DNA from: Candidatus Aquidulcis sp.
GTDB taxonomy: Bacteria; Chloroflexota; Anaerolineae; UBA4142
NCBI GenBank assembly: GCA_020723345.1
Contig: DYJA01000069.1
Span: forward strand, 1 to 32,720
Reading direction: 5' to 3'
DNA length: 32,720 nt
Part shown: positions 1 through 32,720 of the stretch, piece by piece
Layout of the letters: the number at the start of each line of letters is the position of its first letter
Position numbering within the stretch: the stretch's first letter is position 1
Position numbers and translations under genes: made by a program
The notes under the pieces: generated by a model
Databases searched by the model: none
The model's input: only the letters and a program-made list of their open reading frames with translations
Told to the model about the DNA's origin: nothing

Positions 1-144
1 CACGGGCGGCTCGCCCGTCGCAGCGCGAGCCAGCGGCTCGCGCAACAGTCCCTTCTTCTTCGCCTTCTTTGCCCTCTGTTGCCTTCTGTGCCGTCTCATG
101 CCCTCTTATGTCCTCTTATCCCTTCTTGCTTTCCGGAGGAATAG
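1..144. other. Leader region of rhaA with hairpin and pyrimidine repeats
   Basis: No gene is seen here. Positions 23-43 form a perfect 9-bp hairpin (GCGCGAGCC, loop AGC, GGCTCGCGC). From about 51 to 130 the plus strand is a pyrimidine-rich run made of degenerate units about 10 bases long resembling CCTCTTATGT and CCTTCTGTGC. The hairpin may end an upstream transcript that is cut off by the window edge. The run may be one of the low-complexity intergenic repeats seen elsewhere in the window. The ribosome-binding site GGAGG of rhaA lies at about 135-139. Confidence 0.5.
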
Positions 145-1410
145 ATGAACGATCAGCAAATTCAGCAAGCGTATCAAATTGCGAAGGAACGTTACGCGGA
201 ACTCGGTGTTGACACCGACAAGGCACTCGACGCGCTCGCGCAGATTCCGTTGAGTTTGCACTGCTGGCAAGGTGACGACGTGACCGGCTTTGAGAATGCG
301 GGCGAAGAATTGGGCGGCGGAATCGCGGCAACCGGCAACTATCCCGGCAAAGCGCGCACTGCCGACGAACTGCGCCACGATCTCGATTTGGCGTACCGGC
401 TCATTCCCGGCAGGCATCGTTTGAATCTCCACGCGTTGTACGCCGAGACCGGCGGCAAGCGGGTCGAGCGCAACGAACTGCGTCCCGAACATTTCGCCGC
501 GTGGATCGATTGGGCAAAACAAAATGATCACGCGCTCGATTTCAACCCGACGTTGTTTTCGCATCCCAAAGCCGCGAGCGGTTTTACGCTCGCGAGTTAC
601 GACAAAGGGATTCGCAAATTTTGGATCGAACATTGCATCGCCTGTCGCAAAATCGGCGAGGCGTTTGGACGCGAACTGGGTTCGGCGTGCGTCACGAATA
701 TTTGGATTCCCGATGGACTGAAAGACACTCCGGCGAACCGTCGGACGCCGCGTGAATTGTTGCGTCAATCGCTTGATACGATTCTGGCAGAGAAGATCGA
801 TCCCGCGTACAATCTCGACGCGGTCGAAGGAAAATTGTTTGGGCTGGGGTCGGAGAGTTACGTCGTCGGCTCGCACGAATTCTATCTCGGCTACGCGATT
901 GCGAATCGCGTGTTGCTCACGTTGGACACGGGACACTTTCATCCGACCGAAACGATTGCCGACAAAATCTCGGCGGTGATGCTGTACGTCAACGAATTGC
1001 TCCTGCACGTCAGCCGCGGCGTGCGGTGGGACAGCGATCACGTCGTCACTTTTTCCGACGACTCGCAACTCATCGCGCAGGAACTCGTGCGCGGCGGCTA
1101 CTTGGAGCGCGTTCACATCGGCTTGGATTATTTCGACGCGAGCATCAATCGGATCGCGGCATGGGTGATCGGCGCGCGGAACACGCTGCGCGCGCTGCTG
1201 TTCGCTTTGCTCGAACCGATAGAGCAATTGCGTGTGCTCGAAATCGGCGGCGATTACACCGCGCGCCTCGCGCTCTTGGAAGAACTCAAAGGACTGCCGT
1301 CCGGCGCGATGTGGGATTTTTATTGCTTGCGGCAAGGCGTTCCAGTTGGATTCGCGTTTATGGATTTGATCAAAGAGTACGAGGAACGCGAACTGGCGAA
1401 GCGCGGCTGA
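145..1410 (+). CDS. rhaA: L-rhamnose isomerase
   Basis: Cytoplasmic metal-dependent enzyme that converts L-rhamnose to L-rhamnulose, the first step of the rhamnose catabolic route. The product is 421 residues, close to the length of E. coli RhaA (419). The family signature near the start reads [17 protein letters not shown] (residues 34-50). The acidic and histidine residues expected around the metal sites are visible in the segments [20 protein letters not shown] and RWDSDHV. The ATG is chosen because GGAGGA sits six bases or so upstream. No rhamnulokinase, aldolase or regulator follows, so partner genes must lie to the left of the window or elsewhere. The gene has the same high-GC codon use as its neighbours. 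Family assignment is firm; activity on other aldoses cannot be excluded. Confidence 0.95.
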
Positions 1411-1528
1411 AGACCTATCGAGTTTCCGCCGAAGGCGAACCCGCCAAATCTCGGTAAAGGTTCATGGGGTCAAAGAAACGGTCACGCGATGCCAACGGGT
1501 GTGGAACTTGGCGGCTCTAAAAAGGGCT

Positions 1529-1557
1529 AGTGAACAGTGAACGGTGAACAGTCGACA
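1529..1557. repeat. AACAGTG heptamer repeat, copy 1
   Basis: The stretch reads AGTGAACAGTGAACGGTG and then AACAGTCGACAG, built from seven-base units of the type AACAGTG. The same word family is found at 3236-3315 and 24149-24215, always between genes. Confidence 0.7.
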
Positions 1558-1662
1558 GAGCGATCGTCAATCATTTGCCGACACGCCGCTGCGAGGGGCG
1601 GCGGCGTTCGGCTATTCTTATGGTCGAAAAGAGTTCAGTCAAGCCAACCGGAACGCCAAAGT

Positions 1663-1874
1663 CATGGTAACGGATAACGTGATCGTGACTCTCCGCGAAC
1701 TATTGCCACATGATTGGCAAGTCCGCTCGCACAAGCGACTGAATACTGAACACGAGATATTCGTCTGGGCGACCGCGTCGTGATCAAGCGACGCGGCGCG
1801 TTGCTGGGTTGGAGAAAAACGACGCTCGCTTGATGATGTTGAGCGCGCAATTAAAGCAACAAAACCCGCGTTGA
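1663..1874 (+). pseudogene. Possible remnant of an unidentified gene
   Basis: The frame starting at the ATG at 1663 gives MVTDNVIVTLRELLPHDWQV and then about 20 more residues before a stop at 1781-1783. Shifting frame allows reading to a stop at 1872-1874, which abuts a hairpin with a T tract. No domain is recognised, no ribosome-binding site is clear, and part of the sequence (AATACTGAACAC) also occurs in a repeat at about 3283, so even this part may be repeat DNA. The call is tentative. Confidence 0.2.
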
Positions 1875-1899
1875 GCCGCTTCAGCGCGGCTTTCTTTTT
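1874..1899 (+). terminator. Probable intrinsic terminator
   Basis: A 6-bp stem AGCCGC / GCGGCT with loop TTCAGC (1874-1891) is followed by a T-rich tract TTTCTTTTT. It lies just after the in-frame stop of the possible gene remnant and before the promoter of the next gene. Confidence 0.55.
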
Positions 1900-1924
1900 G
1901 AGATGAAATCTTGGCGTAATTTGG

Positions 1925-1953
1925 TTGACAGCGGCTATTCTTGCGCGTATACT
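1925..1953 (+). promoter_or_regulatory. Sigma-70 type promoter of the OpgC-like gene
   Basis: A perfect -35 TTGACA (1925-1930), a 17-base spacer and a near-perfect -10 TATACT (1948-1953) lie immediately upstream of the coding start at 1969. Transcription should begin around 1960, leaving a leader of only about 9 bases, so the message may be nearly leaderless. Confidence 0.8.
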
Positions 1954-1968
1954 TGAAGCGTCTTTTCG

Positions 1969-3195
1969 ATGGGAAGTATGGCAGAGCAAAGCGATCTCAA
2001 ACCTCAACCGAATAAAGCGGTCGCCATCGCGTTGCCGCACAGTTTGCCGGAGCTCGCCGCGCTGATCCGCGCGACGGTTGAAGGTTGGCGGTATCCCGTC
2101 GCCGAAAAACGCGATCTGCGGTTGGATTTCCTGCGCGGGTTCGCGGTGTTGGTGATGGTCGTCGATCATTTCGGCGGCGCGTCGTGGCTCTACCTCATCA
2201 CCGGCAACAATTCCTTCTTCACCTCCGGCGCGGAAGCGTTCGTCCTGATCTCCGGCATGGTTGTCGGCATCGTCTACGGCGGGATCGCGCGCAAAGACGG
2301 ATTGCGCGCCGCGGTCGTCAAAGCGTGGCAGCGCGCGTGGACGTTGTACAAACTGACGATCGTGATGACGCTTGGACTCGCCATCATCTCTAATTTCTAT
2401 CAATTGCCCTGGGCAAAAGGGGTTGATATACGCGACCCAATCGCGTTTACGATCAACGTGATCTTGCTCCGGCAAACGTACTACCTCGCCGATATTCCGC
2501 TGCTGTACACGTTATTGATGGCATTCGCGCCAGTGGGGCTTTGGCTGCTTGAGCGGAACCACACGCGCTTGCTGATGATCGGTTCGTTCGTCATCTGGGT
2601 CTTTTTCCAATATGTCAACGCGGAACAAATTATAATTGCGCCCATCGCCGGCAACACGACGTTTCACCCGGCGGCGTGGCAATTGCTGTTCTTTTGGGCG
2701 ATGGCGTTCGGCTATCATCGCAACGCGATTTACGCGCGTGTCAGCACCGTGCCGAAATGGTCCTACTTTTTATTCTCGACGATGCTGTTCGTCTGGTTGT
2801 TGCACTTGTACTCGACCGAAGCCAAAGTACTCGCGCGCTTGTACCCCGGCATGGATATGGCGGCGATTGTCCACGCATTGTTCGACAAAAGCATCGTCGC
2901 GCCGGGACGAATTCTCGCGACGATCATCGTTTTCCAGTTCGCGTACTTGCTCTGCACCTTTTTCTGGAAACCGATTTGGGGAATCATCGGGTGGTTCTTC
3001 TTGCCGTTGGGACAAAACGCGCTGTACAGTTACACGATGCACGTCGTCATCATCGGTCTGTTTTACGTCGCGTTGCCCTTGTTGCCCGGCATTCAAGAGA
3101 TGGGCACGTTCAACACGGGCTTGCAACTCGGCGTGCTCTTTTTGCTCTGGTGGTTGATCCGGCGGCAGTTCGCGTTCGACATCGTGCCGCGTTGA
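1969..3195 (+). CDS. OpgC-family integral membrane protein (acyltransferase-like)
   Basis: The protein has 408 residues, with a hydrophilic N-terminus of about 60 residues and then around ten hydrophobic segments. The motif RLDFLRGFAVLVMVVDHFGG (residues from about 49) is typical of the OpgC family, which is related to acyltransferase-3 proteins. OpgC of proteobacteria succinylates periplasmic glucans. No glucan synthesis genes (opgG, opgH) are seen here, so the substrate is unknown, and modification of another envelope glycan is an inference. The gene lies behind a consensus promoter. A second in-frame ATG at 1978 is possible. The start at 1969 is kept, but neither has a good ribosome-binding site. 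The gene is followed by a repeat-bearing gap and then a cell-wall synthase, so an envelope role fits the context. Confidence 0.8.
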   Translation: MGSMAEQSDLKPQPNKAVAIALPHSLPELAALIRATVEGWRYPVAEKRDLRLDFLRGFAVLVMVVDHFGGASWLYLITGNNSFFTSGAEAFVLISGMVVGIVYGGIARKDGLRAAVVKAWQRAWTLYKLTIVMTLGLAIISNFYQLPWAKGVDIRDPIAFTINVILLRQTYYLADIPLLYTLLMAFAPVGLWLLERNHTRLLMIGSFVIWVFFQYVNAEQIIIAPIAGNTTFHPAAWQLLFFWAMAFGYHRNAIYARVSTVPKWSYFLFSTMLFVWLLHLYSTEAKVLARLYPGMDMAAIVHALFDKSIVAPGRILATIIVFQFAYLLCTFFWKPIWGIIGWFFLPLGQNALYSYTMHVVIIGLFYVALPLLPGIQEMGTFNTGLQLGVLFLLWWLIRRQFAFDIVPR

Positions 3196-3235
3196 GTTTT
3201 TCTTCTGGAACTTTCCCGCTCCGCGTCTCGTCTTG

Positions 3236-3315
3236 ACAGTAGACAGTCGCCAGTAGACAGTCGCCAGTCTCATTCGACGACGGAATACTGAACACTGCAT
3301 ACTGTTTACCGTTCA
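3236..3315. repeat. AACAGTG-type repeat, copy 2, with 14-mer tandem
   Basis: The 14-base unit AGTAGACAGTCGCC is repeated twice in tandem (3238-3251 and 3252-3265) and followed by a third partial copy. The rest to about 3315 is made of related words (AATACTGAACACTG, TACCGTTCACT). It fills most of the gap in front of the penicillin-binding protein gene. The TTGACA at 3233 is part of this repeat. Confidence 0.7.
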
Positions 3316-3327
3316 CTTTGTTCAACT

Positions 3328-6258
3328 ATGAAACGTTCTCCGCCTAAAGATCTCCCGCGCGCCCAGCCGACCAAACCGCGTGTGACCGCGCGCGGTCTCG
3401 CGCTCGCCTTCGCGCGGATTGCGACCGTTGCCGTCGTCACCGCGATCATCGTCGCGTGCATGATGATCGTCGGCGCGATTGGCGCGTACGCGTATTTCGC
3501 GCAAGCGCTGCCGCCGCCGGAACGACTTGCCGGATACGTGCCCGCGCAGTCCACAAAAATCTACGACCGCAACGGCGAATTGCTCTTCGAAGCGTTCGAT
3601 CCGAACGCGGGCAAGCGCACCGTCGTGCCGATCTCCAAAATTCCGCTCGTGCTGAAACAGGCGACGATTGCGACGGAAGACCCCAGTTTTTATTCCAACA
3701 CCGGGATCGATCCGCGCGGGATCGCACGCGCGGCGTACTATTATTTGCGCTACGGCAAACCGGTCGCGGGCGGCGGCAGCACGATCACGCAGCAACTCGT
3801 CCGCAATACGCTCATCACGCCCGACCCGACGTTCGAACGCAAAATCCGCGAGGCGATGCTCGCCGTCGAAATCACGCGGCGCTATTCCAAGGATCAGATT
3901 CTCGAATATTATTTGAACGCGATTCCGTACGGCAATCTCGCGTACGGCATACAAGCCGCGTCCGAAACGTACTTTAACAAGCGCGTCGAAGAATTGAATC
4001 TCGCCGAAGCGTCGCTCCTCGCGGGTCTGCCGCAAGCGCCCGCGCTCTGGGATCCGTGCGCGAATCCCGACGGCGCGCTCGCGCGGCAGCGCGTCGTGCT
4101 GAATCTGATGATCGAAGCCGAATATCTCACGCGTGAACAGGCGGATGCCGCCGCCGCCGAAATGGCAAAGACGCTCAAAGCCGACGCGTTCGATTTACGG
4201 TGCGATCAGGGCGTCAGCATCAAAGCGCCGCATTTCGTCGTCTACGTGCGCCAACTTTTGGAAGAGCAGTACGGTCCCGAAGTCGTTTACAAAGGCGGCT
4301 TGCAGGTGACGACGACGCTCGATTTGAAATTGCAAAAACTCGCGGAAGAAGAAGCGCGCAAACAGATCGACGCGCTGAAAGACAAGAACGTGACGAACGC
4401 GTCGCTCATCGCGCTCGACCCCAAGACCGGCGAAATCTTGGCGATGCTCGGCAGCGTGGATTTCTTCGACAAGAAAATCGACGGGCAAGTAAATGTCGCG
4501 GTGCGGCTGCGTCAGCCGGGCTCGTCGATCAAACCGATCAACTACGTCACCGCGTTTCAAAAAGGGTGGACGCCCGCGACCGTCATCGCCGATGTCAAAA
4601 CCGAATTTCCGATCCAAGGTCAACCGGCGTACGTCCCCGAAAATTACGATCAGCGCGAACATGGTCTCGTCAACGTTCGCACCGCGCTCGCGTCGTCGTT
4701 CAACATTCCGGCGGTCAAGACGCTGCAATTCGTCACCGTCACCGCGATGATCGACACCGCGCGCAGGTTCGGCATCGCGACATTTCAAGATCCGAAAAAT
4801 TACGGACTCGCGTTGACGCTCGGCGGCGGCGATGTGAAATTGCTCGAATTGACCGGCGCGTACGCGGTCTTTGCGAACGGCGGCGTGCGCGCGCCGCCGA
4901 CGCCGTTCTTGAAAATCACCGATCCGGTCGGCAAAGTGCTCGTCGATCTGCGCGCGAATCCGCCGAAAGGAACCCCGGTCGTCGACGCGCGCTATGCGTA
5001 CCAAATCACGAGCATTTTGAGCGATGCGAACGCGCGCGCGGCGGGCTTCGGTCAAAACGCGACGCTGCGTCTCTCGCGACCGGCGGCGGTGAAGACCGGA
5101 ACGACGAACGATTGGCGCGACAATTGGACGCTGGGGTACACGCCGGACCTCGTGACCGGCGTGTGGGTTGGCAACGCGAACAATTCGGAAATGGAACACA
5201 TCAGCGGCGTCACGGGCGCGGGACCGTTGTGGCACAATTTTATGGAGCGCGCGCTTGCGGGAAAACCGGCGCAGGAATTTCGCGCGCCGTCGAATATGGT
5301 GCAAGTCGAAGTGTGCGACGAATCCGGTTTGCTGCCGACGGAGTACTGTCCGCCCGATCATCGGCACAACGAAATTTTTCTCGCGGAGCAAGCGCCGATT
5401 CAGCAAGACAATGTCTGGCAGAAGATCAAAATCGATCGCACGAATAATTTGCTCGGTACGGAACTTTGTCCCGATCTCGTCGACGAAAAAATTTTCGCGG
5501 TCTATCCGCCCGAAGCGCGGCAATGGGCAATCGATCACAACATCCCGCAGCCGCCGACCGACTATTCCCCGAACTGTCCGATTCCCGCCGGACCAACTGC
5601 AACACCTGGTCCGAAGCCGTTCATGTCGATCACATCGCCGCGCGAATGGAATTATCTCTCCGGCAAAGTCCCGATCATGGGCACCGTTTCGATGCCGAAC
5701 TTTGATCGTTACACGATTCAAGTTGGGATGGGACACGATCCGCAGAATTGGATTTTGTTGACGACCGGCGGATCGCAGGTGCAAGACAATGTGCTGACGA
5801 CCTGGGACACGACGAAATTCGCCGACGGCGCGTACACCATTCGTCTCGCGATGTACGATCGCGCCGGGCAGAGTTTCGGCGGACGCGTCAAGGTTTTCGT
5901 CGGCAACATTCCGACGCTCACGCCGCGCCCCTCGCTCACGCCGACGCGCACGCTCACGCCGTTACCCTCCGCGACCGCGCTGCCGCCGACGTTGACGCGC
6001 ACGCGCACCGCGACCGCCATTCCGCCGACAGTGACGATCACACCGACGGTGATGATCACGCCGACGGTGACAATCACACCAACTGCGACAAGTACCCCAA
6101 CGCCACTTCGTACCGCGACGGCGACGGCAACGCGCACCGCGACTGCCGCGCCGCCGACCGCAACGACCGCGTCACCAACTACAACATCAACTGTGACACC
6201 AACGCGCACGCCGACTGCCACTGCGACGGCGACGGCAACCGCGACGAAAAAGCCGTAA
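3328..6258 (+). CDS. Class A penicillin-binding protein (PBP1A-like transglycosylase/transpeptidase)
   Basis: Bifunctional peptidoglycan synthase of 976 residues, anchored by one membrane segment (about 31-58), with the rest outside the cell. The GT51 glycosyltransferase domain covers about 65-250, with the catalytic glutamate in ATEDPSFY (E117) and the GGGSTITQQL motif (148-157). The transpeptidase domain covers about 350-640, with the serine nucleophile in SSIK (S399, K402), the second motif SFN (457-459) and KTGT (589-592). A linker and an Ig-like region (about 740-855) follow. The last 115 or so residues form a tail rich in Thr, Pro, Ala and Ser (repeats such as TPTVTITPT), probably disordered. 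All catalytic motifs are intact. No clear ribosome-binding site precedes the ATG, and a terminator follows directly. Confidence 0.95.
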   Translation: MKRSPPKDLPRAQPTKPRVTARGLALAFARIATVAVVTAIIVACMMIVGAIGAYAYFAQALPPPERLAGYVPAQSTKIYDRNGELLFEAFDPNAGKRTVVPISKIPLVLKQATIATEDPSFYSNTGIDPRGIARAAYYYLRYGKPVAGGGSTITQQLVRNTLITPDPTFERKIREAMLAVEITRRYSKDQILEYYLNAIPYGNLAYGIQAASETYFNKRVEELNLAEASLLAGLPQAPALWDPCANPDGALARQRVVLNLMIEAEYLTREQADAAAAEMAKTLKADAFDLRCDQGVSIKAPHFVVYVRQLLEEQYGPEVVYKGGLQVTTTLDLKLQKLAEEEARKQIDALKDKNVTNASLIALDPKTGEILAMLGSVDFFDKKIDGQVNVAVRLRQPGSSIKPINYVTAFQKGWTPATVIADVKTEFPIQGQPAYVPENYDQREHGLVNVRTALASSFNIPAVKTLQFVTVTAMIDTARRFGIATFQDPKNYGLALTLGGGDVKLLELTGAYAVFANGGVRAPPTPFLKITDPVGKVLVDLRANPPKGTPVVDARYAYQITSILSDANARAAGFGQNATLRLSRPAAVKTGTTNDWRDNWTLGYTPDLVTGVWVGNANNSEMEHISGVTGAGPLWHNFMERALAGKPAQEFRAPSNMVQVEVCDESGLLPTEYCPPDHRHNEIFLAEQAPIQQDNVWQKIKIDRTNNLLGTELCPDLVDEKIFAVYPPEARQWAIDHNIPQPPTDYSPNCPIPAGPTATPGPKPFMSITSPREWNYLSGKVPIMGTVSMPNFDRYTIQVGMGHDPQNWILLTTGGSQVQDNVLTTWDTTKFADGAYTIRLAMYDRAGQSFGGRVKVFVGNIPTLTPRPSLTPTRTLTPLPSATALPPTLTRTRTATAIPPTVTITPTVMITPTVTITPTATSTPTPLRTATATATRTATAAPPTATTASPTTTSTVTPTRTPTATATATATATKKP

Positions 6259-6260
6259 TG

Positions 6261-6289
6261 AAAACCCCGACTTGCAAAGTCGGGGTTTT
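6261..6289 (+). terminator. Intrinsic terminator after the penicillin-binding protein gene
   Basis: A perfect 13-bp stem AAAACCCCGACTT / AAGTCGGGGTTTT with loop GCA begins two bases after the stop codon and ends in a T run. Its symmetry lets it act on both strands. Confidence 0.9.
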
Positions 6290-6319
6290 CATCGACCGCA
6301 ACATTGGCGATTGAGTTCC

Positions 6320-6358
6320 GAATGGCTCGCGTGATCGATCAAATCACGCGAGCCATTC
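6320..6358. repeat. Perfect 16-bp inverted repeat at the end of the sigma-factor gene
   Basis: The arms at 6320-6335 and 6343-6358 are perfectly complementary (GAATGGCTCGCGTGAT / ATCACGCGAGCCATTC) with a 7-base loop. One arm encodes the last residues of the sigma factor (EWLA) and includes its stop codon at 6344-6346. There is no T tract on either side, so it is not a standard terminator. It may protect the 3' end of the minus-strand message or act together with the neighbouring terminator. Confidence 0.8.
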
Positions 6359-7306
6359 TGCGCACAGACGAATCATTTCCTCAGACCCGCGCAAACGCGC
6401 CAGCGCGCGCGACTTGATGACCTGAATGTTCCCCGGCGTCGTTCGCAACTGCTCCGCCACTTGACTGAAACTCTTGTCATTCAGGAACAACTCGACGATG
6501 ACCTGCGCGTGCGTCTCGTTCTTCAGTTCGGCGCGGATCGCATCGACGAGTTGTTGTCGCAGATCCGCATGCAGAACATCCTCAAACTCCGCCGATGTGC
6601 TGTCGTCGGCGCAGTCTGCCCAATCCTGGCTGGGCGCGCCATCGTCGGGCGATGCATCGCTCGGATTGATCGCGATGATGAGCCACAATTCTCGTTCACC
6701 AACGCGCGCGTGTTTCAATTGCGCCCGGAAATGCTCGCGGATGGTGTTCAGCAGGATCAGATTGCACCAGTTGAGAAAACTGCCCGGCGCACGACATTGC
6801 TCCAAGTGCCGCCAGATCCTGAACAGGGCTTGCTGCGCGCAATCTTCGGCGATCTGGATGTCGTGAGTTTTGAACAGCGCCGTGCGGTACAGATGCCGCG
6901 CCAGTTCGTCAAACGCGCGGCGCTGGCGCGGGCTGCCGGTTTCGGCGCACGCGGCGTACAGGACGAAACAGTATTGATGGATCGTCGCGCGCTCGATCAC
7001 GCGTGTCGCCGTCTGACTGGGTAGATTGTTATGCCGCGTTTGCGCATCGGCGTAAACTGCTTGGATGAATGGTTCTGGATCTGTCACCAATGCCCAACCC
7101 CGGCGGGCAAGCATCCGCATCACCGCGGCACGCCGATCCTCCAGTCTGTCCACTGCTCGCTGCGCCGTTTCGTCCAAGAGTTCAATGAGAGCCGGGTTTC
7201 TTAGGACCTGGCTCTCTGTTTTCGTTTTGCTTTCTGGAACAGCCGCAGCGCGCATCTCTGCGTGGGTCAATTCAATTGGCGCGCACACGATTGGCTGCGT
7301 TTTCAT
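6344..7306 (-). CDS. Sigma-70-family (ECF-like) RNA polymerase sigma factor
   Basis: Predicted 320-residue protein that would direct RNA polymerase to a special set of promoters. An N-terminal extension of about 125 residues has no recognised domain. It is followed by a region-2-like segment (about 131-185, AFDELARHLYRTALFKTHD, then CAQQALFRIWRHLEQ) and a region-4 helix-turn-helix (about 258-308, FSQVAEQLRTTPGNIQVIKS). Typical ECF factors are near 200 residues, so the extension is unusual and may be a sensory or inhibitory part. The start at 7306 is chosen because GGGAGG lies eight bases upstream; an ATG at 7312 is too close to it. It overlaps the end of the upstream membrane-protein gene by 35 bases, so the two are translationally linked. 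Confidence 0.8.
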   Translation of the reverse strand: MKTQPIVCAPIELTHAEMRAAAVPESKTKTESQVLRNPALIELLDETAQRAVDRLEDRRAAVMRMLARRGWALVTDPEPFIQAVYADAQTRHNNLPSQTATRVIERATIHQYCFVLYAACAETGSPRQRRAFDELARHLYRTALFKTHDIQIAEDCAQQALFRIWRHLEQCRAPGSFLNWCNLILLNTIREHFRAQLKHARVGERELWLIIAINPSDASPDDGAPSQDWADCADDSTSAEFEDVLHADLRQQLVDAIRAELKNETHAQVIVELFLNDKSFSQVAEQLRTTPGNIQVIKSRALARLRGSEEMIRLCAEWLA

Positions 7307-7979
7307 CGCCATTTCCTCCCGTTGGAATCGAAAGCGTCTCGTTGGGTTGACGTTTGACGATTTGAAGATCAGGCGTCTGGCGTTCCTGCCGCGCCTGCAC
7401 CGCGACTTGGAGTTCCATCGCGCGTCGCCGCTCGATCCACTCTTGCGCGTGCGCGGCGCGTTCTTTCGCGCGGGCGAGTGTGACCGTCGCGTAAGCGACA
7501 CAGATCGTCAGCGTGATTGTGACGATGGCGATCAACATCAGCGCGACAGTTTCCGTCACTGCCGCGCGTGTGCGCGCTTCCTCGACGCGCGCAACCTCGA
7601 CGGCGATCTCGGTTGCCTTTGCAGCGGCTTGTTGCGCGTTCAGGTTCTGTTGCTGCGCGATCTCAGTTTGTTTCGCCGCGAGCGCGATCAGTGTTGCCTG
7701 CGCCAGCGCGTTGTCGACTTGGGCGCGCATCGCTGCGTGCATCGCCGTTTGGTGTACGGGGATTTCGGTCACGCGGGCGATCGCGACTTGACGCGTTTCA
7801 GTCGCATCGATCACCGCCACCGTTTGTTTTACGGCGAGTCGCGTGACTTCCGCCCGCACTTGCGCGTTCGTCGGATTCACCCTCTCCGTGTCGGCGATCA
7901 AGATTCCCATCCCCACCGCGCCGCCCAGGACGACGATGAGGAAAACGACGAGGGGCGTGTAGTTGGTTTGGTAAATCAT
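7272..7979 (-). CDS. Two-helix membrane protein with coiled coil, partner of the sigma factor
   Basis: The protein has 235 residues and no recognised family. A first membrane helix spans about 9-28, a long Ala/Gln/Thr-rich helical region (about 40-140) is probably coiled coil, a second membrane helix spans about 145-168, and a charged cytoplasmic-type tail follows. The start is well supported: AAGGAGGTCC precedes the ATG. It is the first gene of a two-gene minus-strand unit and overlaps the sigma-factor gene. By position it could control the sigma factor, as membrane anti-sigma factors do, but no known anti-sigma domain is visible, so this is an inference. Confidence 0.75.
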   Translation of the reverse strand: MIYQTNYTPLVVFLIVVLGGAVGMGILIADTERVNPTNAQVRAEVTRLAVKQTVAVIDATETRQVAIARVTEIPVHQTAMHAAMRAQVDNALAQATLIALAAKQTEIAQQQNLNAQQAAAKATEIAVEVARVEEARTRAAVTETVALMLIAIVTITLTICVAYATVTLARAKERAAHAQEWIERRRAMELQVAVQARQERQTPDLQIVKRQPNETLSIPTGGNGDENAANRVRAN

Positions 7980-8247
7980 CGGACCTCCTTTCCGGGAAAC
8001 TGCGATCCTCCCGAACGATTTTCACGCCGAAAAATTAGCGTGACTTGTATCCACACGGTACGCCTTCTCTGATTTTTTCGCGTGACGAAGCGGTGTCGCC
8101 TGTCTATTTTCTTTCTTGCAAAAGGTGGTGGAACGCGCGGCGTTCTGCCAGAGGTTTGCCAGATGATTGATAGACCTTGCTCAAGCGCGTCGGGCGGTCT
8201 TGCGGCATAATCAGTCGAGAATTCAACACGGCTTTGAGGTGGCTTGG

Positions 8248-9450
8248 ATGTTCGTTTTGGTTGGTAGTTTTCTCGCCGGCGCGCTCGCGGAATTGATCGG
8301 CGCGCGCGTCGCGTTTCAGAAGATGATCGCCCCGCGCTGGACGGTGGGCTGGTCGGCGTGGCGCGCGCGCGTCCAGAATCTAGTTGTCGCGTATCTGCTA
8401 ATTCATATCGGGTTGGTGGGCGGGGCAGAAATGGCGCAGGCGGAAATCGCGCGTTTTGCCGTAGCGGGGACGCTCTCCGTTATTCTTGCGCTGGCGATGT
8501 TTGGCGTCGCGTGGTTGGGCGCAGTCGCGCTGCGCGTGACCGACGATGCCAAGACGCGGATCACTTTGGCGACGCACTTTGGTTCGGTGAGTATCGGCAC
8601 GTTTGCGACCGTTCAAACTTATCTCACGAGTCAGGGCATTGCGTTCGATCCGGCTTCGGCGGCTTGGCTGACGTTGATGGAAGTGCCGGCGCTTTTCGCC
8701 GGTATCCTCTTGCTCGGCGGCGGTTGGGAATCGCTCAGGCGAATGTTGCTCGACCGCGATCTAGGGTTGCTCCTGGGATCGTTGCTCGCCGGGTACCTTC
8801 TGGGACCGACGGTGGCGCAGCAATTCGATTTTATTATCACCACGCCGTTCGAGTTCGTGCTCTGCTATTTTCTTTTGAATATGGGATTGCGCGCCGGAAA
8901 ACAGATCGCGCAAATCAAAGCCAGCGGCGGCAAACTGATCGCGTTCGGCGTGCTCACCCCGGCGATAGGCGCGGGACTGGGGATCGTGATCGGTGGACTG
9001 GCAAATTTGCAAATGGGTGATATAATCATCCTGGGTACGCTGGCGGCGTCCGCGTCGTACGTGGCGGCTCCGGCAGTGATGGGCAAACAAGTGCCCGCGC
9101 AAGCCATCGCCACGAGTCTTGCCGTGTCGCTCGGCGTGACGCTGCCGTGGAATATCCTGATTGGTATTCCGATCTACACCGGCGTCGCGCGAATGGCGGC
9201 GAATGACGGCGCGCGCGGTGTGATTCTGCTCGTCGCGTTTCTCGCGCTCGCCAGCGTGGCGACGATTTGGATTTTCCGGCGCGATGCTCCGGCTCCGGCG
9301 AAACGCGCAATTCCTTTCGCCAGTTCCGTTCCGGGCGTTGTGAGGTACGTTGACAATCATCCCCCCAAGCGTTTCGATGCGGCGCGCGGCGCGCGGCGCG
9401 ATTTACGTTTGCCGCGCGCGCGCGACGATCCACAAGGCGGGGTCATTTAA
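8248..9450 (+). CDS. SbtA-family permease (sodium-dependent bicarbonate transporter family)
   Basis: Integral membrane protein of 400 residues with about ten hydrophobic segments arranged as two similar halves. Family-typical stretches are THFGSVSIGTFATVQTYL, LTLMEVPALFAGILLL and LAASASYVAAPAVM, followed by SLGVTLPWNILIGIPIY. Members characterised in cyanobacteria import bicarbonate with sodium. The substrate here is not proven. The ATG at 8248 is preferred over one at 8167 because GAGGTGG lies five bases upstream and the first membrane segment begins at once. The tail after residue 350 is charged and Arg-rich. No SbtB/PII-like regulator gene is adjacent. It is the first of ten co-directional genes, 79 bases before the first ATPase. 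Confidence 0.8.
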   Translation: MFVLVGSFLAGALAELIGARVAFQKMIAPRWTVGWSAWRARVQNLVVAYLLIHIGLVGGAEMAQAEIARFAVAGTLSVILALAMFGVAWLGAVALRVTDDAKTRITLATHFGSVSIGTFATVQTYLTSQGIAFDPASAAWLTLMEVPALFAGILLLGGGWESLRRMLLDRDLGLLLGSLLAGYLLGPTVAQQFDFIITTPFEFVLCYFLLNMGLRAGKQIAQIKASGGKLIAFGVLTPAIGAGLGIVIGGLANLQMGDIIILGTLAASASYVAAPAVMGKQVPAQAIATSLAVSLGVTLPWNILIGIPIYTGVARMAANDGARGVILLVAFLALASVATIWIFRRDAPAPAKRAIPFASSVPGVVRYVDNHPPKRFDAARGARRDLRLPRARDDPQGGVI

Positions 9451-9529
9451 GGAGCAGAGGTCTCGAATGCGGGTCGCTCGGTTTTTGTAACCGCAAATTG
9501 CTGTCTCCAAATTTGCAGGTGGGGTGACA

Positions 9530-10972
9530 ATGATCGAGTTGAACTTTCCAAATGCGGTACGTGATCAGAACGATTTGTTTGGACGCGCGGCGGAGATCGA
9601 GACGGCGCGGCAAGCCCTCCGCGCGCGGTCGCGCCAACCGATTGTGATCTTGGGCGAACGCTTGATCGGCAAAACCAGTCTGCACCAAGTCCTGGCGCGG
9701 GAACTCGACCAGGACGCGCGCAAGTCGGTGCTGGCGATTTTTCCCCCTCCGGCGTACACCCTGGCGCTTTTCGCGAGCGAGATCGTCGAATCGATCCGCG
9801 CCGATCTCAGTCTGCTGGGCGTCGCGGCGCACACACCGGCGATCACCGCGCGCGCGCAAGCCCAGGCGATGACCCAGGCAGAATTTCTGCTGCTCTGCCG
9901 GCAACTCTTGAGCGCGCTGCCGCACGCGACGGTCGTCTTGTGCATCGACGAATTCGACAGTCTCTTGCTCAAATGCGCCAAGCCGGAGCAACAGGCGATC
10001 CTCGATTTTACCTCGACGCTGGCGGAGCGCGGCGACCTGCCGCTCATTTTGCTCTTTACGATGAGCCACCCGACGGAGAAGATCGGCGACGCGTACCCGC
10101 TGCGCTTTCTCGCCAAATCGTTCAAGATTCCCTTGCCGCCGCTCGACGCGGCAAGCACCGCCGAGTTGGTGTTGCAGTTGCTTGCTTCGCGTTTCGAGGT
10201 TGCCGAGTCCGCGCAAAAAGAGATTTGGAAATTCTCCGGCGGTCATCCATATTTCGTGAAACTCGTTCTGCAAAATGTTCTGGATCTGCACTTTGCCAAT
10301 CAAGCGGTCAAGGTGTTGACGGCGGAGATGGTCCAACAAGCCGCGCGCCGCGCGCAATCCAGCATCGAAGCTCGATTCTCCTTGACGAACATTTTGAGCG
10401 AGCATTTTTCCGAACGCGAAAACGCCGCGCTGAAATGGCTTGCCACGCGCGAGGGAGCGCTTGCGTGGCATCAGACCGAAGCGCACACGGACGCGCTGCA
10501 AAATCTGATCCAGCGCGAATACGTGGAAGATCGCGCGGGCGATGGGTTGACTTTTCGGATCGGTTTCATTCGGGCGTGGTTGCGCGCCGCGTCTTTTCTG
10601 CCGACAGTTCACCCGCCGCCGTCGCCGGTTGCTCGCCCCGCGACCATCGGCAAACCGATTCTCGTGGTCGATGATGCCAAAAGGCGCGTCTATCTGGGAG
10701 AACGCGAGATTCAGACCACGCCGTTGGAATATTCCGTTTTGGTGTGCTTGGCGCGGCATTTGGGGAAATGCGTCTCCCGCGACGAGTTAGCGCAGGAGGT
10801 TTGGGCAAACGAGGTGTACGGCAAGGGAGTTGGCGATGATCGGATTTACACGATCATGAAACGCTTGCGCGGGAAATTGGACGATGACGATCAAGAGCCC
10901 ACCTACATCGAGACGCGCGCGGGTTTGGGATACATCCTGCACCACGCGGAATATCGCGCTGGCGCCGGATAG
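9530..10972 (+). CDS. STAND/AAA-type ATPase with C-terminal OmpR-like winged helix
   Basis: The protein has 480 residues. The N-terminal P-loop ATPase shows Walker A GERLIGKTS (42-50) and Walker B VVLCIDEFD (135-143), a serine-rich sensor-like region (TMSH), and a helical C-terminal ATPase part with SGGHPYFVKL (236-245), as in archaeal-type and STAND ATPases. Residues about 375-472 form a winged helix of the OmpR/PhoB type (TTPLEYSVLVCLARH, then SRDELAQEVW, then DDRIYTIMKRLRGKL and ETRAGLGYIL). This suggests an ATP-dependent transcription regulator. The ATG at 9530 has AGGTGGGG six bases upstream. Its first 50 residues match the next gene closely, so the two arose by duplication. Its target is unknown; the downstream operon is the obvious candidate. 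Confidence 0.85.
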   Translation: MIELNFPNAVRDQNDLFGRAAEIETARQALRARSRQPIVILGERLIGKTSLHQVLARELDQDARKSVLAIFPPPAYTLALFASEIVESIRADLSLLGVAAHTPAITARAQAQAMTQAEFLLLCRQLLSALPHATVVLCIDEFDSLLLKCAKPEQQAILDFTSTLAERGDLPLILLFTMSHPTEKIGDAYPLRFLAKSFKIPLPPLDAASTAELVLQLLASRFEVAESAQKEIWKFSGGHPYFVKLVLQNVLDLHFANQAVKVLTAEMVQQAARRAQSSIEARFSLTNILSEHFSERENAALKWLATREGALAWHQTEAHTDALQNLIQREYVEDRAGDGLTFRIGFIRAWLRAASFLPTVHPPPSPVARPATIGKPILVVDDAKRRVYLGEREIQTTPLEYSVLVCLARHLGKCVSRDELAQEVWANEVYGKGVGDDRIYTIMKRLRGKLDDDDQEPTYIETRAGLGYILHHAEYRAGAG

Positions 10973-10991
10973 TTGTTCATCTTTGCCTAGT

Positions 10992-11075
10992 GCCCGAAGA
11001 TCAATCTTCGGGCTGAAGAGCCGAAGGACGCTTAAGCGTCCTTGAACTGCCCAGCCCTGTCGTTAACGACGGGCT
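10992..11075. repeat. Cluster of three palindromes between the two paralogous ATPase genes
   Basis: Three separate palindromes fill the gap. Positions 10992-11013 have a 10-bp stem (GCCCGAAGAT, 2-base loop). Positions 11026-11041 are a perfect palindrome (GGACGCTTAAGCGTCC). Positions 11053-11075 have an 11-bp stem with one bulged base (AGCCC-GTCGTT / AACGACGGGCT), followed by ATTTT. The set looks like a composite intergenic repeat element. The last stem could weakly terminate or attenuate transcription inside the operon. Confidence 0.75.
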
Positions 11076-11094
11076 ATTTTCGGGAGAGTGATCT

Positions 11095-12180
11095 ATGGAC
11101 GATTTGAATTTTCCAAATCCAGTAACGGCGGCGAAGGATTTCTTCGACCGCGAATTGGAACTCGATACGATTCAACGCACGCTCGCCTCGTCCACGCGTC
11201 GACCGGTAGTTATTTTCGGCGAACGCGTGATCGGCAAGACTTCGACTCTGAACATTTTGATCGAACGATTGAAAGCGAGTCCGTCTCATGTGATAGTGCA
11301 ATTGCCTCATTCTTATTCGCGCGATGATTTTGCCGCGGAGATATTGCAGGGGATCTGTGAAGCCGTCGATCCGAGTTTGCGCCAGACCAGTTTCGTCAAT
11401 GAGAATGGCTGCCTCAAGATCGCGACGGTGAGCGAGTTTATGCAAGTGATGGAAGAGCAGATCGCCAAACGTCCGGGCGTTAGTTTCGTGCTTTGTCTCG
11501 ACGAATTCGATAGTTTGTTGGCAAGGTGCGATCCGGACGCGGCGAACCAGATTCTCGATCTGACGCTGCACTTGATCGAACGGACGACACTGCCGCTGCG
11601 TTTTGTGTTCACGATGACGCAAATGACCGCCCAGATTCTCCATTCTTACGCCAGTCCTTTCGTCAACGGCGCGACGATTGTTCCGCTCGCGCCCTGGTCG
11701 TCAGCGCAGTCGCGCCAATTCGTCGAATGGTTGATTGGAACGCGTTTCGTGATCGAGGAGGAGGCGCATCGGTTGCTCTTTGGAATGGCGGCGGGGCAGC
11801 CCTATTTTACCAAGGCGATTTTGCGCGAACTGATCGAGCCGCGTCGCGAGCAGGCGCAATCCGTTCGCGTGACTGCCGCGCAATTGCAGGATGCCATCGC
11901 GGCAAGTGTCAATTCGTCCGAAATGAAGTTTACGCTCGCCAATATCTGGCACGCCCATTTTTCAAAGCCGGAGCAAGATTTGATGATCCGGCTTGCCGCG
12001 TCCCCAAACGGATTAACCGCGTCTGAACTCCAAGCGCATGCTATCGAGTGTCCTAAAGTACCGCAAAGATTGATGGAGCGCGGGTATATCGAAAAAGATA
12101 AACACGATCGTTACACTTGGCGGCTCGGTATTTTGGGGCAGTGGTTGATCGAAAATTCCTTTGCAACTCCGGCGCAGTGA
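11095..12180 (+). CDS. STAND/AAA-type ATPase, short paralogue
   Basis: The protein has 361 residues. Walker A is GERVIGKTS (42-50) and Walker B FVLCLDEFD (131-139), at nearly the same places as in the preceding protein. Both begin with a shared LNFPN motif, and the GQPYFTKAIL segment corresponds to GHPYFVKLVL there. The region after about 280 is helical and resembles a small winged helix (SKPEQDLMIRLAASPNGLTA), but the OmpR-type domain is absent. The start at 11095 is preceded by GGGAGAG at about 11081-11087. As part of the operon it may oligomerise with its paralogue or act as its antagonist; this is an inference. No metabolic function can be assigned from the sequence. Confidence 0.8.
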   Translation: MDDLNFPNPVTAAKDFFDRELELDTIQRTLASSTRRPVVIFGERVIGKTSTLNILIERLKASPSHVIVQLPHSYSRDDFAAEILQGICEAVDPSLRQTSFVNENGCLKIATVSEFMQVMEEQIAKRPGVSFVLCLDEFDSLLARCDPDAANQILDLTLHLIERTTLPLRFVFTMTQMTAQILHSYASPFVNGATIVPLAPWSSAQSRQFVEWLIGTRFVIEEEAHRLLFGMAAGQPYFTKAILRELIEPRREQAQSVRVTAAQLQDAIAASVNSSEMKFTLANIWHAHFSKPEQDLMIRLAASPNGLTASELQAHAIECPKVPQRLMERGYIEKDKHDRYTWRLGILGQWLIENSFATPAQ

Positions 12181-12185
12181 TTTAT

Positions 12186-12240
12186 CCTTGCGAAGATCGA
12201 GCCTGTATTCGGTTTGCGCGGCAAGCCAATCTTTGCAAGG
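12186..12240. repeat. 12-bp inverted repeat in front of the large ATPase gene
   Basis: CCTTGCGAAGAT (12186-12197) and ATCTTTGCAAGG (12229-12240) are complementary, with one G-U pair in RNA, around a 31-base loop. It occupies almost the whole gap between the second and third ATPase genes and ends 13 bases before the start codon, where it could affect ribosome access. Confidence 0.5.
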
Positions 12241-12253
12241 TCGAGTTTGATAA

Positions 12254-15200
12254 ATGCACCCCTTACCTTTCGCGCAGATCAATCGCATCAAGGCGCGGCT
12301 CACTAACGACGCGCTATCGCATCTGGTCGCGGTTTTTTCCCAGCAAGAAGGTGAGCGTCTGCTGCTCGTCTATCTCAGAGACGCGGTTCCCCCGATTCTA
12401 CCTCCCAAGTGTCAAGCGATTCCACTCGGCGATCTACGCGATTACGATCTCGCCCAGTACGACGGTCTCGTCATGGCGGTTTCGGTTGTCGACGTCATCC
12501 GTCCTGAGATTCCGACCAAAGGTCCGAATTTCTTTTCGCTGAGTCATCTCTTGCGCGAGCGCAATTGTTTCGATTTGCTGTGGCATACCTGGGGCGAACT
12601 CAGTTGTTTTTTGTTGGAATTGCTTCGCAGCGCGGCAGCGAAACCGATGTCCGAGGCGCAGAAAGAACGCGCGCTGTTTCAGATGATTTGGTTGGCGGCG
12701 CAGGCGCGACTGACTCAACTACCGCGCCAGGATCTCGTCGCGCTCGTGCCGGATCGCAATCTCGCCGCGTTCGTCGAACAGGGCGTCTGCCGCGCGGTGT
12801 ACAGTCAGTTGCCTGCCGCCGACGCGTTGCCGGATCACATCCAAGCATATTCGTTGGAACAATTGAAACATTCGGGGTTTCTGCAGAAGGAGGATCGGGT
12901 CATCGCGTTTGAGGAGGTGTGCAGCGAGGGAATGGGCTTGGGACCCCGGTCGTTCCGTTTCTTGGAATTGCGGGGAGTGTTGCGCCAAAGCGGTTTGGAC
13001 GATGCGCTCGACCGAACCTTGCATCGGCTGGCGATCGATTATTACGACAGTTGGTGCGCCGGGTCATCCGACGCCGAGTGTCTGCGAATGGCGCACGCGT
13101 TGATCGTCGAGGGCTTGCTCGCCAAGCGCGAGGTGGACGATTTGATTGCGGTACTGCCGCGCGACGATTGGGATGCGTTCGCTCAACACGGCGCGGCGAT
13201 TTTCCTCTATCGGCAATTGCCTGAACATGCCGACCCAGGAGAAGGAACGGGCACGCGCCATCTGTCGCTCGAGGATTTGAAATCGAATCGGTTGCCCGCC
13301 GGTTTCGGACAGACGACCTTTGCTTTTCTGCCGCTTGCGCCGCAATTTGAAGCGGCAGGCAGCGCGCGCGTGTACGATCTCGGCTTGTTGCTCCACCAAG
13401 CCGGAAAAACCGGCGCCATGGCGCGCAGCAGTTGGTTGTTGGCGCGCGATCTGCTGGGCTGGTCGCCGGGCGAGCGTCAGACGCGGAATATTTCCATTCC
13501 CGAATTGGCGAAGATCGCGACGCACAGTTGCGCTTTGCTCGGCATCGAAGATCCATGGCTGCGGCAGGGTCATTTTCGGCAGGCGGTCGAGTTGGCGTAT
13601 CGTACCCAGGATCAGATTCTGGAAATGCAAGCCCAAGCCAGTCCTGCGCTCGAGCAACTGTACTATCAAGCCCTGCGCTTGTGGTACCATTGCGGCGAAT
13701 TGAAACCCGAGGAAATCGAGCCGACGCTGAATCAGATGGTCGTATTGTTGCGCGAGTACGAGCAAAAGAGTCGTCAGTTGAGCGAGCCGCGTTCATGGGC
13801 GCGGGAACAGGCGTTACATTTGCAATCGGTGGGCGAGGCATTGTTGCACATGTTAAGCGGCGGTGGTCAGCCGGAGATCATCTTGCGTGTCTACGCCGAA
13901 GAACTCACCCCCGCGCCGAGCAGCGTGCCGCAGGAAATTCGGCTCGTGGCGGATTTGGCGCAAGCCATCGAAGTGCCCTCCCGACTCTTTCGCTTGGCTT
14001 TCCGACGATACGCCGAAATTGTCCAACAGATTCAACGCATTCGCACCAGTCAGATTCCCATTGACGACAAGATCGCACGGTTGCAGGACGGGACCGTGTC
14101 GCTGCGGGATGCGCGCCGAGTGGCGTTTGCGCATCGCCACGAGCGGCGCATTTTGGATCGACTCTACGAATTTGCCATCGAACAAACCGAGTCGCTGGTG
14201 AATGAACTTCAAGGCAGCGCGCAGTTGGAGATCGAGTTATTGACCCAGGCGGTGGCGCAGCATGAAGAACACACGCTGACCTTTCTCGTGCGCAACATTG
14301 GCAGAGTCAGCGCGGGCGCCGTCGAAGTTGAATTTGCGCGCTCTGAACATTTCGCGCTGGTGGAAGAGAGTGCAGTGAAAGACCTGAGTGATCTTTTGCC
14401 GGAGGCGGCAAAGCGCATTCCCTTTGCCATTCGTCCGCGCGTCGATCACGATTTTGCCGTTGGTTTGAAGGTAACCTACCGTGATTTGCAGCAGCAAGTT
14501 CGGGTCCGGCAGCAGGAATTTTTGCTGCGGATCGTAAGTCTGGATCGCGGACCGTTTCGCCCCAAGCCCAATCCCTACGTGTATGGCGCGCCCTTGCAGG
14601 ATCACCGCCTGTTCTACGGACGCCAGCGCGAGTTGGAGTCGTTGCTCAGTCATCTGACGGCGGGGCGACAACAGAATGTTTTGATCCGCGGTGCGCGGCG
14701 CGCCGGCAAAACCTCGGTCCTCAATATGTTGAAGGCAATCGTAGACGATGAGCAGGGGCAGGGTCATATTCGCAAGTGGTTTCAAGTTCCCGACGCGTGG
14801 TATCCCGCGCTGGATCGTCTTCATGCGATCCCCTTGGATTTGCAAAGTGTCGAGCGACAACAAGGCGCGCTGACGCCCAGTGCGTTTTACCAAGCCATTC
14901 TAGGCAGGATTCGGGAGTTGGGACTAGACAGCCAACTCCTGAGCGCGATGTTGTCTGAGCCGCGTGTCACTACCACGCTGTTCACCAAGACGCTCGAACT
15001 GACACTGCAACAGCACGCGGGGACGCGGCTGGTTTTCTTGCTGGACGAATTCGACGTTGTGGACACGATTACCGACAAGACATTTTACGCGCACCTGCGG
15101 CATACGATTTCCCAAGTCCAAGGCGCGACGTGGATTATCGCGAGCGCGCTCGGACTCGACCGCGCGGTGAGCGATTACGAGTCGCCGTTGTTCAACGTGT

Positions 15201-15844
15201 TCAAGATTATCAACTTGGAAAGATTGGACGCCGCAGCCGCACGTCGGTTGATCCTCGATCCGTGGCAAGCGGGCGCGGGCGAAGGGGCGGACGACCAGGT
15301 GACCTTGCAATTTACCGACGACGCGGTGGATGCCATTCTGTATGAAACGGGTTGCTATCCGTATTTCATTCAACTGCTCTGCAGCGCGATTGTGGAACAG
15401 ATCAATCTCGCGCGGACGAACTATGTTCAGCGCGGCATGGTGTACCAGGTGATCGACAAGATCATCGCGTCCCGCAGCGCGGCGTACGAGCACTTTGTCT
15501 TTCCATGGGATCGGGCAGACGGCATCGGCAAGGTGACGTTGCTCGTCCTCCTCAGCCAGATCGAATCGCCCAACACGCATGAACTAAAGCATTTGGTCTG
15601 GGAGCGGTTGCATGACCGCGGGATCAGCGCAGCGCCGAATGTGCTGTTGGCGCTGTACGACGAAGGGCTGCGCCAACTGCAGGCGGTCGACGCGGTCGCG
15701 TTGGATCATCACAATCGTTATGTGTTCGCGATTCCCTTGTTTCGGCGCTTGCTCTTGGAACGCAAGAACCACAGCGACCTATGGACAAACGCGTTCCAGG
15801 AACTACAGGCAGACCTGCGGCGCAAGGAGAAACATGACGGATAA
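12254..15844 (+). CDS. Large protein with C-terminal P-loop ATPase, coupled to the Ehr-like operon
   Basis: The product has 1196 residues. The N-terminal 600 residues have no recognised family but contain two similar blocks (about 158-210, DLVALVPDRNLAAFVEQGVC, and about 294-350, DLIAVLPRDDWDAFAQHGAA), a sign of internal duplication. About 600-660 is helical. About 665-770 looks like an Ig/CARDB-type beta sandwich (LTFLVRNIGRVSAGAVEVEF). The ATPase starts near 785 (NPYVYGAPLQDHRLFYGRQR), with Walker A GARRAGKTS (813-821) and Walker B LVFLLDEFD (926-934). A helical end resembles STAND proteins. No membrane helix is evident. The gene overlaps the next one by 11 bases (ATGACGGATAA), so the two are made together. 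A sensing or assembly role for the complex is inferred only from this linkage. Confidence 0.75.
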   Translation: MHPLPFAQINRIKARLTNDALSHLVAVFSQQEGERLLLVYLRDAVPPILPPKCQAIPLGDLRDYDLAQYDGLVMAVSVVDVIRPEIPTKGPNFFSLSHLLRERNCFDLLWHTWGELSCFLLELLRSAAAKPMSEAQKERALFQMIWLAAQARLTQLPRQDLVALVPDRNLAAFVEQGVCRAVYSQLPAADALPDHIQAYSLEQLKHSGFLQKEDRVIAFEEVCSEGMGLGPRSFRFLELRGVLRQSGLDDALDRTLHRLAIDYYDSWCAGSSDAECLRMAHALIVEGLLAKREVDDLIAVLPRDDWDAFAQHGAAIFLYRQLPEHADPGEGTGTRHLSLEDLKSNRLPAGFGQTTFAFLPLAPQFEAAGSARVYDLGLLLHQAGKTGAMARSSWLLARDLLGWSPGERQTRNISIPELAKIATHSCALLGIEDPWLRQGHFRQAVELAYRTQDQILEMQAQASPALEQLYYQALRLWYHCGELKPEEIEPTLNQMVVLLREYEQKSRQLSEPRSWAREQALHLQSVGEALLHMLSGGGQPEIILRVYAEELTPAPSSVPQEIRLVADLAQAIEVPSRLFRLAFRRYAEIVQQIQRIRTSQIPIDDKIARLQDGTVSLRDARRVAFAHRHERRILDRLYEFAIEQTESLVNELQGSAQLEIELLTQAVAQHEEHTLTFLVRNIGRVSAGAVEVEFARSEHFALVEESAVKDLSDLLPEAAKRIPFAIRPRVDHDFAVGLKVTYRDLQQQVRVRQQEFLLRIVSLDRGPFRPKPNPYVYGAPLQDHRLFYGRQRELESLLSHLTAGRQQNVLIRGARRAGKTSVLNMLKAIVDDEQGQGHIRKWFQVPDAWYPALDRLHAIPLDLQSVERQQGALTPSAFYQAILGRIRELGLDSQLLSAMLSEPRVTTTLFTKTLELTLQQHAGTRLVFLLDEFDVVDTITDKTFYAHLRHTISQVQGATWIIASALGLDRAVSDYESPLFNVFKIINLERLDAAAARRLILDPWQAGAGEGADDQVTLQFTDDAVDAILYETGCYPYFIQLLCSAIVEQINLARTNYVQRGMVYQVIDKIIASRSAAYEHFVFPWDRADGIGKVTLLVLLSQIESPNTHELKHLVWERLHDRGISAAPNVLLALYDEGLRQLQAVDAVALDHHNRYVFAIPLFRRLLLERKNHSDLWTNAFQELQADLRRKEKHDG

Positions 15845-18020
15845 TATTTGGGCAAGTTGGATCGTTTGGTTGTTCTGGATCGAGTGCGCGATCTTTGGGC
15901 TAGGTTCGACGGCAGGACCGTTCCTGCCGCCGGTCGCTCGCGCTCTAGGGCTGGATGAAAACAGGGCGAAGAACTGGGCAATGCGTCTCGCGCTTGCGCT
16001 TGCATTTTTCGGTGGGTTGATGACTGTCGGCGCGAGCGGATGGTACCTGGCGACGTTCGCGGGACGCGGAGAGGATTGCAACTGCAAAATCGCGACGACG
16101 ATCTGGTCGGGCATAGATATTGTCGGCATTTCAACCTTCCCACGGTTTGCGTTGACGTTGTATGTGGACGCGCTATCCGCGTTATTCGGGTTGCTGATTG
16201 GATTTTTTACCGCGTGCGTCGCTTGGTATTCGTTTAGTTGGCTAGATCGGAATCCGCGACGGCACAGTGTTGCCGGAGCGTTCGGGCTATTCGCGTTCTC
16301 CACGTTGCTGGTCGTGCTGGTCAATAATGGTTTTTGGCTGCTCTTGGTTTTAGAGCTGATGAGTTTATCGTTTGGCTACTTGGTGCTTTATCGCGGACAA
16401 CAAGGCGGCATGCAGGAAGAGAGCAAGACTGCTATCCGAACTTATCTGATTGTGAGTCACGTCAGTACGATTTGTCTAGCGATTGCGATTCTGATCATCG
16501 GCAACAACCCCAGGTCGCCGTCGCTCGACTTTGAACTGTTTCGCCAATACAGGGATTCGCTTCCCCCTCTGAGTCGAGACGTTGCTTTTGTGTTTGCGCT
16601 CATCGGCTTGGGGATGCGCGCCGGGATGACGCCGTTTCATTTCTGGGTGCCGGTTGCGCATCCTCAATCTCCGACGACGACGCACGCGTTTTCGCTCGGC
16701 GTCGCGATCAAAGTCGCCATCTATTTGATGATTCGATTTTTCTTTGAATTTCTGTCGCCGATATCGTGGTGGTGGGGCGCGTTGCTTTTGGTGCTGGCAG
16801 GGCTGACCGCGGTGCTCAACGTCTTTTACGCGCTGCTCAGCCGCGATCTCAAGCGCGCGTTGGCGTATCACAGCGTAGAAAACATCGGCATCATTTTGGT
16901 CGGGTTGGGCTTGGCGCTTCTCTTTGGTAGCGAACGTTTTGGTGGTGATGTGACGGTCCGGAGTGTCGCCGGGGTAGCCCTGATCGCGAGTTTGTTCCAC
17001 GTTATTAATCACGCTATTTTCAAAGGATTGTTGTATTTGGGCACGGGATGCATCGAGAATCGCACGCATACTGTGATTATGGACGAACTGGGCGGACTCA
17101 TCCGGCGTTATCCCTGGACAAGTGTAATGTTCTTGGTTGGCGCGATCGCGATTGCCGGGTTTCCGCCGTTTAACGGTTTTATCAGCGAATGGCTGACCCT
17201 GCAATCCTTTTTTGCGGGGATTGACGTTTATCGCGCGCGCGACTTGACGCCCGTGTTGATGCTCGTCTTGCCCGTCACGCTCATTATGCTGGGGCTGGCG
17301 TTTGCGCTGACCGCGCTGGCGTTCGTCAAGATCGCTGGAGAGACGTTGCTGGGGTTGCCGCGCAATCCCAAGATCGTCGCCGGGTTCAAGCCCGGCGACG
17401 CGCCGGTCTCCATGCGATTCGTTCTGTTCGTTCTGGCGGCGCTTTGCTTAGTACTCGGATTGTTTCCTAGTCTTTTGATTCCTTGGTTGGCGGCAGCGGT
17501 AAACGGCATTGGGTATGACACGCGGGCGTTGCGCGCCGATCTTTTTGATCTCACGATTGCTATTCAGAAATCGTCCGGCGAGAGTATCTATCTCACCTCA
17601 CTCGCGATGTTGCCGATTGGGATGTTAGTGGTGGGACCCGTGGCGACGATTCTTGCCGCCTTCGTCTGGCGGCGATTTCGACCGGCGCGCTCCAGCCCGG
17701 TCTGGGTCGGCGGTGAACCGTACCAACCGCAAACGATGCAATACACCGGCAGTGCGCTCTCCGCCCTCGTGTGGGAGACCTTCCAAAAACACGCGGCGGC
17801 GCGCCGATTCGAAGAACCGCTGCCCACCGTCTTTGCGCTTGCCGAAGGCAGGTACGTGATGGAACAGATCAATCGCGGGTACAACGCCGGGATCGCGATG
17901 GTGTTGCGGGCATCGACGTGGGTCGGCGAACATCTGCAAAACGGCGATATTCGAATGTACCTCTTGTACATTTTTGGCGCGTTCATCACCGTGCTCTTGG
18001 TGTTGGCGGTGGCGCGCTGA
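15834..18020 (+). CDS. HyfB/NuoL-like membrane subunit of an Ehr-type complex
   Basis: Antiporter-like proton/cation channel subunit of 728 residues with about 15 or more membrane helices. The core motifs are FWLLLVLELMSLSFGYLV (E174), GLGMRAGMTPFHFWVPVAHP (R262 at the position where most relatives have lysine), GVAIKVAIYLMIR (K293) and RALAYHSVENIGI. The C-terminal extension (from about 600) carries VWVGGEP and resembles HyfB-type subunits. The true start is 15834, inside the end of the upstream gene. Longer frames starting at 15612 only repeat that gene in another frame. The next gene starts 53 bases later. Together with the following five genes it encodes the membrane and peripheral parts of a group 4 hydrogenase-like complex. 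Confidence 0.9.
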   Translation: MTDNIWASWIVWLFWIECAIFGLGSTAGPFLPPVARALGLDENRAKNWAMRLALALAFFGGLMTVGASGWYLATFAGRGEDCNCKIATTIWSGIDIVGISTFPRFALTLYVDALSALFGLLIGFFTACVAWYSFSWLDRNPRRHSVAGAFGLFAFSTLLVVLVNNGFWLLLVLELMSLSFGYLVLYRGQQGGMQEESKTAIRTYLIVSHVSTICLAIAILIIGNNPRSPSLDFELFRQYRDSLPPLSRDVAFVFALIGLGMRAGMTPFHFWVPVAHPQSPTTTHAFSLGVAIKVAIYLMIRFFFEFLSPISWWWGALLLVLAGLTAVLNVFYALLSRDLKRALAYHSVENIGIILVGLGLALLFGSERFGGDVTVRSVAGVALIASLFHVINHAIFKGLLYLGTGCIENRTHTVIMDELGGLIRRYPWTSVMFLVGAIAIAGFPPFNGFISEWLTLQSFFAGIDVYRARDLTPVLMLVLPVTLIMLGLAFALTALAFVKIAGETLLGLPRNPKIVAGFKPGDAPVSMRFVLFVLAALCLVLGLFPSLLIPWLAAAVNGIGYDTRALRADLFDLTIAIQKSSGESIYLTSLAMLPIGMLVVGPVATILAAFVWRRFRPARSSPVWVGGEPYQPQTMQYTGSALSALVWETFQKHAAARRFEEPLPTVFALAEGRYVMEQINRGYNAGIAMVLRASTWVGEHLQNGDIRMYLLYIFGAFITVLLVLAVAR

Positions 18021-18073
18021 GAGTTGATTGCCTTGCAAAACATCCTTCGCTAGATTCAAAACCAGGTGAAACA

Positions 18074-19066
18074 ATGCAAGAGTTTCCACCCTTGTTCCGA
18101 TCGCTAATCATTTTGATTGCCCAGGCAAGTTTCAACGCGGTGATCGCGCCCGGCGCGATTGGATTGTTGCGCTGGTTCAACGCGCGGCTACAGCATCGGC
18201 GCGGCGCTGACATCTTCCAGCCCTACCGCGATCTGTACAAATTGACTTTCCGCAGGCAGTCTAGCATCTTTGAGCCAACCTCAGGGATCTTTTGGATCGC
18301 CCCTCCCGCGATCCTCGCGTGTTATTTTCTCCTAGGGGGACTACTGCCCAGTCTTTTCTTGACGGATTTGCCTGGCGCGCCTGCGCCGTGGCGCGGCCTC
18401 GATCTGTTGTTTGTGATCTATCTACTGGGGCTCGCCAAATTTATCGCTGGACTCGCTGCGTTCGACGCCGCCACGCCTTTCGGTAACATATCGAATGGGC
18501 GTCAATTCTTTTTGCACCTCCTCGTCGAACCGGTTTTTCTGGCGACGGTCTATGCGCTTGCGCTCAAAGGTCACACCAGCAATCTCGACCGCTTCATTGC
18601 GGATCAACAACAGTTGAGCGTCATTTCTGTCTTCGCGAATCCAGTCATGATCCTGGTATTGCTATCCCTCGGCACGATTTCTCTGGCGGAGAACGGGCGG
18701 CTGCCATTCGACAAGCCGGGGACGCACCTCGAATTGACGATGATCGAACCAGGGACGAGTCTTGAATTCAATGGACGCGGTTTGGCGCTGATCGAGTGGG
18801 CGAACGCGATGAAATTAACGTTCTTTGTTTCCCTACTGTCAGATCTCCTGTTCCCGTGGAGTCTCGCGACGAAATCATTTTCGGCCACCCTGCTTCCCGG
18901 CATGCTCGTCTATCTCGTGAAACTGGTGGCGGTTATTTTTCTCGTGGCGCTTTGGGAGATCACGCGAGCCAAATTGCGGCTGCGGGCAGTCTCTGGTGCG
19001 CTGATGGCGGCGCTCGGCGTGGCGTTTATCGCGTTGGTTTATGTGATTATGACCGACTATTTGTAG
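18074..19066 (+). CDS. HyfC/NuoH-like membrane subunit of an Ehr-type complex
   Basis: The product is 330 residues long, close to E. coli HyfC (about 322). It has eight or so membrane helices. Typical segments are QPYRDLYKLTFRR in the first cytoplasmic loop, the acidic motif ENGRLPFDKPGTHLELTMIE (about 210-230) and LEFNGRGLALIEWANAMKL. In complex I the NuoH subunit links the peripheral arm to the ion channels and lines the quinone cavity. Here it would link the altered large and small subunits to the HyfB- and HyfF-like channels. The ATG is preceded by AGGTGA at good distance. A 11-base gap separates it from the next gene. Confidence 0.92.
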   Translation: MQEFPPLFRSLIILIAQASFNAVIAPGAIGLLRWFNARLQHRRGADIFQPYRDLYKLTFRRQSSIFEPTSGIFWIAPPAILACYFLLGGLLPSLFLTDLPGAPAPWRGLDLLFVIYLLGLAKFIAGLAAFDAATPFGNISNGRQFFLHLLVEPVFLATVYALALKGHTSNLDRFIADQQQLSVISVFANPVMILVLLSLGTISLAENGRLPFDKPGTHLELTMIEPGTSLEFNGRGLALIEWANAMKLTFFVSLLSDLLFPWSLATKSFSATLLPGMLVYLVKLVAVIFLVALWEITRAKLRLRAVSGALMAALGVAFIALVYVIMTDYL

Positions 19067-19077
19067 GAGGATGAATC

Positions 19078-19845
19078 GTGGAATTTCTTCCCGAACTGAT
19101 TCTCGTCATATCTTTTTTCATCTTACTAGTGGCAGTATCGATATCAACGTCGACGACGGTCAAGAGTATGTTGAATCTCTATCAGTGGCAGGCATTGATG
19201 GTGACTGCGATCGTGTTATTTACTGCTGCCGAAAGTCAGCCGATCAATCTCCCCCTCGCGGTTGTTGCGGTGCTCCCAATTTTCCTGGCGTTGGCGATCA
19301 AACCTCTGTTGCGACGCGCAACGTTGGCTGTTCCGGAAGAGCCCGGCAAGGCGGAGTCAAAGACGCGCCCTCAATTACTCGAGGCGGATGGAGAAGGCGG
19401 GCTAGGCATGTTACCGCGCGAGCCGGAATTGACTTGGTTGCAGCAGGGTCGCTCGCGCCTTCCGCCGGTTGTCCTGCTCGGCATCGGTTCGATGTTGACG
19501 TTGTTTTCATTCATCGTGGCTTATCTTCTGATTGGGAAGGGCCCCCAACCGGGGATCGATCCCAACAGCGTCGGAATCTCGATTGCGCTGCTCCTGATCG
19601 GCATCTTGATCATGAGTAACAAGCGGGACATCATCGCGCAGATCATCGGCCTTTTGGTGATGGAACACGGTCTCTTCCTGGCGGCGATCAAAGTCATCAC
19701 GCGTCCACACCTTGCGATTTTCTTTGCCGGCGCCCTCTTCTTTTATATCTTGATCACACTCACCATTCTCGTCTGGCTTTTACCGACGTTGCATCGCGTC
19801 TCCGGCAGCATCGAACTGAACGCCCAGGCGCAACTGAAAGGATGA
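19078..19845 (+). CDS. HyfE/NuoK-like membrane subunit of an Ehr-type complex
   Basis: The product has 255 residues and a GTG start, chosen because AGGAGG (19065-19070) lies seven bases upstream. An ATG at 19071 touches the ribosome-binding site and is in another frame. Three helices are followed by a hydrophilic loop of about 50 residues (80-130), longer than expected for the family (HyfE of E. coli is about 216 residues), and then further helices. The segment ISIALLLIGILIMSNKRDII and the glutamate in LLVMEHGLFLAA (E196) match the buried glutamate of NuoK-type subunits. The 4-base gap to the next gene indicates translational coupling. Confidence 0.88.
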   Translation: MEFLPELILVISFFILLVAVSISTSTTVKSMLNLYQWQALMVTAIVLFTAAESQPINLPLAVVAVLPIFLALAIKPLLRRATLAVPEEPGKAESKTRPQLLEADGEGGLGMLPREPELTWLQQGRSRLPPVVLLGIGSMLTLFSFIVAYLLIGKGPQPGIDPNSVGISIALLLIGILIMSNKRDIIAQIIGLLVMEHGLFLAAIKVITRPHLAIFFAGALFFYILITLTILVWLLPTLHRVSGSIELNAQAQLKG

Positions 19846-19849
19846 GGCG

Positions 19850-21430
19850 ATGGATCTGTTTGATCAGACGACAGCCGCCAAGTTATTGGTGGTTACGCCG
19901 CTGTTTGCGGCAATCCTTACCTTGCTGCCGGAGTGGCTGGGACGATTGCGGTCGCCCTTTGGCGCTGGCACCGCGCGATATTCCCAAACGATGCAAAATG
20001 GAATGACCGTTGCTGCTTCATCCATTTCGCTCATTCTCGCTTTGTTCCTCGCGATTGAACCTGCCACGGGTAAGAAACTCGCGTTCGAATTTGTCGGAAT
20101 GGAATTCTTTCTCGACGCGCTCAGTGTCTATTTTGTGTTATTGGTCAACCTCGTCGCGCTCGCTGCCTCGCTTTACATCCGATCCTTTTTGAATTATCAA
20201 GCGGAAGTGTTTCCGTACCAATCTACGGACGCCACGCGCTTTCACGTCATCTTTAATTTGTTTCATTTCACCATGCTGTTGGTGCCGATGGTGGACAACC
20301 TCGTCCTCCTCTGGATTTGTGTCGAATTGACCACGATCACCTCGACGATTCTTGTCGGTCATCGCCGCGATCGCTTGGCGTTGGAGGCGGCGTGGAAGTA
20401 TATCGTCATCACTTCGACCGGGATCATCTTTGCCTTGCTCGGCACACTATTTTTGGCGAATGCCAATCCAACGGGCGAATCGATGAATTGGTCGTACCTG
20501 GTCAAGGTGGCGAGTCAATTCGACAAGAATTTCGTCAAACTCTCGTTTCTGTTTATCCTGGTCGGTTATGGCGCCAAAGCTGGTTTTGCGCCGATGCACA
20601 CCTGGCTGCCGGATGGTCACGGCGAAGCGCCCTTTCCAGTCAGCGCGCTCTTGTCCGGCGTGTTGCTCAAGTCCGCGCTGTACGCCATTCTGCGTTTTTA
20701 CACGCTCACCAACCTCGCGCTCGGCGATACGCTTTTCACGTCGCGGATCCTTCTCGTATCGGGACTCTTTTCGCTCGCGCTGGCTACGCCGTTTATTCTC
20801 AAGCGTAACCGGTTCAAGCGCGTTCTGGCGTATCACAGTTTGGAGCACATGGGCATCATCACCTTTGGTCTGGGAATCGGCGGCAACATCGCGCTGTTTG
20901 GCGCATTGCTGCACGCCTTGAATCACGCGATCACCAAGGCATTGATGTTTCTAGCGTTCGGCAACGTGCAGGTGAGTTACGCGCGCGTGCGCGGCGACGA
21001 AGAAGAACACGTCGTCGGCATCTTGCGCGCGACGCCGATCACGGGATTCGTGTTAGCCCTCGGCGGGTTGGCGCTGGTCGGCTCGCCGCCGTTCAACATC
21101 TTCCTCAGTGAATTTATTATTCTGTGGGCAGCCGTCCAGCAAGCGGTCGAGCAGTCGAGTTTTGGATTGGCGGCGGCGACCGCGCTCTTTGTGCTTTCGG
21201 TGACGCTGATCTTTGCCGGATTGGTGCGCCACCTCGGTCGGATGCTCATTGGCATTCCTCCTTCGAACGTCAAACCGGAGACCGTTGGACAGGTTTTGCC
21301 CCTACTCGTGCTCTTTGCCATCGTCTTGGTTTTTGGCTTCACCGTCCCTTCCATCGGTCTTTGGGACATACCTCGATTGCTGCAACAAAGCGTTCTGGTG
21401 ATCGAGTGCGGAGTGAGCCCATGTCGTTAG
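19850..21430 (+). CDS. HyfF/NuoN-like antiporter subunit of an Ehr-type complex
   Basis: The product has 526 residues, the same length as E. coli HyfF, with about 13-14 membrane helices. The charged residues of ion-translocating antiporter-like subunits are all present: glutamate in WICVELTTITS (E159), lysine in GYGAKAGFAPMHTWLPDGHG (K243), lysine in SGVLLKSALYAILRF (K274) and histidine in RVLAYHSLEHMGI. This subunit should therefore still conduct ions. GGATGAGG precedes the ATG. The stop overlaps the start of the next gene by 10 bases. Confidence 0.92.
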   Translation: MDLFDQTTAAKLLVVTPLFAAILTLLPEWLGRLRSPFGAGTARYSQTMQNGMTVAASSISLILALFLAIEPATGKKLAFEFVGMEFFLDALSVYFVLLVNLVALAASLYIRSFLNYQAEVFPYQSTDATRFHVIFNLFHFTMLLVPMVDNLVLLWICVELTTITSTILVGHRRDRLALEAAWKYIVITSTGIIFALLGTLFLANANPTGESMNWSYLVKVASQFDKNFVKLSFLFILVGYGAKAGFAPMHTWLPDGHGEAPFPVSALLSGVLLKSALYAILRFYTLTNLALGDTLFTSRILLVSGLFSLALATPFILKRNRFKRVLAYHSLEHMGIITFGLGIGGNIALFGALLHALNHAITKALMFLAFGNVQVSYARVRGDEEEHVVGILRATPITGFVLALGGLALVGSPPFNIFLSEFIILWAAVQQAVEQSSFGLAAATALFVLSVTLIFAGLVRHLGRMLIGIPPSNVKPETVGQVLPLLVLFAIVLVFGFTVPSIGLWDIPRLLQQSVLVIECGVSPCR

Positions 21431-23130
21431 ACGCAACCTACCGGCAATTCTATCAGTGGGCGGAAAAGTACGGCGAATGGTTGTACCTGCCCGCGTCCAA
21501 TCACATCGCGACGCGCCTGCAAGAACCGGACGCGCTGCGCGCCTTTGCCCGGCTGCTTGCCGACGCGCGTGTGTACCTCGCGACCGTCGTGGCGAATGAC
21601 GAACGCGAGTTGGAGGATCACTGCTTCAAAATCTACTATCTCTTCTCGCACCCCACCGAGGATCTTTTTTTGACCGTCGAGTATCTCTTGGGACAAGGCG
21701 CGGAATTCTATCCTTCCTTGTTCGCGTTATTTTCCTCCGTGGATTCATTCGAAAGGGAAATCCGCGATCTGTTCGGGCTGAAAGCGATCCGAGAAAATGG
21801 CGAGACCGTTCAGCCGCGTAGTTGGCTCCACGCGCCCTATCCCGCCGATTTATTTCCGCTGCGACGCGACCGCACCAACGCGCAACTCAAGCAAGCCGTG
21901 GATGCGTACAATCGAGACGGACTAGATCGCAGTACGCCGGTGGAAACGATGAGCGTCAACCCCGGCAGTCTGTTGTTGTCGGTGGGACCCGTTCACGCCG
22001 GAATTATCGAGCCGGGGCGATTCGTTTTTCGGATCGCGGGCGAGGTGATTGACGATCTGACAATTTTCCTGGGATACGCGCACAAAGGGATCGAGCGGCT
22101 CTTTCAGACGCGCCCGACACTGACGGATGGTTGGCGGCTCGCCGAGCAAGTCTCGGGGGATTCGGCGTTCGCGCACGGGTTGGCGTACTGCCGCGCGGTG
22201 GAGATGTTGGCGAACGCGCCGCCGGAGACGGCGGCGGAACTGCTGCGCGGATTGTTTCTCGAACTGGAGCGGATGTACAATCACATCGGCGATGTCGCCG
22301 CGCTCGCGCAGGACGTCGCGCTCGAGCAGATCGCGTCGGAGATCGCCGTCGTGCGCGAAAACTTGGTGCGCTTGAATGCCGCCATCGCCGGGCATCGCTA
22401 TCTGCGTGGGCTGAATCGTCCCGGCGGTATTTGCTTGCCGCGACCGCTGGATCACGCTCGGATCGCGATGGAATTGCATTCGGCGGTCGAATCGTTCAAC
22501 ATCCTCGCGAATGAATTGACGAACCGGAGCGCTTTTCGCGATCGCACGATTGAAACTGGCGTTCTTACATCGTCGGACGCTTTGGCGACCGGCGCGACCG
22601 GGTTGGCGGCGCGCGCCTCCGGCATCGCGCGGGATTTTCGCTGCACTCATCCGAGTGGGGTGTACTGCGAACCCTGGCTGCGACGATTGATGGAGCCGGC
22701 GCCTTTCGGCAAAACCGATTTGCCCGAGGCGACACGCGGTGATGTCTATGCGCGCTTTTTGACGCGAGTTCGCGAGGTCAATACTTCTGCGGCACTGATC
22801 CACGCGATTCTTGAGCGATGGAAAGATTGCGGGGAAAAAGAAAACACGGATTTCCTCACGGAGATCCGGTTCAACCCGGACAGGAATTTTACCTTCGCGC
22901 TGGGCTATGCCGAAGGGTGGCGCGGGGAAATCATCTACTGGCTGATGCAGGACAAGATGGAACACATCTATCGCTGCCAAGTCCGCGACCCGTCGATGTT
23001 GAACTGGCTCGCGCTGCGCTGTTCCATCGTCCCTCACGAGGTCGAGGGCAAGCGCGTCGAGACGATCTTGCCGGATTTTCCATTGATCAATAAAAGTTTC
23101 AACTTGTCATACTCGGGGAACGATTTATGA
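21421..23130 (+). CDS. HyfG-like large subunit (NuoC-NuoD fusion) lacking all NiFe cysteines
   Basis: The product has 569 residues. Residues 1-170 are NuoC-like (FEREIRDLFGL, 110-120, and a conserved HAPYPADLFPLR). Residues 178-569 are NuoD/hydrogenase large-subunit-like (SVGPVHAGIIEPGRFVFRI, GYAHKGIERLF, MYNHIGD). In active group 4 hydrogenases two CxxC motifs hold the nickel-iron centre. Here the first reads VSGDS (S245, S248) and the second DPSMLNW (S525, N528), so every ligand is replaced. The fold is otherwise intact and the reading frame is open, so this looks like a maintained change and not decay. Such proteins are known from energy-converting hydrogenase-related (Ehr) complexes, whose reaction is unknown. 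No hyp maturation genes are nearby, which agrees with the loss. Confidence 0.9.
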   Translation: MSLDATYRQFYQWAEKYGEWLYLPASNHIATRLQEPDALRAFARLLADARVYLATVVANDERELEDHCFKIYYLFSHPTEDLFLTVEYLLGQGAEFYPSLFALFSSVDSFEREIRDLFGLKAIRENGETVQPRSWLHAPYPADLFPLRRDRTNAQLKQAVDAYNRDGLDRSTPVETMSVNPGSLLLSVGPVHAGIIEPGRFVFRIAGEVIDDLTIFLGYAHKGIERLFQTRPTLTDGWRLAEQVSGDSAFAHGLAYCRAVEMLANAPPETAAELLRGLFLELERMYNHIGDVAALAQDVALEQIASEIAVVRENLVRLNAAIAGHRYLRGLNRPGGICLPRPLDHARIAMELHSAVESFNILANELTNRSAFRDRTIETGVLTSSDALATGATGLAARASGIARDFRCTHPSGVYCEPWLRRLMEPAPFGKTDLPEATRGDVYARFLTRVREVNTSAALIHAILERWKDCGEKENTDFLTEIRFNPDRNFTFALGYAEGWRGEIIYWLMQDKMEHIYRCQVRDPSMLNWLALRCSIVPHEVEGKRVETILPDFPLINKSFNLSYSGNDL

Positions 23131-23145
23131 GTGGAGCACAGAATC

Positions 23146-23667
23146 ATGTCACATCGACAATTGGGTAAGAGAAATTGGGTCAATCGCTTGCAGGCGTTGT
23201 TCGGTTTGCGCCTGGACACCGAAACGCAGCCGCGTCCGAGCAGAGGATCGATTTTTAGCCGCTCCATTTTCATTCGACATCTGGATGGCGGTTCGACCAA
23301 CGCGCCGGAAATGGAACTGACCGCGCTGAGTAATCCCATCTACGATCTCGCGCAGTACGGCATTCACTTTGTGCCTTCGCCGCGTCACGCCGACATTCTG
23401 ATCGTCACGGGACCGCTCACTTGGAATATGCTTGGACCAACGCTCGCGACGTTCGAGGCAATGCCAGAACCCAAACGGATCGTCACTGTTGGCGATTGCG
23501 CCAGTTTTTCGGAACAAGGCGGTGATCCAGATTGTCTCTTCAGCGAATCGTATGCGGTCACCGATTTGCCATCTGAAATGACAACGAAAATCGTCGCGCA
23601 CGTTGCCGGCGATCCGCCCACGCCGCGCGCGATCATCCAAAGTTTGTTGCGCTTGGACAAGAAATAA
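23146..23667 (+). CDS. HyfI/NuoB-like small subunit lacking most Fe-S ligands
   Basis: The product has 173 residues. The family core is evident: NPIYDLAQYGIHFVPSPRHA, DILIVTGPLTWNM and RIVTVGDCASF. The proximal [4Fe-4S] cluster of this family is normally held by a CNGC-type pair, a GDC or GTC cysteine and a GCPP cysteine. Here the pair reads STNAPE (T51, P54) and GCPP reads GDPP (D156). Only C118 of GDCA remains; C130 is not at a standard position. A cluster of the usual kind is thus unlikely. The ATG at 23146 is preferred over the GTG at 23131 because GGAG (23133-23136) then lies nine bases upstream. It is the last gene of the operon; its stop codon abuts the terminator. Confidence 0.88.
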   Translation: MSHRQLGKRNWVNRLQALFGLRLDTETQPRPSRGSIFSRSIFIRHLDGGSTNAPEMELTALSNPIYDLAQYGIHFVPSPRHADILIVTGPLTWNMLGPTLATFEAMPEPKRIVTVGDCASFSEQGGDPDCLFSESYAVTDLPSEMTTKIVAHVAGDPPTPRAIIQSLLRLDKK

Positions 23668-23710
23668 AAACCCCGCGACCTTGATCACGCGATCAAGGTC
23701 GCGGGGTTTT
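23667..23710. terminator. Bidirectional terminator between the Ehr-like operon and rplS
   Basis: A perfect 20-bp stem (23667-23686 with 23691-23710, loop ACGC) starts with AAAACCCC and ends with GGGGTTTT, so it has a T run on both strands. It serves the plus-strand operon and the minus-strand L19 gene, whose stop is at 23724. Confidence 0.95.
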
Positions 23711-23723
23711 GTTGGCGTACCGG

Positions 23724-24122
23724 TTATTCTTCCGCTGGCGCTTCGGCGGCTTCCGGCGCTTGCTCGGTTTCCACGACGCGCTTTTCGCGCAAGCGCGCGG
23801 CTTTGCCGTGTCTGCCGCGCAAATAATACAACTGCGCCCGGCGCACGTGCGTATGTCCCGCCACTTCGACTTTTTCCACGCGCGGCGAATTGAGCAAGAA
23901 CGTGCGCTCGACGCCGATGCCGTGCGTCGCGATCCGGCGCACGGTGAAATTCGCGTTCGCGCCTTTGCCTTTGCGGAGGCGCATCACCGTCCCCTGGAAA
24001 ACCTGGATCCGTTCGCGATCCCCTTCGACGATGCGCGTGTGTACCTTGACCCGGTCGCCCGGTGAAAGCGTCGGAATATGCGGATTCGGTTCGCGTTTGA
24101 CGATTGCATTTACGAGGTCCAT
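23724..24122 (-). CDS. rplS: 50S ribosomal protein L19
   Basis: Structural protein at the 30S-50S interface of the ribosome. The product has 132 residues. The L19 core is clear: PGDRVKVHTRIVEGDRERIQ, FQGTVMRLRKGKG, NFTVRRIATHGIGVERTFLL and RRAQLYYLRGRHGKAARLRE. The C-terminus has an extra acidic, Ala/Glu-rich tail of about 17 residues. AAGGTGAT precedes the ATG. The usual partners trmD and rimM are not adjacent; tRNA-Leu lies directly upstream on the same strand and may share its promoter. Confidence 0.97.
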   Translation of the reverse strand: MDLVNAIVKREPNPHIPTLSPGDRVKVHTRIVEGDRERIQVFQGTVMRLRKGKGANANFTVRRIATHGIGVERTFLLNSPRVEKVEVAGHTHVRRAQLYYLRGRHGKAARLREKRVVETEQAPEAAEAPAEE

Positions 24123-24148
24123 GGTCGATCACCTTTCTTGAATAATCA

Positions 24149-24215
24149 GTACAGTAGACAGTAAACAGTGAACAGTAACATCAGCACTGTTGACTGTTCA
24201 CTGTTGACCGCTCAC
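24149..24215. repeat. AACAGTG heptamer repeat, copy 3, with inverted halves
   Basis: The stretch contains CAGTAGACAGTAAACAGTG on one side and TGTTCACTGTTGACCGC on the other. The core arms CAGTGAACAGT (24166-24176) and ACTGTTCACTG (24193-24203) are perfectly complementary around a 16-base loop. It lies between tRNA-Leu and rplS and would form a hairpin in their common transcript. Confidence 0.75.
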
Positions 24216-24223
24216 TGCCCTTG

Positions 24224-24307
24224 TGCCGAGCCAGGGACTTGAACCCTGATGGACTCACGTCCACACGCCCCTGAAACGTGCGCGTCTGCCAATTCCGCCA
24301 GCTCGGC
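24224..24307 (-). tRNA. tRNA-Leu (anticodon CAG)
   Basis: Acceptor arms GCCGAGC (24301-24307, complement) and GCTCGGC (24225-24231, complement) pair perfectly. The D-arm shows TGGCGGAATTGGCAGACGC, the anticodon loop reads TTCAGGG with anticodon CAG, a long variable arm typical of class II tRNAs follows, and the T-arm contains GGGTTCAAGTCCC. The 3' CCA is not encoded. Length is 84 bases. Confidence 0.96.
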
Positions 24308-24319
24308 GTTTCAGTTGCC

Positions 24320-24347
24320 ATTGTATTCCAATCGCCCTTTTTGTCAA
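24320..24347 (-). promoter_or_regulatory. Promoter of tRNA-Leu
   Basis: Read on the minus strand, TTGACA (24347-24342) and TACAAT (24325-24320) are separated by 16 bases. The expected start of transcription is about 6-7 bases after the -10, just before the first base of the tRNA at 24307. Confidence 0.8.
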
Positions 24348-24372
24348 TTTCGTTTATAATGTGACGAAGGTA

Positions 24373-24394
24373 GGACAAATTTGAAAATTTGTCC
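24373..24394. repeat. Perfect 10-bp hairpin in the leader of the mazG-like gene
   Basis: GGACAAATTT (24373-24382) and AAATTTGTCC (24385-24394) pair perfectly with a 2-base loop. A -10-like TATAAT lies at 24355-24360 and the coding start at 24417. It resembles a dispersed intergenic palindrome; a regulatory role is not shown. Confidence 0.7.
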
Positions 24395-24416
24395 AACATT
24401 TTCACGGAGTTGACGA

Positions 24417-25712
24417 ATGACGATCACGATTCTCGGTTTGGGCTACGGCGATCCGCGCGCGTTGACGTTAGAAGCCCACGACGCGCTGCAAAACGCGCGC
24501 GAAATTTTTCTCCGCACGCGCGAGCATCCGACCGTCGCCGCGCTGCCCCCGCATTTACGTGTCCATTCTTTCGATCACCTTTACGAATCCATCGATAATT
24601 TCGACGCGATCTATACCGCGCTTGCCGACGACATTCTCGCGCGCGCCACGCACGCCGACGTGCTGTACGCCGTGCCGGGGCATCCCCTCTTTGGCGAAAT
24701 CAGCGCGCAAAAGATTCTGGCGCGCGCGCGCGAACAAAACATCGCAACGCGCGTCATCGCCGGAGTCAGTTTCGTCGACGCGGCGTGCGCCGCGCTCGCG
24801 CTCGATCCGCTCGCGCGCGGCTTGCAAATCGCCGACGCGACCGATCTCGCGCGCCAACACTTTCCGCATCTCGATCCGGATCAGCCCGCGCTGATCGGAC
24901 AACTCTACAGCCGCGCCGTCGCCAGCGATTGCAAACTGACGCTCCTCGCGCTGTACCCGCCGGAGCATAGCGTCACGCGCGTCGACGCGGCGGGCACGCC
25001 CGCGCAAAAAATCGTCGCGCTGCCGCTCGCGGAATTGGATCGCGCCGATGATTTTGGTTTGCTGACGACGCTGTACGTGCCGCCGCTCGCGCGCGCCGGT
25101 GGATTGAGCGCGCTCGGCGAAGTCGTCGCGCATCTGCGCGCGCCGGAGGGCTGTCCCTGGGATCGCGAACAGACGCACCAGTCGCTCCGGCGCGACCTGT
25201 TGGAGGAATGTTACGAAGTGCTGGAGACGCTCGACGCGGAGGATCTGCCGCATCTGCGCGAAGAGTTGGGCGATTTGCTGCTCCACGTTTTCCTGCAAGC
25301 GCAGATCGCGTCCGAGTCCGGCGAGTTTTTGCTGACCGACGTGATCGCGGAGATCGCGGAGAAATTGGTCCGGCGGCATCCGCACGTCTTTGGCGATGTG
25401 ACGGTAAACGGGACGGACGAAATCATCGCGAATTGGGAGCGGATCAAGCAGTCGGAGAAAAATGGCGCGCCCAAAGAATCGCCGATTCCGCGTGCGCTGC
25501 CCGCGCTGGCGCGCGCGCAAAAAATCGCCAAACGGCGCAAATACAAATCGACGATCAAAGAGATCGAGGCGGCGCTGAAGAAACTCGTGCGCGCAAAAAA
25601 TCGCGAAAAGGCATTCGGCGAAGTATTGTTCGCGCTCGCGGCGTACGCGTCGATCAAGCATGTCGACGCGGAAAGCGCACTGCGCCGCACGGCGGCGGAA
25701 CGGATCGGATAA
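24417..25712 (+). CDS. mazG: Tetrapyrrole methylase-like / MazG nucleotide pyrophosphohydrolase fusion
   Basis: The product has 431 residues. The N-terminal part (1-220) is a tetrapyrrole (corrin/porphyrin) methylase-like domain (ITILGLGYGD, AVPGHPLFGE, VIAGVSFVDA), probably not catalytic in its original sense. The C-terminal part is MazG (from about 232), with CPWDREQTHQSLRRDLLEEC, EExxE in LLEECYEVLE (E263, E264, E267) and the ExxD of EELGDLL (E283, D286), which bind magnesium. MazG hydrolyses NTPs to NMP and pyrophosphate and is thought to clean abnormal nucleotides. The order matches the fused YabN type of Firmicutes (about 489 residues); the second MazG half is somewhat shorter here. GGAG lies seven bases upstream of the ATG. 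Confidence 0.93.
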   Translation: MTITILGLGYGDPRALTLEAHDALQNAREIFLRTREHPTVAALPPHLRVHSFDHLYESIDNFDAIYTALADDILARATHADVLYAVPGHPLFGEISAQKILARAREQNIATRVIAGVSFVDAACAALALDPLARGLQIADATDLARQHFPHLDPDQPALIGQLYSRAVASDCKLTLLALYPPEHSVTRVDAAGTPAQKIVALPLAELDRADDFGLLTTLYVPPLARAGGLSALGEVVAHLRAPEGCPWDREQTHQSLRRDLLEECYEVLETLDAEDLPHLREELGDLLLHVFLQAQIASESGEFLLTDVIAEIAEKLVRRHPHVFGDVTVNGTDEIIANWERIKQSEKNGAPKESPIPRALPALARAQKIAKRRKYKSTIKEIEAALKKLVRAKNREKAFGEVLFALAAYASIKHVDAESALRRTAAERIG

Positions 25713-25756
25713 AGCGAAAATCGCATGCAGGTGTAATTGCATGCGATTTTCGCTTT
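25711..25756. terminator. Bidirectional terminator between the mazG-like and HU genes
   Basis: A perfect 19-bp stem (25711-25729 with 25738-25756, 8-base loop) begins with AAAGCG and ends with CGCTTT. It sits between two convergent genes and overlaps the stop codon of the first. Confidence 0.85.
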
Positions 25757-25769
25757 CGGTTAAGAAATT

Positions 25770-26318
25770 TCAGGCGGCGCGTCCGGCAATCAACGACTCT
25801 TGGAGCTGCTTGAGTTCGTCCATTTTGCCTTCCGCCGCCAAGCGCGCTTGTTGGGGCCACGAGTCCGGCACGCCGGGAAACTTGGCGTCAGTGAGAATCT
25901 CTTGGAGTTTCGCCACCGGCGTATCGGCGAGTTGCTTGAAAGTGAGGATGCCGGCTTTGTTGAACGCTTTGGCGATCTTGGGTCCGATCCCTTCGATGAT
26001 CACGAGATCATCTTTTTTGATCGGCGGCGCGCCCAGGATTGCGTCTTTGGCGGATTTTGCAAAACGGAATTTGAGGACCTTTTTCGCGGGCACATCAATC
26101 GTCTGCCCGGCTTTGGGACCAAACCGCATCAACATCTGGCGCGCGGGTCGTTCCGCCAATGTGACGATGCCCAAGCCAGGAATCAGAAACGTGTGCTTCG
26201 CCTCTTTGTGGACGAGTTGCACCAGTTCGTCCACCACCAAGGCGACTTCTTTCTTTTTCAAGCCAGTCTTTTTGGCAAGATGCTCCATAACCTCGGATTT
26301 GGTCATTCGCTCAGCCAT
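25770..26318 (-). CDS. HU-family DNA-binding protein fused to a helix-hairpin-helix domain
   Basis: The product has 182 residues. Residues 1-93 are an HU/IHF-like fold (MTKSEVMEHLAKKTGLKKKE, FLIPGLGIVTLAERPARQ, KKVLKFRFAK), which bends and packs DNA. Residues about 103-142 are a helix-hairpin-helix of the DUF4332 or radA type (IEGIGPKIAKAFNKAGILTF), another DNA-contacting module. Plain HU is about 90 residues, so the fusion is notable. The DNA-binding arm of HU is also altered (RQMLMRFGPKAGQTI). The ATG at 26318 is preferred over one at 26336 because GGGGGG lies seven bases or so upstream. A consensus promoter lies upstream, so strong expression is expected. Confidence 0.88.
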   Translation of the reverse strand: MAERMTKSEVMEHLAKKTGLKKKEVALVVDELVQLVHKEAKHTFLIPGLGIVTLAERPARQMLMRFGPKAGQTIDVPAKKVLKFRFAKSAKDAILGAPPIKKDDLVIIEGIGPKIAKAFNKAGILTFKQLADTPVAKLQEILTDAKFPGVPDSWPQQARLAAEGKMDELKQLQESLIAGRAA

Positions 26319-26368
26319 AGTTTGCCCCCCTTGCAAAATGTTTTAGGTTGAACCAAACTTCGCTGCCA

Positions 26369-26397
26369 AGTATAACCATACCGTCCAGGAATGTCAA
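26369..26397 (-). promoter_or_regulatory. Sigma-70 type promoter of the HU-like gene
   Basis: Read on the minus strand, TTGACA (26397-26392), a 17-base spacer and TATACT (26374-26369). The elements and spacing are the same as for the OpgC-like gene at 1925-1953. Confidence 0.85.
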
Positions 26398-26445
26398 GAC
26401 CACTCCCAGATTTGTTCTCCTCTTTTCGATTCTTGCATTTCAAGG

Positions 26446-26451
26446 TATAAT
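26446..26451 (+). promoter_or_regulatory. Probable -10 element of the MoxR gene
   Basis: A perfect TATAAT ends seven bases before the ATG at 26458. No good -35 is seen at 16-18 bases. If used, transcription would begin at or next to the A of the ATG, giving a leaderless message. No ribosome-binding site is visible, which agrees. Confidence 0.5.
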
Positions 26452-26457
26452 TCAGCC

Positions 26458-27417
26458 ATGCTAACAATCGAACCTATTCAAACGCTCGCCCAAAAAATTT
26501 CCGCCAACGTCGAACGCGTGATCCTCGGCAAACACGCCGAAGTCGAACTCGCGCTCGTCGCGCTCTTGTGCCAGGGACATTTATTGATCGAAGATGTGCC
26601 GGGCGTCGGCAAGACGATGCTCGCGCGCGCGCTCGCCAAATCGCTTGGCTGCACCTTCAAGCGCATTCAGTTCACGCCGGACATGCTGCCGACCGACGTG
26701 ACCGGCGTCAGCGTCTTCAATCAGAAAACGCGCGAATTTGAATTTCGTCCGGGACCCGTTCACGCGCAAGTCGTCTTGACCGACGAGATCAATCGCGCGA
26801 CACCCAAGACGCAAAGCGCGCTTCTCGAATGTATGGAAGAACGCCAGGTCACGGTCGACGGCGTGACCTATCCGGTGCCGCAGCCCTTTCTCGTGATGGC
26901 GACGCAAAATCCGATCGAGTACGAAGGCACGTTCCCGCTGCCGGAAGCGCAACTCGACCGGTTTATGCTGCGGATCCATCTCGGCTATCCCGCGACGAAA
27001 GACGAAATGGCGATGCTTGACGCGCAGCAGTTCGCGCACCCGATTGACCACATCGCGCAGGTTGTCAACGCGGAGGAATTGTTGAGCGCGCAGCGCGCAG
27101 TTAAAGAAGTGTACGTCGACGCGCTCGTCAAAGAGTACATCCTCGCGCTGATCGAAGCGACGCGCAAGCATCCCGATATTTATCTCGGCGCGAGCCCGCG
27201 CGGCTCGCTCGCGCTGTACAAAACCGCGCAAGTCCGCGCCGCGATTGCCGGACGCGATTACGTCATCCCCGACGACATCAAGGCGCTCGCCACGCCCGCG
27301 CTCGCGCACCGGCTCATCGTCAGCCCCGCCGCGCGGTTGAAGAACGTGGACGCGCGCGCGGTTGTGGACGAGTTGATTCATTCGGTCGCGGTGCCGGGGT
27401 CGCGCGCAGCCGTGTAA
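26458..27417 (+). CDS. MoxR-family AAA+ ATPase
   Basis: The product has 319 residues, usual for the family. Walker A is EDVPGVGKT (45-53), Walker B VVLTDE (105-110), followed by [20 protein letters not shown], the sensor-1 region [19 protein letters not shown] and the C-terminal lid with [14 protein letters not shown]. MoxR ATPases act as chaperones that mature or activate partner proteins, often a DUF58 or von Willebrand factor type A protein encoded next door. No such partner follows here; a repeat-bearing gap and gamma-glutamyltransferase do. The partner is therefore encoded elsewhere. Confidence 0.95.
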
Positions 27418-27418
27418 T

Positions 27419-27480
27419 TCAGAATTCAAGATTCTAAATTCAAAATTCAATCCTCATGCTGAATTTAGAATATTGAATTT
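27419..27480. repeat. AATTC-rich inverted repeat element between moxR and ggt
   Basis: ATTCTAAATTCA (27431-27442) and TGAATTTAGAAT (27460-27471) are perfectly complementary. Outer and neighbouring words (AAATTCAAT, ATTGAATTT) extend the symmetry. AT-rich composition contrasts sharply with the flanking genes. Confidence 0.75.
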
Positions 27481-27499
27481 CGACTTTCTTGGAGTGCTC

Positions 27500-29182
27500 A
27501 TGTTATTTTCCTCGCGTCGTTCTCCGGTTATTGCGCGCAACGGCATGGTCGCCGCGAGCCAGCCGCTCGCGACGATGGCGGGAGTTAAAATTTTGATGCA
27601 AGGCGGCAACGCCGCCGACGCGGCTGTCGCCACGGCTGCCGCGTTGAACGTCACCGAGCCAACTTCGACCGGACTCGGCGGCGATATGTTCGCGCTCTTT
27701 TACGACGCGCAAACGAAACGCGTGACCGCGCTCAACGGTTCCGGTCGCGCGCCGGCGGCTTTGACCATCAAACTCGTCGAGCGAGATGGTCTCGCGCCCA
27801 AAATCATAAATCATCAATCTGAAATCATAAATCCATTCCACGCGCACAACATCACCGTTCCCGGCGCGTGCGCGGGCTGGTGCGATTTGATCGCGCGGCA
27901 CGGCACGCTGCCGCTGCGCGATATTCTCGCGCCCGCGCTTGAACTTGCGGAAAAAGGATTTCCCGTCGCGCCGACGACGGCGTACTTTTGGCAGCGCGGC
28001 GCGGAACGCCAACTCAAATCCGCGCTGAACGGACGCGAACTGACGATTGACGGACGCGCGCCGCGCGCGGGCGAAATTTTCCGCAACCCCGGGCTGGCGC
28101 GCACGTTCCGCGCGATTGCCGAAGGCGGCAAGGACGCGTACTATCGCGGCGACATCGCGCGCGCGATTGCCGACGTCGTTTACAAGTCCGGCGGCGTGAT
28201 GACGACCGACGATCTCGCCGCGCACATATCGACCTGGGACGCGCCGATCAGCACGACCTACCGCGGCTATCGTGTCTGGGAATGTCCGCCGAATGGACAA
28301 GGACTTGCCGCGCTGCTCGCGCTGAACGTGCTGGAAGGATTTGATCTCGCGAGTACCGCGCCGATGAGCGCGGCGCGCTGGCATTTGCTCGTCGAGGCGA
28401 TGCGCGTCGCGTTCGCGGACACGCGTTGGTACATCGCGGATCCCAAATTCGCGCCCGCGCCGCTCGACGGTCTGCTCTCGAAAAAATACGCGGCGGAGCG
28501 GCGCGCATTGATTGATCCGCATCACGCAACACGCAACACGATGCACGGCGCGCCGGTCGCGTCGTCGGACACGGTGTACTTTTGCGTCGTGGACGGGCGC
28601 GGCAATGCGTGCTCGTTCATCAATTCAAACTATATGGGTTTTGGCACCGGCATCGTGCCGCCGGGCTGGGGTTTTACGCTGCAAAATCGCGGCAACAATT
28701 TCTCGCTCGATCCCGCGCACCCAAACGCGCTCGCGCCGCGCAAACGCCCGTACCACACGATCATTCCGGGAATGATCACGCGCGATCCTTCGACTCCATC
28801 TCCGCTTCGCTCCGATTCCGCTCAGGATGTACCTCCGCAAGAACTCATTGCGCCGTTCGGCGTGATGGGCGGATTTATGCAGCCGCAAGGTCACGTCCAA
28901 GTCGTCGTGGGCATGATCGACGACGGACTCGATCCGCAAGCCGCGCTGGATCGTCCGCGCTTTTGCCTGACGACCGCGACGCCGGACAGCCGCGTCGAAA
29001 TCGAAGAGGGCGTCCCGGCGGAAACGCTGGCGGCGCTCGCGCAAATGGGACACGACATCGCGCCGGTGACCGGTTACGCGCGCGCGGTTTTCGGGCGGGG
29101 GCAGATCATCCGGCGCGAGCCGGACGGCACGCTGTGGGGCGGCAGCGATCCGCGCGCGGATGGATGCGCGGTGGGATTATAG
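27500..29182 (+). CDS. ggt: Gamma-glutamyltransferase family protein
   Basis: Ntn-hydrolase of 560 residues that transfers or hydrolyses gamma-glutamyl groups, for instance from glutathione. The family start MVAASQPLATMAGVKILMQG, then GGNAADAAVATAAALNVTEP, and GLGGDMFALFYD are clear. The threonine that becomes the nucleophile after self-cleavage should be T358 in SSDTVYFCVVD; FGTGIVPPG and RPYHTIIPGM follow. No signal peptide is seen, so it is probably cytoplasmic. The ATG at 27500 has GGAG upstream; an earlier ATG at 27473 lies inside the repeat. Three peptides look derived from intergenic repeats: about 99-112 (KIINHQSEIINP), 341-347 (HHATRNT) and 429-446 (DPSTPSPLRSDSAQDVPP). Confidence 0.93.
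   Translation: MLFSSRRSPVIARNGMVAASQPLATMAGVKILMQGGNAADAAVATAAALNVTEPTSTGLGGDMFALFYDAQTKRVTALNGSGRAPAALTIKLVERDGLAPKIINHQSEIINPFHAHNITVPGACAGWCDLIARHGTLPLRDILAPALELAEKGFPVAPTTAYFWQRGAERQLKSALNGRELTIDGRAPRAGEIFRNPGLARTFRAIAEGGKDAYYRGDIARAIADVVYKSGGVMTTDDLAAHISTWDAPISTTYRGYRVWECPPNGQGLAALLALNVLEGFDLASTAPMSAARWHLLVEAMRVAFADTRWYIADPKFAPAPLDGLLSKKYAAERRALIDPHHATRNTMHGAPVASSDTVYFCVVDGRGNACSFINSNYMGFGTGIVPPGWGFTLQNRGNNFSLDPAHPNALAPRKRPYHTIIPGMITRDPSTPSPLRSDSAQDVPPQELIAPFGVMGGFMQPQGHVQVVVGMIDDGLDPQAALDRPRFCLTTATPDSRVEIEEGVPAETLAALAQMGHDIAPVTGYARAVFGRGQIIRREPDGTLWGGSDPRADGCAVGL
27799..27833. repeat. AATCATAAATC-type repeat inside the ggt frame
   Basis: The bases AAATCATAAATCATCAATC and then TGAAATCATAAATC form an AT-rich run in a GC-rich gene. 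A related copy lies between genes at 29186-29211 on the opposite strand (ATTATGATTTCTGATTTAGG). In the protein it encodes KIINHQSEIINP. Confidence 0.65.
28784..28829. repeat. CCTTCGACT...GCTCAGGAT repeat inside the ggt frame
   Basis: It starts GATCCTTCGACTCC and ends GATTCCGCTCAGGATG, with complementary ends (ATCCT / AGGAT). A shorter copy with the same ends occurs at 32277-32300 inside the DUF4062 gene. Confidence 0.65.
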
Positions 29183-29185
29183 GAA

Positions 29186-29211
29186 TTATGATTTCTGATT
29201 TAGGATTTGTG
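29186..29211. repeat. AATCATAAATC-type repeat after ggt, reverse copy
   Basis: ATTATGATTTCTGATTTAGG and following bases are the reverse complement type of the run found inside ggt at 27799-27833. Confidence 0.5.
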
Positions 29212-29219
29212 TAGCGCAT

Positions 29220-29297
29220 TGTCATTTCGAGCGGAGCGAGAAATCTCCACGACACAGAGTGAGATTTCTCGCGGCGCAAAACGCCGCTCGAAATGAC
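29220..29297. repeat. GTCATTTCGAGCGGAGCGAG palindromic element
   Basis: The left arm TGTCATTTCGAGCGG and GCGAGAAATCTC (29220-29247) is complementary to the right arm (29260-29297), which carries an extra small hairpin GGCGCAAAACGCC in its middle. Words of this type recur as small dispersed palindromes in many bacterial genomes. It fills the gap before the DUF4062 gene. Confidence 0.8.
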
Positions 29298-29320
29298 ATC
29301 TAGGTTGGAGCGAGGTGACT

Positions 29321-32300
29321 ATGCCAGAACAAGCGACCGAAATCAAATTGCGGGTGTTTCTTGCTTCGCCGAGCGATGTGGCGGACGAGCGCAAGCGCGT
29401 CGCGCGCGTGATCGACGCGATGAACAAGTCCGAGGCGCGCGCCCATGGCGTCACGCTCGAATTGTTAAAGTGGGAAGACGTTGCGCCGGGAATGGGACGC
29501 CCGGAGCAAGTCCTCCTCGATCAACTCGCGCCGGACAAATGGGATATTTTCATCGGCGTTCTGTGGCTCCGCTTTGGCTCGGAAAGCGGCGGGATCGATC
29601 CCGATACGCGCCAACCGTACCTGTCCGGCACCGAAGAAGAATTCAAAATCGCGTATCGCTTTAATCAAGCGCGCGGCGATGGCTTTCCTAAAATCATGAT
29701 GTATCGTTGCCGGCGCGATCCGCCGAACGCGCTCGAGTTGTTCAGCCATCCGAAAAACATCGAGCAGTTCAGCTGCGTCAACGCGTTCTTCGATGAGTTA
29801 AAGCCCACCGGCAATTATCCCGGATTGTATCAAGAGTACAAAACGCCGGAAGATTTCGCCGAGTTGGTGCGCCAGCATCTTGGGATGCAAGTTGCCGAGT
29901 TCGCGCAAGCGCAACGCGCCGCGCTGCCGCCCCCGCCCGCACCGCCTCCGCTCGCGCCGCGCGAACCGACCGGCGCGGAACGCCAAGCCGCGTTGACGTG
30001 CTATCTCAAAACGTTGAGCGAGCGCTGCGACGCATTGCCGCTTACCTCGCTCGACAGCGATCCACGTCATCACACCCGATTGTCGCTCCATCATGTTTAC
30101 ATCGCGCTCGATACGACGACGCCGGTGCCGCTGACCGACGCCGAAAAAGAACAGCGCAAGGAACGATTAATGCCGGGACGCGATGAGACGCGCCCCTTGT
30201 CCGTGATGGAAGCGGCGGAACGTCAACAATATTTGGTTATCACCGGCGAACCGGGGAGCGGCAAATCATCGTTCGTCAATCGCTTGGCGTTTTTGTTGGC
30301 GAACGCGCGACTGAGGAACGCTGCCTTGCCGGAGCCATGGACGCACGACGCGTTATTGCCGGTGCGTGTGTTCTTGCGCGAACTCGCGCCCACTTTGCCC
30401 GACGCGCAAGTATTGGCGCGACTGCCTGATGAGGCGCGCGCGCAAACCCTGCGGGACGCCGTGCGCGCGTTCATCGCGCAACTTCCGGCGAATTTGGATG
30501 CGGACGCCGCCGCTGCCACGCCGTTGATTTTGTCCGCGCTGTCCGCTGGCGAGTGCCTCGTCATTTTCGACGGGTTGGACGAGGTTGCGCCCGCGCGGCG
30601 CAAAATCGCGCGGGAAGCGGTGGAAGCGTGCGCGGCGCGGTTTCGCGCTAATCGTTTTCTCGTGACCTGCCGCATCCGTTCTTATCAAGGCGATGCTCAA
30701 CTGCCGTCGTTTGAAAACGTGACGCTGACTGAGTTGGACGATCCGAAGATCGAAATGTTTGCGACGGCGTGGTACAACGCGCGCGCCGACCTGGGGCAAA
30801 TCGCGCGCGCTCAAGTGGCGGAACGCGCCGGCAATTTGTGGCGCGCGATTCAAGAGGATGAGCAACTCAAGGAATTGGCGCGAACGCCGCTCTTGCTCAC
30901 GACGATGGCAGTCGTTCACACCGCGCAGATCGAATTGCCGCGCAAGCGCGCGATCTTGTACCAACGCTGCGTCGAAGTCTTGTTGCGCCGCTGGCAAGAG
31001 ACCAAGTTCGGCAAACTGACGTTGCTCGACGATCTCGGTTTGAGCGAACAAGAATTGCTCGAAGCGTTGTGGTACGTGGCGTACGAGGCGCATAAACGCG
31101 GCAACAAGGATGAAACGGCGGATTTGCCGCGCAAGGATGTGTTGGCGATTTTGGCGCGCCGGCTCGGCGATGAAATCAAAGCCGTGAAAATTCTGGAGCA
31201 CGTCGAGGAACGCGCCGGGTTGCTCATCGGGCACGGCGGCGCGGACGACGCCGAACCGACGTACAGTTTTCCGCATCGCACGTTTCAGGAATTTCTCGCC
31301 GGGTGTTATTTGGCGGCGGCGGGGCGCACGAGTTTTGGGCGACAGTTGTGCGCGCATTTGAGCGATAGCGACAAGTGGCAAGTGGCGGCGCAGTTGGGCG
31401 CAGAGCATGTGCTTTATACTCCCGGTGGGCGAACCTCCGATGTATTGGACGCGTTGTACTTGCTATGCCCAGCCACCGCCAAGCCGCGCGACGAGAACGC
31501 GTTGCGCGGGATTGTGTGGGCAGGCGACATTGCATCCGAGATGGGCACCGACCGGATTCGGCGCGAGGAGGTAGATAATCCCGCCATCGCCGTGGAATTT
31601 TTGCAACGTCTTCTTGACCAGCTGGTTCAGTTGATCGAAACACCAAACATGCTCTCCCCGCTTGAACGCGCCGATGCCGGCAATGCGCTTGCCAAGTTAG
31701 GCGACCCGCGCCCCGGGGTGCGGACTCGCGCAGATGGCTTGCCTGATTTTGTTTGGTGCGAAGTTTCCACGGGTCCTTTCACGATGGGGACACGCGAGCA
31801 AGACATTCCTAGATTGAAGAAAAAATATGGCGGCGATGAACAGTGGTACAAACAGGAAACACCCCAACACGAAGAAAAAAGCATCACGCGCGCCTACCTC
31901 ATCGGCAAATATCCGGTGACGAACGCGCAGTTCAACGCGTTTGTGGAGGCAGGCGGCTATCGCGATGCGCGCTTTTGGCAAGAAGCGCTCGCGCAAGGTT
32001 GGTGGACGAAAGGCGGCTTCAAAGGACGCTATGACAACGAAGCGCGCGGCGGTCCCTATCCTTCCGGTTCGCCGTTCAACTTGGACAATCATCCCGTCGT
32101 CGGTGTGTCGTGGTATGAAGCGCTGGCGTTTTGCCGCTGGCTGACAGAGATGTTCAAGGTTTCGGGTTTCAAGTTTCAGGTTTGGCGCAATGGTCAACTT
32201 GAAACTTTGAACCTGAAACCTGAAACACTCACGGCTCGCTTGCCCACCGAAGCCGAATGGGAAAAAGCCGCGCGCGGTCCTTCGACTGGCGCTCAGGATG

Positions 32301-32659
32301 ATGAGCGAATCTTTCCGTGGCAGGGCGAGTTGACGACGCAACATGCGAATTACAGCGAAACGAAAATCGGCGCGACGAGCGCGGTTGGAATTTTTCCGCT
32401 TGGCGCATCGCCGTACGGGTTGCTGGATGCGAGTGGCAACGTGTGGGAATGGTGTAGCACCAAGTGGGTTGACAGTTACAAGGATTATGATAAAAAGATA
32501 AAAGACCGCGAGAACCTTGAAGGAGATTTTACCCGCGTGCTGCGCGGCGGCGCGTTCTACAATGGATCCGACTTCGTCCGCGCGGCGTGTCGCTACAGGT
32601 ACTACCCGAACCTCAGGCTCAGGAACGACGGTTTTCGGGTCGTCGCGGGCGCGTCCTAA
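29321..32659 (+). CDS. DUF4062-NACHT-FGE/sulfatase-domain protein, candidate DGR target
   Basis: The product has 1112 residues. DUF4062, a TIR-like domain, covers about 8-110 (KLRVFLASPSDVADERKRVA, WDIFIGVLWLRFGS). A Pro-rich linker (about 205-220) is followed by NACHT with Walker A GEPGSGKSS (309-317) and Walker B LVIFDGLDE (413-421), a helical region to about 790, then a formylglycine-generating-enzyme-like domain (about 805-1110: PFTMGT, GKYPVTNAQFNAFVEAGGYR, RLPTEAEWEKAARG, GNVWEWCSTKW, VLRGGAFYNGSD). This FGE-like/C-type lectin end ends in a sequence with the signs of a diversity-generating variable region. NACHT proteins with TIR-like and binding domains usually serve in defence or self/non-self recognition; that role is inferred. 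The ATG at 29321 has GAGGTGA upstream; a GTG at 29315 is less likely. Two repeat-derived peptides lie in the FGE domain. Confidence 0.85.
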   Translation: MPEQATEIKLRVFLASPSDVADERKRVARVIDAMNKSEARAHGVTLELLKWEDVAPGMGRPEQVLLDQLAPDKWDIFIGVLWLRFGSESGGIDPDTRQPYLSGTEEEFKIAYRFNQARGDGFPKIMMYRCRRDPPNALELFSHPKNIEQFSCVNAFFDELKPTGNYPGLYQEYKTPEDFAELVRQHLGMQVAEFAQAQRAALPPPPAPPPLAPREPTGAERQAALTCYLKTLSERCDALPLTSLDSDPRHHTRLSLHHVYIALDTTTPVPLTDAEKEQRKERLMPGRDETRPLSVMEAAERQQYLVITGEPGSGKSSFVNRLAFLLANARLRNAALPEPWTHDALLPVRVFLRELAPTLPDAQVLARLPDEARAQTLRDAVRAFIAQLPANLDADAAAATPLILSALSAGECLVIFDGLDEVAPARRKIAREAVEACAARFRANRFLVTCRIRSYQGDAQLPSFENVTLTELDDPKIEMFATAWYNARADLGQIARAQVAERAGNLWRAIQEDEQLKELARTPLLLTTMAVVHTAQIELPRKRAILYQRCVEVLLRRWQETKFGKLTLLDDLGLSEQELLEALWYVAYEAHKRGNKDETADLPRKDVLAILARRLGDEIKAVKILEHVEERAGLLIGHGGADDAEPTYSFPHRTFQEFLAGCYLAAAGRTSFGRQLCAHLSDSDKWQVAAQLGAEHVLYTPGGRTSDVLDALYLLCPATAKPRDENALRGIVWAGDIASEMGTDRIRREEVDNPAIAVEFLQRLLDQLVQLIETPNMLSPLERADAGNALAKLGDPRPGVRTRADGLPDFVWCEVSTGPFTMGTREQDIPRLKKKYGGDEQWYKQETPQHEEKSITRAYLIGKYPVTNAQFNAFVEAGGYRDARFWQEALAQGWWTKGGFKGRYDNEARGGPYPSGSPFNLDNHPVVGVSWYEALAFCRWLTEMFKVSGFKFQVWRNGQLETLNLKPETLTARLPTEAEWEKAARGPSTGAQDDERIFPWQGELTTQHANYSETKIGATSAVGIFPLGASPYGLLDASGNVWEWCSTKWVDSYKDYDKKIKDRENLEGDFTRVLRGGAFYNGSDFVRAACRYRYYPNLRLRNDGFRVVAGAS
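32153..32226. repeat. GTTTCAAGTTTCAGG inverted repeat inside the FGE domain
   Basis: The left part (GGGTTTCAAGTTTCAGG, about 32164-32180) and right part (CAACTTGAAACTTTGAACC and CTGAAACCTGAAAC, about 32195-32226) are imperfectly complementary. It encodes FKVSGFKFQVWRNGQLETLN, an insertion between two conserved FGE segments (FCRWLTE and RLPTEAEWEKA). Confidence 0.65.
32537..32640 (+). other. Candidate variable region (VR) of a diversity-generating retroelement
   Basis: The last 40 codons follow the plan RVLRGG...VRAA.R....P..R.R..GFRV of DGR targets in FGE/C-type lectin folds. Codons at the expected variable sites are TAC, GAC, TTC, TGT, TAC, TAC, TAC, AAC, CTC, CTC and AAC. All but TGT end in C, as if derived from AAC in a template by changes at adenines. 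AGG, rare elsewhere in this GC-rich DNA, occurs three times (32597, 32615, 32621). No template repeat or reverse transcriptase is in the window; they may lie to the right. Confidence 0.6.
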
Positions 32660-32720
32660 CTCTGATCTCTGAGCCCTCTGATCTCTGAAACTCTGAAGAG
32701 GAAGGGGGTTTGGGGGATAC
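32660..32720. repeat. CTCTGATCTCTGA direct repeats after the DUF4062 gene
   Basis: CTCTGATCTCTGAG (about 32660-32674) and CTCTGATCTCTGAA (about 32677-32690) are near-identical, followed by a third partial copy CTCTGAAG. No gene is seen in the last 61 bases. Confidence 0.65.

Follow-up and report, generated by a model that had tools for sequence, protein, structure and literature searches.

The window, a 32,720-nucleotide single contig in the 6.34-Mb genome of a Candidatus Aquidulcis sp., carries three ATPase genes (9530-15844, here ATP1, ATP2 and ATP3) followed by six hyf-like genes (15834-23667), all on one strand. The earlier note had raised the question of whether homologues of such ATPases also neighbour Ehr genes in other genomes, and our searches showed that they do, since ATP3 lies directly upstream of hyfB in six of six linked genomes from two phyla. 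The sequences suggest that a nucleotide switch now controls a redox-dead Ehr complex. Ehr complexes are energy-converting hydrogenase-related complexes in which the NiFe ligands are absent, whose function is unknown and for which redox coupling is suspected (PMC6349859, PMC10284858). The features of the window are collected in Table 1.

Table 1. Genes and other features of the ATPase-hyf block in the window
Feature	Position	Strand	Evidence or remark
ATP1, STAND-type ATPase (AAA_16/AAA_22) with C-terminal OmpR-type winged helix, 480 aa	9530-10972	+	Pfam, motifs
Interspersed palindromic repeat, ATP1-ATP2 gap	10992-11080		About 14 places in the genome, not operon-specific
ATP2, ATP1 paralogue without winged helix (ATPase_2/nSTAND1), 361 aa	11095-12180	+	Pfam
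ATP3, STAND ATPase, 1196 aa	12254-15844	+	Pfam, motifs, profile searches
HyfB, NuoL/HycC-like antiporter subunit	15834-18020	+	Hydrogenase 4 subunit B model; HycC alignment
HyfC, NuoH/HycD-like	18074-19066	+	NADHdh 3.9e-27; HycD alignment
HyfE-like membrane subunit, 255 aa	19078-19845	+	Hydropathy: several predicted membrane spans
HyfF, NuoM/N-like antiporter subunit	19850-21430	+	Pfam Proton_antipo_M 3.4e-48
HyfG, NuoC+NuoD-like large subunit without either [NiFe] Cys pair	21421-23130	+	Alignments
HyfI, NuoB-like small subunit	23146-23667	+	Three of four FeS-ligand Cys lost (T51, P54, C118, D156)
Strong intrinsic terminator, bidirectional	23667-23710		20-bp perfect stem

Gene layout and the three ATPases

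The genes, the size of ATP3 (1196 residues, on the strand of the membrane genes) and its 11-base overlap with hyfB were all as the earlier note had placed them; hyfB starts at an ATG at 15834 with an AAGGAG ribosome-binding site in front of it. ATP1 and ATP2, described there as paralogous, were 33% identical over 363 amino acids (E 4e-51). The claim that no terminator precedes 23710 stood with one qualification: a strong terminator does close the block, and the remaining terminator-like matches were at chance level (28 observed versus 23.7 expected), but a weak terminator-like hairpin lies at 11056-11073, in the 122-bp gap between ATP1 and ATP2. This gap also holds the palindromic repeat, about 90 bp long and present elsewhere in the genome in copies of 78-94% identity, so that a single transcript across the gap is not assured; a continuous transcript is likely, not certain.

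Two neighbours of the block were recorded. A gene for an Sbt_1-type (Na-dependent bicarbonate) transporter is located at 8167-9450, 80 bp upstream of ATP1 and on the same strand; bicarbonate uptake was considered as part of the system and rejected, as this gene is absent from the other linked loci. At 29315-32659 the window encodes a protein of 1114 amino acids with a P-loop region and a match to the PADLOC model PDC-S60 (6e-23), possibly a defence or signalling protein.

AAA_16, ATPase_2, AAA_22 and nSTAND1 Pfam matches were obtained for all three ATPases, some with scores just under the cut-off, and the motifs that mark STAND ATPases (P-loop, DE Walker B and a GxP-like motif) were present in the form of Walker A GExxxGKTS or GARRAGKTS, Walker B DEFD and (G)xPYF. 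ATP1 matched AAA_16 (3.2e-10) and Trans_reg_C (1.7e-17), the latter at 63.7 bits against a curated cut-off of 26.2, which identifies an OmpR-type DNA-binding domain that was absent from the description in the earlier note and makes ATP1 a regulator-like arm of the module. ATP1 thus resembles the MalT/AfsR-like STAND regulators in joining a P-loop STAND core to a winged helix, whereas it differs from them in that the helix is OmpR-type and C-terminal and in that its partner ATP3 is translationally coupled to a membrane complex. An equivalent of ATP2 was seen in only one of the five other linked loci, that of genome G970.

ATP3 consists of an N-terminal region of about 650 amino acids, a segment at about 655-765 that is likely a beta-sandwich, and a STAND ATPase at about 780-1060, of which the Walker motifs are retained in all six linked loci. 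No match to an ATP3 profile was found among PDB sequences, and ATP3 was not found on plasmids. An AlphaFold model made from a two-row alignment had a mean pLDDT of 39, and no fold search was based on it; a three-fold repeat in the N-terminal region had weak support, in two of three segments, and is not claimed.

Similar pairs occur in other Chloroflexota: at L051 (2759-9152) and L049 (3850-9869), a STAND-winged-helix gene is paired with the gene of a large STAND protein bearing a beta-propeller or HEAT repeats, and the L049 partner also gave a wHTH match. These pairs are a general two-gene STAND module, like the window in that a STAND gene with a winged helix adjoins a second STAND gene, and unlike it in the N-termini of the partners and in that no Ehr genes follow. 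Because the N-termini of the other partners differ, the N-terminal region of ATP3 appears partner-specific and probably ties a general switch to its own partner, the Ehr complex. In genomes of the same family, complex I L/M/N genes are followed by two STAND genes at L045 (own genome, C25; 7206-19998) and L059 (G012:C186, 4051-15516), one STAND gene being fused to TPR, FHA and ABC transporter domains. A general theme of STAND and complex I genes, with STAND genes after nuoN in the window's own genome, was considered and set aside, since there were two cases only.

Membrane complex and its redox ligands

The six membrane-complex genes proved to be hyf-like, as the earlier note had them, with HyfB scoring 460 bits on the hydrogenase 4 subunit B model, under the cut-off of that model, and with the position of the HyfE-like gene conserved across the six linked loci. 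The description of the complex as redox-silent was borne out by alignment to the solved subunits of formate hydrogenlyase and complex I and to a related hydrogenase. In HyfG, SGDS...LSYS stands where the [NiFe] ligands CGIC...CxxC would be expected; its C-terminal end, SFNLSYSGND, is aligned with SIDPCYSCTE from L099, a hydrogenase with its ligands intact. The CxxC pairs of group 4 [NiFe] hydrogenases are thus missing. The quinone-site tyrosine of complex I (LDYVS, 49-kDa subunit) aligns with the glycine of VSGDS in HyfG, and in HyfI the FeS cysteine positions are T, P, C and D, with C118 the sole cysteine left and the N2 cysteine lost; the complex therefore lacks both the quinone-site tyrosine and the N2 cluster of respiratory complex I. 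No ferredoxin-like subunit is encoded in the block.

What the complex does have is the make-up of Ehr, namely a B, C, E, F arm, NuoCD- and NuoB-like subunits, the loss of all four NiFe cysteines and a phylogenetic position among the Ehr large subunits and HyfF. It departs from its relatives in the FeS ligands of the small subunit (TPCD versus CCCC in 81 relatives). Retention of these ligands is no published defining criterion, and the complex stays a member of Ehr, as a variant. It shares with published Ehr the six hyf-like subunits B-C-E-F-G-I without CxxC NiFe ligands (PMC6349859, PMC10284858) and differs by the three ATPases in the operon and by the lost small-subunit ligands; whereas published Ehr is suspected to be redox-driven, the window complex, judged by known cofactors, cannot be. 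In the open-access literature, we found neither a linkage of ATPases with Ehr nor an Ehr complex lacking FeS ligands described.

Hydrogenase 4 and formate hydrogenlyase (Hyf/Hyc; structure 7z0s) have the same set and order of subunits in the membrane arm and for the large and small subunits, whereas the window block is without the NiFe site, the proximal FeS cluster, the ferredoxin-like HyfA/HyfH and a formate dehydrogenase gene. Mrp-type antiporters likewise have ion-translocating antiporter-like subunits without redox cofactors, while the window complex keeps a NuoB/NuoCD-like hydrophilic arm and a NuoH-like subunit. The position of hyfI varies: it is last in the linked operons and in most Proteobacteria, and precedes hyfB in L095 and L098 of the same class.

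All reading frames of the linked complexes are open, and the ion-path Glu, Lys and His of HyfF are kept in the linked members (the HyfF of G799 is cut by a contig end). For these reasons, the linked Ehr complexes do not look like relics.

Linkage and ligand decay in other genomes

A scan with HyfG across genomes yielded 80 loci. The closest was that of Virgisporangium ochraceum (Actinomycetota), with 51% identity in HyfG and 59% in HyfF, where a STAND-winged-helix gene, ATP3, hyfB, C, E, F, G and I follow one another in the order of the window and where ATP3 is 39-41% identical across its whole length. In the other 79 loci, no ATP3 was found in the available DNA, some contigs breaking off near hyf. 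When 396 genomes from the class to which the window belongs were searched with a profile of the N-terminal region of ATP3, another four came up (G799, G778, G970 and G797), several of the genomes in the analysis being incomplete metagenome assemblies; in all four, hyfB-C-E-F come right after ATP3, followed by G-I where the contig permits. The STAND-winged-helix gene precedes ATP3 in the three of these four whose contigs reach upstream, and overall in the five of the six linked loci that include upstream DNA. Among 396 actinomycete genomes, the same profile found Virgisporangium only. Across the approximately 790 genomes, this N-terminal region was thus seen only in Ehr-linked orthologues and in one divergent homologue on a broken contig of G798, where it was matched at E 1.6e-7 in a set of 3238 reading frames and is the sole match beyond the six; a different cut contig of G798 carries a divergent Ehr.

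The converse search, in which HyfG was run against 381 genomes of the class, separated out a strong group (E < 1e-137) made up of the five linked genomes of the class and G913, as well as a partial large subunit in G968, matched at 52%; the contigs of G913 and G968 stop before the position of ATP3. A second group was matched at about 40% identity, and no ATP3 was found in its available DNA. No such ATPases were seen near about 80 other Ehr loci, which indicates that Ehr complexes as such do not depend on these ATPases. G797 carries both kinds, a linked Ehr with decayed FeS ligands and a conventional, FeS-intact Ehr without ATPases.

The junction between ATP3 and hyfB is coupled in all six linked loci, with overlaps of 11, 8, 4, 4 and 1 base and one 1-base gap, and this coupling persists despite only 24-28% identity between the deepest members. 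In trees of HyfF and HyfG, the six linked loci grouped as a single clade on a long stem (100/100 support), and the ATP3 tree had the same main division, {G970, G797} versus {window, Virgisporangium, (G799, G778)}. On these trees, which rest on few linked members, the membrane complexes of the linked loci showed common descent. A wider HyfF and HyfG sample added G798, G879, G913 and G968 to the clade; G879, placed near its base from partial sequence, is probably a basal member. The linkage, the conserved coupling and the congruent trees argue that the ATPases belong to the system. Mere chance could be invoked for their adjoining the complex, as STAND genes are frequent in the genome and class of the window; the neighbourhood data refute it, with linkage in six of six genomes from two phyla, a conserved gene order, overlaps and congruent trees, and we rank it last, as practically negligible.

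The genes flanking the linked loci examined vary, which makes the ATPase-hyf block the conserved unit. A further candidate is a role in conflict, in which the STAND proteins would detect an invader and the complex would be an anti-phage or self-killing effector that dissipates the membrane potential. STAND ATPases do act in bacterial conflict systems (PMC7159879), and the patchy distribution, with an isolated actinomycete member, would fit. However, PADLOC models matched ATP2 and ATP3 only marginally, at the P-loop, and did not match ATP1, HyfB or HyfG, leaving no convincing core-protein match of the kind by which known anti-phage defence is recognised; the block follows its own phylogeny as a unit, the flanks examined share no defence neighbours, and an effector of six subunits would be unusual. 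We consider this role quite improbable and rank it fourth.

The small-subunit FeS ligands were CCCC in 76 of the 80 loci of the first survey, the only non-truncated exceptions being the window and Virgisporangium, and all the Ehr relatives were without [NiFe] ligands. The survey of the class added five unlinked loci with intact FeS ligands, for a total of 81 intact Ehr loci without ATP3. In the linked loci, the ligands read CCCC in G970, C-C- in G797, --C- in the window, G778 and G799, and ---- in Virgisporangium. With G970 basal, this order along the tree points to stepwise decay inside the ATPase-linked clade, where FeS cofactor loss, as read from the ligands, is concentrated. That such loss is exclusive to ATPase-linked loci was dropped, given G970, which has ATPases and intact ligands, and G840 (L250, G840:C82, 9425-16972), in which a conventional Ehr operon has lost all four HyfI FeS cysteines with no ATPase within 20 kb. 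The loss in G840 is an independent event, seen once outside the ATPase clade, and indicates that cofactor loss does not require ATPases. Directly downstream of the FeS-intact linked operon of G970, positions 1495-4080 of L227 hold a gene for cobalt/nickel uptake of the CbiM type (1495-2490) and the frames next to it.

Candidate roles of the ATPases

The earlier note had proposed that ATPases assemble, gate or sense the complex. A role as assembly or maturation factors would account for a linkage that is fixed and a junction that is coupled, and other large complexes do have assembly factors that depend on ATP. Nevertheless, about 80 Ehr loci have no such genes nearby, the linked clade has the fewest cofactors to insert and should have a smaller need for maturation, and no STAND-winged-helix protein is known as an assembly factor; this role ranks third, as improbable.

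The winged helix of ATP1 adds a fourth option beyond those three, in which the ATPases would be a transcriptional control module only, ATP1 sensing a signal with the aid of ATP2 and ATP3 and switching the operon on while the complex itself is untouched. Many bacterial STAND ATPases act only in the regulation of transcription; ATP1 is the first of the ATPase genes in every linked locus with upstream DNA present, and the similar pairs of other Chloroflexota genomes stand in unrelated contexts. Control of transcription alone leaves unexplained the translational coupling of ATP3 and hyfB in six of six loci, the 650-residue ATP3 region restricted to Ehr loci and the decay of the FeS site in the linked clade, and we rank it second, as rather unlikely though worth serious attention.

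The reading to which we give most weight, tentatively and short of calling it probable in its own right, is that of a cofactor-free Ehr ion translocator gated by a STAND switch, with a transcriptional arm, for which the name "Ehr-STAND" subfamily could serve. The hydrophilic arm of HyfG and HyfI would have abandoned redox chemistry, while the antiporter-like membrane arm of HyfB, C, E and F would have kept its ion-path residues (as seen in HyfF). Two or three STAND switch ATPases would be produced from the same operon as the complex; ATP3, with its system-specific N-terminal region, would most likely dock on the HyfG/HyfI arm, and its ligand-triggered ADP/ATP switch would open or block ion movement. 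ATP1, with its STAND core and winged helix, would most likely set the expression of the operon on the same or a related signal. This gated reading builds on the gene content, order and coupling observed in six genomes, on the common descent of the linked complexes, on their complete loss of [NiFe] ligands and stepwise loss of FeS ligands, and on the retained P-loop motifs and HyfF ion-path residues, from which we infer that ATP3 contacts the complex, as well as the gating and the involvement of an ion, a direction of flow and a ligand. Against it are G970, whose FeS motif is intact although the ATPases are present, the cofactor loss of G840 without ATP3, G879, in which no ATP3 is recognisable (its genome is 98% complete and its contig is cut at hyfG), and the frequent occurrence of STAND ATPases in genomes of this kind.

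It has long been asked how, in complex I, the hydrophilic arm brings about ion movement in a distant membrane arm, and a natural relative with both arms, no electron chemistry and switch ATPases would allow this coupling to be examined free of redox chemistry. As a graded series with four, two, one and no FeS ligands, the linked clade makes the loss of redox function traceable in living members, and the Ehr family, whose function is unknown, gains a directly testable genetic partner.

Follow-up and report, generated by a model that had tools for sequence, protein, structure and literature searches.

Apparent loss of both metal centres in a hydrogenase-like membrane complex encoded in an operon led by STAND NTPase genes

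The 32,720-nucleotide contig of Candidatus Aquidulcis sp. analysed here (hereafter the window) encodes a hydrogenase-like membrane complex in which both metal centres appear to be missing through loss and which probably moves ions without moving electrons. We consider such ion movement probable since both centres are apparently lost and a gene for an NTPase switch lies in the cluster of several relatives. In the operon (Table 1), antiporter-like, NuoH-like, large-subunit and small-subunit genes occur together, as in Ehr complexes, in which metal-binding residues are absent and the function is unknown or just hypothesised according to passages in PMC6349859, PMC10284858 and PMC7304191. The initial annotation placed the large subunit with the Ehr complexes, which is broadly right for this Ehr-like hyfB-C-E-F-G-I operon, but it missed the cluster loss in the small subunit and the link to STAND NTPases. 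Its remark that the reaction of Ehr is not known presupposes a redox reaction, and in the window the usual electron entry point is also absent. Marreiros et al. 2013 is reportedly the main Ehr survey. Relative to known Ehr, the new features observed in these sequences are the loss of cluster ligands in the small subunit and the linkage to STAND3.

Table 1. Features of the STAND-hyf gene run and of its metal-ligand sites in the window.
Feature	Position	Strand	Description and basis
STAND1	9524..10972	+	AAA_16/ATPase_2-type NTPase with C-terminal Trans_reg_C winged helix; Pfam
STAND2	11095..12180	+	AAA/ATPase_2-type NTPase without winged helix; Pfam
STAND3	12254..15844	+	~1,196 aa; long N-terminal region, NTPase domain ~780-1000, C-terminal winged-helix-like part; Pfam AAA_16
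hyfB	15834..18020	+	HycC-like antiporter subunit; PRK06521 hydrogenase 4 subunit B 1.3e-137, HycC 1.4e-43
hyfC	18074..19066	+	HycD/NuoH-like subunit; ATG 18074; NADHdh 1.9e-27, HycD 6e-29
hyfE	19078..19845	+	hyfE-like small membrane subunit; operon position, hyfE homologues in relatives; no Pfam match
hyfF	19850..21430	+	hyfF-like antiporter subunit; hydrogenase 4 subunit F 2.1e-117
hyfG	21421..23130	+	Ehr-type large subunit, 569 aa, without NiFe ligands; open frame, Pfam, HycE alignment, structure comparison
Proximal NiFe ligand motif, replaced	22153..22164	+	S245-G-D-S248; alignments
Distal NiFe ligand motif (true site), replaced	23107..23118	+	S563-Y-S-G566; alignments and structure comparison
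hyfI	23131..23667	+	HycG/NuoB-like small subunit; start GTG 23131 or ATG 23146; Oxidored_q6 1.2e-14 (Pfam), MbhJ 1.8e-19, HycG 1.7e-18
First pair of proximal-cluster ligands, replaced	23296..23307	+	GSTNAPE: T56, P59
Third proximal-cluster ligand position	23497..23499	+	C123 in GDCAS, sole Cys retained
Fourth proximal-cluster ligand, replaced	23611..23613	+	AGDPP: D161
Strong stem-loop, likely operon end	23667..23710	.	20-pair stem, T tails on both strands; consensus scan only

The frame and fold of hyfG are intact, as first described, with a NuoC-like N-terminal domain (Complex1_30kDa, 5.5e-11) and a NuoD/HycE-like C-terminal domain (Complex1_49kDa, 3.1e-24) in Pfam. Alignment with E. coli HycE places the C-G-I-C motif opposite S245-G-D-S248 of HyfG (codons 22153-22155 and 22162-22164), in agreement with the SGDS motif already named. 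The second motif had been assigned to DPSMLN (S525, N528). This is a conserved non-ligand stretch that pairs with HycE '..AATYANW', upstream of the ligands, and both the alignments and the structure comparison point to the C-terminus instead. The true pair, S563 and G566 (codons 23107-23109 and 23116-23118), lies at the extreme C-terminus of HyfG, where ligand-bearing relatives read DFPLINKSFELCYACLDR and the window HyfG reads DFPLINKSFNLSYSGNDL in the alignment. In the structure comparison, residues 5..569 of the HyfG model match HycE 5..537 (Z 38.0, 26% identity), and since L569 pairs with HycE 537 with no gap between, S563 pairs with HycE Cys531, which a passage of PMC9474812 names as an active-site ligand. 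By the HycE alignment, all four NiFe-ligand cysteines are thus replaced (S245/S248 and S563/G566), and HyfG lacks the two CxxC motifs of a group 4 [NiFe] hydrogenase. The earlier count of three Cys-to-Ser changes holds, though by luck, with Ser at 245, 248 and 563 and Gly at 566. With no ligand cysteine at any of the four sites, a normal NiFe centre is not possible in HyfG, as had been concluded. In group 4 [NiFe] hydrogenases, the large subunit carries a C-terminal extension that is removed after NiFe insertion. HyfG has no extension beyond the ligand motif and stops at L569, opposite HycE 537; HycE is cleaved after Arg537, and HyfG thus ends where mature HycE ends.

The conservation check suggested in the initial annotation supports these replacements. 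Among 123 relatives with four readable positions, a biased sample collected with the window HyfG and Ehr profiles, 101 have no Cys at any of the four NiFe sites and mostly carry Ser or Gly at fixed positions (position 1 is Ser in 93, position 3 is Ser in 97 and position 4 is Gly in 97). This contradicts sequencing error or chance as the cause of the ligand changes. HyfG also contains the Ehr signature SGD[S/T] ... NLSY[S/A]GNDL. The four-Cys loss in the large subunit is therefore an ordinary Ehr signature and by itself already known.

The small subunit extends the loss beyond what had been observed before. In HyfI, the ligand set of the proximal [4Fe-4S] cluster (N2-equivalent) reads T, P, C, D instead of C, C, C, C, whereas most Ehr in the sample retain the cluster ligands: of 91 large subunits without NiFe ligands, 65 have a partner small subunit with all four Cys. 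Among the relatives whose small subunit could be read, the five closest have degenerate ligands (S,A,C,H; N,V,C,F; C,G,D or C,N; S,C,G,S; C,A,G,D). Column identities at the HyfI cluster sites are.33,.33,.50 and.33 versus a mean of.62 over 162 columns, and 41 of these 162 columns, including SPRHAD and TGP, are invariant among six cluster-less relatives, suggesting that HyfI is constrained and its cluster site is not. The HyfG+HyfI complex model has a pTM of 0.88. A second cluster-competent small subunit elsewhere in the genome was considered and rejected; besides hyfI, the search gave solely two complex I NuoB-like genes.

Loss of the cluster ligands is recurrent, with 7 changes (81 rows counted, 26 scored lost) on a tree obtained by a quick search in IQ-TREE. 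This tree holds 82 rows of the 126-row alignment, the other 44 (close copies, partial rows and others) having been dropped before the changes were counted. A single clade of all cluster-less Ehr was rejected (p-AU 1.8e-6) in a test in which 21 rows picked by the hyfI trait were placed on the hyfG tree. Ehr of the Candidate Phyla Radiation (CPR) have a large subunit without ligands, as stated in a passage of Jaffe et al. 2020 (PMC7304191), and in our alignment their small subunits also lack the cluster ligands (TCDD/DCDD in L084, L088-L091 and L094). Unlike the window operon, they form a separate tree branch, have hyfI first in the operon and carry no STAND3. Since STAND3 is found in none of the clusters of the other N2-less lineages (CPR and others), STAND gating is no general explanation for the cluster loss. 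One genome, G673, has STAND3 and retains all four cluster cysteines, suggesting that the STAND3 link is older than the cluster loss. G582, from the same clade and 98% complete, has intact cysteines and gives no STAND3 match.

Tandem STAND-type NTPase genes open the operon, and gene linkage connects one of them, STAND3, to the hyf genes. The hyfB ATG at 15834 falls before the STAND3 stop codon (15842-15844), so that the two genes overlap, and in each of the five other checkable genomes (G481, G500, G673, G447 and G502) STAND3 is the gene immediately upstream of hyfB. A full-length STAND3 was found in 4 of the 396 genomes of the class and in G481, where it is cut by the contig end, all carrying this Ehr subtype; the profile (alignment A2) derives from four of the five positives, and G502 alone is independent. 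The remaining matches to the STAND3 profile begin at position 559 or later. STAND1-like genes precede STAND3 in G447, G500, G673 and G502, and a STAND2-like gene is at the equivalent place in G673. The NTPase motifs of STAND3 are GxRRxGKTS and DEFD, with GARRAGKTS and DEFD conserved in A2. Its Walker A/B core and winged-helix-like domain identify it as a STAND NTPase, although the AAA_16/nSTAND1 matches are weak. The STAND3 model has a pLDDT of 74.5, and the fold search gave Orc1/Cdc6-type matches for the NTPase part and otherwise long poor alignments.

The ion-path Glu/Lys/Arg residues of the membrane subunits and the hyfC acids are retained in the window. In this check, the TM5 Glu of hyfF is Gln in G447, and the hyfB motif was unreadable in G673. 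E. coli formate hydrogenlyase-1 (HycE/HycG, PDB 7z0s) gives the best structural match of HyfG, over its whole length; HyfB has its best match in the HycC of that enzyme, and HyfC in HycD. The window complex differs from it in lacking the NiFe ligands, the proximal-cluster ligands and the extension after the ligand motif, and no HycB/HycF or formate dehydrogenase was recognised in the window operon. The complex is also distinct from complex I: the 'DRLDY' stretch of NuoD aligns with 'EQVSG' in HyfG, so that the quinone-site residues are absent, and no NADH module genes were found among the window ORFs scanned. Mrp antiporters have the Mrp subunit set and no NuoB/NuoD-like subunits, and the presence of HyfG and HyfI sets the operon apart from them. 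Known Ehr share with it the group 4-type large subunit without CxxC ligands, the antiporter-like and NuoH-like membrane subunits and the signature, whereas the window operon is led by STAND NTPases and ends with hyfI, which comes first in the same-class relatives L187-L190, L192 and L194. Of 8 genomes carrying this Ehr subtype, 4 encode HypD, a result that is neutral on a hydrogenase role. No Rfam family matched in the window, and no match in the plasmid protein search reached 60% identity.

Our tentative explanation, to which we give somewhat less than even credence, is a redox-inert, complex I-like, ion-conducting complex of the Ehr type gated by an NTPase switch. The soluble arm (HyfG and HyfI) of this group 4 hydrogenase-derived complex would be redox-inert and probably persists as a conformational lever. 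The STAND NTPases, STAND3 above all, would respond to a sensed signal, bind ATP or hydrolyse it and, via HyfG/HyfI, open, close or drive the movement of H+ (or Na+) through HyfBCEF. The loss of both ligand sets, the intact membrane residues and the gene linkage are direct observations, and from them we infer the physical contact of STAND3 with the complex, the gating and the identity of the moved ion.

A soluble arm that is still an oxidoreductase seems unlikely. A polar pocket (S245, D247, S248, S563 and D568, with E197 and R501 kept) would bind an organic or metal cofactor, or hydride would be exchanged between two substrates without an iron-sulfur relay; the complex may hold a cofactor bound by residues other than cysteine, or an organic redox cofactor. 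Consistent with such a pocket, S245, G246, D247, S563, Y564, G566 and D568 are invariant in a 10-row Ehr alignment, and E197 and R501 align with Glu193 and Arg478 of HycE, residues that a passage of PMC9474812 describes near the active site. However, position 245 is A or T in the closest relatives (L173, L183 and L184), the operon has no recognised ferredoxin-like or dehydrogenase gene, and the cluster site is degenerate with no fixed alternative in its place. It is rather unlikely that the STAND proteins serve in the assembly or the transcriptional regulation of an Ehr complex coupling non-redox chemistry, e.g. inorganic-carbon uptake, to ion movement. A gene with an Sbt_1 match (2.7e-61, 8167-9450), on the same strand and 73 bases upstream of STAND1, gives a hint of bicarbonate and Na+, and STAND1 carries a Trans_reg_C domain; yet no Sbt_1-like gene was found among the subset of upstream genes tested in G447 and G500, and STAND3 matches no recognised DNA-binding family in Pfam. 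Decay, with the small subunit drifting after the complex lost its use, would account for the variable residues at the four cluster positions but is very improbable, as all six hyf genes are open in the window, the hyfBCEFGI order is maintained across families and the invariant HyfI columns persist in the cluster-less relatives. Equally hard to credit is an ordinary Ehr complex whose small subunit was misaligned or read in the wrong frame: the retention of cysteines in most Ehr speaks for it, whereas the flanking motifs SPRHAD, VGDC and PPTP align beyond doubt and the same kind of loss occurs in independent genomes.

NTP-dependent biological conflict systems combine STAND, VMAP/MoxR and caspase domains, as described in part of Kaur et al. 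2020 (PMC7159879). The G447 gene run opens with VMAP-C/EAD2 and a MoxR-like AAA gene, and STAND1 of G673 has a caspase-like domain. The window proteins scanned, covering part of its genes, have no VMAP, MoxR, vWA or caspase match, PADLOC matches for the STAND proteins were all weak, and a complex I-like partner goes unmentioned in the passages of Kaur et al. 2020 (PMC7159879) drawn on here. We consider it quite unlikely that the STAND proteins, on detecting infection or stress, open the membrane arm of a redox-dead Ehr, collapsing or resetting an ion gradient. If true, the complex would be a channel for bacterial immunity or stress derived from a hydrogenase/complex I ancestor, with a respiratory-type complex as the effector of an NTPase switch.

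How the reaction of the soluble arm is coupled to ion movement in the membrane arm of complex I-type machines is an open question, and a two-armed family without an electron carrier would be a natural test of conformation as the sole driver or gate of ion conduction. Such a family would also caution against taking 'hydrogenase 4' or 'NADH-quinone oxidoreductase' annotations to mean electron transfer. That several lineages have lost the proximal cluster, and repeatedly so, suggests that a non-redox role is no one-off. The STAND NTPase link, if true, would be a new control mode for a complex I-like complex.

The open frame of hyfG encodes 569 residues with NuoC-like and NuoD/HycE-like domains, in agreement with the hydrogenase-like large subunit proposed in the initial annotation. 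Among proteins of solved structure, the nearest in sequence is HycE from E. coli (7z0s_E, 3.9e-35). SGDS of HyfG aligns opposite CGIC of HycE, which bears out the proposed loss of NiFe ligands at S245 and S248. The annotation was also right that all four ligands are replaced, but not in assigning the distal pair to S525 and N528, which are located in RDPSMLNW, opposite HycE RAATYANW and upstream of the ligands. Judged from the sequence, the distal ligand positions are S563 and G566; the C-terminal ends read DFPLINKSFELCYACLDR in ligand-keeping relatives versus DFPLINKSFNLSYSGNDL in HyfG. When the HyfG model is compared with HycE (Z 38.0, 26% identity), its last residue, 569, lies opposite HycE 537, and S563 thus falls on HycE Cys531. 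The HyfG terminus coincides with that of mature, cleaved HycE. Cys531 is described as an active-site ligand, and Asp529, termed strictly conserved in the same account (PMC9474812), corresponds to N561 of HyfG. Two further HycE residues, Glu193 and Arg478, are retained in HyfG as E197 and R501.

Features of the operon and its surroundings in the window
Feature	Coordinates	Strand	Remarks
Sigma-70-like protein	6344-7501	-	Regions 2 and 4; upstream of the operon, on the opposite strand
Sbt_1 family gene	8167-9450	+	Na+-dependent bicarbonate transporter superfamily (2.7e-61); adjoins STAND1 upstream, same strand
STAND1	9524-10972	+	NTPase gene
STAND2	11095-12180	+	NTPase gene
STAND3	12254-15844	+	Third NTPase gene; 11-base overlap with hyfB
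hyfG	21421-23130		Large subunit
hyfI	23131-23667	+	HycG/NuoB partner; directly downstream of hyfG
DUF4062-NACHT/AAA-FGE-sulfatase protein	29315-32659	+	Further STAND-type gene; PADLOC PDC-S60 match (6.4e-23)

Related large subunits were gathered with complex I proteins left out (124 in total, 123 readable at the four NiFe positions). Cysteines are absent from all four positions in 101, present at all four in 20 and mixed in 2, proportions that are not a census because the set was collected using HyfG itself and an Ehr-type alignment. Among the 101, Ser-x-x-[S/T/E] and Ser-x-x-Gly prevail (93, 97, and 97 at positions 1, 3, and 4), and named loci carry this signature in Nitrospira, Omnitrophota, Acidobacteria, Burkholderia, archaea, and others. 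Since the Cys-less signature is common and spans many phyla, NiFe-ligand loss in HyfG is the already-known Ehr condition, and the proposed placement with Ehr complexes is broadly sound. The function of Ehr without NiFe ligands is given as unknown or merely hypothesised in PMC6349859, PMC10284858, and PMC7304191. A Desulfosporosinus large subunit is intermediate: each of its motifs retains one Cys (SGIC, ELSYAC), and the accompanying small subunit has all four.

HycG is described as binding the proximal [4Fe-4S] cluster, the N2 equivalent (PMC9474812). The corresponding ligand positions in HyfI are T, P, C, and D. Of 91 readable small subunits paired with ligand-less large subunits, 65 have four Cys, 2 have three (one of them truncated by a contig end), and 24 have at most two. 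Among these 24 are the window with its closest relatives, a CPR group and its relatives, a set of small genomes, and single cases. In the six cluster-less members of the window's clade, 41 of 162 HyfI columns are invariant, and the proximal-ligand columns show identities of 0.33, 0.33, 0.50, and 0.33, compared with 0.62 for the average column. In G500 the residue at the third position is uncertain, being D in one alignment and C in another.

On a quick-search tree of 82 large subunits, the kept or lost state of the cluster cysteines needs 7 changes. A constraint placing all 21 cluster-less Ehr in a single group was rejected (p-AU 1.8e-6). The window's clade (8 rows, support 100) contains two genomes that keep the four cysteines, G673 and G582, and six that lost them (support 98).

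Six loci of Patescibacteria/CPR and genomes of the same branch (L084, L088-L091, L094) have hyfI-B-C-E-F-G operons with neither ligand set; the published CPR Ehr notes, in their accessible portions, mention just the missing cofactor-binding cysteines of Ehr proteins. In L051-L054 (G013, G089, G029, G121) and L066 (G113), the large subunits are of group 4 type and retain the two CxxC motifs, and they are paired with small subunits devoid of the proximal-cluster cysteines (e.g. GSDNSCD / GDEAC / PGDPP), a putative NiFe-type site without its electron relay.

In the membrane arm of the window, HyfB and HyfF retain the conserved Glu together with the Lys/Arg/Lys series, and HyfC retains its loop acids and those of the LEFNGRG stretch. 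Clade relatives mostly retain these residues where rows are complete enough to read, the exception being the Candidatus Chloroheliaceae genome G447, where Gln replaces the Glu of HyfF. Folded as a single read-through chain, HyfG and HyfI gave a pLDDT of 83.8 and a pTM of 0.88, which predicts a soluble pair of normal appearance.

Upstream of hyfB on the same strand are three STAND/AAA-type NTPase genes. STAND3 relatives lie directly 5' of hyfB in all five other genomes with a long enough contig (G481, G500, G673, G447, G502); the contigs of G616, G671, and G582 stop before this position. When 396 class genomes were searched with a STAND3 profile, full-length copies came up in G000, G673, G500, and G502, and a copy clipped by the contig end in G481; as the profile was built from four of these five genomes and G447, only G502 is an independent match. 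The remaining matches listed begin at position 559 or later, in the NTPase half. No STAND3 came up in G616 (73% complete), G671 (67%), or G582 (98%), and G582 is a true exception. STAND3 and the present Ehr subtype are very probably functionally tied. STAND1 of G673 bears a caspase-like domain with LDVEHA at the position of the catalytic Cys motif, and the G447 gene run opens with a VMAP-C/EAD2 and a MoxR-like AAA gene. These domains are described as hallmarks of conflict systems (PMC7159879).

Ehr complexes as such are already known; our searches of the open-access literature turned up neither an Ehr lacking the proximal-cluster ligands nor one linked to STAND NTPases. With the NiFe ligands and the proximal cluster both gone, no known electron route would lead to the HyfG pocket, and the complex is very likely not a hydrogenase, and not a normal electron-transfer enzyme of the complex I-like type either. 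The membrane ion path, soluble fold, and gene order are retained despite the ligand losses. From this combination, we infer that STAND NTPases, not a redox reaction, may control the movement or conduction of ions by the complex.

What the first reader, a model, noticed from the sequence alone, without database searches (positions are those of the whole stretch)
32537..32659. Signs of a diversity-generating retroelement target at the right edge
The FGE-type C-terminus has NNC codons (TAC, CTC, TTC, GDC-like changes of AAC) separated by conserved GC-rich codons and three unusual AGG codons. This is what adenine-directed mutagenic retrohoming leaves behind. The host protein is a DUF4062-NACHT type, a kind of conflict protein, so the cell may be diversifying a defence or recognition receptor.
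Basis: partly seen in the sequence, partly recalled or inferred. Interest (0 to 1): 0.8.

Follow-up and report, generated by a model that had tools for sequence, protein, structure and literature searches.

The report
Self-mutating tip of bacterial immune-like receptor
The end of this gene is the target of a genuine mutation-making machine (a diversity-generating retroelement) with which a Chloroflexota-like bacterium rewrites the sensor tip of an immune-receptor-like protein; the kind of system is already known, and this is a clear new example with an unusual putative NAD-destroying domain attached.

Summary
Window 32531-32656 is the variable repeat (VR) of a diversity-generating retroelement (DGR). 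Its template (TR) lies on another contig of the same genome (C116:26231-26099, minus). All 14 mismatches in the coding VR are at TR adenines (P 1.9e-10); over the BLAST-defined 133 bases it is 14 of 16 (P 7.8e-9). Beside the TR lie Avd and a reverse transcriptase (RT). In a same-family genome (G008) the whole locus is intact: DUF4062-NACHT-FGE target, VR, TCTG repeats, hairpin, TR, Avd, RT; the window contig stops where that hairpin begins. The genome has four RT cassettes and six VRs. Across orthologues the 16 mutable codons are 6-25% identical, the domains around them 57-84%. In a sister species two VR sequences with 125/125 identical flanking bases differ at 13 positions, all TR adenines. 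Likeliest role: a STAND/NLR-type conflict protein with a putative NADase effector (DUF4062) and a hypermutable sensor; that function is inferred, not shown. DGR-diversified NACHT-FGE proteins are published; [quoted passage not shown]

The parts
29315..32659 (+). Target gene, 1114 aa (GTG 29315 or ATG 29321 start): DUF4062-NACHT-FGE
   Evidence: ORF; Pfam
29351..29653 (+). DUF4062 domain, putative TIR-like NADase effector; Glu109 in SGTEEEF invariant in five aligned copies
   Evidence: Pfam 25.3 bits against cut-off 24.7; alignment; NADase role from PMC13174449
30230..30772 (+). NACHT (STAND NTPase) domain
   Evidence: Pfam 31.1 bits against cut-off 26.7
31760..32644 (+). FGE-sulfatase (C-lectin-type fold) domain carrying the VR
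   Evidence: Pfam 4.2e-48; predicted fold matches FGE enzymes and the DGR protein TvpA 2y3c
32531..32656 (+). DGR variable repeat
   Evidence: 14 of 14 mismatches at adenines of the TR on C116:26231-26099(-)
32558..32629 (+). The 16 adenine-bearing (mutable) codons; no change at a TR adenine can make a stop codon; about 1.75e16 possible peptides
32630..32655 (+). 26 bases identical to the TR and without adenine, position of an IMH-like anchor
   Evidence: function inferred from BPP-1
32660..32697 (+). Tandem CTCTG repeats (five units) after the stop codon
   Evidence: the same kind of repeat follows most related VRs, not TRs
32704..32720 (+). Probable left arm of the target-site hairpin, cut off by the contig end
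   Evidence: homology to G008, where GGAAGGGGGTCTGGGGGAAACTAAGTTTCCCCCAG follows at the same place; the hairpin itself is not in the window

Best explanation
Window 32531-32656 is the variable repeat of a cellular DGR. RNA copied from the TR is reverse-transcribed by the DGR reverse transcriptase with Avd, adenines are miscopied, and the mutated cDNA replaces the VR, anchored by the adenine-free 3' stretch and probably helped by a hairpin just downstream. This rewrites one face of the C-terminal FGE domain of a DUF4062-NACHT protein. The protein most likely works like an NLR: the FGE domain senses a foreign molecule, NACHT oligomerises, and DUF4062 depletes NAD+ and stops or kills the cell. 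Shown: VR, TR, reverse transcriptase, Avd, adenine-restricted substitution, divergence of the mutable codons, two VR sequences in a sister species. Inferred: homing mechanism in this organism, sensing, oligomerisation, NADase activity, antiphage role. DGR part about 0.98; immune-receptor role about 0.65. The figure below is for the DGR reading with a recognition role of some kind.
For: TR with adenine-restricted mismatches. RT and Avd beside it: RVT_1, GLPIGNLTSQ and YVDD motifs, NF033474 DGR Avd 92.8 bits against cut-off 80. Intact syntenic locus in G008, 23 of 24 mismatches at adenines. Mutable codons 1-4 of 16 identical between orthologues against 57-84% in the domains around them. Two VR sequences in G001 differing at 13 positions, all TR adenines, with 125 of 125 flanking bases identical. 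Six VRs and four RT cassettes in the genome. Best PDB match of the RT is 8ub7 and eight related entries, named only 'Reverse transcriptase'; that these are the BPP-1 DGR enzyme is from my own knowledge. Published NACHT-FGE DGR targets are proposed antigen sensors, and DUF4062 is a reported TIR-like NADase with antiphage activity.
Against: No reads, expression or activity data for this genome. VR and TR are not joined on one contig here. The predicted DUF4062 model found no TIR-like match (best TM-scores about 0.3) and no PDB sequence match. PADLOC gives only a candidate-system match for the N-terminus (PDC-S60).
Confidence: 0.93

Rival explanations
1. A genuine DGR, but the target is not a defence receptor: it is a self-recognition, adhesion or signalling sensor tuned by mutation.
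For: No function has been tested. Related RT loci also have FGE-tipped protein kinases as targets, which suggests wider signalling uses.
Against: NACHT, DUF4062 and TIR partners point to conflict systems; published relatives are associated with them.
Confidence: 0.3
2. A relic: the VR was once diversified, but in this strain the DGR is inactive or the site is no longer served.
For: RT and TR are on another contig; orthologues in G004 and G003 lack the hairpin and a nearby cassette.
Against: VR and TR agree at every non-adenine position of the coding VR; RT and Avd frames are open; G008 has the locus intact.
Confidence: 0.1
3. No DGR: C100, C102 and C116 are ordinary diverged FGE paralogues or fragments.
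For: The genome has 19 FGE-domain matches, and FGE C-termini vary in sequence.
Against: Adenine-restricted mismatches (P 7.8e-9 and 3.2e-16), TR next to Avd and RT, two VR sequences with identical flanks in G001.
Confidence: 0.005

Closest known systems
DGR-diversified STAND/NACHT-CLec putative antigen sensors (Thiohalocapsa PB-PSB1 DGR 3 and 6, clade 5D relatives; PMC10907252)
   Same: FGE/C-lectin C-terminus with VR, central NACHT or nSTAND NTPase, several DGRs per genome, VRs matched by a TR elsewhere in the genome; filamentous Chloroflexi are among the organisms in that tree
   Different: N-terminal DUF4062 here; the paper does not mention DUF4062. Clade placement of this RT was not tested
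Bordetella phage BPP-1 DGR (target-site study PMC3240598)
   Same: Adenine mutagenesis, Avd plus RT, GC-rich hairpin after the VR
   Different: Cellular, not phage; hairpin farther from the VR, loops not GRNA; receptor-like target, not a tail protein
Swarozyc / DUF4062 TIR-like NADases (PMC13174449, preprint)
   Same: DUF4062 domain with conserved Glu; in human TEP1, NWD1, NWD2 and NPHP3 DUF4062 lies next to NACHT
   Different: No DGR or FGE sensor is mentioned there
Treponema denticola TvpA (2y3c)
   Same: FGE-like fold as a DGR variable domain; matched by sequence and by predicted fold
   Different: No NACHT or effector domain in that 294-residue chain

Membership tests
Diversity-generating retroelement | VR and TR near-copies with substitutions restricted to TR adenines | tested here: met
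   14 of 14 in the coding VR, 14 of 16 over the BLAST range; C102 22 of 23
Diversity-generating retroelement | DGR-type reverse transcriptase | tested here: met
   RVT_1 with GLPIGNLTSQ and YVDD; 18 of 27 homologous loci hold local TR-VR pairs. The TIGR04416 group II hit is far below its cut-off
Diversity-generating retroelement | Accessory protein Avd | tested here: met
   NF033474 above cut-off; Pfam bAvd
Diversity-generating retroelement | VR at the 3' end of a C-lectin-type ligand-binding domain | tested here: met
   FGE domain
Diversity-generating retroelement | Hairpin downstream of the VR | tested here: inconclusive
   Complete in G008 and at C66, C102 and C107; the window ends in its left arm
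Diversity-generating retroelement | Diversification in a population | tested here: inconclusive
   Two VR sequences in sister species G001; no reads for this genome
DGR-diversified STAND conflict systems (clade 5D type) | NACHT or nSTAND plus VR-bearing CLec in one protein | tested here: met
DGR-diversified STAND conflict systems (clade 5D type) | RT falls in DGR clade 5D | not tested
   No reference RT set was at hand
DGR-diversified STAND conflict systems (clade 5D type) | Antiphage or conflict function | not testable with these tools
   needs experiment
DUF4062 TIR-like NADase | DUF4062 homology with the conserved Glu | tested here: met
   Pfam just above cut-off; invariant Glu in five copies. 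Its equivalence to the published catalytic Glu is inferred
DUF4062 TIR-like NADase | TIR-like fold | tested here: inconclusive
   Five-sequence model, mean pLDDT 74.7; only weak Rossmann-like matches
DUF4062 TIR-like NADase | NAD+ hydrolysis | not testable with these tools
   needs enzyme assay

The most novel reading that the evidence does not exclude
A one-polypeptide adaptive NLR: a TIR-like NADase (DUF4062) driven by a NACHT switch whose sensor tip is rewritten by a retroelement, with the same template also rewriting a TIR-FGE partner (C102), so that an NLR-like protein and a TIR protein are diversified from one template. In addition, tandem YYYTG (CTCTGA-type) repeats between VR and hairpin, seen after VRs in several phyla but not after TRs, would be an undescribed cis element of DGR target sites.
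Probability: 0.35. Interest if true: 0.75.

Novelty: new member of a known kind. Interest (0 to 1): 0.52.

Why it matters
It is a clean, testable case of a bacterial NLR-like protein with a self-mutating sensor. Its candidate effector (DUF4062) has a simple assay, NAD+ loss, so the open question whether DGR-tipped STAND proteins are immune receptors becomes directly testable. Orthologues with a conserved body and a scrambled tip, and two natural VR sequences in a sister species, show that such loci are rewritten in nature.

Tried and rejected
Plain FGE paralogue divergence was rejected by the adenine-restricted mismatches. Viral origin: no match of the target in phage records and none of the RT patterns in viral contigs. 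Trans-only action was considered; cis is more likely for this VR because the G008 orthologue has the same TR-Avd-RT order as C116 right beside it. An end overlap between C100 and C116 was sought and not found. TCTG repeats as a VR-only signal within the genome: rejected, many other places have similar repeats. A pattern search for the VR of the C9 template found only the TR; the VR is on C43 and lacks three bases. DUF4062 fold and PDB sequence searches gave nothing useful. The hairpin alignment was poor, so no base-pair count was made. Two slips of mine, corrected in the text: the P values come from stretches extended only until the first non-adenine mismatch and so favour the hypothesis; one search replaces them. 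In one search the last template codon was typed TCC; the real TR reads TCA, which changes nothing in the table of mutable codons. A first report was returned unread because its fields were malformed.

Full report
What is in the window. The window is a complete contig (G000:C100, 32720 bases) of a 6.34 Mb, 132-contig genome. Its closest named RT relatives are mostly Anaerolineae and other Chloroflexota, which suggests the host; the genome itself is unnamed. The gene at 29315-32659 encodes DUF4062 (aa 13-113), NACHT (306-486) and a C-terminal FGE-sulfatase domain (816-1110).

Template and machinery. A DNA search of the genome with the 3' end of the gene found two strong matches, on C102 and C116. 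The C116 match (26231-26099, minus) has AAC at the variable codons. In the coding VR (32531-32656) all 14 mismatches are at TR adenines (P 1.9e-10). Over the 133 bases that BLAST aligned, 14 of 16 are (P 7.8e-9), the other two lying at and after the stop codon. The C102 VR gives 22 of 23 (P 3.2e-16). An earlier calculation extended each stretch only to its first non-adenine mismatch, so its P values are biased and are not used. Next to the TR lie Avd (25883-25524; NF033474 above cut-off) and an RT (25620-24337; RVT_1, GLPIGNLTSQ and YVDD). No change at the mutable positions can produce a stop codon; about 1.75e16 peptides are possible.

More than one element. Four RT cassettes are present. C116 right serves the window and C102; C116 left serves C128; C66 serves C66 and C107; C9 serves C43, which a 45-base exact overlap joins to C9. 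The C66, C107 and C128 pairs each have two non-adenine mismatches among 22-23 (P 6e-13 to 6e-14). The C43 VR lacks three bases relative to its TR and was matched by eye. Targets are DUF4062-NACHT-FGE (C100, C128), NACHT-FGE (C66, C43) and TIR-FGE (C102, C107). So the window's template serves both a NACHT protein and a TIR protein, as does the C66 template.

Why the cassette is not in the window. In G008, another genus of the same family, an orthologue 61% identical over residues 3-862 is followed on the same strand by VR, CTCTG repeats, a hairpin, TR, Avd and RT, in the same TR-Avd-RT order as on C116. The window ends in what is, by comparison with G008, the left arm of that hairpin. Other contigs also stop in or beside VRs: C128, C43 and G001 C38, C281, C182 and C253. 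Variation among cells at the VR is one possible cause and the GC-rich hairpin another; I cannot separate them.

Evidence that diversification happens. Against orthologues in G004, G003 and G008 the 16 mutable codons are 25, 25 and 6% identical; the constant VR positions are 71-88% and the rest of the protein 57-84%, depending on domain. In sister species G001 two contigs share 125 of 125 bases after the VR but differ at 13 positions in the 36 VR bases that both hold, all 13 at TR adenines (P 5e-16). They are two alleles of one site or two very recent copies; both imply homing.

Wider family. RT relatives occur in 20 of 60 related genomes, up to seven in one. 27 loci came from named genomes, mainly Chloroflexota, with single ones labelled Myxococcales, Methylococcaceae, Desulfobacterales, Acidobacteria, Ideonella and Patescibacteria. 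18 of the 27 contain local TR-VR pairs with mostly adenine mismatches (the one in L147 is weak). Scanned targets are FGE-tipped NACHT, KAP NTPase, TIR or protein kinase proteins; DUF4062 was not among them. DUF4062-NACHT orthologues of the window gene occur in G003, G004, G008 and, more distantly, G001, so this form looks restricted to the host's family in the genomes examined.

Cis elements. GC-rich hairpins follow the VRs of C66, C102, C107, G001 C182, G008 and several others, with different outer stems that stay paired (CCAGAG/CTCTGG, CTGAG/CTCAG, TGCAG/CTGCA, CCAAAG/CTTTGG). In this genome TGGGGG-N(5-14)-CCCCCA occurs at five places: three follow VRs and one opens the C116 left cassette. 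This agrees with the BPP-1 target hairpin, though loops differ from GRNA and the distance is larger. Between VR and hairpin most VRs carry tandem YYYTG repeats: mean 4.7 per 75 bases after 32 VRs, 0.8 after 23 TRs, 0.6 in background. I defined the motif after seeing these same sequences, VR ends were set by hand and many loci are related, so the P value printed there is not an independent test. Similar repeats occur elsewhere in the genome, so a function is not established.

Mechanism and standing. DUF4062 has been reported as a TIR-like NADase family with antiphage activity that lies next to NACHT in human proteins (PMC13174449, preprint). The likely catalytic Glu is invariant in the five copies aligned here, but the fold test was inconclusive. 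NACHT-CLec DGR targets were proposed as antigen sensors in multicellular bacteria (PMC10907252). Together these make an NLR-like conflict protein with a hypermutating sensor the likeliest reading. The DGR is shown; the immune function is inferred. The kind is known. No paper in the library holds both 'diversity-generating retroelement' and 'DUF4062', but supplements could not be read and most subscription papers are not held.

Noticed in passing
window 32660-32697; after VRs in L066, L068, L119, L126, L130, L132, L134, L138, L141, L142, L148, L151, L230: Tandem YYYTG repeats (CTCTGA/CTCTGG type) lie between VR and hairpin in most related DGR targets from several phyla, and not after TRs. Motif defined after the fact; function unknown.
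   Followed up: partly
L068 10134-11852 (-), L126 3710-4969 (-): TIR-FGE proteins away from any RT carry VRs that match the C116 and C66 templates, so each template serves a NACHT protein and a TIR protein.
   Followed up: partly
window 32155-32232, 32281-32305, 27806-27835, 28785-28835: Short repeat-like, partly palindromic inserts appear to be carried in frame inside coding genes (FGE gene and gamma-glutamyltransferase-like gene); some homologous FGE domains have different inserts at the same place.
   Followed up: no
ends of G000 C100, C128, C43, C116, C9; G001 C38, C281, C182, C253: Contigs repeatedly end in or beside DGR parts, which may reflect cell-to-cell variation at VRs or hard-to-sequence hairpins.
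   Followed up: partly
G001 C281 3' end (L079) and C253 5' end (L120): Two VR sequences with identical 125-base flanks differ only at TR adenines: natural alleles or very recent copies.
   Followed up: yes
window about 15870-23667: Run of membrane-protein and hydrogenase-like ORFs that looks by eye like a group 4 NiFe hydrogenase or complex I-like operon; not tested.
   Followed up: no
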